Shown one piece after another: positions 1-64,000 of a stretch of DNA of 64,000 nucleotides; within the stretch, counting starts at the first letter, position 1, and each line of letters starts with the position of its first letter. Both the position numbers and the translations under genes were made by a program. Below the pieces are notes generated by a model that worked only from the letters and a program-made list of their open reading frames with translations, ran no database searches and was not told where the DNA came from. The DNA comes from Glycomyces artemisiae (GTDB taxonomy: Bacteria > Actinomycetota > Actinomycetes > Mycobacteriales > Micromonosporaceae). The stretch lies in assembly GCF_003002955.1 (NCBI RefSeq), contig NZ_PVTJ01000004.1, positions 62,001 through 126,000 of the forward strand, read 5' to 3'.

Positions 1-834
1 CGAGGCGATCTGGTAGTCGAAGCGGGACACCTGCATGGAGGTGAGCGAGTCGTACCGGCCGGTCATCTGCGTGTGCAGGGTCGGGTCGTAGGCGGCGAGC
101 CAGCCGTCGAGGCTGCCGTTGAGGAGCGACTCGGACTGGGCGTCGAGGACGAGCTGGGCCTGCTCGCGCAGGTAGGCGAGGATCTCGGAGGCGGGGGCGT
201 CGGCGTCGGGGCTGGGGACGGTGCCCTCGCCGGGCTCGACGGCGAGGCCGTCGATGGTGCCGGTGGGGTTGTCGGCGAAGCCGGGGCGCCAGCCGTTGAC
301 GAGGGCGCCGGCGAAGACTGAGGAGGCCACGAGGGCGACGACGATGAGGACGGTGGCGAGGCGGTTGCGCTTGGGCTCGGGGCGGGGCGCGTAGTAGCCC
401 GCGGGGCCGCCGGGCCAGGGGGGCATGGCGGAGACGGGGATCGGGCCGGGCCCGACGCCGGGGGGGAGTTGTCCGGGAGGCATCTGCCCAGGATGGCCGT
501 AGCCGGGCGGGACGGCTCCCGGCGGAGCCATGCCAGGGGCGCCCTGGGGGGCGCCGGGCGGCATCATGCCGGGGGGCGCCATGTCGACCGGGAGCGCCGA
601 CGGCGGCTGCGTGGGCTCGATCATCGGCGGCATGGGGGCGGGCTGCGGGAGCGCGGTCTCGGCGTTCTCGGCCTGCGGGAGGACGGGCCCGGGCGCGGCG
701 GCGCGGGGCGCGTCGGAGGCGCCGCGCTGGCCGGGCACGAGCGGCGCGGCGGGGCCGGGCGGGTTCGCCGCCTGCGGCTCGGCGGCGGGCTGCTCGGGGG
801 ATGCCGGGGGGAAGTCCTCGGGGGCTTGAGTCAC
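1..834 (-). CDS. Proline-rich single-pass membrane protein, 3' end outside window
   Basis: The reading frame is open from a GTG at 834 to the window edge (278 codons, C-terminus missing). An in-frame stop lies 24 bp upstream (859-861), so this GTG is the only reasonable start. The first ~150 residues are low-complexity Pro/Gly/Ala/Met with PPG and GAPQGAPG-type repeats and are probably cytoplasmic and disordered. A short Lys/Arg stretch (PKRNR) precedes one transmembrane segment at about residues 158-178 (LATVLIVVALVASSVFAGAL). The remaining ~100 residues would be outside the cell and include an amphipathic stretch (ILAYLREQAQLVLDAQSESLL). Such proline-rich anchored proteins are common in actinomycetes and usually have no known function; I do not recognise a catalytic domain. 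Translation appears leaderless (see -10 at 842-847). Confidence 0.75.
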   Translation of the reverse strand, partial: MTQAPEDFPPASPEQPAAEPQAANPPGPAAPLVPGQRGASDAPRAAAPGPVLPQAENAETALPQPAPMPPMIEPTQPPSALPVDMAPPGMMPPGAPQGAPGMAPPGAVPPGYGHPGQMPPGQLPPGVGPGPIPVSAMPPWPGGPAGYYAPRPEPKRNRLATVLIVVALVASSVFAGALVNGWRPGFADNPTGTIDGLAVEPGEGTVPSPDADAPASEILAYLREQAQLVLDAQSESLLNGSLDGWLAAYDPTLHTQMTGRYDSLTSMQVSRFDYQIAS

Positions 835-841
835 GTTCGCA

Positions 842-847
842 ACTGTA
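842..847 (-). promoter_or_regulatory. -10 element TACAGT, leaderless start of the gene at 834
   Basis: TACAGT on the minus strand ends 7 bp before the GTG at 834, and no purine-rich Shine-Dalgarno sequence lies between. The transcript should begin at or next to the start codon. A matching -35 was not evident. Confidence 0.5.
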
Positions 848-967
848 GTCGCCGTTCGCTAGTCGCGCGAGCCGCGAATGCGCGCCGTGCACCGGGCGTC
901 CACCGGTCGCGGCGCAGCTCACCCGGGCCGGGGCGGCCTCCGCCGTCCCGGCCCGGATGTGAATTCG

Positions 968-1888
968 CTAAGACTTGGTCCACAGTGAGCGGAGGAACAC
1001 GGCGAGGTTCGCGGGGCGCTCGGCCATGCGGCGCATGAGGTAGCCGTACCACTGGTCGCCGTAGGGGACGTAGACGCGCATCCGGTAGCCCTCGGAGGCG
1101 AGGCGCAGCTGCTCGGAGGTGCGGATGCCGTAGAGCATCTGGAACTCGAAGGAGTCCTTGTCGCGGTCGTACCAGCGGGCGCGGTCGACGCCGATCTCGA
1201 TGAGCCGCGGGTCGTGGGTGGCGAGCATCGGGTAGCCGTCCCCGGCCATGAGGGCGTTGATGCACCGCACGTAGGAGCGGTCGACGTCGAGGCTGCGCTG
1301 GTAGGCGACGGACTCGGGCTCCTTGTAGGCGCCCTTGCACAGGCGGATGCGGGAGTCGGCGACGGCGTGGGCCTTGCAGTCGTCCTCGGTGCGGCGCAGG
1401 TACGCCTGGAGGACGGCGCCGGTGAGCGTGAACTCCTCGCGGAGGCGCTGCACGATCTCCAGGGTGGAGTCGGTGACCGTGTGGTCCTCCATGTCGACGG
1501 TGACGGTGGTCCCGGCGTCGGCGGCGGCCTCGCAGATCTCGCGGGCGCGGTCGTAGGCGAGCTCGGGGTCGAGGCGCTGGCCGAGCGCGGAGAGCTTGAC
1601 GCTGACCTCGGCGGCCTTGGAGAGGCCCTCGCCCTTGAGGGCGGCGAGGAGGCTGAGGTACTCGTCGCGGGTGGCGTCGGCCTGCTCGACGACGACGGTG
1701 TCCTCGCCGAGGTAGTCGAGGGTGGCGAGGAGCCCGTCGGCGGCGAGCGCGCGGGTGGTGGCGACCGCCTCGGCCGTCGTCTCGCCCGCGACGTAGCGGC
1801 GCACGAGCGACCGGGACACGGGCGCGGTGCCGACGAGGCGCTCGATCTTCGATGACCTGGCGGCGGCGAGGATGACAGAACGCAGCAT
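968..1888 (-). CDS. putB: Proline dehydrogenase (monofunctional)
   Basis: Flavoenzyme oxidising L-proline to delta-1-pyrroline-5-carboxylate, the first step of proline breakdown. The 306 residues match the usual length of single-domain PRODH proteins (about 300), without the P5C dehydrogenase domain of bifunctional PutA. Visible family features are a (beta-alpha)8 barrel pattern, RIRLCKGAYKEPESVAY in the barrel, ATHDPRLIE, FEFQMLYGIR and the C-terminal YRMRVYVPYGDQWYGYLMRR with the paired Arg that bind proline carboxylate. The gene is monocistronic here; no P5C dehydrogenase lies next to it, so the second enzyme must be encoded elsewhere. The start is the ATG at 1888, with a -10 TACGCT 6 bp upstream and no Shine-Dalgarno sequence. 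Confidence 0.93.
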   Translation of the reverse strand: MLRSVILAAARSSKIERLVGTAPVSRSLVRRYVAGETTAEAVATTRALAADGLLATLDYLGEDTVVVEQADATRDEYLSLLAALKGEGLSKAAEVSVKLSALGQRLDPELAYDRAREICEAAADAGTTVTVDMEDHTVTDSTLEIVQRLREEFTLTGAVLQAYLRRTEDDCKAHAVADSRIRLCKGAYKEPESVAYQRSLDVDRSYVRCINALMAGDGYPMLATHDPRLIEIGVDRARWYDRDKDSFEFQMLYGIRTSEQLRLASEGYRMRVYVPYGDQWYGYLMRRMAERPANLAVFLRSLWTKS

Positions 1889-1894
1889 GAGTGC

Positions 1895-1900
1895 AGCGTA
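1895..1900 (-). promoter_or_regulatory. -10 element TACGCT, leaderless start of proline dehydrogenase
   Basis: TACGCT on the minus strand sits 6 bp before the ATG at 1888, with GCACTC between and no ribosome binding site. This fits a leaderless mRNA. Confidence 0.5.
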
Positions 1901-2047
1901 GCCTCCCGGTATGCGGGATCAGGTCACGGTGCCATAACACGTGTGCCGCAACATTGGAAACCAAGCCCTGGAAGGGAAGGAACGCTCCTCTTCCAAGGTC
2001 CGGCGATACTGCCGCCTCGGTTCGGTGTGGTCGTTGGCGGAGTCCGG

Positions 2048-2677
2048 TCACACCTGCGCGTACGGCCGCTCCGCTGCGGCCGGGTCGAAGCCCAGCTCAG
2101 GGGCGGGGTCGGTGACCGGGAGGGGCTCGAAGGCGCTCACGTCCATCGCGCGGGTGACCTCCAGGCCGGGGCGGCGGCGGGCGAGCGTCCACCCGAAGGG
2201 AACGGCCGCGGTGTCGGCGACGACCACGCGCCGGACCCCGTCGAGGCGCAGCGGCTCCAGGCGGCGCAGGGCGATCCGGCGCAGGCTGTGGCCGCGCACG
2301 GCCTGGTAGCCGCGCCAGAAGAACCACTTGCGGATCTTGCGGACGGCCTTGACGTGGAGGCGGCCGAGCCTGCGGCCGGCGCCGCCGATCGGGCCCGGGG
2401 CCCTGCCGAGGCGGCGGAAGAGGCCGCCGGGGCCGCGCTCGACGAGCATCGTGTACGTCCACACGAACGGCTGCCGGTTCTCGCGGTCGGCGAGCGACAG
2501 GACCTCGGCGCGCGGGTCGAAGCGCGGCGCCTGCTTCCAGCCCTGCCCGTCGGCGACGAGCACCGTGACGGGCACGCCCCGGGAGAGCAGGTAGTCGAGG
2601 TAGGAGTTGACGCGCTGCACGGCGGCCTTCCTGAAGGCCACCACCAGGACGCGGTCGGGGGTCGTCATCGCGGTCAC
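2048..2677 (-). CDS. Half-size Rossmann-like protein of the glycosyltransferase cassette, copy A, type 2
   Basis: Unrecognised protein of about 206-209 aa, last gene of cassette copy A. It starts either at GTG 2677, whose GTGA overlaps the stop of the upstream glycosyltransferase, or at ATG 2668. It is a clear paralog of the protein at 7386-8033: both share a pattern like RxNxY...RGVxVTVLVAxGxGW, then RRENRQPxVWxYxM or similar, a basic middle (WVFWPVYRP or WFFWRGYQA), then VPFGWxLAxRxPGLEVTR and a final LPVT. Alternating beta-strand/helix texture and size suggest the N-terminal acceptor half of a GT-B glycosyltransferase standing alone. The missing C-terminal nucleotide-sugar half argues against independent catalysis; a partner-subunit role is inference. 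Confidence 0.8.
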   Translation of the reverse strand: MTAMTTPDRVLVVAFRKAAVQRVNSYLDYLLSRGVPVTVLVADGQGWKQAPRFDPRAEVLSLADRENRQPFVWTYTMLVERGPGGLFRRLGRAPGPIGGAGRRLGRLHVKAVRKIRKWFFWRGYQAVRGHSLRRIALRRLEPLRLDGVRRVVVADTAAVPFGWTLARRRPGLEVTRAMDVSAFEPLPVTDPAPELGFDPAAAERPYAQV

Positions 2678-4002
2678 CGTGCCTTCCGGGCGACGAGCTC
2701 GCGCGCCCACTGCTCGAACGGGGCGAGCGCCGCCTCCCTGGTGAAGGAGCGGGCGTACGCGCGGGCGCGGGCCGCGGTGTCGGGGTCGGCCTTGCGGGCG
2801 GCGTCCCCGGCGTCGGCCATCGCGGCGGCGACGTCGGCGGGGTCGAGGCTCGCGGGCTCGAACCACAGCGGGTAGTCCCGCAGCAGCTCCTCTGCGGCGC
2901 AGCCCTTCTCGTGGACCGAGACGATCGGCTTGCCCGTCGCCATGTACTCGAAGACCTTCCCGGTCGTGACGTACTTGGACCCGCCGTTGAGGAACACGAG
3001 GACGTCGCTGGCGGCGTACGCGGTGCCGATCTCGGACTTGGGGACCGGGCCCCGGTAGGCCACGCCGGGCCGTTCGCGGTCGAGGCCCAGCTCGGCGCGG
3101 AGCTTCATCTCCTGCGAGGAGAAGAACCCGATGTGGCCGTACAGGTCCAGGCCCGCGCCGGGGTGGGCCCCGGACTCGGCCAAGAGCCGGTGCCCCTCCA
3201 GCAGCGACTCGATGGGCTGCACGTGGGTGAGGGTCCCGATGAACGCGAACGACAGCGGCCGGGCCTCATCGGGGGCCGAGGCGATGGCCTCGGCGTCCAT
3301 GATGTCGGGGTCCCAGCCGTTGAGGACGACCTGCATCCGGTCGGCGGCGAACGGGTACTTCGCGGCGTGCCAGGCGCGCAGCGCGTCGTTGACGTGGACC
3401 GCGGCCGAGGCGGTGCGGTGGATCTCGGCCTCCCAGCGCCAGGCGGCGTGCCCGGGCGGGAACTTGTCGGTGTTGCCGAACTGGTCGAGGGTCCACGAGT
3501 CGCGGTAGTCGATGACGAACGGGACCTTCGTGCGGCGCTCCAGCTCCCATGCGGCCCAGAACGACGCGAACGGGTTCCCGGTCGCGACCACCAGATCGAA
3601 CGGCTGCTCGCGGTGGAGGCGGCGGCCGGTCTTGACGGCGTTCTCGGCCCACGTGACGTAGTGCTCGGGGAAGGTCCGGTCCAGGCGGCGCTGGTAGCGC
3701 TTCTGCGCGAGGACCGGGAAGTTCCCGCGCCAGAACGAGTAGTCGCGCAGGTCGTTCTCCCACGCGAAGAAGTCCATCTCCGGCTGGAGGACGGTCACGC
3801 GCGGGTCGATCGTCTCCACGAGCGCCTCGTCGACGGAGCGGATGATGTCGTAGAAGAACCTGTCGGGGGCGCGCAGGACGGTGACGTCCCAGCCCTGCTC
3901 GGCGAAGTGGTTCGCGGTGGCGCGGGCGCGGAAGACGCCGCTGGCGCGCGAGGGCGGGAAGTAGTACGCCAGGTACAGCAGGCGCGGGCGCTCAGCGCTC
4001 AC
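2674..4002 (-). CDS. GT4-like glycosyltransferase, cassette copy A
   Basis: Predicted cytosolic GT-B glycosyltransferase (442 aa) transferring a sugar from an NDP donor during surface glycan assembly. The N-terminal half opens with RPRLLYLAYYFPPSRASGV, the glycine-less loop typical of the WcaI/GT4 type; the C-terminal half carries the donor-site pattern GGSKYVTTGKVFEYMATGKP followed by an acidic EELL. It starts at GTG 4002, 11 bp inside the upstream gene, and its stop overlaps the next gene by 4 bp. It is a close paralog of 8038-9357. Some nucleotide blocks of the two copies are almost identical while others have diverged, which suggests gene conversion. Donor and acceptor cannot be read from sequence. 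Confidence 0.88.
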   Translation of the reverse strand: MSAERPRLLYLAYYFPPSRASGVFRARATANHFAEQGWDVTVLRAPDRFFYDIIRSVDEALVETIDPRVTVLQPEMDFFAWENDLRDYSFWRGNFPVLAQKRYQRRLDRTFPEHYVTWAENAVKTGRRLHREQPFDLVVATGNPFASFWAAWELERRTKVPFVIDYRDSWTLDQFGNTDKFPPGHAAWRWEAEIHRTASAAVHVNDALRAWHAAKYPFAADRMQVVLNGWDPDIMDAEAIASAPDEARPLSFAFIGTLTHVQPIESLLEGHRLLAESGAHPGAGLDLYGHIGFFSSQEMKLRAELGLDRERPGVAYRGPVPKSEIGTAYAASDVLVFLNGGSKYVTTGKVFEYMATGKPIVSVHEKGCAAEELLRDYPLWFEPASLDPADVAAAMADAGDAARKADPDTAARARAYARSFTREAALAPFEQWARELVARKAR

Positions 4003-4531
4003 GGGCGGCCTCCGCTCGGGGCTCGAAGGAGAAGGTGGTGACGAGCTCGGGGCGCTCGTCCAGGAGCCGCGGCAGCCAGTGGACGCCCAGTTCGACGGCC
4101 TGCGGCTCGTGGAGGACGAGCCAGTCGAAGTCCCCCGCGGCGACCGCGGCGGCGACGGCGTCGCGGCGGTGCGCCTCGCGCAGCCGCTTCGTCTCGGGCC
4201 AGCGGCGGCGCTTGAGCGGGCCCAGGACCGTGCGCCGCCACCAGCGCGAGAGCCTGTCGGCGGGCCCGTGCAGCGGCCCGCGGCCGACGGCGCGCAGGAC
4301 CCCGAGGGGGATCTTCCGCAGGAACACCGCGATGAAGGCGGGTTCGGGGGCGCTGACCTTCGTCGCGCCGGTCCAGCGGACTTCGACGCGCTCGTCGAGC
4401 GGCGTCAGGTCCCAGTCGGGGTTCTCCTCGGCGACGACGCGCACGGCGTGCCCGGCGTCGGCCGCGGCGCGCGACTCGGCCGCGAGGGCCTGGCGCCACG
4501 CGCTCTTGGGCGCTACGAACACGATCCTCAT
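3992..4531 (-). CDS. Half-size Rossmann-like protein of the glycosyltransferase cassette, copy A, type 1
   Basis: 179-residue protein of unknown function starting MRIVFVAP and paralogous to 9350-9886. Both share the beginning of a GT-B N-terminal domain (VFVAP, then AxExRAAADAGHxVxxVAE), a conserved FLRKxPLGxLRxVGRGPL block near residue 85 and WxVLHEPxAVE near residue 145. The family ends where a normal glycosyltransferase would begin its donor-binding half. The start ATG at 4531 overlaps the stop of the upstream glycosyltransferase (ATGA), so translation is coupled. Position between two full-length enzymes suggests an accessory or acceptor-recognition role; this is inference. Confidence 0.82.
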   Translation of the reverse strand: MRIVFVAPKSAWRQALAAESRAAADAGHAVRVVAEENPDWDLTPLDERVEVRWTGATKVSAPEPAFIAVFLRKIPLGVLRAVGRGPLHGPADRLSRWWRRTVLGPLKRRRWPETKRLREAHRRDAVAAAVAAGDFDWLVLHEPQAVELGVHWLPRLLDERPELVTTFSFEPRAEAARER

Positions 4532-5736
4532 CGGCGGCCTTCCCGGTCCCAGACCTCGAAGTGGCGCTCGGCCACGGTCTCGTAGGAGTACTTGGCGCGC
4601 AGGAGCTCCCGCGCCGCGTCCACATCGGTCTTCTCCGGGTACCGCTCGCGCAGCTCCAGGTAGGCGGCGACGAGCACGTCCGGGTCGTCGTCCACGTCGT
4701 AGAGCCGCCCGGCCTCCGACTCGATGCCGCGCAGCACCTGGTCGGAGCCGCCGCAGCGGCTCACCAGGACCGGCGTCCCGGCCGCGAGCGCCTCGACCAC
4801 GACGACGCCGAACGTCTCGTGGCGGCTGGTGTGGACGAACAGGTCGTGGGAGGCCATGAGCCCCGGGACCTCCGAGGGGTCCACCGAGCCGAGGAACGCC
4901 ACGGCGTCGGCGACGCCGAGGTCCGCGGCGAGGGCCTCCAGCGCCGGGCGCAGCTTCCCGTCGCCGGCGAGGGTCAGCGTCAGCTCCGGGTCGTCCGCGC
5001 GGCAGCGGCGGAACGCCTCCAGGAGGTAGTCGATGCGCTTGCGCTCGTTCAGGGCCGCGACCGACAGCCACCGGCGCAGCGACCGCGGGGCCTCGGCGCG
5101 GGCGGTGCGGAAGTCGATCGGGTTCGCGATGTACTCCAGCTTGTCCGCGAACCGCGGGAACGTCGCGGCGATGAGGTCGTGCAGGGGCTCGCCGACGACG
5201 AAGAACCCGTCGGCGCGCTCCAGGACCTGCTCGTAGCGGGCGCGGGCCGCGGGCTGGTCCAGCAGGTCGGCGAGGAACGACGAGTGCTCGGTCATGTAGA
5301 CGCGCGCGTCCGGCGCCGCGTTCTCCAGGGCCGCCCAGCCGCCGGTGATCGGCACGTGCGCGTGGACGATCGGCGCGTCCAGGGGCCTGCCGCCGAGGAA
5401 CGTGCGCAGCCACCGCGCCGACGCGTCGGAGTGGGTGATCCACGCGGTGTCCCGCGGCGTCAGCGTCGGGACCCGGTGCAGGACCGCCCCGCCCGCGGTC
5501 GCCAGCGGCGCGTCGGCGCGCGCCAGCAGCCGGGCGTGCAGGTCGAGGACCTCCGGGTTCGCGTCCAGCGGCGCGCCCGCCTCGCCGACCGGCCAGCTCT
5601 TCAGGTGGTACACGTCCAGGTCCGAGCACCCCCCGGCGACGGCCTCCACCTGGGCCTTGACGAAGGCCCCCGCGTAGGTCACCTGCGGGTCCGGGTACCA
5701 GGGCGTCACCACGGCGACGTGCCGGTCTGCGTTCAC
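4528..5736 (-). CDS. GT4 glycosyltransferase, first gene of cassette copy A
   Basis: 402-residue GT-B enzyme of the GT4 type. The N-terminus HVAVVTPWYPDPQ with AGAFVKAQ is typical of GT4 exopolysaccharide enzymes. The C-terminal half contains RRWLSVAALNERKRIDYLLE, LTLAGDG and a donor-site EX7E-like stretch (HETFGVVVVEALAAGTPVLV, in which E of ETFG and E of VEAL are the expected pair). The start is the GTG at 5736, preceded by AGAGGAG about 11 bp upstream; longer open frame further upstream has no homologous sequence and was not used. Paralog of 9883-11103. It lies 20 bp downstream of another glycosyltransferase, so 7238 to 2048 may be one transcript. Confidence 0.9.
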   Translation of the reverse strand: MNADRHVAVVTPWYPDPQVTYAGAFVKAQVEAVAGGCSDLDVYHLKSWPVGEAGAPLDANPEVLDLHARLLARADAPLATAGGAVLHRVPTLTPRDTAWITHSDASARWLRTFLGGRPLDAPIVHAHVPITGGWAALENAAPDARVYMTEHSSFLADLLDQPAARARYEQVLERADGFFVVGEPLHDLIAATFPRFADKLEYIANPIDFRTARAEAPRSLRRWLSVAALNERKRIDYLLEAFRRCRADDPELTLTLAGDGKLRPALEALAADLGVADAVAFLGSVDPSEVPGLMASHDLFVHTSRHETFGVVVVEALAAGTPVLVSRCGGSDQVLRGIESEAGRLYDVDDDPDVLVAAYLELRERYPEKTDVDAARELLRAKYSYETVAERHFEVWDREGRR

Positions 5737-5756
5737 TGTGTCCGGTGCTCCTCTTC

Positions 5757-7238
5757 TCAGGCGCCCAGCAGGCGCCCGTACAGGTCGGTGAGCCGCCTCG
5801 CCTGGGAGTCCCAGGTCCACTCGTCGAGCGGGACGCGCTCGGCGTACGCCTTGCGGTACGTCTCCGGGTCGTCGAGGACGGCCCGCACGGCGCGCGTGAA
5901 GTCGGCGGTGTCCTCGGCGGTGAAGACCTCCCCCTGGCCGGTGCGGTGCACCAGTCCCGACATGGTCTTCACGTCCGAGACGACCACGGGGATGCGCGCG
6001 TGCGAGTACTCGAAGAACTTCGTGATGAGGGAGATCTCGTGGTTGCCCCAGTGGTGGATGGGGATCACGCCCAGGTCCGCCTCCGCCAGGAACGGCACGA
6101 CCTGGCGGTGCGGCACGTATTCGAGGACGTGGACGCGGTCGGCGACCCCGAGCTCGGCGGCCCGCTCCTGCGTGCGCTTGATGTACCGCCACTGCGGGTA
6201 CGACACGATGAGCGCGGCGTGGACGCCCGGCAGGTCCGGGAGGGCCTCGACGAGGATGTGCAGGCCGCGCTGCTCCAGCGGCGCGCCCGAGTAGACCATG
6301 AGCGGCGTGCCGGGGCCGATGCCGCAGCGCTCGCGCAGGCCCGGCACGGGCTGCTCGACCGCGCCCGACGTGTCGGGCACGTTCATGACGACCTCGGGGA
6401 GCTCCTTGAGGCCGTGCCGGTCGCGGAGCATCTCCGCGAGCAGCTCCGAGACGGTGACCACGGCGTCGGCGTACGGCGCGAACTCGCGCTCGTGGCCGAT
6501 CTGCGCGTCCTTCCACCACGGGTGGCTCTTCCACGACTTCATGCCGGGCAGGTACTCGTGCGCGTCCCACACCAGCTTCACGTCCCGGCCCGCGGCCTTC
6601 GCGCGCAGCTTCGCGCGCGCGCCGACGCCGAGCATCTGGAAGTCGTTGGCGTGGATCAGGTCCGGGCGCAGCTCGTCCACGACGGGGCCGAACGACAGCT
6701 CCAGGTCCCACAGCGCCGGGTCGAGGCGCCGCCACGCCCGGTCGCCCATCGTCGCCTTCCAGAAAATCGCGGCGAGCCGGTCGGCGCCGCCCTTCGCCGC
6801 AGCGCGGTCCGCTTCGAGCTTCCGGGTCGCCTTGCGGCGCAACCCGGTCCAGCCCCAGAACGCCCGGTACGCGGCCTCGCGCGGCGCCAGCGCCAGCGCC
6901 GACGCCCCGCGGGCCCGCTCGGTGTCGAGGTCGGCGCGCCACGCGCGCGCCTGCCGCTGCCGGTAGGCCGCGAGCGGCCCCGGCGGGTACGCGAGCGGGG
7001 AGCGCAGCCAGCCGCGGCGCATCTCGTGGCGGCGGCGGTCGAACACCCGGTTGACGGGCACGAGGCGCACCGTGGCCCCGCCGAGCGCCCACTCCTCGGC
7101 CTTCCCCGACGGCGACGCGCCGAGCAGGACGACCTCGTACCCCGCCGCGGCGGCGGACTCGGCCTCCTTCTGCACGCGCGAATCGCCGGTGACGCCGTTC
7201 TGCACCAGCATCACGACCCGCCGGGGGTGCTCCGCCAT
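5757..7238 (-). CDS. Glycosyltransferase (GT4-like) between the two cassette copies
   Basis: 493-residue GT-B glycosyltransferase without a second copy in the window. It begins RVVMLVQNGVTGDSRVQKEA, a pattern of GT4 enzymes with the DSRV loop. A long basic middle (about residues 65-160) is followed by LIHANDFQMLGVG and VWDAHEYLPG, and the C-terminal half carries ITKFFEYSHARIPVVVSD in the donor site. The length exceeds the usual ~400 residues because of the basic insertion. The start is ATG 7238; a 147-bp spacer separates it from cassette copy B. It is probably the first gene of the operon that continues into copy A. Confidence 0.88.
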   Translation of the reverse strand: MAEHPRRVVMLVQNGVTGDSRVQKEAESAAAAGYEVVLLGASPSGKAEEWALGGATVRLVPVNRVFDRRRHEMRRGWLRSPLAYPPGPLAAYRQRQARAWRADLDTERARGASALALAPREAAYRAFWGWTGLRRKATRKLEADRAAAKGGADRLAAIFWKATMGDRAWRRLDPALWDLELSFGPVVDELRPDLIHANDFQMLGVGARAKLRAKAAGRDVKLVWDAHEYLPGMKSWKSHPWWKDAQIGHEREFAPYADAVVTVSELLAEMLRDRHGLKELPEVVMNVPDTSGAVEQPVPGLRERCGIGPGTPLMVYSGAPLEQRGLHILVEALPDLPGVHAALIVSYPQWRYIKRTQERAAELGVADRVHVLEYVPHRQVVPFLAEADLGVIPIHHWGNHEISLITKFFEYSHARIPVVVSDVKTMSGLVHRTGQGEVFTAEDTADFTRAVRAVLDDPETYRKAYAERVPLDEWTWDSQARRLTDLYGRLLGA

Positions 7239-7385
7239 CGTTCCTCCGAGTTCAACGTACGCCTGCCGGGCAAACGCGAGTTCCCGGCGGGCACATCGTA
7301 CGAGACGGGCTGCGTCACCTGGCGTTTCCCTAATGTTGAGGGTGCCGCGCCGAAGTGTTCAGCCGCTGTTTCCCGGAGGCGGCGG

Positions 7386-8033
7386 TCAGATCCGGATGTA
7401 CGGGTCCCTGGCCTCGGGGGCCTCGGTCGGGCCGGTGACGGGGAGGTCCTCGTGGCGCTTCTTGTCCAGGGTCCTCGTCACTTCGAGTCCGGGGAACCGG
7501 TTGGCGAGCATCCATCCGAAGGGGACGGCGCCCTCGTCGAGGATGACGACGCGGTCGGCGCGCGCCAGGCCGAGCGCCTCGACGCGGCGGCCCGCGATGC
7601 GGCGCAGCGCCTGCGGGCGCAGCGGCCGGTACACGGGCCAGAACACCCACGTGCGGAGCTTCCCGGTGGCCTTGCGGTGGATCCGGCGGGCGCGTCCGGC
7701 GGCCCGTCCGGCCTTGCCGGGCAGGCGCTGCTCCAGCCGCTTGAGGACGGCGCGCGGGGCGCGCTCGACGGCCATGAGGTAGAGCCAGACGCCGGGCTGG
7801 CGGTTCTCGCGCCGGCCGATGCTGAGGACCTGCGCGCGGCCGTCGACCTTCTCGGCCTTGCGCCAGCCGGGCCCGTTGGCGACGAGGACCGTGACCTCGA
7901 CGCCCCTCGGGGCGACCTCGGCGACGTACTCGTTGAGCCGCGGCAGGGCGCCCTTCTTGAAGACGACGGCGACTTCGCGGCGGGCGGCCGCTTCGCGCTC
8001 GGCCGTGCCCGCGGCGCTTCGCTTGGTGTCCAC
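7386..8033 (-). CDS. Half-size Rossmann-like protein of the glycosyltransferase cassette, copy B, type 2
   Basis: 215-residue paralog of 2048-2677 with the same motif order: RGVEVTVLVANGPGW, RRENRQPGVWLYLM, WVFWPVYRPLRP, VPFGWMLANRFPGLEVTR and LPVT. It carries a longer, charged N-terminus (about 20 residues rich in Arg, Glu and Ala) absent from copy A. The GTG start at 8033 lies 4 bp after the stop of the upstream glycosyltransferase and has a good ribosome site, GGAAGGGG, about 8 bp away. Function unknown; it resembles the acceptor half of a GT-B enzyme without a donor half. Confidence 0.82.
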   Translation of the reverse strand: MDTKRSAAGTAEREAAARREVAVVFKKGALPRLNEYVAEVAPRGVEVTVLVANGPGWRKAEKVDGRAQVLSIGRRENRQPGVWLYLMAVERAPRAVLKRLEQRLPGKAGRAAGRARRIHRKATGKLRTWVFWPVYRPLRPQALRRIAGRRVEALGLARADRVVILDEGAVPFGWMLANRFPGLEVTRTLDKKRHEDLPVTGPTEAPEARDPYIRI

Positions 8034-8037
8034 GGCG

Positions 8038-9357
8038 CTACCCCTTCCGCTTCGCGACGAGGTCGCGGGACCACTGCTCGAACGGCCGGAGCGCGGCGTA
8101 CCTGGTGAACGACTGGGCGTACTCGCGGGCCTGCGCGGCCGTGTCGGGGTCGGCCTTGCGGGCGGCGTCCCCGGCGTCGGCCATCGCCGCCGCCACATGC
8201 TCCGGGTCGAGGCTCTCGGGCTCGAACCACAGCGGGTAGTCCCGCAGCAGCTCCTCTGCGGCGCAGCCCTTCTCGTGGACGGAGACGATCGGCTTGCCCG
8301 TCGCCATGTACTCGAAGACCTTCCCGGTGGTCACGTACTTCGAGCCGCCGGTCATGAACACGAGGACGTCGCTGGCGGCGTACGCGGTCGCGATGGCGGG
8401 CTTGGGGACCGGGCCGCGGATCGTGACGCCGGGGATCTCCTCGTCGAGCCCGAGCTGGGCCCGCAGTTCGTCCTCGGTGTTCGCGAAGAACCCGATGTGG
8501 CCGTAGAAGTCCAGCCGGGCGCCCGCGTGGGCGTCGCGCTCGGTCATGATCCGGTACCCGTCCAGGAGCGAGCCGATGGGCTGCACGTGGGTGAGGGTGC
8601 CGACGAACGAGAACGACAGGGGCCGGTCCTCGTCGGCCGCGGGCGGCTCGTCGGAGACGACGTCGGGGTCCCAGCCGTTGAGGACGACCTGCATCCGGTC
8701 GGCGGCCTCGGGGTACTTGCGGGCGTGCCAGCCGCGCAGGGCGTCGTTGACGTGCAGCGACGCGGCGGCCGAGCCGAGGATGCGCCGCTCCCACTTCCAC
8801 GCGGGGTGCTCCGGCGGGAACATGTCGGCGTTCTCGAACTGGTTGAGCGTCCACGCGTCGCGGTAGTCCACGACGAACGGGCGGCGCGTGAGCTTGGAGA
8901 GGGCCCACGCGGATCCGAAGGACGCGAACGGGTTCCCGGTCGCGACGATGAGGTCGAACGGGCGCCTGCGGTGGCGCCGCAGCCCCTCGCGGAGGGCGTT
9001 CACGCCCCAGCCCTGGTACTTGTCGGGGAAGACGTGGTCCTGCTTCCAGTTGAACCAGTTGCGGGCCGCGGCGGGGAAGTTCCCGCGGAAGCGCCCGTAC
9101 CGGCGGACGTCGGTCTCCCACCGGAAGTAGTCCATCTCGACCTCGGCGACCTCGATGCGCGGGTCGACCGTGGCGGTCATGGCGTCGTCGCGGGCGCCGG
9201 TGATCTCGTCGAAGAACCGGTCGGGGCCGCGCAGGACGGTCACGTCCCAGCCCTGCTCGGCGAAGTAGTTCGCGGTGGCGCGGGCGCGGAAGACGCCGCT
9301 GGCGCGCGAGGGCGGGAAGAAGAACGCCAGGTACAGCAGGCGCGGTCGCTCAGCCAT
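8038..9357 (-). CDS. GT4-like glycosyltransferase, cassette copy B
   Basis: 439 residues, starting MAERPRLLYLAFFFPPSR. It is a paralog of 2674-4002 across its full length, including the donor-site block GSKYVTTGKVFEYMATGKPI and the EELLRDYPLWFEP segment. At the DNA level 8141-8187 matches 2777-2823 exactly, and 8225-8310 matches 2861-2946 with about one difference, while the central acceptor region differs much more. The donor site is thus conserved while the acceptor-facing part has drifted. The gene overlaps the upstream half-size gene by 8 bp. Confidence 0.88.
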   Translation of the reverse strand: MAERPRLLYLAFFFPPSRASGVFRARATANYFAEQGWDVTVLRGPDRFFDEITGARDDAMTATVDPRIEVAEVEMDYFRWETDVRRYGRFRGNFPAAARNWFNWKQDHVFPDKYQGWGVNALREGLRRHRRRPFDLIVATGNPFASFGSAWALSKLTRRPFVVDYRDAWTLNQFENADMFPPEHPAWKWERRILGSAAASLHVNDALRGWHARKYPEAADRMQVVLNGWDPDVVSDEPPAADEDRPLSFSFVGTLTHVQPIGSLLDGYRIMTERDAHAGARLDFYGHIGFFANTEDELRAQLGLDEEIPGVTIRGPVPKPAIATAYAASDVLVFMTGGSKYVTTGKVFEYMATGKPIVSVHEKGCAAEELLRDYPLWFEPESLDPEHVAAAMADAGDAARKADPDTAAQAREYAQSFTRYAALRPFEQWSRDLVAKRKG

Positions 9358-9886
9358 CGGTCTCGTCCCACAGTTCTTCGAAGGCGTACGTGGTGCGCAG
9401 CGCGGGACGCTCGGCGATGAGCGCGGGCAGGAACCCGGCGACGGCCTCGACGGCGAGCGGCTCGTGGAGCACCACCCAGTCGGGGGCCCAGCGCTGGACC
9501 TGCTCGCGGACGACCGCGTCGCGGCGGTCGCGGCGCAGGCGCTGCGTGCGGGTCTTCTTGTCGGCGTCGAGCCCGGCGATGACGGTGGCGCGGTAGTGCT
9601 TCGCGGCCTTGCGGGCGCGCCTGCGCAGCGGCCCGCGGCCGACGCGGCGCAGCAACCCGAGCGGGACCTTCCGGCGGAAGAACCGGGTGGCGGCCGGCTC
9701 GGTGTAGCTCACCGCGGAGGAGCCGATCCAGTGCGTCTCGACGCGGCCGTCGAGGTCGTGCCCGGCGAGTTTCGCCTCGCTCTCGGCGACCAGGAGGACC
9801 CGGTGCCCGGCGTCGGCGGCGCGGCGGGTCTCGGTGGCGAGGGCCTTGGCCCGGGCGCCGGAGGGCGCCACGAACAGGACGTTCAT
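9350..9886 (-). CDS. Half-size Rossmann-like protein of the glycosyltransferase cassette, copy B, type 1
   Basis: 178 residues, MNVLFVAPSGARAKALATET onward, paralog of 3992-4531. Conserved blocks are ADAGHRVLLVAE, RFFRRKVPLGLLRRVGRGPL and WVVLHEPLAVEAV. Its ATG at 9886 overlaps the stop of the upstream glycosyltransferase (ATGA) and its end overlaps the next gene. As in copy A it lacks a nucleotide-sugar binding half. Role unknown; the strict order full-half-full-half in both copies suggests a functional unit. Confidence 0.82.
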   Translation of the reverse strand: MNVLFVAPSGARAKALATETRRAADAGHRVLLVAESEAKLAGHDLDGRVETHWIGSSAVSYTEPAATRFFRRKVPLGLLRRVGRGPLRRRARKAAKHYRATVIAGLDADKKTRTQRLRRDRRDAVVREQVQRWAPDWVVLHEPLAVEAVAGFLPALIAERPALRTTYAFEELWDETDG

Positions 9887-11103
9887 CGCTCGGCTCCGTT
9901 CTCTCCGAACCAGATCCGGTGGTACTGCGCGCCAATGGCCTCATAACCGTACTTCGATTCGAGGTGCCCGCGGGCGTGTTCGAGGTCGGTCTTCGACGGG
10001 TAGCGCTCGCGCAGGAGCCGGTAGCCGTCGACGAGCGCCTGCGGGTCGTCGACGACGTCGATCATGACGCCCGCGGCGTCCTCGATGCCGTCGAGCACCA
10101 GCTCGGGCCCGCCGCAGCGGGTGATGAGCACCGGGAGGCCCGCGGCGACGGCCTCGACGGCGACCACGCCGAACGTCTCGAAGGCGCTGGGGTGGACGAG
10201 CACGTCGTGCGCGGCCATGATCCCGGGGACCTCGGAGGGCTGGACCATCCCGAGGAACGTCACGGCCTCCCGGACGCCCAGCTCGTCGACGAGCGCTTCG
10301 ATCTCGGGCCGCAGGACGCCGTCGCCGGCGAGGGTCAGCGTCAGGGACGGGTCGTCCGCGCGGCAGGCCGCGAACGCGCGCAGCAGGTGGTCGTGGCGCT
10401 TCCCGGCCTTGAACGACGCGACCGACAGCCAGCGGCGCAGCGCCGTCGGCGGGGCGGCGCGGCGGGTCCCGAAGTCGATCGGGTTCGCGATGTACCGGAT
10501 CTTGTCGGCGTGGTGCGGGAAGGTCCCGGCGACGACGTCGTGGAGGACGTCGCCGACGACGAAGTACCCGGCGAGCCGGTGGAGGATCTCGTCGTACATC
10601 GCGCGGGCGCGCGGCTGGCGGAGGATCTTCACCAGGAACGAGGCGTGCTCGGTGGCGTAGACGCGCGCGTCGGGCCGGCAGTTCTGGAGCGCCGCCCAGG
10701 CGCTGTAGATCGGGACGTGCGCGTGGATGACGGGCGCCTCGATCGGCTCGCCGCCGAGGGCCGCCTTCAGCCAGTGGGCGTGGTGCTCGGCGCGCTCGCC
10801 GAAGTCGCGCCACTTGGACTTCGGGAGGATCACCGGGACCCGCCGCAGGCGGGCGCCCGCGACGGTCCTGACGGGCGGGACGGACCGGGGCAGCATCCCG
10901 GCGTGGGCGTCCCAGATGCGCTCGCGCCGTTCGGCGGAGGCGTTGACGATCCACTCGTCGGTGTGGAACACGTCGAGCCGGTCGAGGCCGGGCGCGACGG
11001 CCGCCGCCATGGACTCCACGAACGCGCCGGAGAACGGGATCTGGGCGTCGGGGTACCACGGCGTGAGTACGGCGACGTGCCGCTCCTGGTCCTGGGTCAC
11101 CAC
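9883..11103 (-). CDS. GT4 glycosyltransferase, first gene of cassette copy B
   Basis: About 405 residues, paralog of 4528-5736: both start RHVAVxTPWYPD and share IHAHVPI, YIANPIDF, RRWLSVA, LTLAGDG and the donor-site stretch FETFGVVAVEAVAAGLPVLI with the two expected Glu residues. Two GTG codons (11103 and 11100) are adjacent; GGAG and AGGA purine runs lie 5-13 bp before the first. The last bases overlap the next gene in the ATGA arrangement. It would be the promoter-proximal gene of copy B; TAATCT on the minus strand at 11173-11168 is a candidate -10. Confidence 0.9.
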   Translation of the reverse strand: MVTQDQERHVAVLTPWYPDAQIPFSGAFVESMAAAVAPGLDRLDVFHTDEWIVNASAERRERIWDAHAGMLPRSVPPVRTVAGARLRRVPVILPKSKWRDFGERAEHHAHWLKAALGGEPIEAPVIHAHVPIYSAWAALQNCRPDARVYATEHASFLVKILRQPRARAMYDEILHRLAGYFVVGDVLHDVVAGTFPHHADKIRYIANPIDFGTRRAAPPTALRRWLSVASFKAGKRHDHLLRAFAACRADDPSLTLTLAGDGVLRPEIEALVDELGVREAVTFLGMVQPSEVPGIMAAHDVLVHPSAFETFGVVAVEAVAAGLPVLITRCGGPELVLDGIEDAAGVMIDVVDDPQALVDGYRLLRERYPSKTDLEHARGHLESKYGYEAIGAQYHRIWFGENGAER

Positions 11104-11294
11104 TGCTGTCCTGCGTCTCCTGTCCGGCCGCGGCGGCGCCGGGCTCGGGGCCGCGGCGGCACATAGGAGATTACATGAACACGGCCTTATGTTCGCATGT
11201 CGGCCCGGTTTCGCGATCCTTGGGCACATCGTGCAACCTGGTCGCTCGCCCAGGCGTCGGCTCCCGCCGCGTCGGGGTCGCGGAGGGCCGTCCG

Positions 11295-11300
11295 TATGAT
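11295..11300 (+). promoter_or_regulatory. Candidate -10 TATGAT for the WbpD-like gene
   Basis: TATGAT on the plus strand, 37 bp before the ATG at 11338, giving a leader of about 30 nt with GAAGG as ribosome site. The same TATGATCG string occurs on the minus strand in front of the WbpE-like gene (17015-17020). No good -35 was found. Confidence 0.4.
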
Positions 11301-11337
11301 CGGGGCGCAGGTACAACGGACGACGCGAAGGCGAGCG

Positions 11338-11928
11338 ATGGCACACCGGATTCAACCGACGGCCCAGGTCCACGAGAGCGCCGCGATCGGGGACGGCACC
11401 AGCGTGTGGGAGCTCGCGCAGGTCCGCGAGGGCGCGTCCCTCGGCGCCGGCTGCGTCATCGGGCGCGGCGCGTACATCGGCACCGGCGTGCAGATCGGCG
11501 ACAACGTGAAGATCCAGAACTACGCCCTCGTGTACGAGCCCGCGCGGCTCGCCGACGGCGTGTTCATCGGCCCCGCCGCGGTCCTCACCAACGACCACAA
11601 CCCGCGCGCCGTGGGCGTCGACGGCGGCCGCAAGGGCGCCGCCGACTGGGAGGCCGTCGGCGTCGACATCGCCGAGGGCGCCTCGATCGGCGCGCGCGCC
11701 GTGTGCGTCGCCCCCGTCCGCATCGGCAGGTGGGCGATGGTCGCCGCGGGCGCCGTCGTCACCAAGGACGTCCCCGACCACGCGCTCGTCATGGGCGTGC
11801 CCGCCCGCCGCGCCGGCTGGGTCGGGCGCTCCGGCGAGCGCCTGAAGGAGGCCGGCGACGGCCTGTGGGAATGCCCCGCCACCGGCGAGCGCTACCGCGA
11901 ATCGGCCGCGGGCCTCGAACTCGCCTGA
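11338..11928 (+). CDS. Hexapeptide-repeat N-acetyltransferase, WbpD-like
   Basis: 196-residue left-handed beta-helix acyltransferase. From about residue 10 to 150 it consists of hexapeptide turns (IGDGTSV, VIGRGAYIG, VQIGDNVKI, ASIGARAV, VRIGRWAMVAAGAVV). The loop with NDHNPRA supplies the catalytic-type His seen in WbpD/PglD-like enzymes, and the ending VPDHALVMGVPARRAGWVG is typical. WbpD acetylates the 3-amino group of UDP-2-acetamido-3-amino-glucuronate; WbpB- and WbpE-like genes lie 3 kb away, which supports that reading. The start MAHRIQPTAQVHESA was preferred to an earlier in-frame start, because homology begins here. Confidence 0.85.
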   Translation: MAHRIQPTAQVHESAAIGDGTSVWELAQVREGASLGAGCVIGRGAYIGTGVQIGDNVKIQNYALVYEPARLADGVFIGPAAVLTNDHNPRAVGVDGGRKGAADWEAVGVDIAEGASIGARAVCVAPVRIGRWAMVAAGAVVTKDVPDHALVMGVPARRAGWVGRSGERLKEAGDGLWECPATGERYRESAAGLELA

Positions 11929-11941
11929 GCGGCGACGTGAA

Positions 11942-11975
11942 AGCGCCCGCCCGGTCATCCGACCGGGCGGGCGCT
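11942..11975. terminator. Bidirectional hairpin between convergent genes
   Basis: A perfect 15-bp stem (11942-11956 with 11961-11975) around the 4-nt loop ATCC lies between the ends of the WbpD-like gene (+) and the nucleotide-sugar dehydrogenase (-). No long T-run follows, as is usual in such G+C-rich genomes. Confidence 0.8.
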
Positions 11976-11988
11976 CGCGTCCAGGGGC

Positions 11989-13272
11989 CTACTGGCCGAT
12001 GACGATGTGGCGGCGGCCCTCCCAGGCGGCCGGGTCCGTGATGCGGCGCCCGTCGAGGAGGACGGCGACCTCCGGCAGGTCCGCGGCGGACAGCGACCGG
12101 TACTCGGCGTGGTCGGCCTGCACGACGGCGGCGGTGACGGTCTCGCCGCGGTGCGGGACGAGCCCCTCGGCCTCCAGCTCCGCGTCGGTGTACATCGGGT
12201 CGCTCACGTACACCGCGGCGCCCTTCGCCTTCAGCGACTCCACGAGCGGGAACACCCCGGAGAACGCGGTCTCCTTGACCCCGCCGCGGTAGGCCGCGCC
12301 GAGGACGAGCACCGAGGCGCCCTCCAGGCCCCCGTGGGCCGCTTCGAGGACGTCCGCGGAGTACGACGGCATCGCGGCGTTCGCGGCGCGGGCGGCGCGC
12401 ACCACCGTCGCGTCGGGGTCGTTCCACAGGTACATCTGCGGGTAGATCGGGATGCAGTGCCCGCCCACGGCGATGCCGGGCCGGTGGATGTGGCTGTACG
12501 GCTGCGAGTTGCACGCCTCGATGACCTTCATGACGTCCAGGCCCTGCTTGTCGGCGAAGCGCGCGAACTGGTTCGCGAGGCCGATGTTGACGTCCCGGTA
12601 CGTGGTCTCGGCGAGCTTCGCCATCTCCGACGCCTCGGCGGACCCGAGGTCCCACACGCCGTTGGGCCGCGGCAGGTCGTCGCGCTCGTCGAAGTCGAGC
12701 ACGGCCTCGTAGAACCGCACGCCCGCCTCGGCGGACGCCTCGTCGATGCCGCCGACGAGCTTCGGGTAGCGGCGCAGGTCCGCGAAGACCCGCCCGGTCA
12801 GGACCCGCTCGGGGCTGAACACCAGGTGGAAGTCCTTCCCGGCGGTGAGGCCCGAGCCGGCCTCCAGCATCGGCGCCCAGCGCTCGCGCGTGGTGCCCAC
12901 CGGCAGCGTCGTCTCGTAGGAGACGAGCGTGCCCGGCTTGAGGCCCTTGGCGACCGCCTGCGTGGCGGCGTCCATCCACCCGAAGTCCGGGACGCCCTCG
13001 GCGTCGACGAACAGCGGCACGACGATGACGACGGCCTCGGACTCGGCGACGGCGGCCGCGGTGTCCGTGGTGGCCCGCAGGTTCCCGGCGGCCACGGCCT
13101 CCTTCAGCTTCTCGCCGAGCAGGTGCTCGCCGGGGAAGGGCTCCACGCCGTCGTTGACGGCCTGGACGACCTTCGCGTTCACGTCGGCGCCGATGACCTC
13201 GTGGCCCTTCGCGGCGAACTGGACGGCCAGCGGCAGCCCGATCTTGCCCAATGCGACGACAGAGACTCTCAT
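11989..13272 (-). CDS. Nucleotide-sugar (UDP-GlcNAc/ManNAc-type) 6-dehydrogenase
   Basis: 427-residue NAD-dependent enzyme of the UDP-glucose/GDP-mannose dehydrogenase family, oxidising C6 of a UDP-sugar to a uronic acid. The N-terminal Rossmann domain starts VSVVALGKIGLPLAVQFA. The central domain has LAETTYRDVNIGLANQFARF, and the catalytic Cys lies in GIAVGGHCIPIYPQ. Sequence texture is closer to the WecC/WbpA type than to UDP-glucose dehydrogenase. AGGAAG lies 7 bp before the ATG at 13272, which I chose over a GTG at 13278. Co-transcription with WbpB- and WbpE-like genes suggests that it supplies the UDP-amino-uronate; the enzyme at 57598 is an alternative WbpA. Confidence 0.87.
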   Translation of the reverse strand: MRVSVVALGKIGLPLAVQFAAKGHEVIGADVNAKVVQAVNDGVEPFPGEHLLGEKLKEAVAAGNLRATTDTAAAVAESEAVVIVVPLFVDAEGVPDFGWMDAATQAVAKGLKPGTLVSYETTLPVGTTRERWAPMLEAGSGLTAGKDFHLVFSPERVLTGRVFADLRRYPKLVGGIDEASAEAGVRFYEAVLDFDERDDLPRPNGVWDLGSAEASEMAKLAETTYRDVNIGLANQFARFADKQGLDVMKVIEACNSQPYSHIHRPGIAVGGHCIPIYPQMYLWNDPDATVVRAARAANAAMPSYSADVLEAAHGGLEGASVLVLGAAYRGGVKETAFSGVFPLVESLKAKGAAVYVSDPMYTDAELEAEGLVPHRGETVTAAVVQADHAEYRSLSAADLPEVAVLLDGRRITDPAAWEGRRHIVIGQ

Positions 13273-13274
13273 GT

Positions 13275-14855
13275 TCACTTCCTGCTCGGTTTGAGGCCGA
13301 CGAGGTTCGCCACGCGGCGCTTCAGCGACGGCTTGCCCGACGAATGCACGACGATGAGGGACTTCCGCCCCCAGTCCACGGACACGTTACCCGGGCGGCC
13401 CTGCCGCTCGACGGGGCCTTTGACCGCGGTGAGGGGCAGGTCGTACACGAACGGCCCCATCGCGAGGTGGCCGCGCAGCGACCAGCGGCCCGCGGTGCCC
13501 GCGAGGTCGCCGAGTGGCAGCCGGGCCGCGAGCACCGTCGTGTCGCCGTCGGGCCGCAGCTCGACCTCGGCGGCCACGTCGTGGACGTGGAACTCTCCGG
13601 CCGGGACCGACCGGCGGGCGGCCGGACCCTTGGCCTTGACGAGGCGCTCGGCGCTGACGCCGACCGCGTCCGGCTCCAGTCCCGCGACCGGGACGCGGAA
13701 CCAGTACTCCAGGAAGAACCCGGTCGCCCGGTCCCCCGCCCACGCCAGGTCGACGGGGTCGATCCCCTTGGCGAGGCGGCCGATCACGCGCTCTGCCGTC
13801 GCCTCGTACCACGAGTCGGGGCAGCCCTCGCGGAACCCGCTGTAGCGGACGAACACGCGCCCGTCCTCGATCAGGAAGCGCGGGGCGTCCTCGCGGATCG
13901 CGTCCTCCAGCCGGTCCCATTCGCGCCGCTGCGCCAGCGAGATGCGCACGCGCTTCTCGGTCGGCAGCCGCTCGCGGATCGCCTCGGTCAGGTGCGCGTC
14001 GCAGAAGCCCGCGACGGCCTCCCAGAACTTCTCGCGCGACGACTTGTCCGCGGTCAGGAACTGCGGCTGCACGCACTTGGCGATCTCGCGGGAGAACACC
14101 CGGTACATGAGCGCCTCGCGCTCGGGCCCGGGGCCGTACAGGTCCTCGATCGCGGCCACGATCTGCTCGGCGGCGTGCACCCACTCGACCGGCCCGGTCG
14201 AGTAGATGAGGTTCCCGCCGGTCTCGCGCTTCACCGCGTAGTACGAGTCGTAGTCCGACTGGATCGTGATCTTCGACGCCTTCGCCATGGCGCGCAGCGT
14301 GAACGGCACGTCGGAGCAGACCGCCATCCCCTCGGGGAACCGCAGCCCCTCCGACTCGACCAGCTCGCGCCGGAACAGCTTCGTGTTCGACAGCGCCCAC
14401 GCCAGCTCCGGCGTCGGGAACGGGGCGTCGGCGACGTCCTCGGCGAACACGTCGGGCGCCTTGCGCCCGTTCACGCCGACCATCTTGCACAGCAGGACGT
14501 CCGAGCCCAGCTCGTCCGCCCGGTCGACCATCCGCTCCAGGGCCTCGGGCCCGAAGTAGTCGTCCGAGCCGATGAAGAACACGTACCGGCCCCGCGCGAT
14601 CTCCAGCGCCGCGTTGCACGGCGCCGCCGGACCGCCCGAGTTCGCCTGGTGCACCACCCGGAGCAGTCCCGGGTGCTCGGCCGCGAAGCGGTCCAGCTCC
14701 TCGTCGGAGCCGTCCGTCGAGCCGTCGTCCACGGCCACGACCTCGAACCGGTCGGCGCCGATCGTCTGCGCCGCCATCGAGTCCAGGCACGCCGTCAGGT
14801 ACGGCATCGTGTTGTACACCGGGATGACGACCGTGACGTCGGGGACCGCGCTCAT
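13275..14855 (-). CDS. GT2 glycosyltransferase resembling teichoic-acid enzyme TarS
   Basis: 526-residue protein with an N-terminal GT-A domain: VTVVIPVYNTMPYLTACLDS, EVVAVDDGSTDGS, NSGGPAAPCNAAL and the metal-binding FFIGSDDYFG. It continues with DVLLCKMVGVNGRK and a lineup close to the TarS/TarP GlcNAc transferases that decorate poly(ribitol phosphate) (family recalled, not searched). The C-terminal ~200 residues are beta-rich and could correspond to the TarS trimerisation region. ATGA overlap with the upstream oxidoreductase shows coupling. A wall-teichoic-acid decorating role would fit the TagF-like genes 5 kb away; the donor might be the uronic acid made by its neighbours. Both points are inference. 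Confidence 0.82.
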   Translation of the reverse strand: MSAVPDVTVVIPVYNTMPYLTACLDSMAAQTIGADRFEVVAVDDGSTDGSDEELDRFAAEHPGLLRVVHQANSGGPAAPCNAALEIARGRYVFFIGSDDYFGPEALERMVDRADELGSDVLLCKMVGVNGRKAPDVFAEDVADAPFPTPELAWALSNTKLFRRELVESEGLRFPEGMAVCSDVPFTLRAMAKASKITIQSDYDSYYAVKRETGGNLIYSTGPVEWVHAAEQIVAAIEDLYGPGPEREALMYRVFSREIAKCVQPQFLTADKSSREKFWEAVAGFCDAHLTEAIRERLPTEKRVRISLAQRREWDRLEDAIREDAPRFLIEDGRVFVRYSGFREGCPDSWYEATAERVIGRLAKGIDPVDLAWAGDRATGFFLEYWFRVPVAGLEPDAVGVSAERLVKAKGPAARRSVPAGEFHVHDVAAEVELRPDGDTTVLAARLPLGDLAGTAGRWSLRGHLAMGPFVYDLPLTAVKGPVERQGRPGNVSVDWGRKSLIVVHSSGKPSLKRRVANLVGLKPSRK

Positions 14856-15856
14856 GCCCGGCTTCCGTCGAGGACGACCGTCTCCCCGGTCGCGGCGGAC
14901 CGGAGCATCGACTCGGACACCTCCACGGTGCTCGCCCCCTGCCGCAGGTCGACGATGTCGTTCGGCTTCCCCAGGACCGCGTCCCGGAAGTGCTCGTGCT
15001 CGACCAGCAGCGGCTCGCGCTTGCGGATCGCGTACCGGACCATGTCGCCCTCGGAGACCCCGCGGAAGTTGCTGATCGCCTCCCACTCGGTCGCCTCGAC
15101 CCCGTTCGCGTAGAACGTCAGGTCCGCCGTCAGCGTGTCGGCGATGAAGCAGCCGCGGTCGCCCGTGACGACCGCCGTGCGCTCCTTGAAGGGGCTCAGC
15201 CAGTTCACCGAGTGGTTCGCGATCGCGCCGCCCGACAGCTGGCCGACCGCCGAGATCATGTCCTCGTGCTCCCGGCCCGACCGCGACACCGTGTGCGCGG
15301 TGACCGTGCTGTACGTCTGGCCGGTGACGAACCCGGTCAGGTCGATGTCGTGCGTCGCGAGGTCCTTGACGACCCCGACGTCGGCGATCCGGCCCGGGAA
15401 CGGGCCCTGGCGGCGCGTCGCGATCTGGAGGACCTCCCCCAGCTCGCCCGCCTTCAGGCGCTCGCGCAGGCTCGTGACCGCCGGGTTGAACCGCTCGATG
15501 TGGCCCACGCCCGCGACCAGGCCGCGCGACTCGAACGCCTCCGCGAGGACCTGCGCGGCCTTCGTGGTGTGCGCCAGCGGCTTCTCGATGAGCGCGTGGA
15601 CCCCGGCCTCGGCCAGGGCCAGGCCCACCTGCTCGTGGTACGCCGTCGGGCAGGCCACCACGACGTAGTCCACGCCGAGGCCGATCAGCTGCTCGACGTC
15701 CTCGACCAGGCGCCCCGCGGGCACCGCGGCCGCGTCGGCCACCGGGTCGGCGACCCCGACAAGGTCGACGCCGTCGAGGGCGTTCAGGACGCGGGCGTGG
15801 TTGCGGCCCATCGCCCCCATGCCGACCAGGCCGGCGCGCAGACGCCCGGCGCTCAC
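14852..15856 (-). CDS. Gfo/Idh/MocA oxidoreductase, WbpB-like
   Basis: 334-residue NAD(P)-dependent sugar oxidoreductase. The Rossmann start AGLVGMGAMGRNHARVL is followed by the family EKP motif (ALIEKPLA), VGHIERFNPAV and the catalytic-domain VVKDLATHDIDL with the conserved D..HDID. WbpB/WlbA oxidises the 3-OH of UDP-GlcNAcA to the 3-keto compound, which the neighbouring aminotransferase would then aminate. The start GTG at 15856 overlaps the stop of the aminotransferase (GTGA). Length is close to WlbA (about 310-350). Confidence 0.85.
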   Translation of the reverse strand: MSAGRLRAGLVGMGAMGRNHARVLNALDGVDLVGVADPVADAAAVPAGRLVEDVEQLIGLGVDYVVVACPTAYHEQVGLALAEAGVHALIEKPLAHTTKAAQVLAEAFESRGLVAGVGHIERFNPAVTSLRERLKAGELGEVLQIATRRQGPFPGRIADVGVVKDLATHDIDLTGFVTGQTYSTVTAHTVSRSGREHEDMISAVGQLSGGAIANHSVNWLSPFKERTAVVTGDRGCFIADTLTADLTFYANGVEATEWEAISNFRGVSEGDMVRYAIRKREPLLVEHEHFRDAVLGKPNDIVDLRQGASTVEVSESMLRSAATGETVVLDGSRA

Positions 15857-16956
15857 TGCGCCGGCTCCAGGGAGTGGACCGCCTCGACGATGCGGTCGAG
15901 GTCGCCCTCGCTCAGCGCGGGGTGGATCGGCAGGGACAGCACCTCGGCCGCGGCCCGGTCGGTCTCCGGCAGGTCCGCCTCGATGTGCGCGTACGGCGCG
16001 AGCCTGTGGATCGGGACGGGGTAGTACACGGCGGAGCCGACCCCGGCGGCGTTCAGCTGCTCCAGGGCCGCGTCGCGGCCCTCGGGCACCCGCACCGTGT
16101 ACTGGTGGTAGATGTGGCGCGCCCACGGCGCGACCGGCGGGACGACGACGCCCGCGGCGCCGGCGAGCCCCTTGTCGAGGTGCGCGGCGTTGGCGCGGCG
16201 CTGCTCGGTCCACTCGCCCAGCCGAGTCAGCTGGACCCGCCCGATCGCGGCCGACACGTCGGTCATGCGCATGTTCGCGCCCACGATCTCGTTCTGGTAC
16301 CGCACCTCCATGCCCTGGTTGCGCAGGAGCCGGAGCGTGCGGGCGAGCTTCGGGTCGTCCGTGGAGACCATGCCGCCTTCGAGGGCGTGCATGTTCTTCG
16401 TCGGGTAGAAGCTGAACGTCCCCGCGGCGCCGAAGGAGCCGACCGGGCGGCCCTCGACCTGCGCTCCGTGCGCCTGGCAGGCGTCCTCCAGGATCGCCAG
16501 GGAGCGGCGCTCGGCCAGTGCGGTGAGGCGGGTCATGTCGGCGGGGTGGCCGTACAGGTGCACGGGCATGATCGCGGCGGTCTTGGGGCCGATGAGGGCC
16601 TCGACGTGCGCGGGGTCGACGCAGAACGTGCCGGGCTCGATGTCGGCGAAGACCGGCTCGGCGCCGACGAGGCGGACCGCGTTCGCGCTGGCGGCGAACG
16701 AGAAGGAGGGGACGATGACCTCGTCGCCGGGGCCGATGCCCATGGCGAGGAGGGCGAGCTGGAGGGCCGACGTGCCGGAGTTGACGGCGACGCACTCGGC
16801 CGTCCCGGAGACCTTGGCGAACTCCTCTTCGAAGGCGGCCACCTCGGGGCCCTGGACGACCCGGCCGCTGCGCAGTACCGCTACGGCCGCTTCGATCTCG
16901 GCCTCGCCGATGTGCGGCTTCGCCGGGGGGATGAACTCCCGCTGTTGGTCAGGCAC
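15853..16956 (-). CDS. DegT/DnrJ/EryC1 aminotransferase, WbpE-like
   Basis: 367-residue PLP-dependent sugar aminotransferase. Key signs are VNSGTSALQLALLAMGIGPG, VIVPSFSFAASANAV, LEDACQAHGA and the PLP-lysine segment FSFYPTKNMHALEGGM (Lys of TKN). WbpE transfers an amino group from glutamate to UDP-3-keto-GlcNAcA. I start it at GTG 16956, which has GGAG 6 bp upstream and gives REFIPPAKPHIG at the N-terminus as in homologs; an ATG at 17019 would add 21 non-homologous residues. The candidate -10 TATGAT lies at 17015-17020 upstream. Confidence 0.87.
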   Translation of the reverse strand: MPDQQREFIPPAKPHIGEAEIEAAVAVLRSGRVVQGPEVAAFEEEFAKVSGTAECVAVNSGTSALQLALLAMGIGPGDEVIVPSFSFAASANAVRLVGAEPVFADIEPGTFCVDPAHVEALIGPKTAAIMPVHLYGHPADMTRLTALAERRSLAILEDACQAHGAQVEGRPVGSFGAAGTFSFYPTKNMHALEGGMVSTDDPKLARTLRLLRNQGMEVRYQNEIVGANMRMTDVSAAIGRVQLTRLGEWTEQRRANAAHLDKGLAGAAGVVVPPVAPWARHIYHQYTVRVPEGRDAALEQLNAAGVGSAVYYPVPIHRLAPYAHIEADLPETDRAAAEVLSLPIHPALSEGDLDRIVEAVHSLEPAQ

Positions 16957-17014
16957 GTGTCTCTCCGCGTTCTCCGGAACGGTCTGGACTTCGCACTGGG
17001 TTGGTGCGCGATCG

Positions 17015-17020
17015 ATCATA
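17015..17020 (-). promoter_or_regulatory. Candidate -10 TATGAT for the WbpE-like operon
   Basis: TATGAT on the minus strand about 59 bp before the GTG at 16956. The same TATGATCG string stands before the WbpD-like gene. No convincing -35. Confidence 0.35.
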
Positions 17021-17025
17021 CAGAG

Positions 17026-17073
17026 GACACCTCCAGTTAATACATGGAGAACTCCGGCTGGCGAGGAGGTGTC
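17026..17073. other. Inverted repeat between the TIM-barrel gene and the WbpE-like gene
   Basis: GACACCTCC (17026-17034) and GGAGGTGTC (17065-17073) are exact 9-bp complements 30 bp apart. The right arm overlaps the stop codon of the gene at 17072-17872. It could form a weak terminator or attenuator between that gene and the WbpE-like operon. Confidence 0.4.
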
Positions 17074-17872
17074 ACGCTGGCGACTGGGAGACGAGAGCGT
17101 CCCTCGCGAACTTGAGGGATTCGTGCAGGTCCTCCGCCCTGCGGGTGCGGTTGCCGCTCTTGCGGGTCGACACCTCCACGGTGATCGACCCGTCCCAGCC
17201 GGCCTTCCCCAGCGCCCCGAGCAGCTCCCCGCACGGCTGCGTCCCGCGGCCGGGCACCAGGTGCTGGTCCGCGCCCGGCGCGGTCCCGTCGCACAGGTGG
17301 ATGTGCCTGAGCCCCTTGCCCATCCGCTCGGCCATCGCGAGCGCGTCGGCCCCGGAGGCCGCGCAGTGCGACAGGTCGAGCGTGTACGAGTCGTACCCGT
17401 GCCGGGTCGGGTCCCAGTGCGGCCGGTACGGCACCAGGTTCCGCTTCCCGACCTTGAGCGGGAACATGTTCTCGACCGCGATCGTCACCCCCGGGTACCG
17501 GGCCCTGAGCCCGTCGAGGACCGTCGAGAACTTCGCCGCGTAGTCCCGCTGCCACGAGAACGGCGGGTGGATGACCACCGTCGGGGAGTCGAGGTATTCG
17601 GCGGCCTGCACGGACCGGCGCAGCCGCGTCCACGGGTCGGCGCTCCACACCCGCTGGGTGACGAGGAGGCACGGGGCGTGGACGGCGCCGATCTTGACGC
17701 CGTAGTGCTTCGCGAGGCTGGCCGCCGCCGACGGGTCCTGGGAGACCCGGTCGGTGAAGACCATCAGCTCGACCCCGTCGTAGCCGAGCTCGGCGGCGAG
17801 CTCGAACCCCACCGCGGTTGGCTCGGGGTACACGGACGTGGTCGACAGCAGAACCGGGACGGACTGGGTCAC
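17072..17872 (-). CDS. Sugar phosphate isomerase/epimerase-like TIM barrel protein
   Basis: 266-residue protein of the xylose-isomerase-like (AP endonuclease 2) superfamily. Metal-site type residues are visible in order: GVELMVF, VHAPCL, VVIHPPF, IAVENMFP, LDLSHCAASG, HIHLCDG and a terminal ITVEVS, giving the Glu-Asp-His-Glu set of the fold. Substrate unknown; members act on keto-sugars, inosose or similar polyols. GTG 17872 was chosen because TACCCT lies exactly 7 bp upstream. It may be transcribed with the amino-uronate operon, but a hairpin candidate separates them. Confidence 0.8.
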   Translation of the reverse strand: MTQSVPVLLSTTSVYPEPTAVGFELAAELGYDGVELMVFTDRVSQDPSAAASLAKHYGVKIGAVHAPCLLVTQRVWSADPWTRLRRSVQAAEYLDSPTVVIHPPFSWQRDYAAKFSTVLDGLRARYPGVTIAVENMFPLKVGKRNLVPYRPHWDPTRHGYDSYTLDLSHCAASGADALAMAERMGKGLRHIHLCDGTAPGADQHLVPGRGTQPCGELLGALGKAGWDGSITVEVSTRKSGNRTRRAEDLHESLKFARDALVSQSPA

Positions 17873-17879
17873 GCCCACC

Positions 17880-17885
17880 AGGGTA
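17880..17885 (-). promoter_or_regulatory. -10 element TACCCT, leaderless start of the TIM barrel gene
   Basis: TACCCT on the minus strand 7 bp before GTG 17872 and no Shine-Dalgarno sequence. It faces the divergent leaderless promoter at 17958-17963. Confidence 0.45.
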
Positions 17886-17957
17886 CGCCGTGTCCGAAAC
17901 CGGCCGTCGGCTTCGTGGTCAGCGCGGCGTGAACCGGTCCTGAACGTGCGGTGCAGG

Positions 17958-17963
17958 TACCGT
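17958..17963 (+). promoter_or_regulatory. -10 element TACCGT, leaderless start of the Cys-rich protein gene
   Basis: TACCGT followed by 6 bp (TGACGG) and the ATG at 17970. No ribosome site is present. Confidence 0.5.
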
Positions 17964-17969
17964 TGACGG

Positions 17970-18779
17970 ATGACCGACGAGGTGCCCGCGGACTTCGACC
18001 GCGAGTGGGTCGAGTTCTTCGATCCCGCTGACTCCGACACGATGGTCCGCGCCGACCTGACCTGGCTCCTGTCCCGCTGGGGGTGCATCTTCGGCAGGCA
18101 CCCCGACCAGGGCGGCTGTCCCGGGATCGAGAAGAGCCGGCCCGCGGACGGGTGCTGCCTGCACGGCGCGTTCTACACCGACGAGGCCGACATCCGCCGC
18201 ACCAGGGAGATCGTCAAGAAGCTCACGCCCGAGACGTGGCAGCTCCACCGCAAGTGGAAGCACACCATCGTCGACGACACCCTGGAGAACGAGGAGGGCG
18301 AGGAGGAGCCCGCGAAGAAGACCGCGGTCGTCGACGGCGCCTGCGTCTTCCACAACCGCGAGGGCTTCCCGACCGGCGCCGGGTGCGCCCTGCACCAGCA
18401 GGCGATGCGCGACGGCGTCCACCCCATGGAGTACAAGCCCGAGGTGTGCTGGCAGCTCCCGGTGAAGCGCGACTTCAAGACCGAGCACCGCGCCGACGGC
18501 ACCGACGTGTCGGTCACGCTCATCACCGAGTTCGACCGGGCCTCCTGGGGCCCCGGCGGCCACGACTTCGACTGGTGGTGCACCGGCTCGCCGCTGGCCC
18601 ACACCGCCTCGGAGCCGGTGTACCTGTCGTACGCCGTGGAGCTGACCGAGCTGCTCGGCGCCGCGGCCTACGAGAAGCTCGCCGACCTGTGCGCCGAGCG
18701 CGAGCGCCGCGGCCTGGTCGCCCCGCACCCGGCGAGCGTGCGGTCGCCGGAGCTGCTCCCCGCGCCCCGGCGGATCTGA
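17970..18779 (+). CDS. Cysteine-rich conserved hypothetical protein
   Basis: 269 residues, no signal peptide or membrane segment. Nine Cys occur, seven of them in two groups: a first group GCIFG, GGCPG and DGCCLHG (about residues 40-65) and a second DGACVF, GAGCALH and PEVCWQL (about 125-165). The spacing and the CC pair suggest a metal or Fe-S site; the layout reminds me of DUF3109/YkgJ-like zinc- or iron-binding proteins, but I am not certain of the family. An acidic loop (NEEGEEE) splits the two groups. The gene stands alone with a leaderless promoter and its own terminator. Function unknown. Confidence 0.8.
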   Translation: MTDEVPADFDREWVEFFDPADSDTMVRADLTWLLSRWGCIFGRHPDQGGCPGIEKSRPADGCCLHGAFYTDEADIRRTREIVKKLTPETWQLHRKWKHTIVDDTLENEEGEEEPAKKTAVVDGACVFHNREGFPTGAGCALHQQAMRDGVHPMEYKPEVCWQLPVKRDFKTEHRADGTDVSVTLITEFDRASWGPGGHDFDWWCTGSPLAHTASEPVYLSYAVELTELLGAAAYEKLADLCAERERRGLVAPHPASVRSPELLPAPRRI

Positions 18780-18793
18780 GCCGGGGCGCGGGG
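18758..18793. terminator. Bidirectional hairpin with the stop codon in its loop
   Basis: Perfect 14-bp stem (18758-18771 with 18780-18793). The 8-nt loop GGATCTGA contains the TGA of the Cys-rich protein, so the left arm is coding sequence. It also faces the end of the convergent TagF-like gene at 18801. Confidence 0.75.
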
Positions 18794-18800
18794 AAGCGCG

Positions 18801-20486
18801 CTACGCGGCGGTCTCGACGGCGCCGGCGGTCTTGACGACCGGCTGCGCGTAGGTCTCGCGGACGGCGTCGGCGAAGACCTCGAACAGGTCTTCGGGCGCG
18901 TGGTCGCCGAGGTAGTACTCGCGGGTGCCGGCCCGCTGCGCGGCCTTGGAGTCGGTGTCGAACAGCTCCGCCATGACCGCTTCGGCGTTCTTCGCGCCGG
19001 GCTTGAGCAGGTAGGCGCCGGCGGCGACGGGGAACTCCTCCAGGTAGCCGCCGCCCAGGCCCCGCGGGTCGGTCATCGCGAACGGCTTGCCGCTGTAGAG
19101 CCAGTCGGAGGCCGCGCCGCTGATGTCGCACACGGCCGCGTCGGCGGCGTTGATGCAGTCGGCGAGGGACATCTCGGACTCGGCGGCGGCGCCCCAGCGG
19201 TGCGGCAGGCCGGTGCGGGAGGCGTCGGCGGCGAGCATCGCGCGGATGGCCTCGGCGCGGGCCTGGTAGGCGGCGTTGGTGCTGGTGTAGGGGTGGGTCC
19301 GGAAGTGGACGGCGACGCCGCGGGCCAGGGCGGCCTCGACGATCGTCGCGCCTTCCTTCAGCGACGAGTAGTTGACGTCCTCGGTGAAGCCGGTCCAGGT
19401 GGGGGCGTAGAGGAGCACGGGCGGCTCGTCGGGGCCCTTCTCGCGCGGGCCGACCTTGATGCCGTGGAGCTGCGGGCGGCCGATGCGGCGGAACTTCCGC
19501 TCGGGGATGTCGACGCCGTGGCGGTGGTACCGGTCGACGCCGGCCTGCCCGGCGACGAACACGCGGTCGTACATCAGCGAGAGGGCGCTGCGGCTGATCG
19601 CCTTGTCGGAGTCGCCGTGCATGAGCTGGATGTGCAGGAGCTCGCCGTGGCGGATGAGCGCGGTGTTCTTCTGCGCGTGGTTGGAGTAGAAGCAGGCGCG
19701 GACGCTCTCGGGCAGGAGCTTGTCGAGGACCGACTGGCCGGGGGCGAGCACGACCGGGGCGCTCGTGCACGCGACGGTGCCGCGCATGAGGAACTCGTCG
19801 CGGACGAGGACGAGGTACGGGTCGCCGATCTTGTCGAAGTACGGCAGCCACATCTCGATCTGGTACTCCGAGAGGCGGGCGCCGCCGAAGTGCACCACGT
19901 ACTTCGGCTGGAGGCGCTCGACGGCGGCGACGACGGCCTCGTCGATGGGGTGCGACACGCGCCGGCGCAGCAGCAGGTTCGCGACGACCGCGTCGCCGGC
20001 CCACACGAGCGAGGCGAGGACGAGGACGAGCGCGGCCCAGTCGGCGGCGGGCCGCAGCGCCGCGGGGGCGGCGGCGGCCAGGGGCAGGGCCACGGCGGTG
20101 AAGCCGGTGACCAGGGCGATCGGGACCGGCGCGGCGGCGCGGCCGCGCAGCGTCCGGCGCACGTCGAGGTTCGCGGTCTCCAGGTACGACAGTGACAGTG
20201 CGATGCGGATGGCCCCGGCGACCGACTGGAAGCCGGCGACGAGGACGCAGCCGACGATGAGCTCCCAGCGCTGCGGGGTGTCGGACCAGGCCGCGACGAG
20301 GACCGCGATGACGGCGATGAGCCGCGCGGTGCGCATCGCGGAGAGGTTGTCGCGGTAGTACCAGGCCGTGGTCGCGAGGACCGCGGCGGCGAGTGCGTAG
20401 GCCAGCAGGTGCGTGTGCGCCGCGGTCGCGGCGACGACCGCCGTGATGGCGACGATCTCGTACCGCTGTCTCCACAGTCGGGACAT
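18801..20486 (-). CDS. Membrane-anchored TagF-like CDP-glycerol glycerophosphotransferase family protein, copy 1
   Basis: 561 residues. The first ~185 contain five to six hydrophobic helices, unlike soluble TagF. The remainder is the GT-B-like polymerase domain that transfers polyol phosphate from a CDP donor: LMHGDSDKAISRS, VFVAGQAGVDRYHRHGVDIP, LLYAPTWTGF, VHFRTHPYT and VCDISGAASDWLYSGKPFAM, the last corresponding to the conserved DxS segment. Teichoic acid chains are the usual product. It is a tandem paralog of 20636-22387 with about the same topology. The ATG at 20486 has GGAG 5 bp upstream. The CDP-linked donor might come from the cytidylyltransferases at 22426 and 23278 (inference). Confidence 0.86.
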   Translation of the reverse strand: MSRLWRQRYEIVAITAVVAATAAHTHLLAYALAAAVLATTAWYYRDNLSAMRTARLIAVIAVLVAAWSDTPQRWELIVGCVLVAGFQSVAGAIRIALSLSYLETANLDVRRTLRGRAAAPVPIALVTGFTAVALPLAAAAPAALRPAADWAALVLVLASLVWAGDAVVANLLLRRRVSHPIDEAVVAAVERLQPKYVVHFGGARLSEYQIEMWLPYFDKIGDPYLVLVRDEFLMRGTVACTSAPVVLAPGQSVLDKLLPESVRACFYSNHAQKNTALIRHGELLHIQLMHGDSDKAISRSALSLMYDRVFVAGQAGVDRYHRHGVDIPERKFRRIGRPQLHGIKVGPREKGPDEPPVLLYAPTWTGFTEDVNYSSLKEGATIVEAALARGVAVHFRTHPYTSTNAAYQARAEAIRAMLAADASRTGLPHRWGAAAESEMSLADCINAADAAVCDISGAASDWLYSGKPFAMTDPRGLGGGYLEEFPVAAGAYLLKPGAKNAEAVMAELFDTDSKAAQRAGTREYYLGDHAPEDLFEVFADAVRETYAQPVVKTAGAVETAA

Positions 20487-20590
20487 GTGTGCTCCATCGG
20501 ATGAATGAGTTAACGGGCTCTTAACCCAAGATGAAGTAAACACGTCCGATGTTTGTCTCCGGTGGCAGGGATCACCGAAATGGACGCGAC

Positions 20591-20622
20591 GCGGGGGCCC
20601 CGCCGGAGTCGGCGGGCCCCGC
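20591..20622. terminator. Imperfect G+C-rich hairpin after the second TagF-like gene
   Basis: GCGGGGGCCCCGCCG (20591-20605) pairs with CGGCGGGCCCCGC (20610-20622) with two bulged bases around a 4-nt loop. It lies just past the stop of the gene at 20636 and before the next gene of the same strand. Confidence 0.55.
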
Positions 20623-20635
20623 GGTCGCGGCGGCG

Positions 20636-22387
20636 TCAGGCGGCCTGGGCCAGTGCGGACTCGCCGGTCGCGGTCTTGCGGACCTGGCGCGCGTAGGTGT
20701 CCCTGACTTCGGCGGCGAACACTTCGATGAGGTCGCCGGGCTTGATGTCGCCGAGGTAGTACTCGCGGACCTCGGCGCGCAGGTCGGCCTTGGAGTCGCG
20801 TAGGAGCAGCTCGTCGAGGACGGCGTCGATGTTCCCGGCGTCGGGCTTCAGCAGGTACGCGGCCTTGGCGAGCGGGAACTCGTCGAGGTAGTGCTCCTCG
20901 AAGCCCTTCGGGTCGGTCATGGCGAAGGGGCGGCCCGAGTAGAGCCAGTCGGAGGCGGTGCCGGAGATGTCGGAGATCGCGACGTCGGCGGCGTTGATGC
21001 AGTCGGTGAGGCTGACGGCGGACTCGGCCTGGTCGCCCCACAGGTGCGGGCGGCCGGTCTTCGCGGCGTCCTCGGCGATGAGGGACTTGATGTCGTCGGC
21101 GAGCGCCTGGTAGGCGGCGTTGGTGCGGGTGTAGGGGTGGGTGCGGAAGATGACGTCGACGTCGCGGGCCAGGATCGCCTGCACGATCTTCTTGCCCTGC
21201 TTGAGGGACGAGTAGTTGACGTCGGCGGTCAGGCCGGTCCAGGTGGGCGTGTAGAGGACGGTCTGGCGGCCCTCGTCGGCCTTGTCGCGGCGGCCGACCT
21301 GCATGGCGTGCAGCTGGGGCCGGCCGATGCGGCGGAACTTGTAGTTGGGGATGTCGACGCCGTGGCGGTGGTAGCGGTCGACGCCGGCCTGTCCGGCGAC
21401 GAAGACCCGGTCGTACATGAGCGAGACGGGGCTGCGGCTGATGGCCTTGTCGGAGTCGCCGTGCATGAGCTGCACGTGGAGGTACTTGTCGAGCTTGATG
21501 AGCTGCGCGTTCTTGACCGCGTGGTTGACGTAGTAGCAGGCGCGGACGCTGGAGGGCAGCAGCGTGTCGAGGACCGACTGGGCCGGGACGAGGACGATCG
21601 GGGCCTTGGTGCGGGCGGCGATGCCGTCGACGAGGTACCGGTCGCGGATGATGATGAGGTACGGGTCGCCGACGGCCTCGAAGTAGTCGAGCCACATCTG
21701 GAGCTGGTACTCCGATTCGCGGGCGCCGGCGAAGTGGATGACGAACTTCGGCTGGAGGCGGCGGACGGCGCTGATGACCTGGATGTCGACGGGGTGGGAG
21801 ACCTTGCGGCGGTGCAGGTAGTTCTGGAGCACGGCCGAGCCGATCCATCCGAACGCGGCGGCGGTGGCGGCGAGGACGATCAGGTCGGCGCCGAACCGGA
21901 ACTCCCCCAGCGGGAGCGAGCCGAGGACGTACAGGATGGACACGGCGTCGAAGAGGCGGCCGACCGATCCGGGCGTGGTGAGCTGGGAGCGGCGGGTCCG
22001 CACGATGTCGAGGTTGTGGGTCTGGAGGTAGCCGACGTTCAGGGCCCGGTTGAAGATGTCGGCGTAGGCGATGAAGAGGGTGACGCCGAGCCCGGCGAGG
22101 AGCATCGGCCAGCGGTCGAGGCCGCCGGAGTACCAGGCGAGGATGAGCAGCGCGAGCGCGGCGAGGGTGCGGGGGATGCGGAAGCCGGCGACGCCGGTCC
22201 GGTCCTGCCAGGCGGCGACCCCGAACACGGCGAGCGAGAACGCTGTGGTGAGCCATGGCGTGTCGGTGAGGGCGACGGCGGCGACGACCGCCCCCACCGC
22301 CAGCAGGTTCGTTCGGATGGGCCAGGATTTCAGCAGTCTCTTCAACTCGCCGTGCCTCGGATTCGGTCTCGCATGGCTGTGTCGCAA
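20636..22387 (-). CDS. Membrane-anchored TagF-like glycerophosphotransferase family protein, copy 2
   Basis: 583 residues with about five to six N-terminal hydrophobic segments (residues ~20-190) followed by the TagF-type catalytic domain: LMHGDSDKAISRSPVSLMYD, YHRHGVDIPNYKFRRIGRPQ, TPTWTGLTADVNYSSL, FRTHPYTRTNAAYQAL and ISDISGTASDWLYSGRPFAM. Catalytic blocks are nearly the same as in copy 1, whereas the membrane part differs. The start is uncertain: the first possible codon is a TTG at 22387 without a clear ribosome site, and a TTG at 22345 is an alternative. The two copies may act as primer and polymerase, as TagB and TagF do; this is inference. Confidence 0.83.
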   Translation of the reverse strand: MRHSHARPNPRHGELKRLLKSWPIRTNLLAVGAVVAAVALTDTPWLTTAFSLAVFGVAAWQDRTGVAGFRIPRTLAALALLILAWYSGGLDRWPMLLAGLGVTLFIAYADIFNRALNVGYLQTHNLDIVRTRRSQLTTPGSVGRLFDAVSILYVLGSLPLGEFRFGADLIVLAATAAAFGWIGSAVLQNYLHRRKVSHPVDIQVISAVRRLQPKFVIHFAGARESEYQLQMWLDYFEAVGDPYLIIIRDRYLVDGIAARTKAPIVLVPAQSVLDTLLPSSVRACYYVNHAVKNAQLIKLDKYLHVQLMHGDSDKAISRSPVSLMYDRVFVAGQAGVDRYHRHGVDIPNYKFRRIGRPQLHAMQVGRRDKADEGRQTVLYTPTWTGLTADVNYSSLKQGKKIVQAILARDVDVIFRTHPYTRTNAAYQALADDIKSLIAEDAAKTGRPHLWGDQAESAVSLTDCINAADVAISDISGTASDWLYSGRPFAMTDPKGFEEHYLDEFPLAKAAYLLKPDAGNIDAVLDELLLRDSKADLRAEVREYYLGDIKPGDLIEVFAAEVRDTYARQVRKTATGESALAQAA

Positions 22388-22425
22388 GTAGTTCTAGCTC
22401 GCCGGTTCGACGCTTCCGGTTCCAA

Positions 22426-23121
22426 TTACTTGAAGTGCTGGTTAACGGAGTTCAGGTCTTCCGCGAAGTCCACTTCGATGACGTTGTGCTGCGAGATGTC
22501 GACGGCCTCGAACCTGAGCCCGTCCTTCTCGATGGCGAGCTCGATGCCGCCCTCGAAGTAGTCCTGGTCGTCGACCTCGGCGAGCCGCTTGGCGACGAGC
22601 GCGCGGTCGTCGGCGGACACGTAGTTGATGCCGACCGCTTCGCCCAGGGCGCCTTCGGAGACGCGCTTGGAGAGCTTGTTGATGTAGCCGTCGGCGCCGA
22701 GCGTGTACTTGACCTCCTCGTCGGAGACCTTCGCGGTGTTCACGGCGACGAAGGAGTGGTCCATGGCGATGTGCGGCAGGAGCACGTCGAGGACCTGCGG
22801 GTCGAAGACGACGTCGCCGTTGAGCCACAGGACCCCGCCGGGGCCGAGGATGGTGAACGCCTTGAGGAGGCTCTTGGAGGTGTTGGTGTCGCCGTAGGCC
22901 TGGTTGTAGATGAAGCCGACGTCGGGCACCTCCTCCATGATCATCTCCTTCTTGAAGCCGACGACGAGGTGGATGGAGTGGCGGCTGAACCGGGAGGTGA
23001 GCAGGCGCAGCGAGCGGCCGAGGATGGTCTCGCCGGTGTTCAGGGGCGTCAGGGGCTTGGGGTGCGGTTTGCCGAGCCGGGAGCCGACGCCGGCCGCGAG
23101 GATCACGATGTTCGTGGACAT
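22426..23121 (-). CDS. LicC-like sugar/alcohol-phosphate nucleotidyltransferase
   Basis: 231-residue NTP transferase. N-terminal signature NIVILAAGVGSRLGKPHPKP with the G-X-G-X-R loop and the substrate Lys; DTNTSKSLLKAF and LWLNGDVVFDP supply the mid-domain Asp; the end VIEVDFAEDLNSVNQHF is typical of LicC-type choline-phosphate cytidylyltransferases. It would activate a phosphorylated alcohol or sugar, probably with CTP, for the neighbouring TagF-like transferases. The ATG at 23121 has GAGG about 11 bp upstream; a GTG 12 bp earlier is possible. Substrate not readable from sequence. Confidence 0.83.
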   Translation of the reverse strand: MSTNIVILAAGVGSRLGKPHPKPLTPLNTGETILGRSLRLLTSRFSRHSIHLVVGFKKEMIMEEVPDVGFIYNQAYGDTNTSKSLLKAFTILGPGGVLWLNGDVVFDPQVLDVLLPHIAMDHSFVAVNTAKVSDEEVKYTLGADGYINKLSKRVSEGALGEAVGINYVSADDRALVAKRLAEVDDQDYFEGGIELAIEKDGLRFEAVDISQHNVIEVDFAEDLNSVNQHFK

Positions 23122-23277
23122 GTCGAGAGCCACCTCGTTCGATTGGGATGCTGGATTGGTGCAGTTTACCTAGTTGAACGTGCGATGACGCATAGCCCAA
23201 CGTGCGGTGGACCCGGGTGTCACACCTTCCGCGGCCCCCTGCCGGGAGCGCCGCGCCGCGGCTGCTCGCGGCCCGTT

Positions 23278-23991
23278 TCAGGCTCTGAGCAGGGCTTCCG
23301 CCAAGACGAGGTCGGCGGGCGAGGTGACCTTGAGGTTCCGTTCGGCGCCCGCGACGGTGCGGACGGGGACGTCGGGGCGGAAGCGCAGGACGACCGAGCA
23401 GTCGTCGGTGGGGGTGAACGCCGGGTCGTCCGCGGCGGCGGCGTGGGCCTCGGCGATGAGGCCGAGCCGGAACCCCTGGGGGGTCTGGACCCGGGCGAGT
23501 CCGGCGCGGTCGGGGACGGCGGTGATGCGTCCGCCGTGGACTTCGACGACCGTGTCCGAGGAGGGGATCACCGCGGTCACGGCCTCGCCGTCGTCGAGGG
23601 CCGCGGCCACATCGGCGATGATCCGGCCGGTGACGAGCATGCGGGCGGCGTCGTGGACGAGCAGTTTCGCGCGGTCCCCGACGCCGACCTGCGACCGCGC
23701 CCAGCGGATGGCCGCGGCGGAGGAGTCGGCGCGGGAGGCCCCGCCGCCGATCACCGCCGAGAGTTTTGTCACATTTGCGGACTTGGCTATGGTCCAGGCC
23801 GCTTCGTGGTGGCCTTCGGCCATGACGAGGACGATCCGGTCGACCGCGGCGCTCGCCTGGAACGCCTCCAGCGTGTGCTGGAGGACCGGCTTGCCCGCGA
23901 CCTCCAGGAGCTGCTTGGGGAGGGCGGCGCCCATGCGGGCGCCGGTCCCTCCGGCGAGCACGGCCGCGATCGTCGGCTGAGCGGTGGTCAC
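23278..23991 (-). CDS. IspD/TarI-family cytidylyltransferase
   Basis: 237-residue CTP-dependent cytidylyltransferase. The opening AAVLAGGTGARMGAALPKQ, GGASRADSS, VHDAARMLV, PSSDTVVEV and RVQTPQGFR are the IspD family series. Two activities share this scaffold: IspD (isoprenoid MEP pathway, usually next to ispF) and TarI (CDP-ribitol synthesis, next to tar genes). There is no ispF or carD here, and the neighbours are TagF-like and LicC-like genes, so a TarI-type role is at least as likely. The usual Pro after HDAAR is replaced by Met. GTG 23991 has GGGAG 6 bp upstream. Confidence 0.82.
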   Translation of the reverse strand: MTTAQPTIAAVLAGGTGARMGAALPKQLLEVAGKPVLQHTLEAFQASAAVDRIVLVMAEGHHEAAWTIAKSANVTKLSAVIGGGASRADSSAAAIRWARSQVGVGDRAKLLVHDAARMLVTGRIIADVAAALDDGEAVTAVIPSSDTVVEVHGGRITAVPDRAGLARVQTPQGFRLGLIAEAHAAAADDPAFTPTDDCSVVLRFRPDVPVRTVAGAERNLKVTSPADLVLAEALLRA

Positions 23992-24068
23992 GGTCGTCTC
24001 CCGGTCCTCGGCGGCTTGGTGCCGCCCAATCTACGGTCCCTCCGGCCCGGACCGGCGGAGCCCCGCGG

Positions 24069-25238
24069 TCAGGCGCGGGCGGCGAGGACCTTCTCGAAGA
24101 CGTCCACGTGCCCGCCGACGACGTTCTGGGGCTCGTAGCGCTTGGCGGTCTCCCGGCCGGCGTCGGCGAGCTTGCGGCGCAGGCTCGGGTCGCCCATGAG
24201 GCGGCGCAGCGCCCCGGCCAGCTCGGTCGGGTTCTTCGGCTCGACGAGCAGGCCGTTCTCCTCGTCGCGGACGATCTCCAGGGGGCCGTGCTTGACGGCG
24301 GTGCACACCACCGGCAGGCCCGCGGCCATGGCCTCCACGATGACGAGCCCGAACGGCTCGAAGCGGGAGGGGATCGCGGCGATCGACGCGTGCTGCCACT
24401 CGGCGTCGAGCGGCGTCTTCGGCCCGGGCAGCAGGATGCGGTCTTCGAGGCCGTGGTCCTTGATGCGGTTGGTGATCTTGGTGCGGTCGCGCCCGCGGCC
24501 GAAGATCTTCACCTTCCACTCCGGGAACTCGTCGGCGACCTGCGCGAACGCGTGCACGAGGATGTCGAAGCCCTTCATGCCGGTGAGGCGCCCGGCGGTC
24601 ATGATGACCGGCTCGGTGAGCTCCGAGGGCGGCAGCGGGTTCGCCGGGATGGCGTTCGAGACGCACGTGACCTTGTCGGCGGCCTGCGGCAGGGCCTCGC
24701 GGTAGGCCTTCGCGTCGGCCTCGGTGATCGTGACGATCGCGTCGAACTTCGGGTAGTTCTCCAGGATCAGCTCGCGGTGCCGCTCGGCGTAGTGGTCGAG
24801 GTACAGGTGCTCCTGGGCGACCATCGCGTACCGCTCGGGGCGGCCGTACATCGCCATGTACAGGTTCACGCTGATCTGCGTGCCGACCACGACGTCCGTA
24901 TCGTGGCGGGCCAGGAACTTCTTCACTCGGACATCGAGCAGTTTCGACGACTCGCCCATGTTGTTGACCTTGTCGGCGTCGAGCACCGACTTCGACTTCG
25001 CCTGCCAGCGCTCGATGAAATTGAGCTTCTCGCCGCCGTCCTCCGGTTTCCTGGTGTCCCAGAGATTGACGACCTTCACCCTTTTGTCGACGGGGAAGTC
25101 GGCTTTCCTCTTGCTTCTGATGCACGATGCGATCGTCACGTCGTGACCGAGCCCTGCCAGCGCTTCGGCGGTGTTCAGGGTGGTCTTGATGGTGCCTCCG
25201 ATGCCCCAGATGTTCCGGACCAGGAAAGTGATGCGCAT
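24069..25238 (-). CDS. GT4 glycosyltransferase
   Basis: 389-residue GT-B enzyme. N-terminus MRITFLVRNIWGIGGTIKTT with the GG loop of GT4 enzymes; AQEHLYLDHYAERHREL in the acceptor half; donor half with IMTAGRLTGMKGFDILVHAF and RFEPFGLVIVEAMAAGLPVV, including the two Glu of the EX7E motif. The length is typical. The ATG at 25238 has only a weak GAG upstream, and a short inverted repeat (TCGAAA 25243-25248 / TTTCGA 25254-25259) covers the ribosome-site position. A role in linking or decorating the polymer made by the adjacent genes is inferred. Confidence 0.88.
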   Translation of the reverse strand: MRITFLVRNIWGIGGTIKTTLNTAEALAGLGHDVTIASCIRSKRKADFPVDKRVKVVNLWDTRKPEDGGEKLNFIERWQAKSKSVLDADKVNNMGESSKLLDVRVKKFLARHDTDVVVGTQISVNLYMAMYGRPERYAMVAQEHLYLDHYAERHRELILENYPKFDAIVTITEADAKAYREALPQAADKVTCVSNAIPANPLPPSELTEPVIMTAGRLTGMKGFDILVHAFAQVADEFPEWKVKIFGRGRDRTKITNRIKDHGLEDRILLPGPKTPLDAEWQHASIAAIPSRFEPFGLVIVEAMAAGLPVVCTAVKHGPLEIVRDEENGLLVEPKNPTELAGALRRLMGDPSLRRKLADAGRETAKRYEPQNVVGGHVDVFEKVLAARA

Positions 25239-25464
25239 GTGCTCGAAACCCGCTTTCGAAGAATTGCCGTTTTAGGCCACATCGGACGCTTGCGGCTCCG
25301 CTATGAGCCGTGTCCGCAAAGCCTTGACGCGACTGACCCGCGACCAGGTTGCATCCAAGCAGAAAATAGTTTACGAACGGTTGAACCGTAGGCGGACACG
25401 CCGAGGGTAAGCGTGGCCTGTGACATCCGGATGTCAGACATGCCACAAATTCGGGCAACGGCGA

Positions 25465-25498
25465 ACGGCCCGGTCCCGTGGTGAGAGGACCGGGCCGT
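25465..25498. terminator. Hairpin after topA
   Basis: ACGGCCCGGTCC (25465-25476) pairs exactly with GGACCGGGCCGT (25487-25498) around a 10-nt loop, just past the topA stop on the minus strand. Confidence 0.7.
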
Positions 25499-25510
25499 GC
25501 GCTCCGGCCG

Positions 25511-28282
25511 CTACTCGCCCGGCGCGGGCTTCTTCGCGGCCTTCTTGACCGCCTTCGCGGCCGTCGTCTTCTTCGCCGCCGTCTTCTTGGCGGCGGCCTT
25601 CTTCACCGCCTTCTTGGCGGCGGTCTTCTTCGCGGCGGTCTTCTTGGCCGCCTTCTTCGCGGTCTTCTTCGCCGGGACCGCGCCGGAGGCGACCTTCTCG
25701 CGCCGCTCGGCGAGCAGTTCGGCCGCGCGGTCGATCGTCAGGTCCTCGACGGAGTCGGTCTTGCGGATCGACGCGTTCGTCTCGCCGTCGGTCACGTACG
25801 GGCCGAAGCGCCCGTCCTTGAGCGAGACCTCCTTGCCGGTGACCGGGTCGGGCCCCAGCTCCTTGAGGAGCGTCTGCGCGCGCTGCTGGCGCCCGCGGGT
25901 CTTCGGCTGCGCGAGGAGCTTCTCGGCCTCTTCGAGCGTGAGGGAGAACAGCTGCTCCTCCCGGTCGAGCGACCGGTAGTCGCGGCCCTTCTTCACGTAC
26001 GGCCCGTGCGGGCCCAGGCCCGTGCGGATCTCCTCGCCCTCCGCGTCCTTGCCGACCAGGCGCGGCAGCGTCAGCAGCTGCACGGCGTCGTCGAGGGTCA
26101 GTTCCGAGAGCTTCTGGCCCGTCAGCAGCGACGAGGACTTCTCGCCGGAGGTGACGTAGGGCCCGTACCGGCCGCTCTTGGCGAACACGGGCTCCCCGGT
26201 CTCGGGGTGCGTGCCCAGTTCGCCTTCGGCGGACCCGAGCTCGTACAGCTCCTCCACTTTCGCCTCGGTCAGCTCGTCGGGCGCGACGGACTCGGGGACG
26301 GAGACGCGCTCGCCGGGCTCCCCGGCCTCGGCCTGCGCGGGCGTGGTCCGCTCCAGGTACGGCCCGTACCGGCCGACCCGGGCGACGACCTGGCGCTGCT
26401 GGTCGTCGGTGTACAGGGGGATCGAGTTGACCTGGCGCGCATCGATCTTCGCCAGCTCCTCCTCGACCATGTGCCGCAGGCCCCCGGAGGCGGCGACGGT
26501 CCCCTCCTTGTCCTTGCCGCCGAAGTAGAACTTCCGCAGGAACTCCTCGCGGGACTCCTGCCCGGCGGCGACGCCGTCGAGCTCGTCCTCCATCCCGGCG
26601 GTGAAGTCGTAGTCGACCAGGCGCGGGAAGTGGCGCTCCAGGAGGCCGACGACCGCGAACGCCCGGAACGCGGGCACGAGCGCCTGGCCCTTCTTGAAGA
26701 CGTACTCGCGGTCCTGGATGGTCTGCATGATCGACGCGTACGTCGAGGGCCGCCCGATCCCGCGCTCCTCCAGGGCCTTCACGAGGCTCGCCTCCGTGTA
26801 CCGGGCGGGCGGCTGGGTGGTGTGCCCGGCCGCTTCGAGGCCCTTCTCGGCGAGCTGCTGGCGCTCGGTCAGCTCGGGGAGGCGCTTCTCCGCGTCGTCG
26901 GCGTCGCCCTCCTCGATGGACTCGACGTACGCGAGCAGGAAGCCCGGGTTGGTGATCGTCTTGCCGGAGGCCCCGAAGTCGGCCTCCTCCCCCGACGTGG
27001 TGACGGCGCGGGCGCGCACCGACGTGGAGTTCCCGGTGGCGTCGACCATCTGCGACGCGAGCGTGCGCCGCCAGATGAGCTCGTAGACCCGGTACTCCTC
27101 GGCCGAGAGCTGGTTCTTCAGCTGGTTCGGGGTCTTGAAGACGTCCCCGGCGGGCCGGATCGCCTCGTGCGCCTCCTGCGCGTTCTTCACCTTCCGCGCG
27201 TAGTGGCGCGGCTCGGCGGGCACGTACTGCGCGCCGTACAGCTCGGCGGCCTGCGCGCGGGCGGCGTTGATCGCCGTCGCCGACAGGTTCGTCGAGTCGG
27301 TTCGCATATAGGTGATGTGGCCGTTCTCGTAGAGCCGCTGGGCGACCCTCATGACCTGCGCGCTGGAGAGCCGCAGCTTGCGCCCGGCCTCCTGCTGGAG
27401 CGTCGAGGTGATGAACGGCGGGTACGGGCGGCGCCGGTACGGCTTCTTGTCGACCTTGAGGACGGTGAAGTCGCGCCCTTCGAGGCGCCCGGCGAGGCCG
27501 CGGGCGCCCGCCTCGTCGAGGTGCACGACGTTGCCGCGGGCGGTGCCGGTGGCCGCGTCGAAGTCCTTGCCGGTGGCGACCCGGTCGCCGTCCACGGCGA
27601 TCAAGGTGGCCTTGAACCGCTGGTCGTCCGCGGTCGACAGGTTCGCGGTGACGTCCCAGTAGTCCGCGGAGCGGAACGCCATGCGGGCCCGCTCGCGCTC
27701 GACGACGAGCCGCGTCGCCACGGACTGGACGCGCCCGGCCGACAGCCGCGGCATGACCTTCTTCCACAGGACCGGGCTCACCTCGTACCCGTACAGCCGG
27801 TCGAGGATGCGCCGCGCCTCCTGCGCGTCCACCAGGTCCTGGTTCAGCTCCCGCGGGTTCGCGGCCGCCTCGGCGATCGCCTGCGGCGTGATCTCGTGGA
27901 ACACCATGCGCTTCACCGGGATCTTCGGCTTCAGCGTCTCCAGGAGGTGCCACGCGATGGCCTCCCCCTCGCGGTCCTCATCGGTGGCGAGGAAGAGCTC
28001 GTCGACCTCGGCGAGGTAGCCCTTCAGCTTCTTGACATGCGCGGACCGGTCCGGGTTCACGATGTACAGCGGCGCGAAGTCGTTGTCGACGTCCACGCCG
28101 AGCCGCGACCAGGCCTTGTCCTTGTACTTCGCCGGGATCTCCTTCGCGCTGCGCGGGAGGTCGCGGATGTGCCCGAGGGAGGAGTCGACGATGTAGCCGG
28201 CCCCGAGGTACGAGGCGATCGTCTTGGCCTTCGCCGGGGACTCGACGATGACCAGGCGTTTGATGTCCGGCACTGCTCCCAC
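25511..28282 (-). CDS. topA: DNA topoisomerase I
   Basis: Type IA topoisomerase relaxing negative supercoils, about 923 residues. The N-terminal TOPRIM domain shows RLVIVESPAKAKTI and ATDEDREGEAIAWH (metal-binding acids); the catalytic Tyr is in HITYMRTDSTNL, and RLSAGRVQSVATRLVVERE is also canonical. The C-terminal part has four repeats of the actinobacterial type (xxGRYGPYV, GPHGPYVKKGRDYRSL, GRFGPYVTDGETNAS). The last ~50 residues are a Lys/Ala tail (AKKTAAKK repeats) that in actinobacterial TopA aids DNA binding and processivity. The start is uncertain among GTG 28282, GTG 28273 and ATG 28303; the first is used. The order with hppA and bldG is the Streptomyces one. Confidence 0.96.
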   Translation of the reverse strand: MGAVPDIKRLVIVESPAKAKTIASYLGAGYIVDSSLGHIRDLPRSAKEIPAKYKDKAWSRLGVDVDNDFAPLYIVNPDRSAHVKKLKGYLAEVDELFLATDEDREGEAIAWHLLETLKPKIPVKRMVFHEITPQAIAEAAANPRELNQDLVDAQEARRILDRLYGYEVSPVLWKKVMPRLSAGRVQSVATRLVVERERARMAFRSADYWDVTANLSTADDQRFKATLIAVDGDRVATGKDFDAATGTARGNVVHLDEAGARGLAGRLEGRDFTVLKVDKKPYRRRPYPPFITSTLQQEAGRKLRLSSAQVMRVAQRLYENGHITYMRTDSTNLSATAINAARAQAAELYGAQYVPAEPRHYARKVKNAQEAHEAIRPAGDVFKTPNQLKNQLSAEEYRVYELIWRRTLASQMVDATGNSTSVRARAVTTSGEEADFGASGKTITNPGFLLAYVESIEEGDADDAEKRLPELTERQQLAEKGLEAAGHTTQPPARYTEASLVKALEERGIGRPSTYASIMQTIQDREYVFKKGQALVPAFRAFAVVGLLERHFPRLVDYDFTAGMEDELDGVAAGQESREEFLRKFYFGGKDKEGTVAASGGLRHMVEEELAKIDARQVNSIPLYTDDQQRQVVARVGRYGPYLERTTPAQAEAGEPGERVSVPESVAPDELTEAKVEELYELGSAEGELGTHPETGEPVFAKSGRYGPYVTSGEKSSSLLTGQKLSELTLDDAVQLLTLPRLVGKDAEGEEIRTGLGPHGPYVKKGRDYRSLDREEQLFSLTLEEAEKLLAQPKTRGRQQRAQTLLKELGPDPVTGKEVSLKDGRFGPYVTDGETNASIRKTDSVEDLTIDRAAELLAERREKVASGAVPAKKTAKKAAKKTAAKKTAAKKAVKKAAAKKTAAKKTTAAKAVKKAAKKPAPGE

Positions 28283-28353
28283 CGTTCCACTCGGAAAATG
28301 CACTCGAATCGTTACGGTAGCTCACGCTTCCGCATTGCGTCCCCTGAGTATGG

Positions 28354-28384
28354 GTGTGCCCCGTTCCGAGGGAACGGGGCACAC
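28354..28384. terminator. Hairpin after hppA
   Basis: Perfect 14-bp stem (28354-28367 with 28371-28384) and a 3-nt GAG loop, between the hppA stop and the topA start on the minus strand. Confidence 0.8.
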
Positions 28385-28406
28385 GCCGATGTACCAGCCC
28401 GGAAAG

Positions 28407-30731
28407 CTAGCCGACCTCGACCGACTCACGCTGTTCCGGGGTGCGGGCTTCCCCCGCCTCCACCACCGAGGAGCGGCGCTTGGAGACGACGATCGCCGTG
28501 ACGAGCGCGGCGACCGCGAGGCCGGCGATGATCCAGCGGACGGGGCTGGAGGCCTCGCCGCCGACGCCGTCGACCGTGTAGACCACGACGGCCGGGGCGA
28601 TGATGAGGCTCACGAGGTTCATGACCTTCAGGAGCGGGTTGATGGCGGGGCCGGCGGTGTCCTTGAACGGGTCGCCGACGGTGTCGCCGATGACGGCCGC
28701 GGCGTGGGCCTCGGAGCCCTTGCCGCCGTGGTTGCCGTCCTCGACGTCCTTCTTCGCGTTGTCCCAGGCGCCGCCCGAGTTCGCGAGCATGACGGCCATG
28801 AGGACGCCGCACGCGATCGCGCCCGCGAGGTACGCGGCGAGCGGGCCGACGCCGAGGCCGAAGCCGACGGCGATGGGCGCGGTGATCGCGAGCAGGCCCG
28901 GGGTGACCAGCTCGCGCTGGGCGTCGCGGGTGCAGATGTCGACCACGCGGCCGTACTCGGGCCGCTGGGTGCCCTCCATGATCCCGGGGAAGCGCGCGAA
29001 CTGGTCGCGGACCTCGTTGACGACGGCGCCCGCGGAGCGGGCGACGGCGTTGATCGCGAGGCCGGAGAACAGGAACACGACGCTCGCGCCGATGATGAAG
29101 CCGACGATGTTGACCGGGTCGGCGATGTTCAGCGTCTCGAACAGTGCGCCGCCCGCGAGGCCCTCGGAGGCCACCGCGTCGGTGTAGGAGCCGAACAGGG
29201 CGGTCGCGGCCAGGACCGCGGTCGCGATCGCGATGCCCTTGGTGATGGCCTTGGTGGTGTTGCCCACCGCGTCCAGGTCGGTGAGGGTCTGCGCGGCCTC
29301 GCCCTCGACGTCGCCGGACATCTCCGCGACGCCCTGCGCGTTGTCGCTGATGGGCCCGAAGGTGTCCATGGCGACGATGACGCCGACGGTGGTGAGCAGG
29401 CCGCAGCCCGCGAGCGCCACCGCGAACAGGCTGATGAGGATCTCGCCGCCGCCGAGGAGGTACGCGCCGAGGACGGCCGCGGCGATGGTGAGCGCCGTGT
29501 AGACCGCGGACTCCAGGCCGAGCGAGAACCCGGAGAGGATGTTCGTGGCCGCGCCGGTGCGGGTCGAGGCTGAGACGGTCTTCGTGGGCTTGTAGCGGGT
29601 GTCGGTGTAGTAGCCGGTCAGCGCCATGATGGCCGCGGCCAGGGCGATGCCGATGACGACCGAGCCGGCGGCGAGGATCTGCGGGCTGACCGGGACGTCG
29701 GCGAAGTCGGCGCTGGTGCCGAGCTCGGACCAGTCCGAGGGCACGTACCAGAACACGGCCGCCGCGGTGAGCGCCGCGGCCACGACCGCGGAGATGTAGA
29801 ACGCGCGGTTGATCGCGGTCAGGCCCGAGGCGTCGGAGGCCCGCATGCGGGTGATGATGACGCCGAGGATCGCGCAGACGATGCCGACGGAGGCCACCAG
29901 CAGCGGCAGCACCAGGCCGGTCTCGCCGAACGCGGCGCGGCCGAGGATGAGGCTCGCGACGAGCACGACGGCGTAGGACTCGAAGAGGTCCGCGGCCATG
30001 CCGGCGCAGTCGCCGACGTTGTCGCCCACGTTGTCGGCGATGGTCGCCGGGTTGCGCGGGTCGTCCTCGGGGATGCCCTGCTCGACCTTGCCGACGAGGT
30101 CGGCGCCGACGTCGGCGGCCTTGGTGAAGATGCCGCCGCCGACGCGCATGAACATCGCGAGGAGCGCGGCGCCGAAGCCGAAGCCCTCCAGGACCACGGG
30201 CGCGTCGGCGTTGTAGATGAAGACCACGACCGAGGCGCCGAGCAGGCCCAGGCCCACGGTCATGAACCCGACCACGCCGCCGGTGCGGAACGCCAGGTGC
30301 ATCGCGGTGGTGGGCTTGCCGTCGCGGGCGGCGGCGGCGACGCGCACGTTCGCGCGGGTCGCCATGCTCATGCCGGCCCAGCCGATGAACGAGCTGAACA
30401 CGGCGCCGACGATGAAGAACACGCTCCGTCCGATGCGGACGTCCGTGCCGCCTTCGGCCGGGAGCAGGAAGAGCAGGACCACGGCGATGACGACGAAGAT
30501 CCCCAGCGCCTTGAACTGGCGGTTGAGGTAGGCCGAGGCGCCCTCCTGGACGGCCCCGGAGATCTCGCGCATCTTGTCGGTGCCGGTCCCGGCCTTCAGG
30601 ATGCTCTTGACGAGCGCCGCGGCGCCGCCGAGCGCGATGAGCGCCAGCACGGCCGCGAGCACGACGAGGCTGAGGTTCGCGCCTTCCAGCGCGCCTACGC
30701 TCTCGTCGCCGTTGGCGAGCAACGTATGCAT
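28407..30731 (-). CDS. hppA: Membrane proton-pumping pyrophosphatase
   Basis: 774-residue integral membrane enzyme with about 16 hydrophobic segments that couples pyrophosphate hydrolysis to H+ export. Substrate-site motifs are intact: GADLVGKVEQGIPEDDPRNP, NVGDNVGDCAGMAADLFESY and the C-terminal DTVGDPFKDTAGPA. The segment GNTTKAITKG carries Lys where potassium-dependent enzymes have Ala, so this is the K+-independent type (established family rule). A strong GGAGGAACTAC ribosome site precedes ATG 30731. Confidence 0.96.
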   Translation of the reverse strand: MHTLLANGDESVGALEGANLSLVVLAAVLALIALGGAAALVKSILKAGTGTDKMREISGAVQEGASAYLNRQFKALGIFVVIAVVLLFLLPAEGGTDVRIGRSVFFIVGAVFSSFIGWAGMSMATRANVRVAAAARDGKPTTAMHLAFRTGGVVGFMTVGLGLLGASVVVFIYNADAPVVLEGFGFGAALLAMFMRVGGGIFTKAADVGADLVGKVEQGIPEDDPRNPATIADNVGDNVGDCAGMAADLFESYAVVLVASLILGRAAFGETGLVLPLLVASVGIVCAILGVIITRMRASDASGLTAINRAFYISAVVAAALTAAAVFWYVPSDWSELGTSADFADVPVSPQILAAGSVVIGIALAAAIMALTGYYTDTRYKPTKTVSASTRTGAATNILSGFSLGLESAVYTALTIAAAVLGAYLLGGGEILISLFAVALAGCGLLTTVGVIVAMDTFGPISDNAQGVAEMSGDVEGEAAQTLTDLDAVGNTTKAITKGIAIATAVLAATALFGSYTDAVASEGLAGGALFETLNIADPVNIVGFIIGASVVFLFSGLAINAVARSAGAVVNEVRDQFARFPGIMEGTQRPEYGRVVDICTRDAQRELVTPGLLAITAPIAVGFGLGVGPLAAYLAGAIACGVLMAVMLANSGGAWDNAKKDVEDGNHGGKGSEAHAAAVIGDTVGDPFKDTAGPAINPLLKVMNLVSLIIAPAVVVYTVDGVGGEASSPVRWIIAGLAVAALVTAIVVSKRRSSVVEAGEARTPEQRESVEVG

Positions 30732-30917
30732 GTAGTTCCTCCATAGAAAAGAAGCAGCGCAGGCAGGGCGCGCTCCTTCGCAGACACGTAGGGGGCCGCT
30801 CCGGGGAAGCGGGCGGCCGTCGCCGCGTGACGCGGCTGACTTAACGTGCGGAGTGTAACGAGATGAGGGCTTTCGGAGTGGGTTCGGTCACGCCGCCCCG
30901 GGAGGGTGTGCGAGGCC

Positions 30918-31439
30918 TCAGTGGTCGGTCGCCGAAGCGGACCCGGGGAGGGGCCAGGACATGCTGACGGTGGTGCCCCCGTCGGCGTCGGGACCGGTCA
31001 CCACCAGGTCTTCGACCAGTCCGCCGAGGACGATGAGGGTGATCTCCTCGGACAGGGTGTCCTCTTCGAGCGCGTCGTGATCGTTCGCTCGCGCATCGCC
31101 GCCGACGGTGCCCGCACCGACCCGGTCGCCGGAGCGCGCGCGCAAATCCTGCGCGTTGTCGGTGATTTTCGCTACAAAACGATCACCGATCGAAAACTCT
31201 ACGCGCACGAGGTCGCGCAGTCCGCGGTCGCGGTGCCGCAGGACCGCGCGCGTGCACGCCTCGCCGACGGCCTGGCGGACCTCGTCGAGGAGCCCGGTGG
31301 CGACACCGGAGCGGGCGGCGACGTCGGCGGCGACGAGCCTCGCGGCGCGCACGTAGGCGGCGGCGGGGGTGAAGGCGAACCTGACCGTCGCGGGCTCCGG
31401 CCGCCTTCCACCGGTGCGGTCGTGCCTGGAGCCGTTCAC
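30918..31439 (-). CDS. Anti-sigma factor-like ATPase-fold protein, partner of the BldG-like antagonist
   Basis: 173-residue RsbW/SpoIIAB-like protein of the HATPase_c fold, expected to bind a sigma factor and be regulated by the antagonist encoded just upstream. The N-box reads DEVRQAVGEACTRAV: the Asn that normally binds Mg-ATP (EACTNAV) is Arg. The expected DxGxG box reads TDNAQD, also degenerate. ATP binding and kinase activity may therefore be lost or altered. The GTG at 31439 overlaps the stop of the antagonist (GTGA). The gene pair and neighbours match SCO3548-SCO3549 of Streptomyces coelicolor as I remember that region. Confidence 0.83.
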   Translation of the reverse strand: MNGSRHDRTGGRRPEPATVRFAFTPAAAYVRAARLVAADVAARSGVATGLLDEVRQAVGEACTRAVLRHRDRGLRDLVRVEFSIGDRFVAKITDNAQDLRARSGDRVGAGTVGGDARANDHDALEEDTLSEEITLIVLGGLVEDLVVTGPDADGGTTVSMSWPLPGSASATDH

Positions 31440-31795
31440 TCGCCGGGCACCGCTTCCCTCACGTCGAGGACCTTGTCCAGGCCGGTGAGGTCGAGGAGCT
31501 TGCGGATGCGGGGGTTGGCGCACACGACGACGAGGCTGCCCCCGGCGTCGGAGAGGCGGCGGCGGGCGCCGATGAGGACGCCCAGGCCGGTGGAGTCGCA
31601 GAACTCGGTGGGGGTCAGGTCGATGGCGACCCGCATGCGCCCCTCGGAGGAGAGCTGGCGGACGGCCTCGCGCAGCTGCGGCGCGGTGTACATGTCGATC
31701 TCGCCGGTGACGCTGATGACCGCGTAGTCGCCGACGGTCGAAAGGCTCAGCCCCAGTTCGGGCTCGGGCGCCCCGTCGCCTGAAGTTCCCCTCAC
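31436..31795 (-). CDS. bldG: Anti-sigma factor antagonist (STAS domain), BldG-like
   Basis: 119-residue STAS protein. ELGLSLSTVGDYAVISVTGE and IDMYTAPQLRE form the N-terminal sheet; the phospho-acceptor Ser is in EFCDSTGLGVLIGARRRL; LLDLTGLDKVLDV ends the fold. BldG in Streptomyces controls morphological development and antibiotic production by binding anti-sigma proteins when unphosphorylated. I chose GTG 31795 because AGGAG lies 7 bp upstream; the ATG at 31834 would add 13 residues without a ribosome site. Synteny with hppA downstream and the helicase upstream supports the bldG name. Confidence 0.88.
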   Translation of the reverse strand: MRGTSGDGAPEPELGLSLSTVGDYAVISVTGEIDMYTAPQLREAVRQLSSEGRMRVAIDLTPTEFCDSTGLGVLIGARRRLSDAGGSLVVVCANPRIRKLLDLTGLDKVLDVREAVPGE

Positions 31796-31941
31796 GCCGT
31801 CTCTCCTAGCTGGCTGGAGTGTGTCTTGGCCCATAAGCGTACTGCGTTCCGAGTGGACATGAGCCGGGAGCGTATGACCGATATGCGGGCGGGCACTGTC
31901 GCCCGGGGTGCGGTGTCGGCCGGTTGCGGCATCATTGCAGG

Positions 31942-34260
31942 ATGTCCGCCGACCAGCTCATCGCCGCCCTCGACTCCGAGGACGGCGGCGTCGTGCACCT
32001 CCGGAAGCTCCCCGCTCGGGCGTCCGTGCGCGCCCAGTGGCCCGAGTGGGTGCCCGACACCGTCCGCAAAGCGTTGGAGGACACCGGGATCACGCTGCCG
32101 TGGCCGCACCAGGCCGAGGCCGCCACGCACGCGTTCGAGGGCCGCGACACCGTCATCGCCACGGGCACGGCCTCCGGGAAGTCCCTCGCGTACCTGCTGC
32201 CGCTGCTCACCGAGGCCGCCGCCGACGGGCCCGGCCGCACCCTCTACCTCGCCCCGACGAAGGCCCTCGCGGCGGACCAGGCGCGGGCCGTCGCCGAGTT
32301 CGAGGTCCCCGGGCTCATCCCCGCGATCGTCGACGGCGACACGCCGTTCGAGCACCGCCAGTGGGCGCAGCGGTTCGCGAACCTGGTCCTGTCCAACCCC
32401 GACCTGCTCCACCACTCGCTGCTCCCCCGCCACCGCATGTGGCGCTCGCTCCTCAAGGACCTCAAGTACGTCGTCGTCGACGAGTGCCATGTCTACCGCG
32501 GCGTCTTCGGCGCGCACGTGGCGCTGACGCTGCGGCGGCTGCTGCGCCTCGCCGAGCACTACGGCGCGAGCCCGGTCGTCATCGCCGCCAGCGCGACCGC
32601 GGCCGACCCGGCGGCGTCGCTGTCGGTCCTCACCGGACGGCCCGCCACGGCCGTCACCGTCGACTCCTCGCCGTCGCCGGGGGCGACCGTGGCCCTGTGG
32701 GAGCCGGTGACGTACGAGGTCGAAGGCGAGCCGCAGCAGGCGTCGACGCTGTCGGAGACCGCGCGGATGCTCGCGCAGCTGGTGCGGCGCGGGGTGCGCA
32801 CGCTCGCGTTCGTGCCGTCCCGGCGGGGTGCGGAGATCGTTGCGGCCGAAGCGAAGTCGCGGCTCGGCGCCGACCCCGCGGCGGGCCGCATCGCGGCGTA
32901 CCGGGCCGGGTACCTGCGCGAGCACCGCCGGGACCTGGAGGCGGACCTGCGCGAGGGGCGCCTGCTCGGGGTGGCGACGACGAACGCCCTGGAGCTGGGC
33001 ATCGACGTGACGGGCCTCGACGCGGTGCTCCTGTGCGGGTACCCCGGGCGGCTCGCGTCGTTCTGGCAGCAGATCGGACGCGCGGGCCGCGGCGACACCG
33101 AGGCGCTCGCGGTGATGCTCGCGAAGGACGACCCGCTCGACACGTTCCTGGTGCACCATCCGGAGGCGATCTTCGACCGGCCGGTGGAGGCGTCGGTGTG
33201 CGACCCGTCGAACCCGTACGTGCTCGCCGGGCACCTGTGCCTGGCCGCGGAGGAGCTGCCGCTCAAGGAGTCCGACCTCGCGTCGATCCCCGGAAGCAAG
33301 GCCGTGGCCGAGGAGCTGTGCGAGCAGAAGCTGCTGCGCAGGCGCGCCGGGGGCCGGTACTACTGGATCGGCTCGGAGCGCCCGGAGGTGACGCTGCGCG
33401 GGTCGGGGCCGATGGGCGTCGACATCGCGGAGACGAGCACGGGCCGGCTCATCGGCACGATCGACGCGGCCGCCTCGCATCGGCTCGTCCACCGCGGGGC
33501 CCTCTATCTCCACCAGGGCGAGTCGTACCTCGTGGACGACCTCGACCTGGAGGAGGGCCTGGCGCTGGTGCACGCGGCGAAGCCGCCGTGGACGACGAGC
33601 GCGCAGGAGATCACGCACCTGGAGATCCTCGCGGAGCGCGAGCGCCTGGAGATGGGCGACGTGACGCTGAGCCTCGGCGAGGTGGAGGTGACGTCGTGCG
33701 TCATCTCCTACCAGCGCCGCCGCCTCCCTTCCGGGGAGGTGATCGACACGCAGCAGCTCGACCTGCCGCCGCAGACGCTGCGCACGGTGGCGGTGTGGTG
33801 GACGGTGGACCCGGAGTCCCTCGACGGGCTGAAGGACCTCGCGGGGTCGCTCCACGCCGCCGAGCACGCGTCGATCGGGCTGCTGCCGTTGATCGCGACG
33901 TGCGACCGGTGGGACATCGGGGGCCTGTCGACGCCCGCGCACATGGACACCGAGCTGCCCACGGTGTTCGTCTACGACGGCCACCCGGGCGGTGCGGGCT
34001 TCGCCGAGCAGGCGTTCCGCAAGTGGACCGACTGGCTCGGCGCCACCCGCGAGGCCATCGCCGGGTGCGAGTGCACCTCCGGCTGCCCCTCCTGCATCCA
34101 GTCCCCCAAGTGCGGCAACGGCAACGAGCCCCTGAGCAAGCCCGGGGCCCTCACGCTCCTCGGCAGGGTCCTCAAGGCCGCCGACGGCCCGGTCACCGCG
34201 AAGTCCTTCTCCGACAAGCCGGTGAAGCCGGAAGACGACCTCTGGCCCGGCGACTTCTAG
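31942..34260 (+). CDS. DEAD/DEAH-box helicase with C-terminal Cys cluster (MrfA/YprA-like)
   Basis: 772-residue superfamily 2 helicase. Motifs in order: Q-like WPHQAEA, Walker A ATGTASGKSLAYLLP, LAPTKALAADQ, SNPDLLHH, Walker B variant VVVDECHVYRG (DECH), IAASATAADP and, in the second lobe, TNALELGIDVTGLDAVL and QQIGRAGRGD. The C-terminus has the MZB/DUF1998 region with four Cys in CECTSGCPSCIQSPKCGNGN. MrfA-type helicases unwind DNA 3'-5' and help repair mitomycin damage. The ATG at 31942 is preceded by CATCAT 6 bp upstream and GCAGG; an in-frame TTG at 31924 is less likely. The gene lies divergent from bldG. Confidence 0.92.
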   Translation: MSADQLIAALDSEDGGVVHLRKLPARASVRAQWPEWVPDTVRKALEDTGITLPWPHQAEAATHAFEGRDTVIATGTASGKSLAYLLPLLTEAAADGPGRTLYLAPTKALAADQARAVAEFEVPGLIPAIVDGDTPFEHRQWAQRFANLVLSNPDLLHHSLLPRHRMWRSLLKDLKYVVVDECHVYRGVFGAHVALTLRRLLRLAEHYGASPVVIAASATAADPAASLSVLTGRPATAVTVDSSPSPGATVALWEPVTYEVEGEPQQASTLSETARMLAQLVRRGVRTLAFVPSRRGAEIVAAEAKSRLGADPAAGRIAAYRAGYLREHRRDLEADLREGRLLGVATTNALELGIDVTGLDAVLLCGYPGRLASFWQQIGRAGRGDTEALAVMLAKDDPLDTFLVHHPEAIFDRPVEASVCDPSNPYVLAGHLCLAAEELPLKESDLASIPGSKAVAEELCEQKLLRRRAGGRYYWIGSERPEVTLRGSGPMGVDIAETSTGRLIGTIDAAASHRLVHRGALYLHQGESYLVDDLDLEEGLALVHAAKPPWTTSAQEITHLEILAERERLEMGDVTLSLGEVEVTSCVISYQRRRLPSGEVIDTQQLDLPPQTLRTVAVWWTVDPESLDGLKDLAGSLHAAEHASIGLLPLIATCDRWDIGGLSTPAHMDTELPTVFVYDGHPGGAGFAEQAFRKWTDWLGATREAIAGCECTSGCPSCIQSPKCGNGNEPLSKPGALTLLGRVLKAADGPVTAKSFSDKPVKPEDDLWPGDF

Positions 34261-34265
34261 CGGTC

Positions 34266-34856
34266 CTACCCGGCGACGCGGTTGAGGCTGGCGCTCAGGT
34301 GGGGGCTCATGGGGTGGCCTTCGGCGGCCATCTCCTGGGCGTACATGAGGGCGCCTTCGACGATGCCGTAGAGGCGCTTGCCCGCGGTGACCTCCTTGGC
34401 CTGCGGGCTGCGGACGACGGCGTCGGTGGCGATCTCGATGCGCGTGCCGTCGACGTGCCCGTAGTAGAGGTCGAGGACGCCGGTCGGGTGCGCGAGGAGC
34501 ACTTCGACCTCGGGCTTCCTCGGGTCCTCGCCCTTGACGACGCGCCACCAGCCGGTCTCCTGGGCGGCGGGCCGGACGGGCTTGCCGTCGGGGTCGACGA
34601 TCCAGGAGCGGGAGTGGTAGCGCAGGAACGGGCGGCCGTCGTGGAGGAACGCGACCTCCTGGGCGTACAGGAAGTCCTCGGTCCCGGGGTAGCCGCCCTG
34701 GCCGCGGCCGCGCCAGCGGCCCACGAGCGGGAGGAGCGGCAGCAGGTCGTCGTGCAGGCTCGGTCCCTGCCGGAGGTCGTCGGTCTCCTCGAACGGGTAG
34801 GGCTCGACCTTCTCGAAGGTCGAGGCGAACTCCGCCGGTACTTCGCGCTCGCTCAT
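34266..34856 (-). CDS. Nitrobindin family haem protein (peroxynitrite isomerase-like)
   Basis: 196 residues. The beta-barrel signature is nearly complete: LVGRWRGRGQGGYPGTEDF, EVAFLHDGRPFLRYHSRSW, QETGWWRVV, VLLAHPTGVLDLYYG and the last PHLSASLNRV, whose His is the expected proximal haem ligand. Nitrobindins (DUF1794/THAP4 domain) bind ferric haem and isomerise peroxynitrite to nitrate. About 45 N-terminal residues precede the barrel. The ATG at 34856 overlaps the stop of a tiny membrane-protein gene. It ends 5 bp from the convergent helicase stop, with no room for a separate terminator. Confidence 0.92.
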   Translation of the reverse strand: MSEREVPAEFASTFEKVEPYPFEETDDLRQGPSLHDDLLPLLPLVGRWRGRGQGGYPGTEDFLYAQEVAFLHDGRPFLRYHSRSWIVDPDGKPVRPAAQETGWWRVVKGEDPRKPEVEVLLAHPTGVLDLYYGHVDGTRIEIATDAVVRSPQAKEVTAGKRLYGIVEGALMYAQEMAAEGHPMSPHLSASLNRVAG

Positions 34857-34957
34857 TTGTTCCTCGCGGTTCGGATGGTCCAGTAGCCGAGTGCACCCGC
34901 CATGGCGCCTGCGGCGATGACGAGCGCGGCTGTCAATGCCGTCTCCACGGCCACCAC
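34853..34957 (-). CDS. Small single-pass membrane protein, 34 aa
   Basis: An open frame from GTG 34957 to TGA 34853 encodes 34 residues: a short start, one hydrophobic helix (ALTAALVIAAGAMAGALGYW) and a basic tail TIRTARNK. The stop and the nitrobindin start share ATGA, so translation is probably coupled, which is the main argument that it is real. GAGGTGCGGAC upstream may act as ribosome site; GTG 34954 or 34948 are alternative starts. Function unknown. Confidence 0.5.
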   Translation of the reverse strand: MVAVETALTAALVIAAGAMAGALGYWTIRTARNK

Positions 34958-35007
34958 TTTACGTCCGCACCTCGCCGTTCGGCCGATGCGATGGCAAGAT
35001 GTTGACC

Positions 35008-35793
35008 ATGACTACACCTGGACCCTTCGACAGCTGGCTCTCGGACATGGACGGCGTGCTCGTCCACGAGGGGGTGCCCGTTCCCGGAGCGAACAAGCTC
35101 ATCGAGAAGCTTCAGGAGGCGGGGAAGGCGTTCCTCGTCCTCACCAACAACTCGATCTACACGCCGCGCGACCTCCATGCGCGCCTGAAGAACTCGGGAC
35201 TCTCGGTCCCGGCGGAGAACATCTACACCTCGGCGATGGCGACGGCGGACTTCCTGCACTCGCAGCGCCCGAAGGGCTCGGCGTACGTCATCGGCGAGGC
35301 GGGCCTGACGACGGCGCTGCACGAGATCGGGTTCGTGCTCACCGACTACCGCCCGGACTACGTGGTCCTGGGCGAGACCCGCCGGTACGACTTCGGGGCG
35401 ATCACGACGGCCGCGCGGCTCATCAAGGGCGGGTCGCGGTTCATCTGCACCAACCCGGACACGACGGGCCCGTCGCTGGAGGGCATCCTCCCGGCGTGCG
35501 GCGCGGTTGCGGCGATGATCACTGCGGCGACGGGTTCGGAGCCGTACTTCGTGGGGAAGCCGAACCCGTTGATGATGCGCAACGCCTTGCGCCGCATCGG
35601 GGCCCACTCGGAGTCGACCGTGATGATCGGCGACCGCATGGACACCGACGTGCTGTCGGGCCTCGAAGCGGGCCTCGAAACGGTCCTCGTTCTGTCGGGG
35701 GTCACTGACACTATGGAAGAGGTCGAGCGCTACCCGTTCCGGCCCAACCACGTCAAGGATTCGGTCGCCGACCTCATCGACTGGATCGAGTAA
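35008..35793 (+). CDS. HAD superfamily (IIA, NagD-like) phosphatase
   Basis: 261-residue hydrolase. HAD motif I is altered in spacing but clear (WLSDMDGVLVHEG, nucleophile Asp and general-acid Asp); motif II is VLTNNS; the cap contains YRPDYVVLGE and ICTNPD; motifs III/IV are FVGKPNPLMM and VMIGDRMDTDVLSGLEAGL. Class IIA members dephosphorylate nucleotides, sugar phosphates or p-nitrophenyl phosphate. CAAGAT 7 bp before ATG 35008 hints at a leaderless start; ATG 34999 is an alternative. A DUF3263 gene follows 20 bp later. Confidence 0.9.
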   Translation: MTTPGPFDSWLSDMDGVLVHEGVPVPGANKLIEKLQEAGKAFLVLTNNSIYTPRDLHARLKNSGLSVPAENIYTSAMATADFLHSQRPKGSAYVIGEAGLTTALHEIGFVLTDYRPDYVVLGETRRYDFGAITTAARLIKGGSRFICTNPDTTGPSLEGILPACGAVAAMITAATGSEPYFVGKPNPLMMRNALRRIGAHSESTVMIGDRMDTDVLSGLEAGLETVLVLSGVTDTMEEVERYPFRPNHVKDSVADLIDWIE

Positions 35794-35813
35794 ACCGAGC
35801 AAGGAGCCGCCCC

Positions 35814-36197
35814 ATGCCTCCCGGTCAACGCCCCACCGCCAGAAGCACCCGCGCCCGCCAGGAGGACGACGGGGGGCCCGCGCCCCAGCGGCCCCTGCGC
35901 GACGCCCCGGCCCGGGAGGCGAGGGCCCAGGAGCCGCCGCGGCAGGCGGCCCCGCAGCGCTTCGAGGCCGAGTCGAAGCTCTCCGGCACCGAGACCCGCA
36001 TCCTGGAGTTCGAGGCGCGCTGGTGGCGCGCCTCGGGCGCGAAGACGCAGGCCATCGCCGACGAGCTGGAGCTCACCCCCGAGCGGTACTACCAGCAGCT
36101 CGCGCGCCTCATCGACCACCCGGAGGCCGCCGCCGAGCAGCCCGCGGTCGTGCGGCGGCTGCGGGCGGCCCGGGACGCGAGGCGCGCCGCACGTTAA
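35814..36197 (+). CDS. DUF3263 domain protein
   Basis: 127 residues. The N-terminal ~55 are a disordered Pro/Arg/Glu/Gln region. The C-terminal part matches the actinobacterial DUF3263 pattern: ETRILEFEARWWRASGAKTQ, then AIADELELTPERYYQQLARL and VVRRLRAARD. The block looks like a small helix-turn-helix-like DNA- or sigma-binding module, but its role is not established. It lies 20 bp after the HAD gene, probably co-transcribed, and overlaps the convergent permease by 4 bp. Confidence 0.85.
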   Translation: MPPGQRPTARSTRARQEDDGGPAPQRPLRDAPAREARAQEPPRQAAPQRFEAESKLSGTETRILEFEARWWRASGAKTQAIADELELTPERYYQQLARLIDHPEAAAEQPAVVRRLRAARDARRAAR

Positions 36198-37429
36198 GCA
36201 GCGCTGCGCCTTTCGGTAATCCAGAACCAGACGGCCCCCGCAGCGAACACCGCGAGGCCTCCGAGCACCGCGGCCATGGGCAGGCTCGCGGCCACGAGCA
36301 GGCACCCGGCGAGCCCCATCCACGGCAGCGGGGCCCGGGCGTCCAGCGTGACCGCCGAAGCGTTCGCGACCGCGTAGTAGATCAGCACGCAGAACCCCGA
36401 GAACCCGATCGCCCCCGCGAGATCCATCGTGGACACCATGACGAGGACGACCGCGCTCGCGGCGACCTCGGCCGCCCACGGGACCCCGAACCGCTCCGAG
36501 ACCGCCGTCAGCGGCCCCGGCAGGCGCCCGTCGCGGGCCATCGCCAGCGCCGTCCGCCCGATCCCCGCCAGGAGGCTCAGGAGCACGCCCGCGGTCGCGA
36601 TCCCCGCGCCGACGGCCACGAGGGGCTTCACGGCGGGCGCGGCGGCGGCCGCGAGGTCGGCGAGGGGCGCGGTCGACTCGGCGAGCGTCCCGGCGCCGAG
36701 CACGCTCAGCGCGGTCACCGCGACGGCCGCGTACACGAGCACGGTGGCGCCCAAGGTGATCGCGACGGCCCGCGGGATGGTCTTCTCGGGCCTCGACACC
36801 TCCTCGCCGAGGGTCGCGATGCGCGCGTACCCGGCGAACGCGAAGAACACGAACCCCGCGGCGGTGAGCACGCCCCACGGGTGCGTGTCCCCCAGCGGCC
36901 GGGCCGCGACGGGCCCGGTGAGCCCGGCGGCCACGACGATCGCGAGGACCGCGACGGTGATCCCCGCGAACACGGCCGACGCGAGCGCGGTCCGCTTGAC
37001 GCCCAGCAGGTTCACGGCGCAGAACGCGACGACCGCGGCCGCCGCGAGCGCCCGCGGATGGCCCGGGAGCAGGTACGCGCCGAGCGTCAGCGCCATCGCG
37101 GCGCCGGAGGCGGTCTTGCCGACCAGGAACCCCCAGCCCGCGGCGAACCCGGCGGCCGGGTGGAGGCGCACCGTCCCGTACACGTACGCCCCGCCGGACT
37201 GCGGGTGCAGCGCCGCGAGGCGGGCCGAGGAGCGGGCGTTGCAGTAGGCGATGAACGCGGCGATGGCCAGGGCCGCAAGGAGTCCGGGGCCGGACCCGGC
37301 GGCCCGGGCGGCGGGCGCCCAGACGGTGAAGACGCCGGCGCCGAGCATCGAGGCGAGGCCGATCGCGATCGCTGAAGGAAGGCCGAGACGGCGCTGGAGG
37401 GGCGGCTGCGCTCGCGGCGGAGTGGGCAT
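36194..37429 (-). CDS. APC family amino acid permease
   Basis: 411 residues with about 12 hydrophobic helices. The first helix has the APC signature AIAIGLASMLGAGVFTVWAP, followed by AYVYGTVRLHPAAGFAAGW; helix 6 region GFVFFAFAGYARIATLGEE with VSRPEKTIPRA is typical of the cationic or polyamine branch. Substrate cannot be assigned. A -10 TATCGT stands 6 bp before ATG 37429 without a ribosome site. The 3' end overlaps the convergent DUF3263 gene by 4 bp. Confidence 0.9.
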   Translation of the reverse strand: MPTPPRAQPPLQRRLGLPSAIAIGLASMLGAGVFTVWAPAARAAGSGPGLLAALAIAAFIAYCNARSSARLAALHPQSGGAYVYGTVRLHPAAGFAAGWGFLVGKTASGAAMALTLGAYLLPGHPRALAAAAVVAFCAVNLLGVKRTALASAVFAGITVAVLAIVVAAGLTGPVAARPLGDTHPWGVLTAAGFVFFAFAGYARIATLGEEVSRPEKTIPRAVAITLGATVLVYAAVAVTALSVLGAGTLAESTAPLADLAAAAAPAVKPLVAVGAGIATAGVLLSLLAGIGRTALAMARDGRLPGPLTAVSERFGVPWAAEVAASAVVLVMVSTMDLAGAIGFSGFCVLIYYAVANASAVTLDARAPLPWMGLAGCLLVAASLPMAAVLGGLAVFAAGAVWFWITERRSAA

Positions 37430-37435
37430 GCCGAG

Positions 37436-37441
37436 ACGATA
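37436..37441 (-). promoter_or_regulatory. -10 element TATCGT, leaderless start of the permease
   Basis: TATCGT, then CTCGGC and the ATG at 37429 on the minus strand. No Shine-Dalgarno sequence. Confidence 0.5.
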
Positions 37442-37459
37442 CCGCGCACCGGTTACCGG

Positions 37460-38239
37460 TCAGGGGCGGCGATATCGCCGTTCGGGTTCGAGCCAGAGCG
37501 GCAGCGGGATCGTCGTCCAGTGGACGCGCTGCATGACCCTGATGAGCACCATCCCCATGAACAGCCCCGCGATCGAGTCGGTGAGCCAGTGGAACCCGAG
37601 GTAGGTCGTGGAGAAGAACACGATGGCGACGGGCGCGGAGAGCAGGAGCCGCCGCTGCCAGGTCTTGAGGACCGCGCCGGTGAGCATGACGAGCAGCCCG
37701 TACCAGATGAGCGTGTTCACCACGTGCCCCGACGGGTACGCGCCGACCGCGGTGTCGCCGATCTCGCCGAGCTCGGACCGGTCGGGCCAGTACAGGAGCG
37801 ACTGCGCCGCGTTCGCGAACGGGCCCGGCTCGGGGCGCGGCCAGTGCGGGTAGATCCGCGGGAACGCGAGCTTGAGGACCAGCACCAGCGCGGTGAGCAC
37901 GTATGCGCCGAAGAACGCGACCACGGGTCGCACGGTCTGCTTGAAGTAACCGATGATCGCGGCGATGCCGAGTGCGAGCCCGGAGAGGAACCCGCCCTGG
38001 CCGAGCTTGTTCGTCTGCACCAGGAACCAGTCGAACCACGGGGGCCGGTGCGCGTCGGAGAAGTCGCGGATCCAGATGTCGAGGTCGATCAGCGGGCTGT
38101 GGAACGACGCCAGCACCGTGCACGCCGTGAACGCGATCGCCAGGAGGACCTCGGGCCACCACGAGGCCGGTCGCCGCACGACGAACGGCTCCCAGTCGCC
38201 TGGGGCGATACGACCGATGCGCTGCCTGATGCCCGTCAC
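37460..38239 (-). CDS. PAP2 family membrane phosphatase
   Basis: 259 residues with about six membrane segments. The PAP2 active-site series is KLAFPRIYPHWPRP (a variant of the KX6RP motif), AYPSGHVVNTL (PSGH) and YLGFHWLTDSIAGLFMG (SRX5HX3D position, with His and Asp kept). Such enzymes dephosphorylate phosphatidate, undecaprenyl pyrophosphate or related lipids on the outer face of the membrane. GTG 38239 is preceded by TAGGCT at 7 bp. Specificity is open. Confidence 0.9.
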   Translation of the reverse strand: MTGIRQRIGRIAPGDWEPFVVRRPASWWPEVLLAIAFTACTVLASFHSPLIDLDIWIRDFSDAHRPPWFDWFLVQTNKLGQGGFLSGLALGIAAIIGYFKQTVRPVVAFFGAYVLTALVLVLKLAFPRIYPHWPRPEPGPFANAAQSLLYWPDRSELGEIGDTAVGAYPSGHVVNTLIWYGLLVMLTGAVLKTWQRRLLLSAPVAIVFFSTTYLGFHWLTDSIAGLFMGMVLIRVMQRVHWTTIPLPLWLEPERRYRRP

Positions 38240-38246
38240 GGGCGTA

Positions 38247-38252
38247 AGCCTA
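38247..38252 (-). promoter_or_regulatory. -10 element TAGGCT, leaderless start of the PAP2 gene
   Basis: TAGGCT on the minus strand 7 bp before GTG 38239, with TACGCCC between and no ribosome site. Confidence 0.45.
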
Positions 38253-38312
38253 GCGACGCCCGATCAGGGCCCGGCCCGGTATCCGAACGCCCCGTTCGCG
38301 GACGCGGAACGA

Positions 38313-38349
38313 CACGAGGGGCGCCCGCGAACCGCGGGCGCCCCTCGTG
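38313..38349. terminator. Hairpin after mdh
   Basis: Perfect 17-bp stem (38313-38329 with 38333-38349) around loop AAC, just past the mdh stop on the minus strand. Confidence 0.85.
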
Positions 38350-38358
38350 AACCCTGCT

Positions 38359-39309
38359 CTAGAGCTCGGCGACGTCGGCCTGCTTGGCGCGGACGGCCTC
38401 GGCGGCCTCCTTGAGGTTCGCCAGCTCATCGTCGTGGAGGGGGGTCTCGACGACCTCCTTGACGCCCTCGGCGCCGATCTTCGCGTTGACGCCCAGGTAG
38501 ACGCCGGAGATCCCGTACTCGCCGTCGACCCACGCGCACACGGGCATGACCGCGCCGGAGTCCTCGGCGACGGCCTTCGCCATGCGGGCGGCCGCGGCCG
38601 ACGGCGCGTAGTACGCCGAGCCGGTCTTGAGCAGCGCCACGATCTCGGCGCCGCCGTTGCGGGTCTTGGTCACCAGCTCCTCGACCTTGTCGGCCGGGAG
38701 GAGCTCGGCGAGCGGCTTGCCGTCGACCGACGACTGCGAGGGGACGGGCACCATGGTGTCGCCGTGCGAGCCGAGCGTCAGGGTCGTCACCGACTTGACG
38801 GGGACCTGGAGCTCCTCGGCCACGAAGTTCGTGAAGCGGGCGGTGTCGAGCATGCCCGCCTGGCCCAGGACCCGGTGCTTGGGGAAGCCGGAGGCGAGCT
38901 GCGCGAGGGCGGTCATCTCGTCGAGCGGGTTCGAGACGACGATGATGACGGCGTTCGGGGAGTGCTTGACGAGGTTCTCGGTGACGCCGCGGACGATGCG
39001 GGCGTTCACTTCGAGGAGGTCCATGCGGCTCATGCCGGGCTTGCGCGGGAGGCCCGCGGTGATGACGATGACGTCGGACCCGGCGGTCTTCTCGTAGCCG
39101 TTGCCGTCGTTGTCGGTCGTGGCCCCGACGACCTTGGTCTCGAAGCCCTCGATGGTGCGGGACTGGTTCATGTCCAGGGCGATGCCCTCGGGCTTGCCCT
39201 CGACGATGTCGGTCAGGACGACCTCGTCGAAGACGTCGTACTCGGCCAGGCGCTGGGCGGTGGTGGAGCCGTAGAAACCGGCGCCGACGACCGTGACCTT
39301 CTTACCCAT
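38359..39309 (-). CDS. mdh: Malate dehydrogenase (LDH-like type)
   Basis: 316-residue NAD-dependent enzyme interconverting malate and oxaloacetate. VTVVGAGFYGSTTAQRLAEY is the Rossmann loop; ITAGLPRKPGMSRMDLLEVN carries the substrate Arg that distinguishes malate from lactate enzymes; VSNPLDEMTALA and the catalytic His in LTLGSHGDTMVP follow. The length fits the Bacillus/Chloroflexus-type enzymes rather than the ~330-residue cytosolic type more common in actinomycetes. AGAGGAG lies 6 bp before ATG 39309. Confidence 0.94.
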   Translation of the reverse strand: MGKKVTVVGAGFYGSTTAQRLAEYDVFDEVVLTDIVEGKPEGIALDMNQSRTIEGFETKVVGATTDNDGNGYEKTAGSDVIVITAGLPRKPGMSRMDLLEVNARIVRGVTENLVKHSPNAVIIVVSNPLDEMTALAQLASGFPKHRVLGQAGMLDTARFTNFVAEELQVPVKSVTTLTLGSHGDTMVPVPSQSSVDGKPLAELLPADKVEELVTKTRNGGAEIVALLKTGSAYYAPSAAAARMAKAVAEDSGAVMPVCAWVDGEYGISGVYLGVNAKIGAEGVKEVVETPLHDDELANLKEAAEAVRAKQADVAEL

Positions 39310-39574
39310 CGAATGCTCCTCTGCATTGCTCGAAAGCCTGTGTGTCGCGCAGGCTGGTTGCCGGTAGGGGCTACGCGAGCGTAACCAGGACCGTTCCCCC
39401 ACGCTATGACCCTGGTCTCGCCCAGCGCATCCGGCCCCTCACCGGGTGGCGGGCGCCTCTGATCCGGCATGTCGGAGGCGTGCGGGGACGCCCGCGCCGG
39501 CCCCGCCGGACGCCCGCGGGAGCACTCGCGGCGCCGTTCTATCCTGGTGCCGTCCGAACCGGAGGGAGCCGCAC

Positions 39575-40471
39575 GTGCCCGTCTCGATCGCCGTCGCCTC
39601 CGCCGCGGCGGCGGGCCTCGTCGCCCAGCTTGTCGACGGCGCCCTGGGCATGGGCTTCGGCACCGTCGCGGCCGCGATGCTCACCGGGATCGGCCTCGCG
39701 CCCGTCGTGGCCGCCGCCGCGCTCGCCTCCGCCTCCCTGGTCTCCGGCGTCATGGCCGCGGCCGCGCACACCCGCTTCGGGAACGTCCACTGGCCCACCG
39801 CGATCCGCCTCGCCGCCGCCGGCGCTGTCGGCGGCTTCGCCGGGGCCTGGGCGCTGGCGTCCCTCGCCGGACTCGACGGCGCCACCCCCGTCGCCAGCGC
39901 CGCCCTGATCGCGGTCGGCGCGGTCCTCGCCTGGCGCGGCTACCACGGCCGGGTCCCCCTCGGTCCGGCCCGGACCGGCTTCACGCTCCCCGCGGGCCTC
40001 GTCGGCGGCTTCGCCGGAGCGGTCTCCGGCGGCTGGGGCCCGGTCACGGTGCCCGTCCTCCTCGCCGTCTCGCGTCTCGAACCGCGCCGCGCGGTCGGCT
40101 CGGCCGCGGTCGGCCAGACCTCCGCCGCCGCGGCCGCGCTCCTCGGCTTCTGGATCTTCGCCCCGCAGTCCCTCGCCGTCGGCATGCCCCTCGCCGAGGG
40201 CCTCGCGCTCGGCGGCGCCGTCGCGGCCCCCTTCGCCGCGTGGCTCACCGGCCGCATCCCGCCCGCGAAGCTCACGGCCACGATCGGCATGCTCGCCGTC
40301 GCCCTCCACCTCCGCGCCCTCGTCGCGGGCCTCGCCCTCCCCTGGCCGCTCGTCGCCGCCGCCTACCTCGCCCTCGCCGCCGTCTGGGCCGTCGCCCTCA
40401 CCGGTCCCCGCAAGCGCCCCGCCCCCGAACTCCCCGAGCAGCGCGCCGAACGCATCGAAGCCGGAGCCTAG
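39575..40471 (+). CDS. TSUP family (TauE/SafE) membrane permease
   Basis: 298 residues, eight or so hydrophobic helices arranged as two repeats. AQLVDGALGMGFGTV and, in the second half, GGFAGAVSGGWGPVTVPVLL are the paired TSUP signatures. Family members export sulfite, sulfoacetate or other organosulfur anions. GTG 39575 is preceded by GGAGGGAG 9 bp upstream. It is convergent with the TetR gene, 22 bp away. Confidence 0.87.
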   Translation: MPVSIAVASAAAAGLVAQLVDGALGMGFGTVAAAMLTGIGLAPVVAAAALASASLVSGVMAAAAHTRFGNVHWPTAIRLAAAGAVGGFAGAWALASLAGLDGATPVASAALIAVGAVLAWRGYHGRVPLGPARTGFTLPAGLVGGFAGAVSGGWGPVTVPVLLAVSRLEPRRAVGSAAVGQTSAAAAALLGFWIFAPQSLAVGMPLAEGLALGGAVAAPFAAWLTGRIPPAKLTATIGMLAVALHLRALVAGLALPWPLVAAAYLALAAVWAVALTGPRKRPAPELPEQRAERIEAGA

Positions 40472-40493
40472 AACACTCCGGCCCGGATCGCGC

Positions 40494-41072
40494 TCAATCC
40501 CTGGAGCGCAGGCCGTCCATCACCACGGTCAGGAGTCGATCCGCCTGCCGCTGCGCGTCGGGCCCGCCTTCGGTGGCGAAGGCGACGGCGTTGACGAGTT
40601 TGAGGACCTGGCCCGCGGTGATGTCGCCGCGGACCGACCCGGCCCGCTGGGCCCGGTCGAGCAGGGCCGCCGCGGCTGCGTGCATCGTCTCGCGGCACCA
40701 GGAGACGTCGGCGCCCTCGTCCTTCAGCGCGTTCATCAGCGCCGTGGCCAGGCTGCGCGACGTGCTCCCCTGCATGGCGAGCTCCCGCAGCCAGGTCGCC
40801 AGCCCCTCGTCCGGGGACGGTGCGGCGAGCAGCTCTTGCGACCGCGCGTGCAGCGCATCGATCTCGTCGCGGTGGACGGCCTGGAGCAGCGCCCGCCGGG
40901 TCGGGAAGCGGCGGTAGAGGGTCGCGTTGCCGACCCCTGCGGCACGGGCGATGTCGTCCATCGGGACGTCGACGCCCCGCTCGGCGAAGACCTCGCGAGC
41001 GGCACTGACCAGTCGTTCGGCGTTGCGGCGTGCGTCGGCCCGGAGCGCGGGCCGCGGCGGCGGTGTGGTCAT
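40494..41072 (-). CDS. TetR family repressor
   Basis: 192 residues. The N-terminal helix-turn-helix is canonical: RLVSAAREVFAERGVDVPMD, then DIARAAGVGNATLYRRFPTR. The ligand-binding half (about 65-190) is typical in size for transcriptional regulators of the SCO-type group with WLRELAMQ and AVAFATEGG. It is divergent from an NmrA-type oxidoreductase, and two GGGGA/TCCCC inverted repeats in the 94-bp spacer are its likely operators, so it probably represses both genes. ATG 41072 has AGAGAGGA about 6 bp upstream. Confidence 0.93.
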   Translation of the reverse strand: MTTPPPRPALRADARRNAERLVSAAREVFAERGVDVPMDDIARAAGVGNATLYRRFPTRRALLQAVHRDEIDALHARSQELLAAPSPDEGLATWLRELAMQGSTSRSLATALMNALKDEGADVSWCRETMHAAAAALLDRAQRAGSVRGDITAGQVLKLVNAVAFATEGGPDAQRQADRLLTVVMDGLRSRD

Positions 41073-41083
41073 GGCGTCCTCTC

Positions 41084-41113
41084 TTGACAAACTGGGGACT
41101 CTCCCCATATATT
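41084..41113 (+). promoter_or_regulatory. Promoter of the NmrA-like gene
   Basis: TTGACA (41084-41089), 18-bp spacer, TATATT (41108-41113): near-consensus housekeeping sigma elements, the best in the window. The spacer contains an inverted repeat (41093-41107). Confidence 0.8.
41093..41107. promoter_or_regulatory. Likely TetR operator 1
   Basis: TGGGGA-CTC-TCCCCA, a perfect 6-bp inverted repeat with 3-bp centre lying between the -35 and -10 elements, where a bound repressor blocks RNA polymerase. Confidence 0.7.
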
Positions 41114-41127
41114 AGCAAGCGGAAACC

Positions 41128-41139
41128 GGGGAAATCCCC
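41128..41139. promoter_or_regulatory. Likely TetR operator 2
   Basis: GGGGA-AA-TCCCC, same half-sites as operator 1 with a 2-bp centre, about 35 bp further downstream in the leader of the NmrA-like gene. Confidence 0.6.
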
Positions 41140-41166
41140 CATTTGATGCGCCCACAGGAGGCCGCC

Positions 41167-42066
41167 ATGACGACAAGGAATCCCACCGTGCTGGTCACCG
41201 GAGCCACCGGCACGCAAGGCAGCGCCGCCGCCCGGCAGCTCCTGGCGGCCGGATGGCGGGTGCGGGCGCTCGTCCGCGACCCGGCCGGCACCGGCGCTCA
41301 GGCGCTGGAAGCAGCAGGCGCCGAGGTCGTCCCGGGCGACATGGACGACCGGGCCTCCCTCGATGCGGCGATCCAAGGCGCGCACGGGGTCTTCAGCGTG
41401 CAGCCCACCATGGGCTACCCCGGCACCCCGCCCGGCTTCACCGTCGAGGACGAGGTCCGGATGGGCCTGAACGTGGTCGAGGCGGCGCACGACGCCGGGG
41501 TCCGCCACCTCGTCTACACCTCGGTCGCCGGAGTCGACCGCTCCCCCGGCATCCGCCGCTGGGAGAGCAAGTGGCAGATCGAGCACCGCATCCGCGCGCT
41601 GGGCCTGCCCCACACGATCCTGCGCCCCGTCCGGTTCATGGAGAACCAGTCCAATGCGGCCATGGGGGTGCGCGACGGCGTCCTGACCGACGTCGTCAAA
41701 CCGGAGGTGCCCGTCCAGCTCATCGCCGCCACCGACATCGGCGCGTTCGCGGCCCTGGCGTTCGCCGACCCGGACCGGTACCTCGGCCAGGCGCTCGAAA
41801 TCGCCGGGGACGAGATGACGCTCCCGCAGGTCGTCGACGCGATCAGCCGCGCCACCGGAGTCGCCGTCGCCTACCGCGCCATCCCGCTGGAGGCCCTCAC
41901 CGGGCCGGACCCGGACGCCCGGGCCGGCTACGAGTTCGCCAACAACCGGGGCGGCTGGCAGGCCGACATCCCCGCACTGCGCGAGCTGCACCCGTCGCTC
42001 ATGGACCTCGACACCTGGCTGCGCGCGGAAGGCAAGCAGCAGTTCGACGCCCTGTTCCACGGCTGA
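41167..42066 (+). CDS. NmrA-like NAD(P)-binding oxidoreductase or sensor
   Basis: 299-residue atypical short-chain dehydrogenase. VLVTGATGTQGSAAARQLLA is the dinucleotide loop, followed by VRALVRDPAG, VVPGDMDDRASLDAA, HLVYTSVAG and ILRPVRFMEN. The Tyr-X3-Lys catalytic pair is not obvious, which is common in NmrA-type sensors and quinone or azo-reductase-like members. GGAGG lies 6 bp before ATG 41167. Expression is likely controlled by the divergent TetR protein in response to a small molecule, possibly its own substrate (inference). Confidence 0.9.
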   Translation: MTTRNPTVLVTGATGTQGSAAARQLLAAGWRVRALVRDPAGTGAQALEAAGAEVVPGDMDDRASLDAAIQGAHGVFSVQPTMGYPGTPPGFTVEDEVRMGLNVVEAAHDAGVRHLVYTSVAGVDRSPGIRRWESKWQIEHRIRALGLPHTILRPVRFMENQSNAAMGVRDGVLTDVVKPEVPVQLIAATDIGAFAALAFADPDRYLGQALEIAGDEMTLPQVVDAISRATGVAVAYRAIPLEALTGPDPDARAGYEFANNRGGWQADIPALRELHPSLMDLDTWLRAEGKQQFDALFHG

Positions 42067-42082
42067 CCCGCCGAACGATAAA

Positions 42083-42116
42083 AAGGAGGCGGGCCCCGCA
42101 CGGGGCCCGCCTCCTT
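42083..42116. terminator. Bidirectional hairpin between convergent genes
   Basis: AAGGAGGCGGGCCCCG (42083-42098) pairs perfectly with 42101-42116; only the innermost pairs must open for the 2-nt centre. It lies between the ends of the NmrA-like and acyl-CoA dehydrogenase genes; AAAA on the left and CTT on the right resemble a two-way terminator. Confidence 0.85.
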
Positions 42117-42128
42117 GCTGTCGTACCG

Positions 42129-43295
42129 CTAGAACGCGTTGCCGCGCTGGAGCTCCCGGGCGATGACGATGCGCTGGACCTGGTTGGTGCCCTCGTAGAT
42201 CTGGGTGATCTTGGCGTCGCGCATCATGCGCTCCAGGGGGAAGTCGCGGGTGTAGCCGTAGCCGCCGAGGACCTGGACCATGTCGGTGGTGATCTGCATG
42301 GCGGCGTCGGAGGCGAAGCACTTGGCGGCGGCGCCGAAGTAGGTGAGGTCGGCGTCGCTGCGCTCGGAGCGGGCGGCGGCGGCGTAGGTGAGCTCCCTTG
42401 CGGCGCTGATCTTCATGGCGGCGTCGGCGAGGAGGAACTGGACGCCCTGGAACGCGGCGATCGGCTTGCCGAACTGCTCGCGCTCGGCGGCGTAGGCGGT
42501 GGCGGCGTCGAGGGCGCCCTGGGCGATGCCGAGGGCCTGCGCGGCGATGGTGACGCGGGTGTGGTCGAGGGTGCGCATGGCGAGCGAGAACCCCTGGCCC
42601 TCTTGGCCGATGAGCCGGTCGGCGGGCAGGCGCACGCCGTCGAAGTAGACCTCCGCGGTCGGGGAGCCCTTGATGCCGAGCTTCTTCTCGGGCTTGCCGA
42701 AGGAGACGCCCGCGTCGTTCTTCTCGACCACGAACGCGGAGATCCCCTTGGGGCCCTTGCCGGGCTCGGTGACGGCGAAGACCGTGTAGTACTCGCTGAC
42801 GCCCGCGTTGGTGATCCAGCGCTTGACGCCGTCGAGGACCCACCCGTCGCCGTCCTTGACGGCCCGGGTCGTCATCGAGGCGGCGTCGGAGCCCGCCTCG
42901 GGCTCGGAGAGGCAGTAGGAGAACATCGCGTCCCCGGCCGCGACGGGCGGCAGGTAGCGGCGCTTGAGGTCTTCGGAGCCGTCGAGGAGGACCGGGAGGG
43001 ACCCGAGCTTGTTGACCGCCGGGATGAGCGAGGAGGACGCGCACGCGCGGGCGACCTCTTCGATGACGATGGCGGTGCCGAGCGCGTCGATGCCCGCGCC
43101 GCCGTACTCGGCGGGGATGTGCGGGGCGTGGAGGTCGGCGGACTTGAGGGCCTCGTAGGACTGCTCGGGGAACGTCGCGGTCTCGTCGGCCTCGGCGGCG
43201 TGCGGGGCGACCCCGGCGTCGCAGACCGAGCGGGTCGCGGCGCGGATGTCGTCGTACTCTTCTGGCAGCTGATAGGGGCTGAACCCGGTGGACAT
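42129..43295 (-). CDS. Acyl-CoA dehydrogenase
   Basis: 388-residue FAD enzyme of the short/medium-chain (butyryl-CoA) branch. FSYCLSEPEAGSDAASM and KRWITNAGVSEYYTVFAVTE bind FAD and substrate; RVTIAAQALGIAQGALD and QFGKPIAAFQGVQF are family blocks; the catalytic Glu lies in ITQIYEGTNQVQRIVIAREL near the C-terminus. ATG 43295 has GGGAG about 6 bp upstream. No beta-oxidation partner lies beside it. Confidence 0.94.
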   Translation of the reverse strand: MSTGFSPYQLPEEYDDIRAATRSVCDAGVAPHAAEADETATFPEQSYEALKSADLHAPHIPAEYGGAGIDALGTAIVIEEVARACASSSLIPAVNKLGSLPVLLDGSEDLKRRYLPPVAAGDAMFSYCLSEPEAGSDAASMTTRAVKDGDGWVLDGVKRWITNAGVSEYYTVFAVTEPGKGPKGISAFVVEKNDAGVSFGKPEKKLGIKGSPTAEVYFDGVRLPADRLIGQEGQGFSLAMRTLDHTRVTIAAQALGIAQGALDAATAYAAEREQFGKPIAAFQGVQFLLADAAMKISAARELTYAAAARSERSDADLTYFGAAAKCFASDAAMQITTDMVQVLGGYGYTRDFPLERMMRDAKITQIYEGTNQVQRIVIARELQRGNAF

Positions 43296-43601
43296 CGATG
43301 GCTCCCGGCAGTGTCTCTGCGCAGTGTCCCTGCGTAATTGTTACTCGTCGGTAATACCCGCCGAGTGTAGCCCATGGACCGTCCGACCGGTGACGGCCGA
43401 CACCGTGAATTATCCGCGGCTTCCCCGCAACGTCATCGGAAGTTCAAGCGTGGAGCTGAATATACGATGGCGCAGGCCATAGGGACGTTCACGTACAATT
43501 CGAGGTCGCCGCGCGATGCGGGATCATGTGTACGGGCGCCGCAGCACCCCGGACCCGCACCGACCAGCACTGCACCGATCTACAGACAGGGCACGCATCT
43601 G
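43296..43601. other. 306-bp intergenic region between divergent acyl-CoA dehydrogenase and UDP-glucose dehydrogenase genes
   Basis: No coding sequence is supported. On the plus strand TACAAT at 43494-43499 is a candidate -10 for the downstream gene, implying a leader of ~95 nt; TACGAT (43463-43468) is a second. On the minus strand TACACT near 43371-43376 could serve the acyl-CoA dehydrogenase. No matching -35 elements or strong hairpin seen. Confidence 0.4.
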
Positions 43602-44996
43602 ATGGCCAACGCGAACCAGACCCCCTCGCAGAACCCGACGACCCGTCCCCGCATCTCCTTCCTGGGCTGCGGCTACCTCGGGGCGACCTACGCGATCTGC
43701 TTCGCGGAACTGGGCTACGAGGTGATCGGGTACGACGTCGACTCCCCGAAGATCGAGGCCCTGGCCTCCGGAGTCCTCCCGATCCACGAGCCGGGCCTGC
43801 CCGAGCTGCTGAAGAAGAACCTCGACACGGGGCGGCTGCGGTTCACCACGGACATCAAGGCCGTCGCCGACTTCGCCGACGTCCACTTCATCTGCGTCGG
43901 CACCCCCCAGCTCAAGGGCGAGCACCGCGCGGACCTGTCCTACATCGAGTCCTCGGTGGTCGACCTCGCGCAGCACCTGACGCGCAAGGTCCTCATCGTC
44001 GGCAAGTCGACCGTGCCCGTGGGCACCGCGCAGTGGGTCCAGGAGCTCGTCGACCGCCACGCCCCCGAGGGCCTGGGCGTCGAGGTCGGGTGGAGCCCGG
44101 AGTTCCTCCAGGAGTCGAACGCGATGCACGACGTGCTGCGCCCCAACCGGATCGTCTACGCCGCCCAGTCCGAGTGGGCCTCCGACCTGCTCAAGGACGT
44201 CCACCGCGGCCTCCTGGAGCTCGCCGCGGTCGAGGACCGCGAAGTGCCGGTCGTCGAGACCGACCTCGCGACCGCGGAGCTGGTGAAGGTCGCGGCGAAC
44301 GCGTTCCTGTCGACCAAGATCTCCTTCATCAACGCGATGGCCGACCTGTGCGAGGTCACCGGCGGCGACGTCGCCGACCTGGCGAAGGCCATCGGCTACG
44401 ACCAGCGCATCGGCAACAAGTTCCTGCGCGCCGGCATCGGCTTCGGCGGCGGCTGCCTGCCGAAGGACATCCGGGCGCTCTCGGCGCGCGCGGGCGAGCT
44501 CGGCGTGGGCGAGTCGTTCCGGTTCCTCGACGAGGTCGACGCCGTGAACACCCGCCGCCGCGCGCACACCGTGCGGTCCGTGGCGAACCTCGTGGGGCGC
44601 ACGCCGGGCCCGAACGGGCCGGACCTGTCGGGCGTGCGCATCGCCTACCTGGGCGCGACGTTCAAGCCCGACACCGACGACATCCGCGACTCCCCCGCCC
44701 TCGATATCGCCCGCCGCCTGCGCGCGGCGCGCGCCGACGTCGTGGTCTACGACCCGGAGGGCCTGGAGAACGCGAAGGCGTTCGCGCCGGAGCTGTCGTT
44801 CGTGAAGACCCTCGCCGAGGCCGTGGCGGGCGCCGACGTGGTGTGCGCGATGGTCCCGTGGGAGGAGTTCCGCACCCTCGACCCCGAGGCCCTGGGCCGC
44901 CAGGTCGCCGAGCGCCGCCTCCTCGACGGCATGAACGCCTACGACCCGGAGCAGTGGCGCAAGCACGGCTGGACATACCAGGGCATCGGCCGCTAG
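43602..44996 (+). CDS. ugd: UDP-glucose 6-dehydrogenase
   Basis: 464-residue NAD-dependent enzyme making UDP-glucuronate. Rossmann loop ISFLGCGYLGATYAICFAEL, GYDVDSPKIEAL, PIHEPGLPELL (UDP-glucose type), STVPVGTA, GWSPEFLQES, AANAFLSTKISFINAM and the catalytic Cys in GIGFGGGCLPKDIRALS. The C-terminal domain has YLGATFKPDTDDIRDSPAL. An unusual N-terminal extension of ~18 polar residues (ANANQTPSQNPTTRP) precedes the fold. ATG 43602 was chosen as homology begins close to it. It may feed glucuronate into the surface polymers. Confidence 0.93.
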   Translation: MANANQTPSQNPTTRPRISFLGCGYLGATYAICFAELGYEVIGYDVDSPKIEALASGVLPIHEPGLPELLKKNLDTGRLRFTTDIKAVADFADVHFICVGTPQLKGEHRADLSYIESSVVDLAQHLTRKVLIVGKSTVPVGTAQWVQELVDRHAPEGLGVEVGWSPEFLQESNAMHDVLRPNRIVYAAQSEWASDLLKDVHRGLLELAAVEDREVPVVETDLATAELVKVAANAFLSTKISFINAMADLCEVTGGDVADLAKAIGYDQRIGNKFLRAGIGFGGGCLPKDIRALSARAGELGVGESFRFLDEVDAVNTRRRAHTVRSVANLVGRTPGPNGPDLSGVRIAYLGATFKPDTDDIRDSPALDIARRLRAARADVVVYDPEGLENAKAFAPELSFVKTLAEAVAGADVVCAMVPWEEFRTLDPEALGRQVAERRLLDGMNAYDPEQWRKHGWTYQGIGR

Positions 44997-45244
44997 GTCG
45001 CGATGTTCACCCGCGTGAACGGCCACGCGTGCGGGGCCCGCGCGATGAGCTCCTCCGGCGGGTCCGGGAGGCGGCGCGGGGGGTCGTCGGCGACCGCGAT
45101 CACGACGACGCGGTCGCCCGCGACGAACACCTCGGTGCGGACCGCGGGGTCGGCGATCGCGCGCACGCCCTCGTCGAGGACCCAGCGCAGCAGTTCCGCG
45201 CCGCGGCCCTCGGCGGCCTTGGCCTCCCACATCAGGGTGTCCAC
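44993..45244 (-). CDS. Small conserved hypothetical protein upstream-coupled to UbiX
   Basis: 83 residues, no membrane segment. It looks like a compact alpha/beta fold of ferredoxin-like or ABM-like type (MWEAKAAEGRGAELLRWV, then VRTEVFVAGDRVVVIAVADD). GTG 45244 stands 3 bp after the ubiX stop with GGAG inside the end of ubiX, so it is co-translated. Its stop overlaps the convergent ugd stop by 4 bp. Role unknown. Confidence 0.7.
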   Translation of the reverse strand: MDTLMWEAKAAEGRGAELLRWVLDEGVRAIADPAVRTEVFVAGDRVVVIAVADDPPRRLPDPPEELIARAPHAWPFTRVNIAT

Positions 45245-45247
45245 CGG

Positions 45248-45865
45248 CTACTCCTCGTCCCCCAAGGGGGCATCGTCGTCCAAGGGTGCATTGGAACCAT
45301 TGTCGCCCAAGCCGTCCCAGCGCCGCGCCTTGGCGTAGTCGAGCCCGAACTGGTCGAGGGTGCGGGCCACCACGTGGTCCACGATGTCGTCGATCGTCTC
45401 GGGCCGGTTGTAGAACGCGGGGACCGGCGGGAGCACGACCGCGCCCATCCGCGAGAGCGCGAGCAGGTTCTCCAGGTGGATCTCCGAGAGCGGCGACTCG
45501 CGCGCGAGGAGCACGAGGCGGCGCCGCTCCTTCAGCGTCACGTCGGCGGCCCGCCCGATGAGCCCCTCCGTGTAGCCGGTGCGCACCGCCGCGACGGTCT
45601 TCATCGAGCACGGCGCGATGACCATGCCGTCGGTGCGGAATGACCCCGAGGAGATCGGCGCGGCCTGCTCCGCGGGGCCCCATGTGAAGTCCGCGAGCGC
45701 CGCGACGTCGGCGGGCTCGTAGCCGGTCTCCAGCCGCAGCGTGGTGCGCGCCCAGCGGCTCATCACCAAGTGCGTCTCGACCGTGCCGGTCGCGCGGAGC
45801 GCTTCGAGCAGGCGCACCCCGAACACCGCGCCCGTCGCGCCCGTCATTCCCACGACCAGTCGCAT
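45248..45865 (-). CDS. ubiX: UbiX-type flavin prenyltransferase
   Basis: 205-residue flavoprotein that joins dimethylallyl phosphate to FMN, making the prenyl-FMN cofactor of UbiD decarboxylases. VVGMTGATGAVFGVRLLEAL is the FMN loop; VIAPCSMKTVAAVRTGYTEG, ADVTLKERRRLVLLARESPL and VVLPPVPAFYNRPETIDDIV are all canonical. The acidic C-terminal tail (DDDAPLGDEE) is unusual. GAGGAG lies 6 bp before ATG 45865. No ubiD lies in this window, so the client enzyme (for example in menaquinone synthesis) is elsewhere. Confidence 0.93.
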   Translation of the reverse strand: MRLVVGMTGATGAVFGVRLLEALRATGTVETHLVMSRWARTTLRLETGYEPADVAALADFTWGPAEQAAPISSGSFRTDGMVIAPCSMKTVAAVRTGYTEGLIGRAADVTLKERRRLVLLARESPLSEIHLENLLALSRMGAVVLPPVPAFYNRPETIDDIVDHVVARTLDQFGLDYAKARRWDGLGDNGSNAPLDDDAPLGDEE

Positions 45866-45905
45866 CGCCACTCCTCGAATCATCGGACAGATGGCCCGGG
45901 ACGCC

Positions 45906-45911
45906 TACAAT
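45906..45911 (+). promoter_or_regulatory. -10 element TACAAT, leaderless start of the deacetylase
   Basis: TACAAT 6 bp before ATG 45918; TCGGAC 17 bp further upstream is a fair -35. No ribosome site. Confidence 0.55.
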
Positions 45912-45917
45912 CTCCGC

Positions 45918-46823
45918 ATGGGACGCCACAAGTTCGGCATCGCGGCAGCGCTGCTCGCGCTGCTCCTGCTCGCCTGGATGTGGCCCGAGGGCGACGCGCC
46001 GCCCGCGGGGACCCTGACCGCGACCGAGCCTACCGGCAGCGAGGCCCCCTCGTCCCCCGCCGAGGACGACGGGGAGTCCCCCGACACCGCGGACGACTCC
46101 GATCCGGCCTCCGAGACGACCGCCGCCGAGGACCCGGCCGAGACGAGCGCCTCGCCGTCGCCGTCCTCCGAGGCCCCCGGCGCGCCCTCCTCGGCTCCGG
46201 CCGCCGAGCCCGCGTCGAACACGTACGACGGGCCCCTGGGGACCCGCAACCACACCGGCGACGACTCGGTCGCCCTCACCTTCGACGACGGGCCGTCCCC
46301 CGAGTGGACGCCGAAGGTCCTCGACATGCTCCGCGAGCGCGGCATCAAGGCCACGTTCTGCCTCATCGGCGCCTACGCGGAGGCCTACCCCGAGCTCGTC
46401 GCCGACATCGTGCGCGAGGGCCACACGCTGTGCAACCACTCCTGGTACCACGAGTTCGACCTCGGCACGTGGAGCGATGAGGAGATCCGCGCGAACCTCC
46501 AGCGCACCAACGACGCCATCACGAAGGCCGCGCCCGGCGCGACCATCGAGTACTTCCGCCACCCGGGCGGCCAGTGGACCGAGCGGGCCATCGGCGTGGC
46601 CGCCGACATGGGCATGGAGTCGCTGCACTGGGCCGTGGACCCCTCGGACTGGGACAACGCGACGACCGAGTCGCAGATCAAGACCCGCGTGCTCGACGCC
46701 TCGAAGCCCGGCGCGATCATCCTGCTGCACGACGGCGCGTCGAACCAGAAGGACATGTGCGGGGCCCTCGAATCGATCCTCGCCGAGTTCGAGCGGCGCG
46801 GCTACACGTACTCGGCGCTGTAG
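45918..46823 (+). CDS. Secreted NodB-type polysaccharide deacetylase
   Basis: 301 residues. An N-terminal signal or anchor segment (FGIAAALLALLLLAWMWP) is followed by ~75 residues of Ser/Pro/Glu/Asp-rich linker. The NodB domain has ALTFDDGPSPEWTPKVLDML (metal and catalytic Asp), CNHSWYHEFDLG (HxxxH metal site), FRHPGGQW and the final IILLHDGASN with catalytic His. Such enzymes remove acetyl groups from peptidoglycan, chitin or exopolysaccharide outside the membrane. It lies divergent from ubiX and close to surface-polymer genes, so a wall or glycopolymer substrate is plausible. Confidence 0.93.
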   Translation: MGRHKFGIAAALLALLLLAWMWPEGDAPPAGTLTATEPTGSEAPSSPAEDDGESPDTADDSDPASETTAAEDPAETSASPSPSSEAPGAPSSAPAAEPASNTYDGPLGTRNHTGDDSVALTFDDGPSPEWTPKVLDMLRERGIKATFCLIGAYAEAYPELVADIVREGHTLCNHSWYHEFDLGTWSDEEIRANLQRTNDAITKAAPGATIEYFRHPGGQWTERAIGVAADMGMESLHWAVDPSDWDNATTESQIKTRVLDASKPGAIILLHDGASNQKDMCGALESILAEFERRGYTYSAL

Positions 46824-46824
46824 C

Positions 46825-47265
46825 TCAGCGGAGGTCCGCGGGCATCCTGCGGCCCGGCAGCAGCGCCAGGAACGCGAGCGCGAGGAGGCCGACGCTCATG
46901 CCGGCCTGCACGGGGAACGAGAGGCCGAGGAGGCCGCCGTCCTTCGCGTCGCCGGAGCCGCCGTCCACGGGGCCCGAGCCGGGCTCGCCCGCCTCGCCTG
47001 TGGGGCCGTCGCCGCCGGGCTCCCCGTCACCGTCGGTGCCGTCGTCATCGCCGTCTGCGGTGCCGTCGCCGTCGTAGCTGGGGCTCTCGGTGAGGTCGGT
47101 GCCGGGCGGCCACGGGTTGGTCTCGTCGGCGTTCACCCAGTCCACATGGGATATGGATTCGCCTTCGGGTCCGGTTCCGGCGCCGTACCAGGGCAGGGAG
47201 AGCACGCCCACCGCCCCGATCACGGACGCGACGAGCACCAGACGCCGGAGCCCACACTTGCGCAC
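46825..47265 (-). CDS. Hypothetical membrane protein with Asp/Gly-rich linker
   Basis: 146 residues. An N-terminal hydrophobic segment (LVLVASVIGAVGVLSLPW) is followed by an exported, very acidic Gly/Asp/Glu/Pro linker (about residues 60-110) and a C-terminal hydrophobic segment (VGLLALAFLALLP) ending in Arg-rich GRRMPADLR, a sorting-signal-like layout but without a clear LPXTG. GTG 47265 lies 6 bp after TAAGGT. It is convergent with the deacetylase. Function unknown. Confidence 0.7.
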   Translation of the reverse strand: MRKCGLRRLVLVASVIGAVGVLSLPWYGAGTGPEGESISHVDWVNADETNPWPPGTDLTESPSYDGDGTADGDDDGTDGDGEPGGDGPTGEAGEPGSGPVDGGSGDAKDGGLLGLSFPVQAGMSVGLLALAFLALLPGRRMPADLR

Positions 47266-47271
47266 ACGTAC

Positions 47272-47277
47272 ACCTTA
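47272..47277 (-). promoter_or_regulatory. -10 element TAAGGT, leaderless start of the gene at 47265
   Basis: TAAGGT followed by 6 bp (GTACGT) and GTG 47265 on the minus strand; no ribosome site. Confidence 0.45.
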
Positions 47278-47371
47278 GTCGCGCAAAGCGAGCGCCGCCC
47301 GCCCGTACGGACATGTACGCCGAACGAGTTCGCTTGGAAGTCAATGAGGTGCGGGCGGAAGCGGGTTCGCC

Positions 47372-49354
47372 TCAGGCGGCCGCGGCGCGCGAGGCGCGGA
47401 CCGTCCCGGCCACGACCGCGCCGACGAACACCGACGCGACGTACACCGCGAGCACTCCGTAGACCACTGTGGCCACTACAGGCCCGGTCGCGACGGCGAC
47501 GGCCGCGGCGACGAGCGCGATGAGGCTGCGCACGGGCCAGCCGAGGCCGAGGTCCCGGCGGGCCACCGGCGAGGCGGCCTTGTCGAGGCCCGCGGCGAGG
47601 TCGTAGAAGTACAGGGCGATCACGGTGAGCAGCAGGTACAGGACCGGCCAGGCGACCTCGGCGGCGATCCCGGCGGAGCAGATCGCGCCGAGCTCGACGG
47701 CGCGCAGCCCGGCCGGGATGTACCAGTCGAGGATGCCCTCGTGGTCGGTGCGGGCCACCGACCCGGCCAGGACCAGCGCGAGCGCGGCGAGCCCGAACGG
47801 GACCCACGGGGGCGTCCCGAGGGCCGCGGCGAGCACGGCGGCACCGGCGGCGAGGACGGCGGCGGCGGTCGCGGCGAACGGCGTCATGTCGCCGCCGAAG
47901 CGGGCGCGCGGGGCGAGGCGGGCGATCGGCCCGTCGTCGCGGTGCGCGGACCGGTCGGGGCGTCGCAGGGCCGCGGTCCGGGCCGCGAGGGACCGGAGCG
48001 TGCGGCCCGCGGTCGTGTACCCGAGGGCGAGGAGCTGCCAGCACAGGAGCGCCGCGATGGCGGTCTGCGGCCCGAACGCGACGGCGGCGACGGCGAGCAG
48101 CAGCCACCGCTCGCCGACGGGCGCCACAATGGTCCGCTTCGCCCAGTACAGGACCGAGCGGTGCGCGCCCATGACCTGCTCGGAGGCGGAGCCGAGGCGT
48201 TCGCCGAGGTGCGCGGCGCGGCCCGAGGGCGGCGCCGACTCGCGCTTGCGGGCCTGGCGGACCACGGCGGTGTCGAGGAGCACGGCGTACCAGGTGTCGG
48301 CGGTGTGCCTGACGGTCTGGGTCGCCATGGCGGCGATGGCGAGGCCCCACGCGGCCGGGGCGGAGGCGCCGCCCGCGACGGCGCCCGCGGCGAGGCCCGC
48401 GTAGATGAGGAACTCCTTCGAGCGGTCGGCCATCATGTCGAGCCAGCCGCCGAACGAGGAGAAGTTCTGGGTGTACCGGGCCAGCTGGCCGTCGACGCAG
48501 TCGAAGACGAAGCTGAAGTACATGAGCGCCGCGGCCGCGAGATACCACCAGGACCAGCCGGTGGCGAAGATCCCGGCGGCGGCGACCGCGAGCGTGATCG
48601 ACACCCACGTGATCGGCGTCGGGGTCCAGCCGAGGCGCGCCGAGAGCTTCACGAGCTTCGGGGACCAGGACGAGACGGCGTAGGTCGCGAAGAAGTCGTC
48701 GTCGTGCTTGACGGCGTTCTTGAGCCGCCACGCGTCCATGTCGACGGCCTCGAACGCGGCGATGACCTCGCGGGCCTCCTCGCCGGTCGCGACCTGGCGG
48801 TGCTCCAGGCCCGAGGTGCGGTAGGCGTTGACGGGGACGGCACGGGCGTGGAGCGCGGCGAGGACGCCTTCGAAGGCGTCCCCCCGGGCCTGGCGCGGCC
48901 AGTGCCGCTCCAGGCGGGCGAGGTGCGCCGCGGAGACCTTCGCGAGGCCGCCGAGGCGGGTCTGCCCGGGCCCGGGGCCGGTGACCAGGCCGCGCTCGAC
49001 GAGGACGGTGGCCGCGGTCGGGTCGTCGGCGCCGACGAGGACCCCGGAGCGGCGCGAGGAGTCGGAGAGGACGGCGGCGACGGTCGTCTGGGAGGCCACG
49101 AGGTCGGCGCAGGCGACGAACAGGGGCCCGTCGCCGGAGAACGCGATCTCCCCGAGGTGGGCCAGGTCGGCGTCGGCGTCCGCCGACGGGAGCTGGGTCG
49201 CTTTGACGGGCCGGTCCGTGCCGGGCCTGGTGAGGACGGTGACGTCGTCGCAGCCGGCCTCGCGGATCTGCGCGATGAGCCGGTCGAGGACCGTGCGGTC
49301 CTCATCGATGTCGGCGAAGCCGCCCGGGGCCGGCAGGATGACGGCCCGGCTCAC
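47372..49354 (-). CDS. Nucleotidyltransferase-like / CDP-alcohol phosphotransferase fusion membrane protein
   Basis: 660 residues in three parts. Residues 1 to ~210 resemble a cytidylyltransferase (VILPAPGGFADIDEDRTVLD) but lack the G-X-G-X-R and Lys signature. About 230-330 form a CDP-alcohol phosphotransferase core with the full motif DCVDGQLAR, eight residues, then GGWLDMMAD, i.e. DGX2ARX8GX3DX3D intact. The last ~280 residues hold six or more membrane helices and may be the actinobacterial DUF5941-type region (from memory). The layout recalls archaeal IPCT/DIPP synthase. It would transfer an alcohol phosphate from a CDP carrier to a lipid or sugar alcohol. GTG 49354 overlaps the ABC ATPase stop (GTGA). 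Confidence 0.85.
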   Translation of the reverse strand: MSRAVILPAPGGFADIDEDRTVLDRLIAQIREAGCDDVTVLTRPGTDRPVKATQLPSADADADLAHLGEIAFSGDGPLFVACADLVASQTTVAAVLSDSSRRSGVLVGADDPTAATVLVERGLVTGPGPGQTRLGGLAKVSAAHLARLERHWPRQARGDAFEGVLAALHARAVPVNAYRTSGLEHRQVATGEEAREVIAAFEAVDMDAWRLKNAVKHDDDFFATYAVSSWSPKLVKLSARLGWTPTPITWVSITLAVAAAGIFATGWSWWYLAAAALMYFSFVFDCVDGQLARYTQNFSSFGGWLDMMADRSKEFLIYAGLAAGAVAGGASAPAAWGLAIAAMATQTVRHTADTWYAVLLDTAVVRQARKRESAPPSGRAAHLGERLGSASEQVMGAHRSVLYWAKRTIVAPVGERWLLLAVAAVAFGPQTAIAALLCWQLLALGYTTAGRTLRSLAARTAALRRPDRSAHRDDGPIARLAPRARFGGDMTPFAATAAAVLAAGAAVLAAALGTPPWVPFGLAALALVLAGSVARTDHEGILDWYIPAGLRAVELGAICSAGIAAEVAWPVLYLLLTVIALYFYDLAAGLDKAASPVARRDLGLGWPVRSLIALVAAAVAVATGPVVATVVYGVLAVYVASVFVGAVVAGTVRASRAAAA

Positions 49355-50205
49355 GCCTCGCCCGCTCCCGGTACGAGGGCCGGGACGGGGGCGGCCTGCT
49401 CGGCGGCCTTCGCCGCCGCGGCGGCGCGGCGGGCCTTGCGCTCCTCCTTGGCCTTGGCGTCGCGGGCCTCGGCCTCCTTGTAGGCGGCGAGGGCCTCTTC
49501 GACCGTGCCGTCGGTCTCCAGGGTCCCTGCGTCGAGGAAGATGCCGCGCTCGCAGTACTTCTTCAGGTCGCCTTCGGAGTGGGACACGAACACGAGGGTC
49601 CGGCCCTCCTTGAGGAGCCCGGCGATGACCTGCTGGCACTTGCGCTTGAACGCGGCGTCGCCGACGGCGAGGGCCTCGTCGACCAGGAGGATCGGGTGCG
49701 GGAGCTGCGTGATGACGCCGAAGCCGAGGCGGACCTTCATGCCCGAGGAGTAGTACTTGACGGGCGTGTCGATGAAGTCTTCGAGCTCGGAGAAGTCGAC
49801 GATCTCGTCGAACTTGGCCTTGATCTCCTTGGTGGTCATGCCGTGGAGGGCGGCCACCAGGTTGACGTTCTCGCGGCCGGTGAGCTCGCCGGAGAACCCG
49901 GCGGACAGGGCGATGAGGGGCGCGACGCGGCCTTCGCGGCGCACGTAGCCCTCGTCGGGGATGAGGACCCCGGTGATGAGGCGCAGCAGCGTCGACTTGC
50001 CGGTGCCGTTGCGTCCGATGATGCCGACGGCGTCGCCGGGGAAGATGTCGAAGTTGACGTGGCGCAGCGGCCAGAAGTCCTGCTGCTGGGCACCCTGCTT
50101 GTTGGCGGCGCGCCGCACGAACAGGTCCTTGACCCGGCCTTTCTTCTGCTTGCCTTTCGCAAAGCAGATCCCGAGGTCACGAGCCTGAATGATCGGCTCC
50201 TCCAT
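49351..50205 (-). CDS. TagH/Wzt-like ABC exporter ATPase
   Basis: 284-residue ATP-binding subunit of a polysaccharide or teichoic acid exporter. The N-terminal insertion KGKQKKGRVKDLFVRR before the first strand is typical of TagH/Wzt. Walker A GIIGRNGTGKSTLLRLITG, signature KYYSSGMKVRLGFGV, Walker B ILLVDEALAVGD and the switch His in VFVSHSE are intact. The C-terminus is an Ala/Lys/Glu helix. No permease (TagG/Wzm) gene is in this window, so the partner must be elsewhere. It is coupled to the CDP-alcohol phosphotransferase fusion, hinting that its substrate includes that product. Confidence 0.92.
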   Translation of the reverse strand: MEEPIIQARDLGICFAKGKQKKGRVKDLFVRRAANKQGAQQQDFWPLRHVNFDIFPGDAVGIIGRNGTGKSTLLRLITGVLIPDEGYVRREGRVAPLIALSAGFSGELTGRENVNLVAALHGMTTKEIKAKFDEIVDFSELEDFIDTPVKYYSSGMKVRLGFGVITQLPHPILLVDEALAVGDAAFKRKCQQVIAGLLKEGRTLVFVSHSEGDLKKYCERGIFLDAGTLETDGTVEEALAAYKEAEARDAKAKEERKARRAAAAAKAAEQAAPVPALVPGAGEA

Positions 50206-50335
50206 GGGGGCGGCCCTCCCGGAACAGGTGAATTACACGGCGCGCCAATACTACCGTCCGGTCGCGGGGGCCGGTCCTCGCCCGATCCGAGAGGAATCTC
50301 ATGCCCCTGGAGGAGTACTCCCGCAGGTCGGAAGG

Positions 50336-50665
50336 TCACGCAGCGCGGTCGGTCCCCGCCCGGCGGCGCTCGGCCGCGAGGCGCTCGACCTCGAACGCGG
50401 CGAGGATGCGGCGGTAGGTGACTTCGGCGCGCTCGGCGGACGCGCGGGCTTCGAGCCGGGCCTGCCTCGCCTCGCGCCACACCAGCGCCAGCCCGCCGAG
50501 GGTGATGAGGCTCATCGCGAATGACGCGGCCCACACGAGCCGCTGCGGCCCGAGCAGCGCGACGGCCATGAGCCCCGCCGCGGCCAGGACGGCGAGCACG
50601 GCGAGGACGCGGGCGGGCGAGGGCCGGCCGAGGCGGCGGTGGACGGCCTTGAGCAGTTTCTTCAT
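50336..50665 (-). CDS. Small two-helix membrane protein
   Basis: 109 residues. A basic start MKKLLKAVHRRLGRPSP is followed by two hydrophobic segments (VLAVLAVLAAAGLMAVALLG and VWAASFAMSLITLGGLALVW), then a charged helix rich in Arg/Ala/Glu (about residues 70-105) that could form a coiled coil. The gene lies 14 bp after the large GT2-GT4 protein, with GAGAG before ATG 50665, so it is probably co-transcribed. A scaffold role for the glycosyltransferase is conceivable but unsupported. Confidence 0.7.
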   Translation of the reverse strand: MKKLLKAVHRRLGRPSPARVLAVLAVLAAAGLMAVALLGPQRLVWAASFAMSLITLGGLALVWREARQARLEARASAERAEVTYRRILAAFEVERLAAERRRAGTDRAA

Positions 50666-50679
50666 CGACGCACTCTCGG

Positions 50680-53142
50680 TCAGGCTGACGCGGTTCGGAC
50701 GGGGCTGTCGGCCAGCAGGTCCGACACGAGCTTTCGGTAGGAGTCGTGGCTGAACCGCTCGCGCACCCGCTGCTGGGCGAGGGCGCTGCGGTCGAGGTAC
50801 CGCTCGGGGTCGGCGTACAGGCCGTCCACCAATGGGACCACTTCGGAGGGCTCGCAGTACAGGGCCGCGTCGCCGAAGACCGGTTCGAACCGCGGCGGGA
50901 GGACGGCGACGCACCCGGCGGCGAGCGCTTCGAGGACGGCGCGGCCGAACGCCTCGTACTGCATCGGGTGCGGGAAGTAGATCCAGAAGTCCAGCTGGTA
51001 CAGGAACGAGTCCACGTCGGTCTCGTTGAAGCCGTAGCAGGTCCACTCGGGCGGGACGGGCTCGCCGGTGATCTGCGGGATGGACTTGACGCCGCCCATG
51101 ATGCGCACGTCCCAGCGGCCGTCGCCCGGGTAGACGAGCGGCAGGTCCTCCGCGGCCGGCCATTTGGTGCGGTCGTCGCGGGAGTGGCGCCCGACCACGG
51201 GCAGGACGGAGCGGAACCCGGTGCGGGCGGGGGCGATGTCGGCGGTGTCGAGGATGCCGGGCATGTCGAACTCGGCGAGGCGGCCCGCGGTCAGCCCGCT
51301 CAGCGCCTCCCTGACCTGCGGCCCCTGCGGGACCCACAGGGGCTCGGTGCCGAACATGTCGGTCGCGTTGGCGTGGCAGCCGTCCGGGTCGTAGCGGACG
51401 TCGGTGCCGTCGCGCTCGGCCGGGGCCTGGTTGGCGAGCACGATCATCCGGTCGGGGCGCACGCTGGAGCGCTCGCCGGAGCGGAACTGGAGGATCGGCG
51501 GGTAGCGCAGCACGAGGAGGTCGCAGGCGACGTCGTCGGTGACCAGGACCTGGTCGACCGTGCCGTCGTTGACCATCCGCTGGATCGGCTCGCACATGGG
51601 CCGGTCCTCGGTGGTCATGTGCCGCCACGATTCGAGGTGCATGACCGCGACCGACATGCCTTCGGCCCGAAGCGCTTTGATCTCCTCGATGGTGGACTTC
51701 TGGGGGCCGCCGAAGGGCCGCCAGTCGAGGCAGAACACGACGTCGAAGCGCCGCCGCCGCTGCTCGGCGCGGGCGACGGCCGCGTGGTACGGGGCCCAGA
51801 ACGGGCGCGGCTCGGGGCGGCGCGGCAGGCGCGGGTCGGCCTCACCAGTGGCGATCTGCTTGTGCCACAAGGGATAGGAGGACTGGTAGGCGCGGCGGGA
51901 CGGGTGCTTCCAGCCGGGCCCGAACTCCTCGCGCGACAGCGACCCGGGCGCCTGGCGCATGATCGTGTCGGTTGCCCTGAGGCGCTTGACGGCGTGCTCG
52001 CCGTAGGCGGCCGAGAAGCGGTGCAGGAGTTCGGTGTCGGCGCCCTTGCGGATCTCGTCGTAGTAGCCGAGGCGGTCGAGTGCGCTGCGGCGGAACATCA
52101 TCGACGCCGTCGAAGCGGTGGTGAGGACCCGGCCGGGGCGGGTCGCGGTGAGGTCCTCGTTGCACAGGAACGCGTCGCCGTACGTGAGTTGCAGCCCGGG
52201 GTCGGCGAGGAGCGGGGCGATCGAGCGCGCGATGCGGCCGGGCGCGGCCCAGTCGTCGGAGTCCAGTCCGGTGATGAAATCGCCTGACGCTGCATCGAAG
52301 GCGGTGTTGCGGGCCGCGAACGTGCCGCCGTTGACGTCCTTGCGGATCACCCGGACCCGCGCATCCAGGGCCGCGGCGGCGTCCAGGACCGGGTCGTACT
52401 CGGCTCCGGAGGCGTCGTCGACGACGAGCACTTCGAGGTTCGCCCACGTGCCGTCGAGCAGTGATCCGACGGCGGTGAGCAGCGCCCGGTCGGGCCGGTA
52501 CGCGGTCATGACGACCGAGACCTTCGGACCGTCGACGCTCCCGGGCGCGGCCTCGGCGCGGAGCCGGTCGAACCACGGCAGCGAGCGGTCGGGGTCGAGT
52601 CGGAGTTCAGGGTGCCCGCACAGCGCCCCGAGGCGCTTGATCCAGGCGCGCTCGTCGCCGCCCGCGTCCGGGTGCTCCAGGTCCGCTACGAGCGCGTCGC
52701 GCTCCAGCGCGGGCAGGTGCCGGTACCGGCGCAGCAGCCGCCGGACCGCCTCGGCGTCGCCCGCCGCGTACGCGAGCTGCGCGTGGACCGCGGCGCTGCG
52801 CGGGCCGATCCGCTTCGGGCCGCCCAGCTCCAGCGCCAGGTCGAACAGGGCGAGCGCGTCCGCGCGGTCTTCCGCGGTCCCGAACTGGAGGCCGACGACG
52901 CGGGCGAGGTCCGCGAGGGCCTCGGGGTCGGCGTCCACACGGCGTCCCTCGCGGGCCGCGGCGAGCAGTTCATGCAGCGTCAGCGACCTGGTCGCGGCCG
53001 CCGCGAGCAGGTACCTGCCGCCCGGCGAGCGGGTCCGCAGCGCGGTCGACACCAGCGAGCCGCGCCTGCGGGCCCTCGACTGCCTGAGCTGGTCGTCGAT
53101 CAGGCGGGCCGGGTAGCGCGCGTCCTCGCTAGCTGGAGTCAT
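50680..53142 (-). CDS. Two-domain glycosyltransferase (GT2 plus GT4-like)
   Basis: 820 residues. The first ~200 are Ala/Leu/Arg-rich helices that look TPR-like. Residues ~205-430 form a GT2 domain: VSVVMTAYRPDRALLTAVGS, EVLVVDDASG, NGGTFAARNTAF, GLDSDDWAA (metal-binding DxD type). Residues ~460-820 form a GT-B-like domain: DVVFCLDWRPFGGPQKST and a donor site FPHPMQYEAFGRAVLEALAA with the E...E pair. Both active sites look intact, so one chain may add two sugars in sequence, as in capsule or teichoic acid polymerases. ATG 53142 has GAGATGAAC upstream. Confidence 0.87.
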   Translation of the reverse strand: MTPASEDARYPARLIDDQLRQSRARRRGSLVSTALRTRSPGGRYLLAAAATRSLTLHELLAAAREGRRVDADPEALADLARVVGLQFGTAEDRADALALFDLALELGGPKRIGPRSAAVHAQLAYAAGDAEAVRRLLRRYRHLPALERDALVADLEHPDAGGDERAWIKRLGALCGHPELRLDPDRSLPWFDRLRAEAAPGSVDGPKVSVVMTAYRPDRALLTAVGSLLDGTWANLEVLVVDDASGAEYDPVLDAAAALDARVRVIRKDVNGGTFAARNTAFDAASGDFITGLDSDDWAAPGRIARSIAPLLADPGLQLTYGDAFLCNEDLTATRPGRVLTTASTASMMFRRSALDRLGYYDEIRKGADTELLHRFSAAYGEHAVKRLRATDTIMRQAPGSLSREEFGPGWKHPSRRAYQSSYPLWHKQIATGEADPRLPRRPEPRPFWAPYHAAVARAEQRRRRFDVVFCLDWRPFGGPQKSTIEEIKALRAEGMSVAVMHLESWRHMTTEDRPMCEPIQRMVNDGTVDQVLVTDDVACDLLVLRYPPILQFRSGERSSVRPDRMIVLANQAPAERDGTDVRYDPDGCHANATDMFGTEPLWVPQGPQVREALSGLTAGRLAEFDMPGILDTADIAPARTGFRSVLPVVGRHSRDDRTKWPAAEDLPLVYPGDGRWDVRIMGGVKSIPQITGEPVPPEWTCYGFNETDVDSFLYQLDFWIYFPHPMQYEAFGRAVLEALAAGCVAVLPPRFEPVFGDAALYCEPSEVVPLVDGLYADPERYLDRSALAQQRVRERFSHDSYRKLVSDLLADSPVRTASA

Positions 53143-53305
53143 CTCGTCCGTTCATCTCTGCGTCGCTTTCGACTGAGATCCTCGCGGACTCAAAGGCCGC
53201 GAAGCTGAATTGAAAACGAACGGTCCCCCTCACCTGCGTAAACAGATGTTGAACTGGGAAGCCGGTCAATGTCCTCCGCCGCTGCCGGGATATCGTGGGC
53301 GCGAA

Positions 53306-54805
53306 ATGAGCGACTCACCGAAACGCCCGCGCATCGTCCGCAACGACTATAGGGCCCTCCACCCGCCGCAAGGCGACACCTGGAAGCCGAGTCTCGCGGT
53401 GAGCGTCGTCATCCCAGCTTACGGGGCGCAGGAGAAGCTGGACCTCACGCTGGCCGCCCTCGCCGCCCAGACGTACCCGGCCGAGCTGACCGAGGTCGTC
53501 GTCGTCGACGACAACTCGTCCCCGCCCCTGCGCCTCCCCGAGCTGCGCCCCGAGCACACCCGCCTGGTCACCACCACCCCCGACTCGTGGGGCTCGGCGC
53601 ACGGCGTGAACACCGGCGTCGCGCACGCCGACGGGCAGGTGATCCTGCGCCTGGACTCCGACATGGTCGCCTACCGCGACCACGTCGAGCAGCAGATGCG
53701 CTGGCACCACACCGCCGACTACCTGGCCGTGCTGGGCCACAAGCGGTTCACCGCGTGGGAGCCGGGGCGCCTGACGCCCGAGCAGGTCCACGAGAAGGTC
53801 CTCGTCGGCGAGGGCGCGGCCCTGTTCGCGATCGAGGACTCGACCTCGCACTGGATCGAGACGGTCATCGCCGACACCGACGGCCTGACCGCGCACCACC
53901 CCACGAACTACCGGGTGTTCATCGGCGCCACCGGGTCGCTGCACCGCGACTTCTTCAAGACCGTCGGCGGCCTCGACACCGACCTGCGCCTGGGCTCGGA
54001 CACCGAGTTCGCGTACCGGCTCGCGCAGGCCGGGGCCGTGTTCGTCCCCGAGACCCGTTCCTCCGCATGGCATCTGGGGATGCCGCAGATGCTGGAGCGC
54101 GGCGACGAGGGCCGCCAGCAGCGCGTCCCGTACATCGCGCAGCGCGTGCCGCTGCACGGCTGGCGCCGCACCGCCGCGCCCCGCGCATGGCGGGTCCCCT
54201 TGGTGGACATGGTGGTCGACATCGCCGACGCGACCGCGGCCGAAGTGGACGCGGCCGTCGCGCCCGTCCTCGGCGGCCCCGACGGGGACGTGCGGATCAC
54301 CCTGGTCACCGGCCAGGGCCCGGCCCCGCAGGACCGCGCGTCGATCCTCGCCGGGGACGGCGCGCAGCTGCGCCTCATCGAGGAGCTGTACGACGCCGAA
54401 TCCCGCGTGCGGATCACCCAGCAGGCCCCCGAGGCCGACCCGGCCGTCCCCTACCGGCTGCTGCTGCCCAAACCGGTCCCCATGCGCGCCAAAGGGCTCG
54501 GCCGGATGCTGCACCTCATGGAGCGCGTCGACGCCGGCCTCGTGCTCGCCGAGCTCCCCGGCGGCCCGCCCGCCCGCCTGGAGCGCACCGCCGCGTTCGC
54601 GCGCGCCCGCCACATCACCGGCGGCACCGGCCTCGACCAGGTCGTCGCCGGGATCTGGGGCGTCACCACCTTCGACGACCTCGCCGCCGATGAACCCGAG
54701 GGCACCGTCTTCAGCCCGCCCCCGGCGGACATCGCGCGCCGCTTCGCCCGCAAGTACTTCAACGCCCGCCAGCGCGCCCGCCTGCGCGCCATGCTCAAAC
54801 GCTAG
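53306..54805 (+). CDS. GT2 glycosyltransferase, tandem copy 1
   Basis: 499 residues. GT-A domain: RNDYRALHPPQGD, then VSVVIPAYGAQEKLDLTLAA, EVVVVDDNSSPPLRLPELRP, VILRLDSDMVAYRDHVEQQ, FIGATGSLHRDFF and SDTEFAYRLAQAG with SSAWHLGMP. A ~200-residue C-terminal domain of unknown fold follows. Paralog of the next gene, which has the same order and many identical blocks. TATCGT at 53291-53296 may be a -10, with the ATG at 53306 very near the expected transcription start. Donor and acceptor unknown; the layout recalls polymer-decorating GT2 enzymes. Confidence 0.87.
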   Translation: MSDSPKRPRIVRNDYRALHPPQGDTWKPSLAVSVVIPAYGAQEKLDLTLAALAAQTYPAELTEVVVVDDNSSPPLRLPELRPEHTRLVTTTPDSWGSAHGVNTGVAHADGQVILRLDSDMVAYRDHVEQQMRWHHTADYLAVLGHKRFTAWEPGRLTPEQVHEKVLVGEGAALFAIEDSTSHWIETVIADTDGLTAHHPTNYRVFIGATGSLHRDFFKTVGGLDTDLRLGSDTEFAYRLAQAGAVFVPETRSSAWHLGMPQMLERGDEGRQQRVPYIAQRVPLHGWRRTAAPRAWRVPLVDMVVDIADATAAEVDAAVAPVLGGPDGDVRITLVTGQGPAPQDRASILAGDGAQLRLIEELYDAESRVRITQQAPEADPAVPYRLLLPKPVPMRAKGLGRMLHLMERVDAGLVLAELPGGPPARLERTAAFARARHITGGTGLDQVVAGIWGVTTFDDLAADEPEGTVFSPPPADIARRFARKYFNARQRARLRAMLKR

Positions 54806-54814
54806 GAGCCAGCA

Positions 54815-56239
54815 GTGACCGTCCTGCGCCGCAACGACTACGGCCCCCTCGACCGGCCGGGCGCGGACTGGCGGCCGAAGCTCAGCGTGAGCATCGTGAT
54901 CCCCGCGCACGGCCATCAGGACAAACTGGACGTCACGCTCGCTTCCCTTGCGGCGCAGTCGTATCCGTCGTCGCTCGTGGAAGCGGTCGTGGTCGACGAC
55001 GGCACGGAGCCGCCGCTGCGCCTGCCGGAGCTGCGGCCCGAGTCGACGCGGATCGTCAAGCCGCTGCCGGGCGGGTGGGCCTCCGCGCACGCCACGAACT
55101 CCGGTGCGGCGCAGTCGGACGGCGATGTGGTGCTGCGCCTGGACTCGGACATGCTGGTCTTCGACGACCACGTGGAGTCGCAGCTGCGGTGGCACCACGC
55201 CGCCGACTACCTGGCGGTGCTGGGGCACAAGCGCTTCGTGGACTACCGGGCCGGGGACCTCGATCCCGTGGACGTGTTCGAGGCGGTGCGGGCCGGGAAG
55301 GCCGCGTCGCTGTACGACCGGGCCGAGCCGCAGTGGATCGAGCAGATCATCGGCGCCACCGCGGGTCTGCGCGAAGCCGACCACCGGGCGTTCCGGGTGC
55401 TCGTGGGCGCGTCGTTCTCGGTGGCGCGCACCATGTTCGACGCCTCTGGCGGGATGGACGCGGACGTGCTGCTCGGTTCGGACACGGTCTTCGGGTACCG
55501 GCTGCACCAGGCGGGCGCGCTGTTCGTGCCCGACGAGGACTCCTCGGCGTGGCACCTGGGCCCGCGGCAGATCGCTTCGCGCGGCGACCTCGCGAAGGCG
55601 TACCGGCGTCCCCGGATCGCGAACCGGGTCCCGGAGGTGGACTTGAAGCGGCCCAGGGCGAACCGGTCCTGGGACACGCCGCTCGCCGACGTCGCGGTCG
55701 CGGCCGGTGACGGCACTGAGTCCTGTGTGGACGCGATTCTGGGCGGTTCGGTGCGGGACGTGCGCGTCACCGTCACGGGCGAGTGGCCCGAGCCGCACAC
55801 CGGCCGCCATGCGCCCCTGGACGACCCGCACTTCGCGTCCCGGAACCTGTTGGAGGCGTTCAAGGGCGAAGGGCGGGTGCGTTTCGCCGAGGCGTTCGAA
55901 CCGGACCGGCGCGTGCCGTACCGCATCGAGGTGCCCGCCGACGCCGAGCCCGGCCCGGAGGCCGTCAGGGTCCTCGTGGACCATGCGAACGAGCACCGAC
56001 TTGGACTGCTGGAAGTCATACTGCCCCAAGGAATCGTGCGCTTGGAACGCGCCGCGGCGGCGGCGCGCGCAGCGCACCTCAACGTGTCCATTGCAGACGT
56101 CTGGGGTGCGGAGAAGATCAGTGAAGGCCCCCTCGTGGAGGCGTTCGCCCCGGCTTCAGGGGCCGGTGACGCGGGTGGGGGCCGGGAGCGCGGCCTCGGT
56201 CCGCTGCGCCGGGCCGTCAGGCGCGGGCTCGGCCGCTGA
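54815..56239 (+). CDS. GT2 glycosyltransferase, tandem copy 2
   Basis: 474 residues, paralog of the preceding gene, 9 bp downstream and with AGGAG 6 bp before GTG 54815. Shared blocks: RRNDYGPLDRPG, VSIVIPAHGHQDKLDVTLAS, DDGTEPPLRLPELRPEST, VVLRLDSDMLVFDDHVESQL, HHAADYLAVLGHKRF and GSDTVFGYRLHQAGALFVP. The C-terminal domain is more diverged than the catalytic one. Its last 84 bp overlap the convergent gene at 56156-57259. Confidence 0.87.
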   Translation: MTVLRRNDYGPLDRPGADWRPKLSVSIVIPAHGHQDKLDVTLASLAAQSYPSSLVEAVVVDDGTEPPLRLPELRPESTRIVKPLPGGWASAHATNSGAAQSDGDVVLRLDSDMLVFDDHVESQLRWHHAADYLAVLGHKRFVDYRAGDLDPVDVFEAVRAGKAASLYDRAEPQWIEQIIGATAGLREADHRAFRVLVGASFSVARTMFDASGGMDADVLLGSDTVFGYRLHQAGALFVPDEDSSAWHLGPRQIASRGDLAKAYRRPRIANRVPEVDLKRPRANRSWDTPLADVAVAAGDGTESCVDAILGGSVRDVRVTVTGEWPEPHTGRHAPLDDPHFASRNLLEAFKGEGRVRFAEAFEPDRRVPYRIEVPADAEPGPEAVRVLVDHANEHRLGLLEVILPQGIVRLERAAAAARAAHLNVSIADVWGAEKISEGPLVEAFAPASGAGDAGGGRERGLGPLRRAVRRGLGR

Positions 56240-57259
56240 GTCGCGGCCGCTCACGTCGGTGTGCTTGAGCCGCTGGGCGAGCCGGTACACCTGGCGCAGG
56301 GCCTCGTACCCGAGGTAGGCGCGGGCGGCGAGGAGCCGCTGCTTGAGGCCGGTGACGCCCTCGGCGGGGTGCCACGCGTCAGGGCCGGGGTGGTAGCGGC
56401 GGTAGAGCCCCGAGGTGCGGCGGAAGAACTCGCGGCGCTTCTTCGGGTCGACGCGCTCGGTGTTCCCGATGACGAGGAGCAGGTGCCAGACCATGTGGTT
56501 GAACAAGGCGACGCGCACGCCCTGGTCGGTGACGCCCTCGAAGTCGTCCCAGACGCGCTGCCACTGGGTGAACACGTCGAAGTGGCGGTCGTCGCGGGTC
56601 CGCGTGATCGAGGACCCGGCGCGCTGGCGCCACTGGTAGCAGCATTCGGTGACGACGCTGATCCGCTCGGCGCGGCGCAGCAGCCCGTACGTCCAGGGGA
56701 TGTCGGTGTACCAGCCCGCGGGGAAGCCGAGGTCGATGCCGGTGAGGAACTCGCGGCGGGAGACCTTCGTCCACGGGGTGTGCGTGTAGTCGACGATCTG
56801 CGGCCACTCGGCGAGCGTGAACGAGGCCGGGTCGGCGGGGCAGTGCGCGGCGAGGTCGGCGAGCTCGCCGATCTCGACGACGCCGGTGTCGCGGACCTTC
56901 TCGTGCTGCACGAGGACCACGTCGGGCCGTTCGGGGGCCTCGACGGCGGCGAGCACGCGCTCGACGGCGCCGGGCTTGAGCTCGTCGTCGCCGTCGACGA
57001 ACCACACGTAGTCGCCCTTCGCCTGCGTGAGGCCGAAGTTCCGGGCCGGGCCCGAGCCCGCGTTCTGCGGGGTCGCGACGACGCGGATGCGCGGGTCCTC
57101 GGCGGCGAAGGCCTCGGCGACGGCGCGGGAGCCGTCGGGCGAGCAGTCGTCGACGACGACCACTTCGAGCCGGTCGCCCCCGCCGGTGATCGTCCGGAGG
57201 CACCCGGCGAGGTACGCCTCGGCCTCGTAGACGGGGATGACAATGCTCAGTGCGGGCAT
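56156..57259 (-). CDS. GT2 glycosyltransferase
   Basis: 367 residues, MPALSIVIPVYEAEAYLAGC, EVVVVDDCSPDGS, NAGSGPARNFGLTQAKGDY and WFVDGDDELK (DxD), i.e. the standard GT2 N-terminal domain, followed by a mostly helical region (WTYGLLRRAERIS, FNHMVWHLLLVIGNTERVD). TarP/EpsJ-like enzymes have this size. It starts at ATG 57259 with TACGAT 6 bp upstream. Its C-terminal ~28 residues are Pro/Ala-rich and overlap the end of the convergent GT2 gene. Confidence 0.87.
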   Translation of the reverse strand: MPALSIVIPVYEAEAYLAGCLRTITGGGDRLEVVVVDDCSPDGSRAVAEAFAAEDPRIRVVATPQNAGSGPARNFGLTQAKGDYVWFVDGDDELKPGAVERVLAAVEAPERPDVVLVQHEKVRDTGVVEIGELADLAAHCPADPASFTLAEWPQIVDYTHTPWTKVSRREFLTGIDLGFPAGWYTDIPWTYGLLRRAERISVVTECCYQWRQRAGSSITRTRDDRHFDVFTQWQRVWDDFEGVTDQGVRVALFNHMVWHLLLVIGNTERVDPKKRREFFRRTSGLYRRYHPGPDAWHPAEGVTGLKQRLLAARAYLGYEALRQVYRLAQRLKHTDVSGRDSAAEPAPDGPAQRTEAALPAPTRVTGP

Positions 57260-57597
57260 GCACCGATCGTAGCCCCAGGCGGCACTTCGGACCGGCCGGA
57301 GAATGGGGCCGCGGTCACGCCGCGCACCGGGTGAAACCGCATGTGAACGGCAGATTTCTGGGAGCGGTTCGCGCAGGTCCGCGAGCCCGCGGACGCCTTC
57401 GGGGAATGGTGAACTTTCGTCTATCAATCGGTGAACAGATCCGCGGAACGACGATTTCGCGCACATTACGTGACGAATAAATGAACGAATAGCCAACGGG
57501 AATTGACGTTTGCCCTGGTTGGACCCGTGGACGTTGCCGTTGCTAATCTCGGTTGACCCTCTCGATCCCACCCTGCCGATTCGCAAAGGACTCCACT
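57260..57597. other. 338-bp intergenic region upstream of the nucleotide-sugar dehydrogenase
   Basis: No coding sequence supported. It is clearly less G+C-rich than its surroundings, especially 57400-57560. It holds the -10 of the GT2 gene (57266-57271), three GTGAAC strings (at about 57352, 57409 and 57431), a 12-bp-spaced direct repeat ACGAATA (57473-57479 and 57485-57491) and candidate promoter elements TTGGAC (57519-57524) / TAATCT (57544-57549) for the dehydrogenase. The density of repeats suggests a regulator-binding region. Confidence 0.45.
57266..57271 (-). promoter_or_regulatory. -10 element TACGAT, leaderless start of the GT2 gene
   Basis: TACGAT 6 bp before ATG 57259 on the minus strand, without a ribosome site. 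Confidence 0.5.
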
Positions 57598-58884
57598 GTG
57601 GTTAACGACGCGGCACCGAACGAGCCGGCCTTCGACGTCGACCTGGTCGTGGTCGGCCAGGGCTATGTGGGCCTGCCCCTCGCGCAGGCCGCGGCCGCCC
57701 GGGGCCTGGCCGTGGTCGGCCTCGACCGCTCGCAGACCGTGGTCGACGCGCTCAACGCGGGCTCCAGCCACATCGACGACATCGCCGACGCCGAACTGGC
57801 CGTGATGCTCGGGCAGGGCTACACCGCGACGACCGACGCCTCCGTTCAGTCGCGCGCCAAGGCGATCGTCATCTGCGTGCCCACGCCGCTGGGCGAGGCG
57901 GGCGGCCCCGACCTGGCCGCGGTCATCGGCGCGTCCCGCTCCGCCGGGCAGCACCTGCGGCGCGGCGCGCTCGTGGTCCTGGAGTCCACCACCTACCCGG
58001 GCACGACCGAGGAGGTCGTGGCCCCGATCCTCAAGGAGGAGTCGGGCCTGGAGCCCGGCGCGGACTTCTGCCTCGCGTTCTCCCCCGAGCGGGTCGACCC
58101 GGGCAACCCGGTGTACGGGATCGTCAACACCCCCAAGGTGGTCGGCGGCCTCACGCCCGAGTGCACCGCCGCGGCGAAGGCGCTGTATTCGCGGTTCATC
58201 GACACGATCGTGGAGGCCAAGGGCCCGCGCGAGGCCGAGATGGCGAAGCTCCTGGAGAACACCTACCGGCACGTCAACATCGCGCTCGTGAACGAGATGG
58301 CGGTGTTCTGCCGCGAGCTCGGCGTGGACCTGTGGGACGCGATCGGCCTCGCGAAGACCAAGCCGTTCGGCTACCAGGCGTTCTACCCGGGGCCGGGCGT
58401 CGGCGGGCACTGCATCCCGATCGACCCGAACTACCTGTCGTACAAGGTGCGGACCCTCGGGTACCCGTTCCGGTTCGTGGAGCTGGCGCAGGAGATCAAC
58501 AACCGGATGCCCGAGTACGTGGTCAACCGGGCCATGGCGAAGCTCAACGGCAACGGCATCGCGCTCTCGCGCGCCCGGGTCCTCCTCCTCGGCGTCACCT
58601 ACAAGCCCGACATCGCCGACCAGCGCGAGTCCCCCGCGACCCCGGTGGGCCGCAAGCTCATCGAGGCGGGCGCCGAGGTCGCGTACCACGACCCGCACGT
58701 GACGACCTGGACCGTCGGCGGCCACGAGGTCGAGCGCGTCGCCGACCTCGCCACCGCCAAGGCCGACCTCATCGTCCTCCTCACCAACCACGGCGAGTAC
58801 CAGCCCGACGCCCTCCCCGCAGGCGTCCCGGTCCTCGACACCCGGGGCGCCCTCCGAGGCGCCGACGGCGTCGAGACGCTGTAG
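57598..58884 (+). CDS. UDP-GlcNAc 6-dehydrogenase-type nucleotide-sugar dehydrogenase (WbpA-like)
   Basis: 428 residues. DLVVVGQGYVGLPLAQAAAA and DRSQTVVDALNAGSSHIDDI are the WbpA/TviB-type N-terminus, distinct from UDP-glucose dehydrogenase. STTYPGTTEEV, AFSPERVDPGN, LLENTYRHVNIALVNEMAVF and the catalytic Cys in GPGVGGHCIPIDPNYLSYK follow. The C-terminal domain has LLGVTYKPDIADQRESPA. GTG 57598 has AAAGGA 7 bp upstream. It is the best WbpA candidate for the di-amino-uronate pathway although 40 kb from the WbpB/D/E-like genes. An intrinsic terminator follows. Confidence 0.9.
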   Translation: MVNDAAPNEPAFDVDLVVVGQGYVGLPLAQAAAARGLAVVGLDRSQTVVDALNAGSSHIDDIADAELAVMLGQGYTATTDASVQSRAKAIVICVPTPLGEAGGPDLAAVIGASRSAGQHLRRGALVVLESTTYPGTTEEVVAPILKEESGLEPGADFCLAFSPERVDPGNPVYGIVNTPKVVGGLTPECTAAAKALYSRFIDTIVEAKGPREAEMAKLLENTYRHVNIALVNEMAVFCRELGVDLWDAIGLAKTKPFGYQAFYPGPGVGGHCIPIDPNYLSYKVRTLGYPFRFVELAQEINNRMPEYVVNRAMAKLNGNGIALSRARVLLLGVTYKPDIADQRESPATPVGRKLIEAGAEVAYHDPHVTTWTVGGHEVERVADLATAKADLIVLLTNHGEYQPDALPAGVPVLDTRGALRGADGVETL

Positions 58885-58899
58885 CCGCTCGGACCCGAC

Positions 58900-58929
58900 G
58901 ACCGCCGCGCTGACGCGCGGCGGTCTTTT
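58900..58929 (+). terminator. Intrinsic terminator of the nucleotide-sugar dehydrogenase gene
   Basis: An 11-bp perfect stem (58900-58910 with 58915-58925), 4-nt loop TGAC, followed directly by TTTTC and ATTTC. This is the most classical rho-independent terminator in the window. Confidence 0.9.
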
Positions 58930-59132
58930 CATTTCCGGGAGACCTGGTCCTGGATCGCGCGCATGGCTTCGAGGCTGGTGCACCTTGCACGCTGAGAGCT
59001 GGTTTCAGGCACGGCCGCGACCTCGATTTATTTGCGGTTAAACGGTTTCTGTAAGGCTGTTCCTCGAATTCGGTTCCCGGAGACCCTTCCCGGTCCCCGA
59101 ACCGCCGTTCCATGAATCGAGGAGCACCAACG

Positions 59133-59537
59133 ATGATCAAGAAGTGGGTCGCCAGAGCGGCTGTCACCGCCGCAGCGGGGATCGCGATGATCGCCGGCAT
59201 CACCAGTCCCGCATACGCCGCGGACACCGTCTACGACCTCGTCTACCAGGACATCCTCGTCGGCGACATGTGGCACATCGACGACGGCGACAAGTTCCGC
59301 GTCTACGACTGGTACAAGGACGGCCACGGAATCGAGGGCACCCTCCAGGTCTGGATCATCTCAAGTTCGAAATGGGCCGACAAGGAGTCGGCGTACAACA
59401 ACACCGGTGCGGGGACGTACGTCGGATTCCAGAACGACGTATTGAACGGCTTCACCTACCGGATGAAGGTCTGTCTCCAGGATGGAGCCAGTGACACCAC
59501 CCCGATCAAGTGCGGTTACAAGACCTTCGGCGAGTAG
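59133..59537 (+). CDS. Small secreted protein with one disulfide pair
   Basis: 134 residues. A Sec signal peptide is clear: MIKKWVARAAVTAAAGIAMI with cleavage after AYA (PAYA-ADTV, about residue 29). The mature ~105 residues contain just two Cys (KVCLQ and IKCGY) near the C-terminus, and a Trp/Tyr/Asp-rich, probably all-beta body (DMWHIDDGDKFRVYDWYKDG). AGGAG lies 8 bp before ATG 59133; an earlier in-frame ATG at 59112 would lengthen the signal peptide. It stands alone between two strong terminators. I do not recognise the family. Confidence 0.8.
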   Translation: MIKKWVARAAVTAAAGIAMIAGITSPAYAADTVYDLVYQDILVGDMWHIDDGDKFRVYDWYKDGHGIEGTLQVWIISSSKWADKESAYNNTGAGTYVGFQNDVLNGFTYRMKVCLQDGASDTTPIKCGYKTFGE

Positions 59538-59550
59538 CCGAACCTGATCG

Positions 59551-59589
59551 CCGGAGGGCCGGACGCGCGAAGCGCGTCCGGCCCTCCGG
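59551..59589. terminator. Long bidirectional hairpin between convergent genes
   Basis: Perfect 18-bp stem (59551-59568 with 59572-59589) and GAA loop, then CTTTCGGGTTT. It separates the secreted-protein gene from the convergent ABC permease. Confidence 0.9.
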
Positions 59590-59607
59590 CTTTCGGGTTT
59601 CCTGGTG

Positions 59608-60369
59608 CTATGCCACGGCGCGGGCGAACTTTCGGGTCGCCCACCAGACGAGGACGATGGTGAGGGCGCCGAGGATGACGGGCGCCTCCCAGACGAAGCT
59701 GGAGTCGAGGTTGCCGGCGAAGAGTTCGCGGGAGGCCTGGACGGCGTAGTAGAACGGGTTGAAGTCGGCGACGTTCTGGAGCCAGGCGGGGGCCATGACC
59801 ATCGGGAGCATGATGCCGGAGATGAGCATGATCGGCTGGACGAGCGTGTTGATCGTCGGCGCCATCGCGTCCTCGCTCTTGAGGATGATCGCGAGGCCGA
59901 GGGAGACGGCCGCGAGCATGAACGCGGTGAGCATGACGATGAGCAGCATCAGGGCCACGCCGGGCCAGTAGACGTCGAGCTTCCCGGTCGCGGCGGCCAG
60001 CAGCACCAGCGCGAGCGACTGGAACACCGTGGTGGTCACCGTGGACAGGGTGCGCCCGAGCATGAGGGCGATGCGGCTGACCGGGGTGACGCGCATGCGC
60101 TCGATGACGCCCTGGCGCAGCTCGGCGATGAGGCCGAAGCCGACGAACGCGGACCCGAAGAGCGCCATCATGATGATGAGGCCGGGCACGAACGTCTCCA
60201 TCGCGCCGTTCTCGAACCCGGGCATGCCGTCCATGGGTTCGAGGAGCGGGGCGAACAGGAACAGGAAGTAGATCGGCTGGACCAGCATGACGATGAGCCA
60301 GACCGGCTGCTTCAGGTTGAGCTTCATGGCCCGGGAGTACACGAGCCAGGTGTCGCGGAAGACCTTCAC
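59608..60369 (-). CDS. ABC-2 type exporter permease (DrrB-like)
   Basis: 253 residues with six hydrophobic helices (first at about 25-45, LIVMLVQPIYFLFLFAPLL). ELRQGVIERMRVTPVSRIAL is the conserved ABC-2 loop, and VQPIMLISGIMLPM the DrrB-type C-terminal segment. GTG 60369 lies 2 bp after the ATPase stop, with GGAG 8 bp upstream inside the ATPase gene. Together they form a drug or lipid exporter, under control of the divergent PadR. Confidence 0.9.
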   Translation of the reverse strand: MKVFRDTWLVYSRAMKLNLKQPVWLIVMLVQPIYFLFLFAPLLEPMDGMPGFENGAMETFVPGLIIMMALFGSAFVGFGLIAELRQGVIERMRVTPVSRIALMLGRTLSTVTTTVFQSLALVLLAAATGKLDVYWPGVALMLLIVMLTAFMLAAVSLGLAIILKSEDAMAPTINTLVQPIMLISGIMLPMVMAPAWLQNVADFNPFYYAVQASRELFAGNLDSSFVWEAPVILGALTIVLVWWATRKFARAVA

Positions 60370-60371
60370 GG

Positions 60372-61340
60372 CTACTTCTCCTCTCGCAGGGACCGGCCGG
60401 TCTGCTTCAGGAAGACGTCGTCGAGGCTCGGCCGGTGGAGCTCGATGGAGGCCGGGGAGAGGTCGGCGCCGTCGAGGGCGCGGAGCAGCTCGGGGAGCGC
60501 GGCGGCGCCGTCGTCGACGTAGAGGCGCAGGATCGCGATCCCGGTGGCCGGGTCGGCCTCGCCCGTCTCGACCTCGCGCACGAAGTCCTTGGCGGCGAAC
60601 AGGTCGTGGGCCTCGGCGGCGCGGTCGGCGACGCCGACGGCGACGACGTCCCCGGCGACCTCCTTCTTGAGGGCGATCGGGGTGCCCTCGGCGACGATCT
60701 CGCCGTGGTCGATGATCGCGAGCCGGTCGCACAGGGCGTCGGCCTCGTCGAGGTAGTGCGTGGTCAGGAAGATCGCGGTGCCGCGCTCGCGCAGGGCCCG
60801 CACCTCGTCCCACATGTGGGCGCGCGACTGGGGGTCGAGGCCCGTGGTCGGCTCGTCGAGGAACAGGAGCTTCGGCTCGTGCATGATGCCGAGCGCGATG
60901 TCGAGGCGGCGCTTCTGGCCGCCGGAGTAGGTCTTGACGTTGCGGTCGGCGTACTCGCCGAGCTGGAACGCCTCCAGGACCTCGACGGCGCGGACCTGCG
61001 AGCGCTTCTTCGACATGCCGTACAGGCGGCCCTGCATGACGAGTTCCTCGCGGGCGGTCACCTCGCCCCAGGTGCCGCCGGCCTGGCCGACGTAGCCGAT
61101 GTCGCGGCGGACCTTCCCGGCCTCGCGGGCGAGGTCGTGGCCGCAGACGACGGCCTGCCCCTCGGTGGGCTCGATGAGGGTCGAGAGCATCCGCATGGTG
61201 GTGGTCTTGCCGGCGCCGTTCGGGCCGAGGAGGCCGAAGACCTCCCCTTCCTTCACGGCGAGGTCGACGCCGCGCACGGCCTCGACCTCCTTGCCGCGGG
61301 ACTTGAAGGTCTTCTTCAGCCCCTTGGTCTCGATGAGCAT
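60372..61340 (-). CDS. ABC exporter ATPase (DrrA-like)
   Basis: 322 residues. Walker A GLLGPNGAGKTTTMRML, Q-loop YVGQAGGTWGEVTARE, signature VKTYSGGQKRRLDIALG, Walker B LLFLDEPTTGLDPQSR, switch His FLTTHYLDEAD. The C-terminal ~100 residues are the DrrA-type regulatory extension ending PSLDDVFLKQTGRSL, with an extra charged loop not common in the family. GAGG lies ~6 bp before ATG 61340. The divergent PadR repressor and paired TTGACTAT operator candidates imply induction by a compound. Confidence 0.94.
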   Translation of the reverse strand: MLIETKGLKKTFKSRGKEVEAVRGVDLAVKEGEVFGLLGPNGAGKTTTMRMLSTLIEPTEGQAVVCGHDLAREAGKVRRDIGYVGQAGGTWGEVTAREELVMQGRLYGMSKKRSQVRAVEVLEAFQLGEYADRNVKTYSGGQKRRLDIALGIMHEPKLLFLDEPTTGLDPQSRAHMWDEVRALRERGTAIFLTTHYLDEADALCDRLAIIDHGEIVAEGTPIALKKEVAGDVVAVGVADRAAEAHDLFAAKDFVREVETGEADPATGIAILRLYVDDGAAALPELLRALDGADLSPASIELHRPSLDDVFLKQTGRSLREEK

Positions 61341-61405
61341 GGGTACCTCACGGGTGGACGGATCGATGGAACGGTGTTTCTGTGAACCTGTTTCCTTGTT
61401 CAAGT

Positions 61406-61413
61406 TTGACTAT
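61406..61413. promoter_or_regulatory. PadR operator half, left (TTGACTAT)
   Basis: TTGACTAT, exact complement of ATAGTCAA at 61463-61470. It overlaps the minus-strand -10 of the ABC operon (TATAGT, 61409-61414). Confidence 0.55.
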
Positions 61414-61438
61414 AACCACACCCCTGAGACGCCCGCAA
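61409..61438 (-). promoter_or_regulatory. Promoter of the ABC exporter operon
   Basis: On the minus strand TTGCGG (61433-61438), 18-bp spacer, TATAGT (61409-61414). The -10 lies inside the left inverted-repeat half. Confidence 0.6.
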
Positions 61439-61462
61439 CTCGGATTCCGGGTCCGTAGCGCC

Positions 61463-61470
61463 ATAGTCAA
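61463..61470. promoter_or_regulatory. PadR operator half, right (ATAGTCAA)
   Basis: ATAGTCAA lies in the spacer before the padR -10 (TAATAT, 61479-61484), so a bound repressor could control its own gene as well as the ABC operon. Confidence 0.55.
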
Positions 61471-61478
61471 GCCTGGAG

Positions 61479-61484
61479 TAATAT
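61479..61484 (+). promoter_or_regulatory. -10 element TAATAT, leaderless start of the PadR gene
   Basis: TAATAT followed by 7 bp (CGACGGC) and the ATG at 61492; no ribosome site. Confidence 0.55.
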
Positions 61485-61491
61485 CGACGGC

Positions 61492-62166
61492 ATGTGGAGC
61501 ACGCGCTTGCTTGTCCTCGGCCTGGTCAGGTGGCTCGGCCCCGTCCACGGCTACCTCGTGCGCCGGGAGCTCGACTCCTGGCGGCTGCCCGGGGTGTCGG
61601 AGGTCGGCGCGGGCTCGATCTACCACGCGCTCAAGCGGCTCACCGCCGACGGGAGCATCGAGGTCGTCGGCACCGAGTCGGTCGACGCGCGCCCCGCGCG
61701 CACGACGTACCGGATCACCGCGAAGGGCGAGACCGACTTCCAGCGGACGCTGCGCGAGAAGCTGTGGGAGGTCTCGGCCTCAGAGGACCCGTTCCACACG
61801 GCGTGGACGTTCGCGCAGGTCCTCAGCCCCGCCGAGAACGTGGCGATGCTCCGGCAGCGGGCCGAGACGCTCTACGAGCGCGTCGAGCTGGTCACCCAGG
61901 TGCTCGCGGCGACGACCTCGGACTTCAAGGAGGCCAACGGGGACGCGTTCGTGCCCGCACACGCGCGGGCGATGATCCGCCGCCAGGCCGACCTGTGGGC
62001 CGTGGACGCCGAGTGGTGCGAGAACACGGCCGCGCGCATCGAGTCCGGGGACCTCGACATCGGTTCGGACCTCGACGAGGAGCAGGCGCGCTACTGGCGC
62101 GAGGCCATCCAGAGCGACAGGTTCGTGGAGCAGGTCCAGATGTGGCGCGAGGGGATCGGAAAGTAA
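61492..62166 (+). CDS. PadR family repressor
   Basis: 224 residues. The N-terminal winged helix starts LLVLGLVRWLGPVHGYLVRR, with VGAGSIYHALKRLTADGSIE as recognition and wing region and TTYRITAKGETDF closing the domain. The C-terminal ~130 residues are the coiled, Vir-type dimerisation part. Such PadR proteins repress divergent drug exporters. Length is normal for the subfamily with a long C-terminus. Confidence 0.93.
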   Translation: MWSTRLLVLGLVRWLGPVHGYLVRRELDSWRLPGVSEVGAGSIYHALKRLTADGSIEVVGTESVDARPARTTYRITAKGETDFQRTLREKLWEVSASEDPFHTAWTFAQVLSPAENVAMLRQRAETLYERVELVTQVLAATTSDFKEANGDAFVPAHARAMIRRQADLWAVDAEWCENTAARIESGDLDIGSDLDEEQARYWREAIQSDRFVEQVQMWREGIGK

Positions 62167-62306
62167 ACCCCTGAACGATCGTTTAATAGATCACGCTAAA
62201 AAATCCACAACCCGTCTTATGGAGACCCTCTAAAAACAGTCCGGTTCGTGCCGGTTCTTCCGGGCCCTGCGTCTCGGCGCGCCCCCGGTCCCGGATACCC
62301 GGCAAC

Positions 62307-62312
62307 TACACT
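62307..62312 (+). promoter_or_regulatory. -10 element TACACT, leaderless start of the carboxylase gene
   Basis: TACACT followed by 7 bp (GCGGGAC) and GTG 62320; no ribosome site. Confidence 0.5.
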
Positions 62313-62319
62313 GCGGGAC

Positions 62320-64000
62320 GTGCGCAAGGTTTTGATCGCCAACCGCGGCGAGATCGCAGTGAGAGTCATCCGGGCCTGCCGTGACGCCGGCTTCGAGTCC
62401 GTCGCCGTCTACGCCGACGGCGACCGCGATGCCCCCCACACCCTCCTGGCCGACGAGGCGTTCGCCCTCGACGGCCTCACGGCCGCCGACACCTACCTGC
62501 GGATCGACAAGCTCCTGCGGATCGCGGAGCGGTCCGAGGCCGACGCCGTGCACCCCGGGTACGGGTTCCTCTCGGAGAACGCCGAGTTCGCCCAGGCCGT
62601 CATCGACGCCGGGCTCACCTGGATCGGCCCGACCCCGCAGTCCATCAGGGACCTCGGCGACAAGGTCACCGCCAGGCACCTCGCCATGAAGGCGGACGTG
62701 CCGCTGGTGCCCGGCACCAAGGACCCCGTCTCGGACGCCTCCGAGATCCTCGCGTTCGCCGACGAGCACGGCCTGCCCGTCGCGATCAAGGCCGCGTTCG
62801 GCGGCGGCGGGCGCGGCCTCAAGGTCGCGCGCACCCGCGAGGAGATCCCCGACCTGTACGAGTCCGCGGTCCGCGAGGCCGAGGCCGCGTTCGGCCGCGG
62901 CGAGTGCTTCGTCGAGCGCTACCTCGACCGGCCCCGCCACGTCGAGGCGCAGGTCCTCGCCGACACGCACGGGAACGTCATCGTCGTGGGCACCCGCGAC
63001 TGCTCCCTCCAGCGCCGCCACCAGAAGCTCGTCGAGGAGGCCCCCGCGCCGTTCCTCACCGACGACCAGCGCGCCGTGATCCACAACGCCGCCAAGGCCA
63101 TCTGCAAGGAGGCCGAGTACCACGGGGCGGGCACCGTCGAGTTCCTCGTGGCCGTCGACGGCACCATCTCCTTCCTCGAAGTGAACACCCGCCTCCAGGT
63201 CGAGCACCCCGTCTCCGAGGAGACCAGCGGCCTCGACCTGGTGCGCGAGCAGTTCCGCATCGCCTCCGGCGAGGCCGTCCCGCTCCTGGAGGACCCCGAG
63301 CCGCGCGGCCACTCCATCGAGTTCCGCATCAATGGCGAGGACCCCGGCCGCGGGTTCCTGCCCGCGCCCGGCGCCGTCACGAAGCTGCGCCTCCCGGCCG
63401 GGCCGGGCGTGCGCGTCGACACCGGCATCGAGGAGGGGTCCGTCATCGACGGGAACTTCGACTCGCTGCTCGCGAAGGTCATCGTCACCGGCGCCACCCG
63501 CGAGGAGGCCCTGCGCCGCTCCGCGCGCGCCCTCGCCGAGATGGAGGTCGAGGGCATCGCGACGGTGCTCCCGTTCCACCGCCTCGTCGTCGAGGACCCG
63601 GCGTTCGCCGAGGACTTCACGGTCCACACCCGCTGGATCGAGACCGAGTGGGACAACACGCTGGAGCCGTACGCCGCGGGCGGCGCCGGGAACGGCGAGG
63701 CCGAGGAGCGCACCAGCCTCGTCGTCGAGGTCGGCGGCAAGCGCCTCGAAGTGTCGATCCCCGCCGGGCTGCTCAACCCCGTCGCCTCCAGCAAGCCGAA
63801 GAAGCGCGCCGCGAAGAAGCAGGCCGACGGCGGTCCCGCGATCGGCGGCGACGCGCTGCCCTCGCCGATGCAGGGCACCATCGTGAAGGTGGCCGTGACC
63901 GAGGGCCAGTCCGTGGTCAAGGGCGACACGATCGTGGTCCTGGAGGCCATGAAGATGGAGCAGCCCATCGAGGCGCACAAGTCCGGGACGGTCTCCGGCC
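62320..64000 (+). CDS. Acyl-CoA carboxylase alpha subunit (biotin carboxylase plus biotin carrier), 3' end outside window
   Basis: 560 codons are visible and the frame remains open at the window edge. The biotin carboxylase N-domain starts [34 protein letters not shown], the ATP-grasp loop [12 protein letters not shown] and [20 protein letters not shown] follow. A linker with basic [10 protein letters not shown] leads into the carrier domain, where [18 protein letters not shown] holds the biotinylated Lys. Actinomycete enzymes of this type serve acetyl-, propionyl- or longer acyl-CoA carboxylases and pair with a separate beta subunit. Only a few residues of the carrier domain are missing. GTG 62320 follows a -10 at 7 bp. 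Confidence 0.93.

Follow-up and report, generated by a model that had tools for sequence, protein, structure and literature searches.

In Glycomyces artemisiae, two membrane-anchored TagF-like proteins (A and B), a LicC-like and an IspD/TarI-like cytidylyltransferase are encoded by adjacent genes in a 64,000-nucleotide stretch of contig NZ_PVTJ01000004.1, referred to here as the window (Table 1). We give somewhat better than even chances to the reading that A and B are fed by the product of the LicC-like enzyme and that the IspD-like protein is the cell's sole IspD, serving isoprenoid biosynthesis. A and B would be duplicated CDP-alcohol phosphotransferases of the TagF/TarL type that extend a lipid-linked or growing chain by polyol-phosphate or comparable phosphodiester units on the inner side of the membrane. 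The CDP-alcohol used by A, and by B where present, would come from the LicC-like enzyme. The IspD-like enzyme would not feed the polymer and would make CDP-methylerythritol; the cell's only ispD would then lie in a polymer locus and not, as is usual, between carD and ispF.

Coordinates and order of the four genes, all on the minus strand, were as given in a preliminary description of the window, and cytidylyltransferases of both types adjoin the polymerase genes as stated there. The locus is part of a species-variable cell-wall glycopolymer cluster of Glycomyces. No published account of it was recognised in the literature on Glycomyces polymers and isoprenoids, CDP-ribitol, IspD or PF04464. 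A paper from 2014 reportedly deals with a phosphonoglycan of Glycomyces and Stackebrandtia.

Table 1. Genes of the polymer locus in the window (positions refer to the window).
Feature	Position	Strand	Remarks
TagF-like B, 561 aa	18801-20486	-	5-6 N-terminal membrane segments and PF04464-like domain
TagF-like A, 583 aa	20636-22387	-	TTG start, alternative TTG at 22345; membrane helices and GT-B domain, MHG (H309), THP (H417)
LicC-like cytidylyltransferase (NTP_transf_3)	22426-23133	-	alternative ATG start at 23121; probable CDP-alcohol supplier
IspD/TarI-family cytidylyltransferase, 237 aa	23278-23991	-	only full-length IspD of the genome; putative MEP-pathway enzyme
GT4 glycosyltransferase, same cluster	24069-25238	-	adjoins topA (topA assigned by Pfam)
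Nucleotide-sugar part of the same locus	11197-17019	mixed
Hexapeptide acyltransferase, nucleotide-sugar part	within 11197-17019	+
NDP-sugar dehydrogenase, nucleotide-sugar part	within 11197-17019	-
GT2 with TarS linker, nucleotide-sugar part	within 11197-17019	-
Gfo/Idh dehydrogenase, nucleotide-sugar part	within 11197-17019	-
DegT aminotransferase, nucleotide-sugar part	within 11197-17019	-

The TagF-like nature of both proteins, proposed in the preliminary description, is borne out by PF04464 matches, by the modelled GT-B domain of A and by conserved histidines in HG and HP motifs. The Pfam matches are weak: A scores above the cut-off (28.2 versus 22.1 bits), B below it as a protein (20.5 bits), with 21 bits in a six-frame search and 22.4 bits including the neighbours in frame. 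According to its AlphaFold model (pLDDT 89, pTM 0.84), A is predicted to have a TagF-like GT-B fold. The best PDB match in Foldseek was TagF (3l7l, E 9.2e-8), and VIA-align gave a Z-score of 19.4 for both TagF (3l7k, model residues 211-570) and TarL (8va1, model residues 211-563), with many unrelated GT-B enzymes close behind at Z 17-19. A sequence search of the PDB with A returned two matches only (E 0.27 and 0.42), which were regarded as chance. An alignment of 38 relatives, among them B, shows no variation at H309, G310, K314, P357-Q358, T382-W383, H417-P418, D473 and D480. H309 and H417 were matched by motif only to H444 and H584 of TagF, the roles of which are described in PMC11666461.

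Five (A) and five to six (B) N-terminal membrane segments were found by hydropathy, in agreement with the earlier count, and the model of A shows five helices in this part (residues 22-39, 44-61, 70-107, 139-155 and 161-195). TagF and TarL (PF04464; PDB 3l7i-m, 8va1) share with A and B the GT-B catalytic domain, the histidine of the HG motif, the HP motif and, putatively, the use of CDP-alcohols, but the N-terminus of TagF is soluble where A and B carry the multi-helix membrane part. Besides its low Pfam score, A differs in an MHG motif instead of the WHG described for glycerol-phosphate polymerases in PMC11666461. The membrane parts of A and B do differ as noted earlier (32.6% identity, 58/178), whereas the catalytic parts, with 66.4% identity (249/375), are not "almost identical". 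That only one of the two enzymes is active, a possibility considered in the preliminary description, is not suggested by the sequences, since both keep the conserved motifs, and we infer that both are catalytically active with the LicC product as donor.

The LicC-like protein belongs to NTP_transf_3 by Pfam. Its model is mediocre (pLDDT 66), and the Foldseek matches include PntC, KdsB, IPCT and LicC, enzymes of several specificities; it resembles LicC, PntC and IPCT in Pfam family and modelled fold but is only 16-23% identical to them in the Foldseek rows. LicC was found in 20 of 22 Glycomyces genomes, with 77-98% identity outside the window genome, and in 25 genomes of other genera, of which 20 loci were read. 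A TagF-family gene lies directly adjacent on the same strand in 14 of these 20 loci (including L245 with a mis-framed LicC call), a CDP-alcohol phosphotransferase gene in four (one of them checked) and neither type in two. Eight of the 14 TagF neighbours were checked, and all proved to match PF04464, with scores of 289-316 bits in six and 35 bits in two. A LicD-family gene is found beside LicC in one Stackebrandtia (24.9 bits) and in the Glycomyces genome G012 (35.5 bits). No polymer gene was recognised next to LicC in the Stackebrandtia genome G168, Phytomonospora and Actinorhabdospora. The recurrent neighbourhood supports a role as CDP-alcohol supplier, and judged from sequence the LicC-like enzyme probably provides the substrate of a TagF-type polymerase. 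The proposal that membrane-anchored transferases of the TagF family are combined with a cytidylyltransferase of CDP-alcohol type thus gains from the LicC-TagF link in other families. Of the two CDP-alcohols envisaged in the preliminary description, the one made by LicC is strengthened, while a second one from the IspD-like protein became doubtful.

One full-length IspD match is present in the window genome, together with dxr and ispF. Genes carD and ispF are 25 bp apart without ispD between them, an arrangement read in this Glycomyces only, whereas ispD is located between both genes in all six relatives read, namely Verrucosispora and five members of the same family. The search for pathway genes covered dxr, ispF and ispD. 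An IspD was detected in 21 of 22 Glycomyces genomes, all but G014, and dxr likewise in 21 of 22. The lack of IspD in G014 was rejected as proof of dispensability; it fits an assembly gap, as the cluster there extends up to the end of the contig and LicC is missing as well. The assembly of G017 (3.3 Mb, 360 contigs) contains neither LicC nor dxr.

The pocket motifs of the window protein (HDAARM, VQTPQGF) are those of canonical IspD: HDAAR occurs in 14/14 canonical rows and in 16 of 17 standalone Glycomyces proteins (HDGAR in the remaining one), and VQTPQGF in 15 of these 17. We take the compared positions to bear on the binding of methylerythritol phosphate. HDAVRP and GQTPQ, common to the IspD-reductase fusions (HDAVRP, GQTPQAF in the four of Glycomyces) and a TarI-like protein of L. 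plantarum, are absent from the window protein. MEP specificity cannot be deduced from these motifs by themselves, since HExAR and VQLPQ occur in a second TarI-like clade; the single IspD-family protein of Phytomonospora, which possesses dxr, belongs to this clade. The window protein remains below the curated IspD score of TIGR00453 (175.5 versus 181.3 bits), its top hit in the PDB is a TarI (6xhp), and in a tree calculated without the pocket columns the standalone proteins group with IspD-SDR fusions (support 81/88) and not with canonical IspD, although the latter grouping is not rejected (p-AU 0.258). Compared to the canonical actinobacterial IspD encoded between carD and ispF, it shares the pocket motifs and the status as only full-length IspD, but differs in genome position, in the LAGGTGARMG loop and in an overall sequence closer to the fusions. 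In all 17 genomes the standalone ispD has a TagF gene, LicC or the cluster's GT4 gene in its vicinity, which would suit a polymer role too. No SDR domain was found in the protein, nor an SDR- or TarJ-type reductase among the neighbours scanned (a subset of the ORFs). With the sole IspD, the presence of dxr and ispF, the carD-ispF pair lacking ispD, the missing reductase partner and the non-ribitol pocket, supply of a second building block is doubtful, and the protein appears to be the MEP-pathway enzyme.

CDP-ribitol-type modules do occur in the genus, beside other TagF subfamilies. Four genomes (G002, G004, G009 and G021) encode an IspD-SDR fusion with a ribitol-type pocket and no standalone IspD, so the MEP pathway there would be served either by the fusion, as an additional role, or by a different enzyme. 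In G005 and G019, which were checked, a different IspD gene is followed by a reductase gene. Bifunctional IspD-SDR proteins of this kind are presumably CDP-ribitol synthases of the Acs1/Bcs1 type. Together with the IspD-SDR-TagF operons of Micromonospora they are the nearest family of the window protein by score and best tree, but the latter differs by its pocket motifs and the missing SDR domain. The bifidobacterial tag cluster (PMC12286996) is likewise actinobacterial and is described with two copies of tagB and with ispD; it differs in having tagG/tagH, and the word LicC is absent from the text of that paper.

The A/B profile finds one or more matches in every one of the 22 Glycomyces genomes, which makes the pair more than a chance occurrence. 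A and B form sister clades in the TagF tree. The B clade was found in five of the 21 genomes with copies placed in the tree (G017 holds a fragment only), and eight of 22 genomes contain a single TagF match (a fragment in G017, and 1.1 kb from the contig end in G020); the pair is therefore not generally required. These counts weigh against a division of labour in which A and B are primase and polymerase (TagB/TarF-like and TagF/TarL-like) and both use the LicC product. We regard this as rather unlikely. In its favour are the tandem order, the one nearby LicC gene, the divergent membrane domains and the precedent of transition transferases and polymerases within one Pfam family (PMC11666461). 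Less probable still is a copolymer for which the LicC-like and IspD-like enzymes make two CDP-alcohols (e.g. of glycerol and ribitol), A and B using one each. The adjacency of all four genes, the TarI match and the tree position near fusions that have TagF genes as neighbours in Micromonospora and Mumia speak for it; the missing reductase, the pocket motifs, the status as only IspD beside dxr and ispF, and the close relation of A and B argue against it. The matching of two cytidylyltransferases to two polymerases, as put forward in the preliminary description, is not supported, in view of the limited occurrence of B and of genomes in which LicC and a standalone IspD accompany a single TagF match (e.g. 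G001, G011, G015 and G016).

A quite different assignment, in which the MEP step of IspD is taken over in this lineage by the LicC-like and not the IspD-like enzyme, was rejected as very improbable. LicC is strongly conserved in Glycomyces, and orthologues (58-76% identity) occur in all four examined relatives with IspD matches of only 124-172 bits. Five of the seven proteins behind these weak matches were included in the tree, and these do not group within the canonical clade; Verrucosispora and G084, which have canonical IspD, contain only LicC paralogues of 31-32% identity, and no LicC was found at 1e-25 in 15 of 15 genomes of the same family. However, each of the 25 genomes with LicC found in the order outside Glycomyces also yields an IspD match at 1e-15, and G134 and G147, without such a match, lack LicC as well. 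Furthermore, 18 of the 20 LicC loci adjoin a TagF or CDP-alcohol transferase gene, and the LicC proteins of the lineage are not one clade and are set apart by position 8 only.

Around a common TagF-type core, Glycomyces exchanges the module that supplies the CDP-alcohol: LicC with A and B, an IspD-reductase fusion, separate IspD and reductase, and a phosphonate-forming PEP-mutase module were seen. The building block of the wall polymer of each species thereby becomes predictable and testable. As a speculative scenario, to which we attach rather low confidence, the isoprenoid IspD was taken over by the cytidylyltransferase family of the polymer machinery and the canonical gene was lost from carD-ispF. 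Each of 21 of the 22 genomes would then keep a single IspD domain, belonging to the clade allied with CDP-ribitol synthases; the 17 standalone proteins would have re-acquired a methylerythritol-type pocket, and the four reductase-fused ones would make both CDP-methylerythritol and CDP-ribitol. The view of IspD as a rigid step of the MEP pathway, as expressed in PMC10663253, would be affected if the proposed IspD role is true, and the E-value threshold given there would count wall-polymer-type homologues as IspD. The four Glycomyces genomes with a fusion only would then be natural test cases of a bifunctional enzyme linking isoprenoid and wall polymer biosynthesis.

The four genes of the block are located where the preliminary description placed them (see table for coordinates), with gaps of 144 bp between the IspD-like and LicC-like cytidylyltransferase genes, 38 bp between the latter and TagF-like A, and 149 bp between A and B. 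The TagF-like identity of A and B and their five to six N-terminal membrane helices were borne out. Both proteins score near the PF04464 cut-off of 22.1 bits (A 28.2, B 20.5), are the only matches to this family in the genome and keep the conserved motifs alike; hydropathy yielded five membrane segments for A and five to six for B. The AlphaFold model of A, the only one of the two modelled (38 aligned sequences, pLDDT 89, pTM 0.84), combines N-terminal helices with a GT-B body. TagF is the best hit of this model in the PDB, with many GT-B enzymes close behind; A and B differ from TagF by the helical membrane N-terminus and the near-cut-off PF04464 scores. Over an alignment of 531 residues, A and B are 56% identical, with 32.6% (58/178) in the membrane part compared to 66.4% (249/375) in the catalytic part and 71.1% in its core. 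The contrast described before therefore holds, while "almost identical" is too strong for the catalytic blocks. In A and its relatives, the TagF-type WHG motif reads MHG, LHG, GHG or FHG, a possible sign, judged from sequence, of a different donor or acceptor. Roles of the TagF-family histidines are given in PMC11666461, according to which primers and polymerases can both belong to PF04464.

Genes of the block and related gene sets in other loci (L-numbers)
Feature	Location	Strand
IspD-like	window 23278-23991	minus
LicC-like	window 22426-23133	minus
TagF-like A	window 20636-22387	minus
TagF-like B	window 18801-20486	minus
TagF-like gene + cytidylyltransferase-PEP mutase fusion	L064 9769-15339	
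TagF-like gene + cytidylyltransferase-PEP mutase fusion	L061 7819-12243	
TagF-like gene + cytidylyltransferase-PEP mutase fusion	L065 16504-19692	
LicC + LicD-family gene	L273 814-2881 (Stackebrandtia)	
LicC + LicD-family gene	L064 16506-18445 (Glycomyces G012)	

A and B stem from a duplication, specific to this lineage, of a TagF variant anchored in the membrane. When 55 TagF-family proteins are placed in a tree, the two form sister clades within Glycomyces (clade supports 0.996 and 1.0; 0.997 for the node uniting them), and their profile has at least one match in all 22 Glycomyces genomes. B occurs in five of the 21 genomes placed (G000, G006, G007, G008 and G013), G017 holding just a TagF fragment. 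A single TagF match was found in 8/22 genomes, including this fragment and a match 1.1 kb from a contig end in G020. Since B is this restricted and single matches are this frequent, a strict two-enzyme mechanism is not general.

A variable polymer locus lies between topA and a conserved gene for a 269-aa protein that matches no Pfam family. Species differ there in their transferases, in their TagF copies and in where IspD is located, while LicC is stable. Of the 17 stretches compared, 12 showed a DegT gene, and some of the 17 stop short of its place. The closest named relative of the window locus is that of G. dulcitolivorans (95%); the literature search found no publication recognisable as describing this Glycomyces locus. 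Window positions 11197-17019 encode an NDP-sugar dehydrogenase, a Gfo/Idh protein (closest NCBIfam model UDP-GlcNAc 3-dehydrogenase, scoring under its cut-off), a DegT aminotransferase and a hexapeptide acyltransferase, a set reminiscent of the Wbp pathway for diacetamido-uronic acid. A 755-aa ORF at 47372-49639 combines a CDP-alcohol phosphotransferase domain with a weak DUF5941 match; the same two domains occur in a Stackebrandtia protein (L274 9453-11543) whose gene has an IspD-like gene and another CDP-alcohol phosphotransferase gene nearby. PMC12286996 describes, for bifidobacteria, a tag cluster containing ispD alongside two tagB genes, an apparent parallel to the block.

LicC-like genes are present in 20/22 Glycomyces genomes (77-98% identity), the exceptions being G014, where the cluster reaches the contig end, and the fragmented assembly G017. 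A search of 150 genomes from the order detected LicC at 1e-25 in 29, of which 25 are not Glycomyces. Among 20 of these 25 loci whose neighbourhoods were read, a TagF-family gene is directly adjacent on the same strand in 14 (including L245, where the LicC call is mis-framed), a CDP-alcohol phosphotransferase gene in four and neither in two. Pfam scans of eight of these 14 TagF-family neighbours gave PF04464 scores of 289-316 bits in six and 35 bits in two. In one large-genome genus (L230, L233, L235 and L238), a CDP-alcohol phosphotransferase gene, not TagF, follows LicC by about 20 bp or less. A LicD-family gene adjoins LicC in Stackebrandtia G169 and Glycomyces G012. The LicC model (pLDDT 66) matches PntC, KdsB, inositol-phosphate cytidylyltransferase and LicC. 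The recurring TagF and phosphotransferase neighbours are the best evidence for LicC as maker of the CDP-alcohol for A and B, which it most likely serves, as far as gene order indicates; it counts against this that no polymer gene was recognised next to LicC in Stackebrandtia G168, Phytomonospora and Actinorhabdospora.

Other TagF clades accompany other donor modules. TagF proteins of one clade (n = 3; G010, G012, G014) adjoin a cytidylyltransferase-PEP mutase fusion, followed in G012 and G014 by a TPP enzyme of the phosphonopyruvate decarboxylase kind and in G012 also by an iron alcohol dehydrogenase. This set may be a phosphonate donor module and explain the phosphonoglycans reportedly found in Glycomyces. 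Further TagF proteins lie near IspD-SDR (reductase) fusions of the CDP-ribitol-synthase type or near separate IspD and SDR genes.

Of the two CDP-alcohol suppliers proposed in the preliminary description, the LicC part is retained; the IspD-like gene more likely encodes the cell's own enzyme of the isoprenoid (MEP) pathway than a supplier of a second donor. It is the sole full-length IspD match in its genome; two further matches are partial, one within a 506-aa frame (presumably GlmU) and one within a 195-aa ORF, read as MobA/MocA-like. All six relatives examined (Verrucosispora and five members of the same family) carry ispD between carD and ispF. The window genome has ispF, separated from carD by 25 bp. 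The MEP gene dxr was found in 21/22 Glycomyces genomes. Standalone IspD of the window kind occurs in 17/22 genomes and IspD-SDR fusions replace it in four (G002, G004, G009, G021; SDR confirmed by Pfam in 4/4), while no IspD was found in G014 in this 22-genome comparison. An extra, distant IspD lies near another TagF in G003, G005 and G019, with an SDR gene in between in G005 and G019, the two checked. At L062 6725-12173 and L066 2138-7364, fusions are directly upstream of two TagF-like genes, in genomes with dxr and no other full-length IspD.

Pocket motifs tell the IspD types apart: HDAAR in canonical IspD (14/14 rows), HDAVRP and GQTPQAF in the Glycomyces fusions (4/4), HDAAR (16/17) and VQTPQGF (15/17) in the standalone proteins, and HExAR and VQLPQ in a second, TarI-like clade. 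With the motif columns removed, the standalone proteins branch next to the fusions (81/88); the AU test does not reject a tree that groups them with canonical IspD (p-AU 0.258). The standalone protein could be either a canonical IspD that moved and diverged or a re-tuned CDP-ribitol-type enzyme, and either origin leads to the MEP role. Against this role stand the four fusion-only genomes, Phytomonospora, which has dxr and yet a single IspD-family protein of the TarI-like clade, and the constant proximity of the standalone gene to polymer genes. That LicC takes over the MEP step in place of IspD appears very improbable. According to PMC4873967, some homologues of ISPD produce CDP-methylerythritol and others CDP-ribitol. 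IspD is called evolutionarily rigid in PMC10663253; the E-value threshold used in that study would count TarI-like homologues as IspD.
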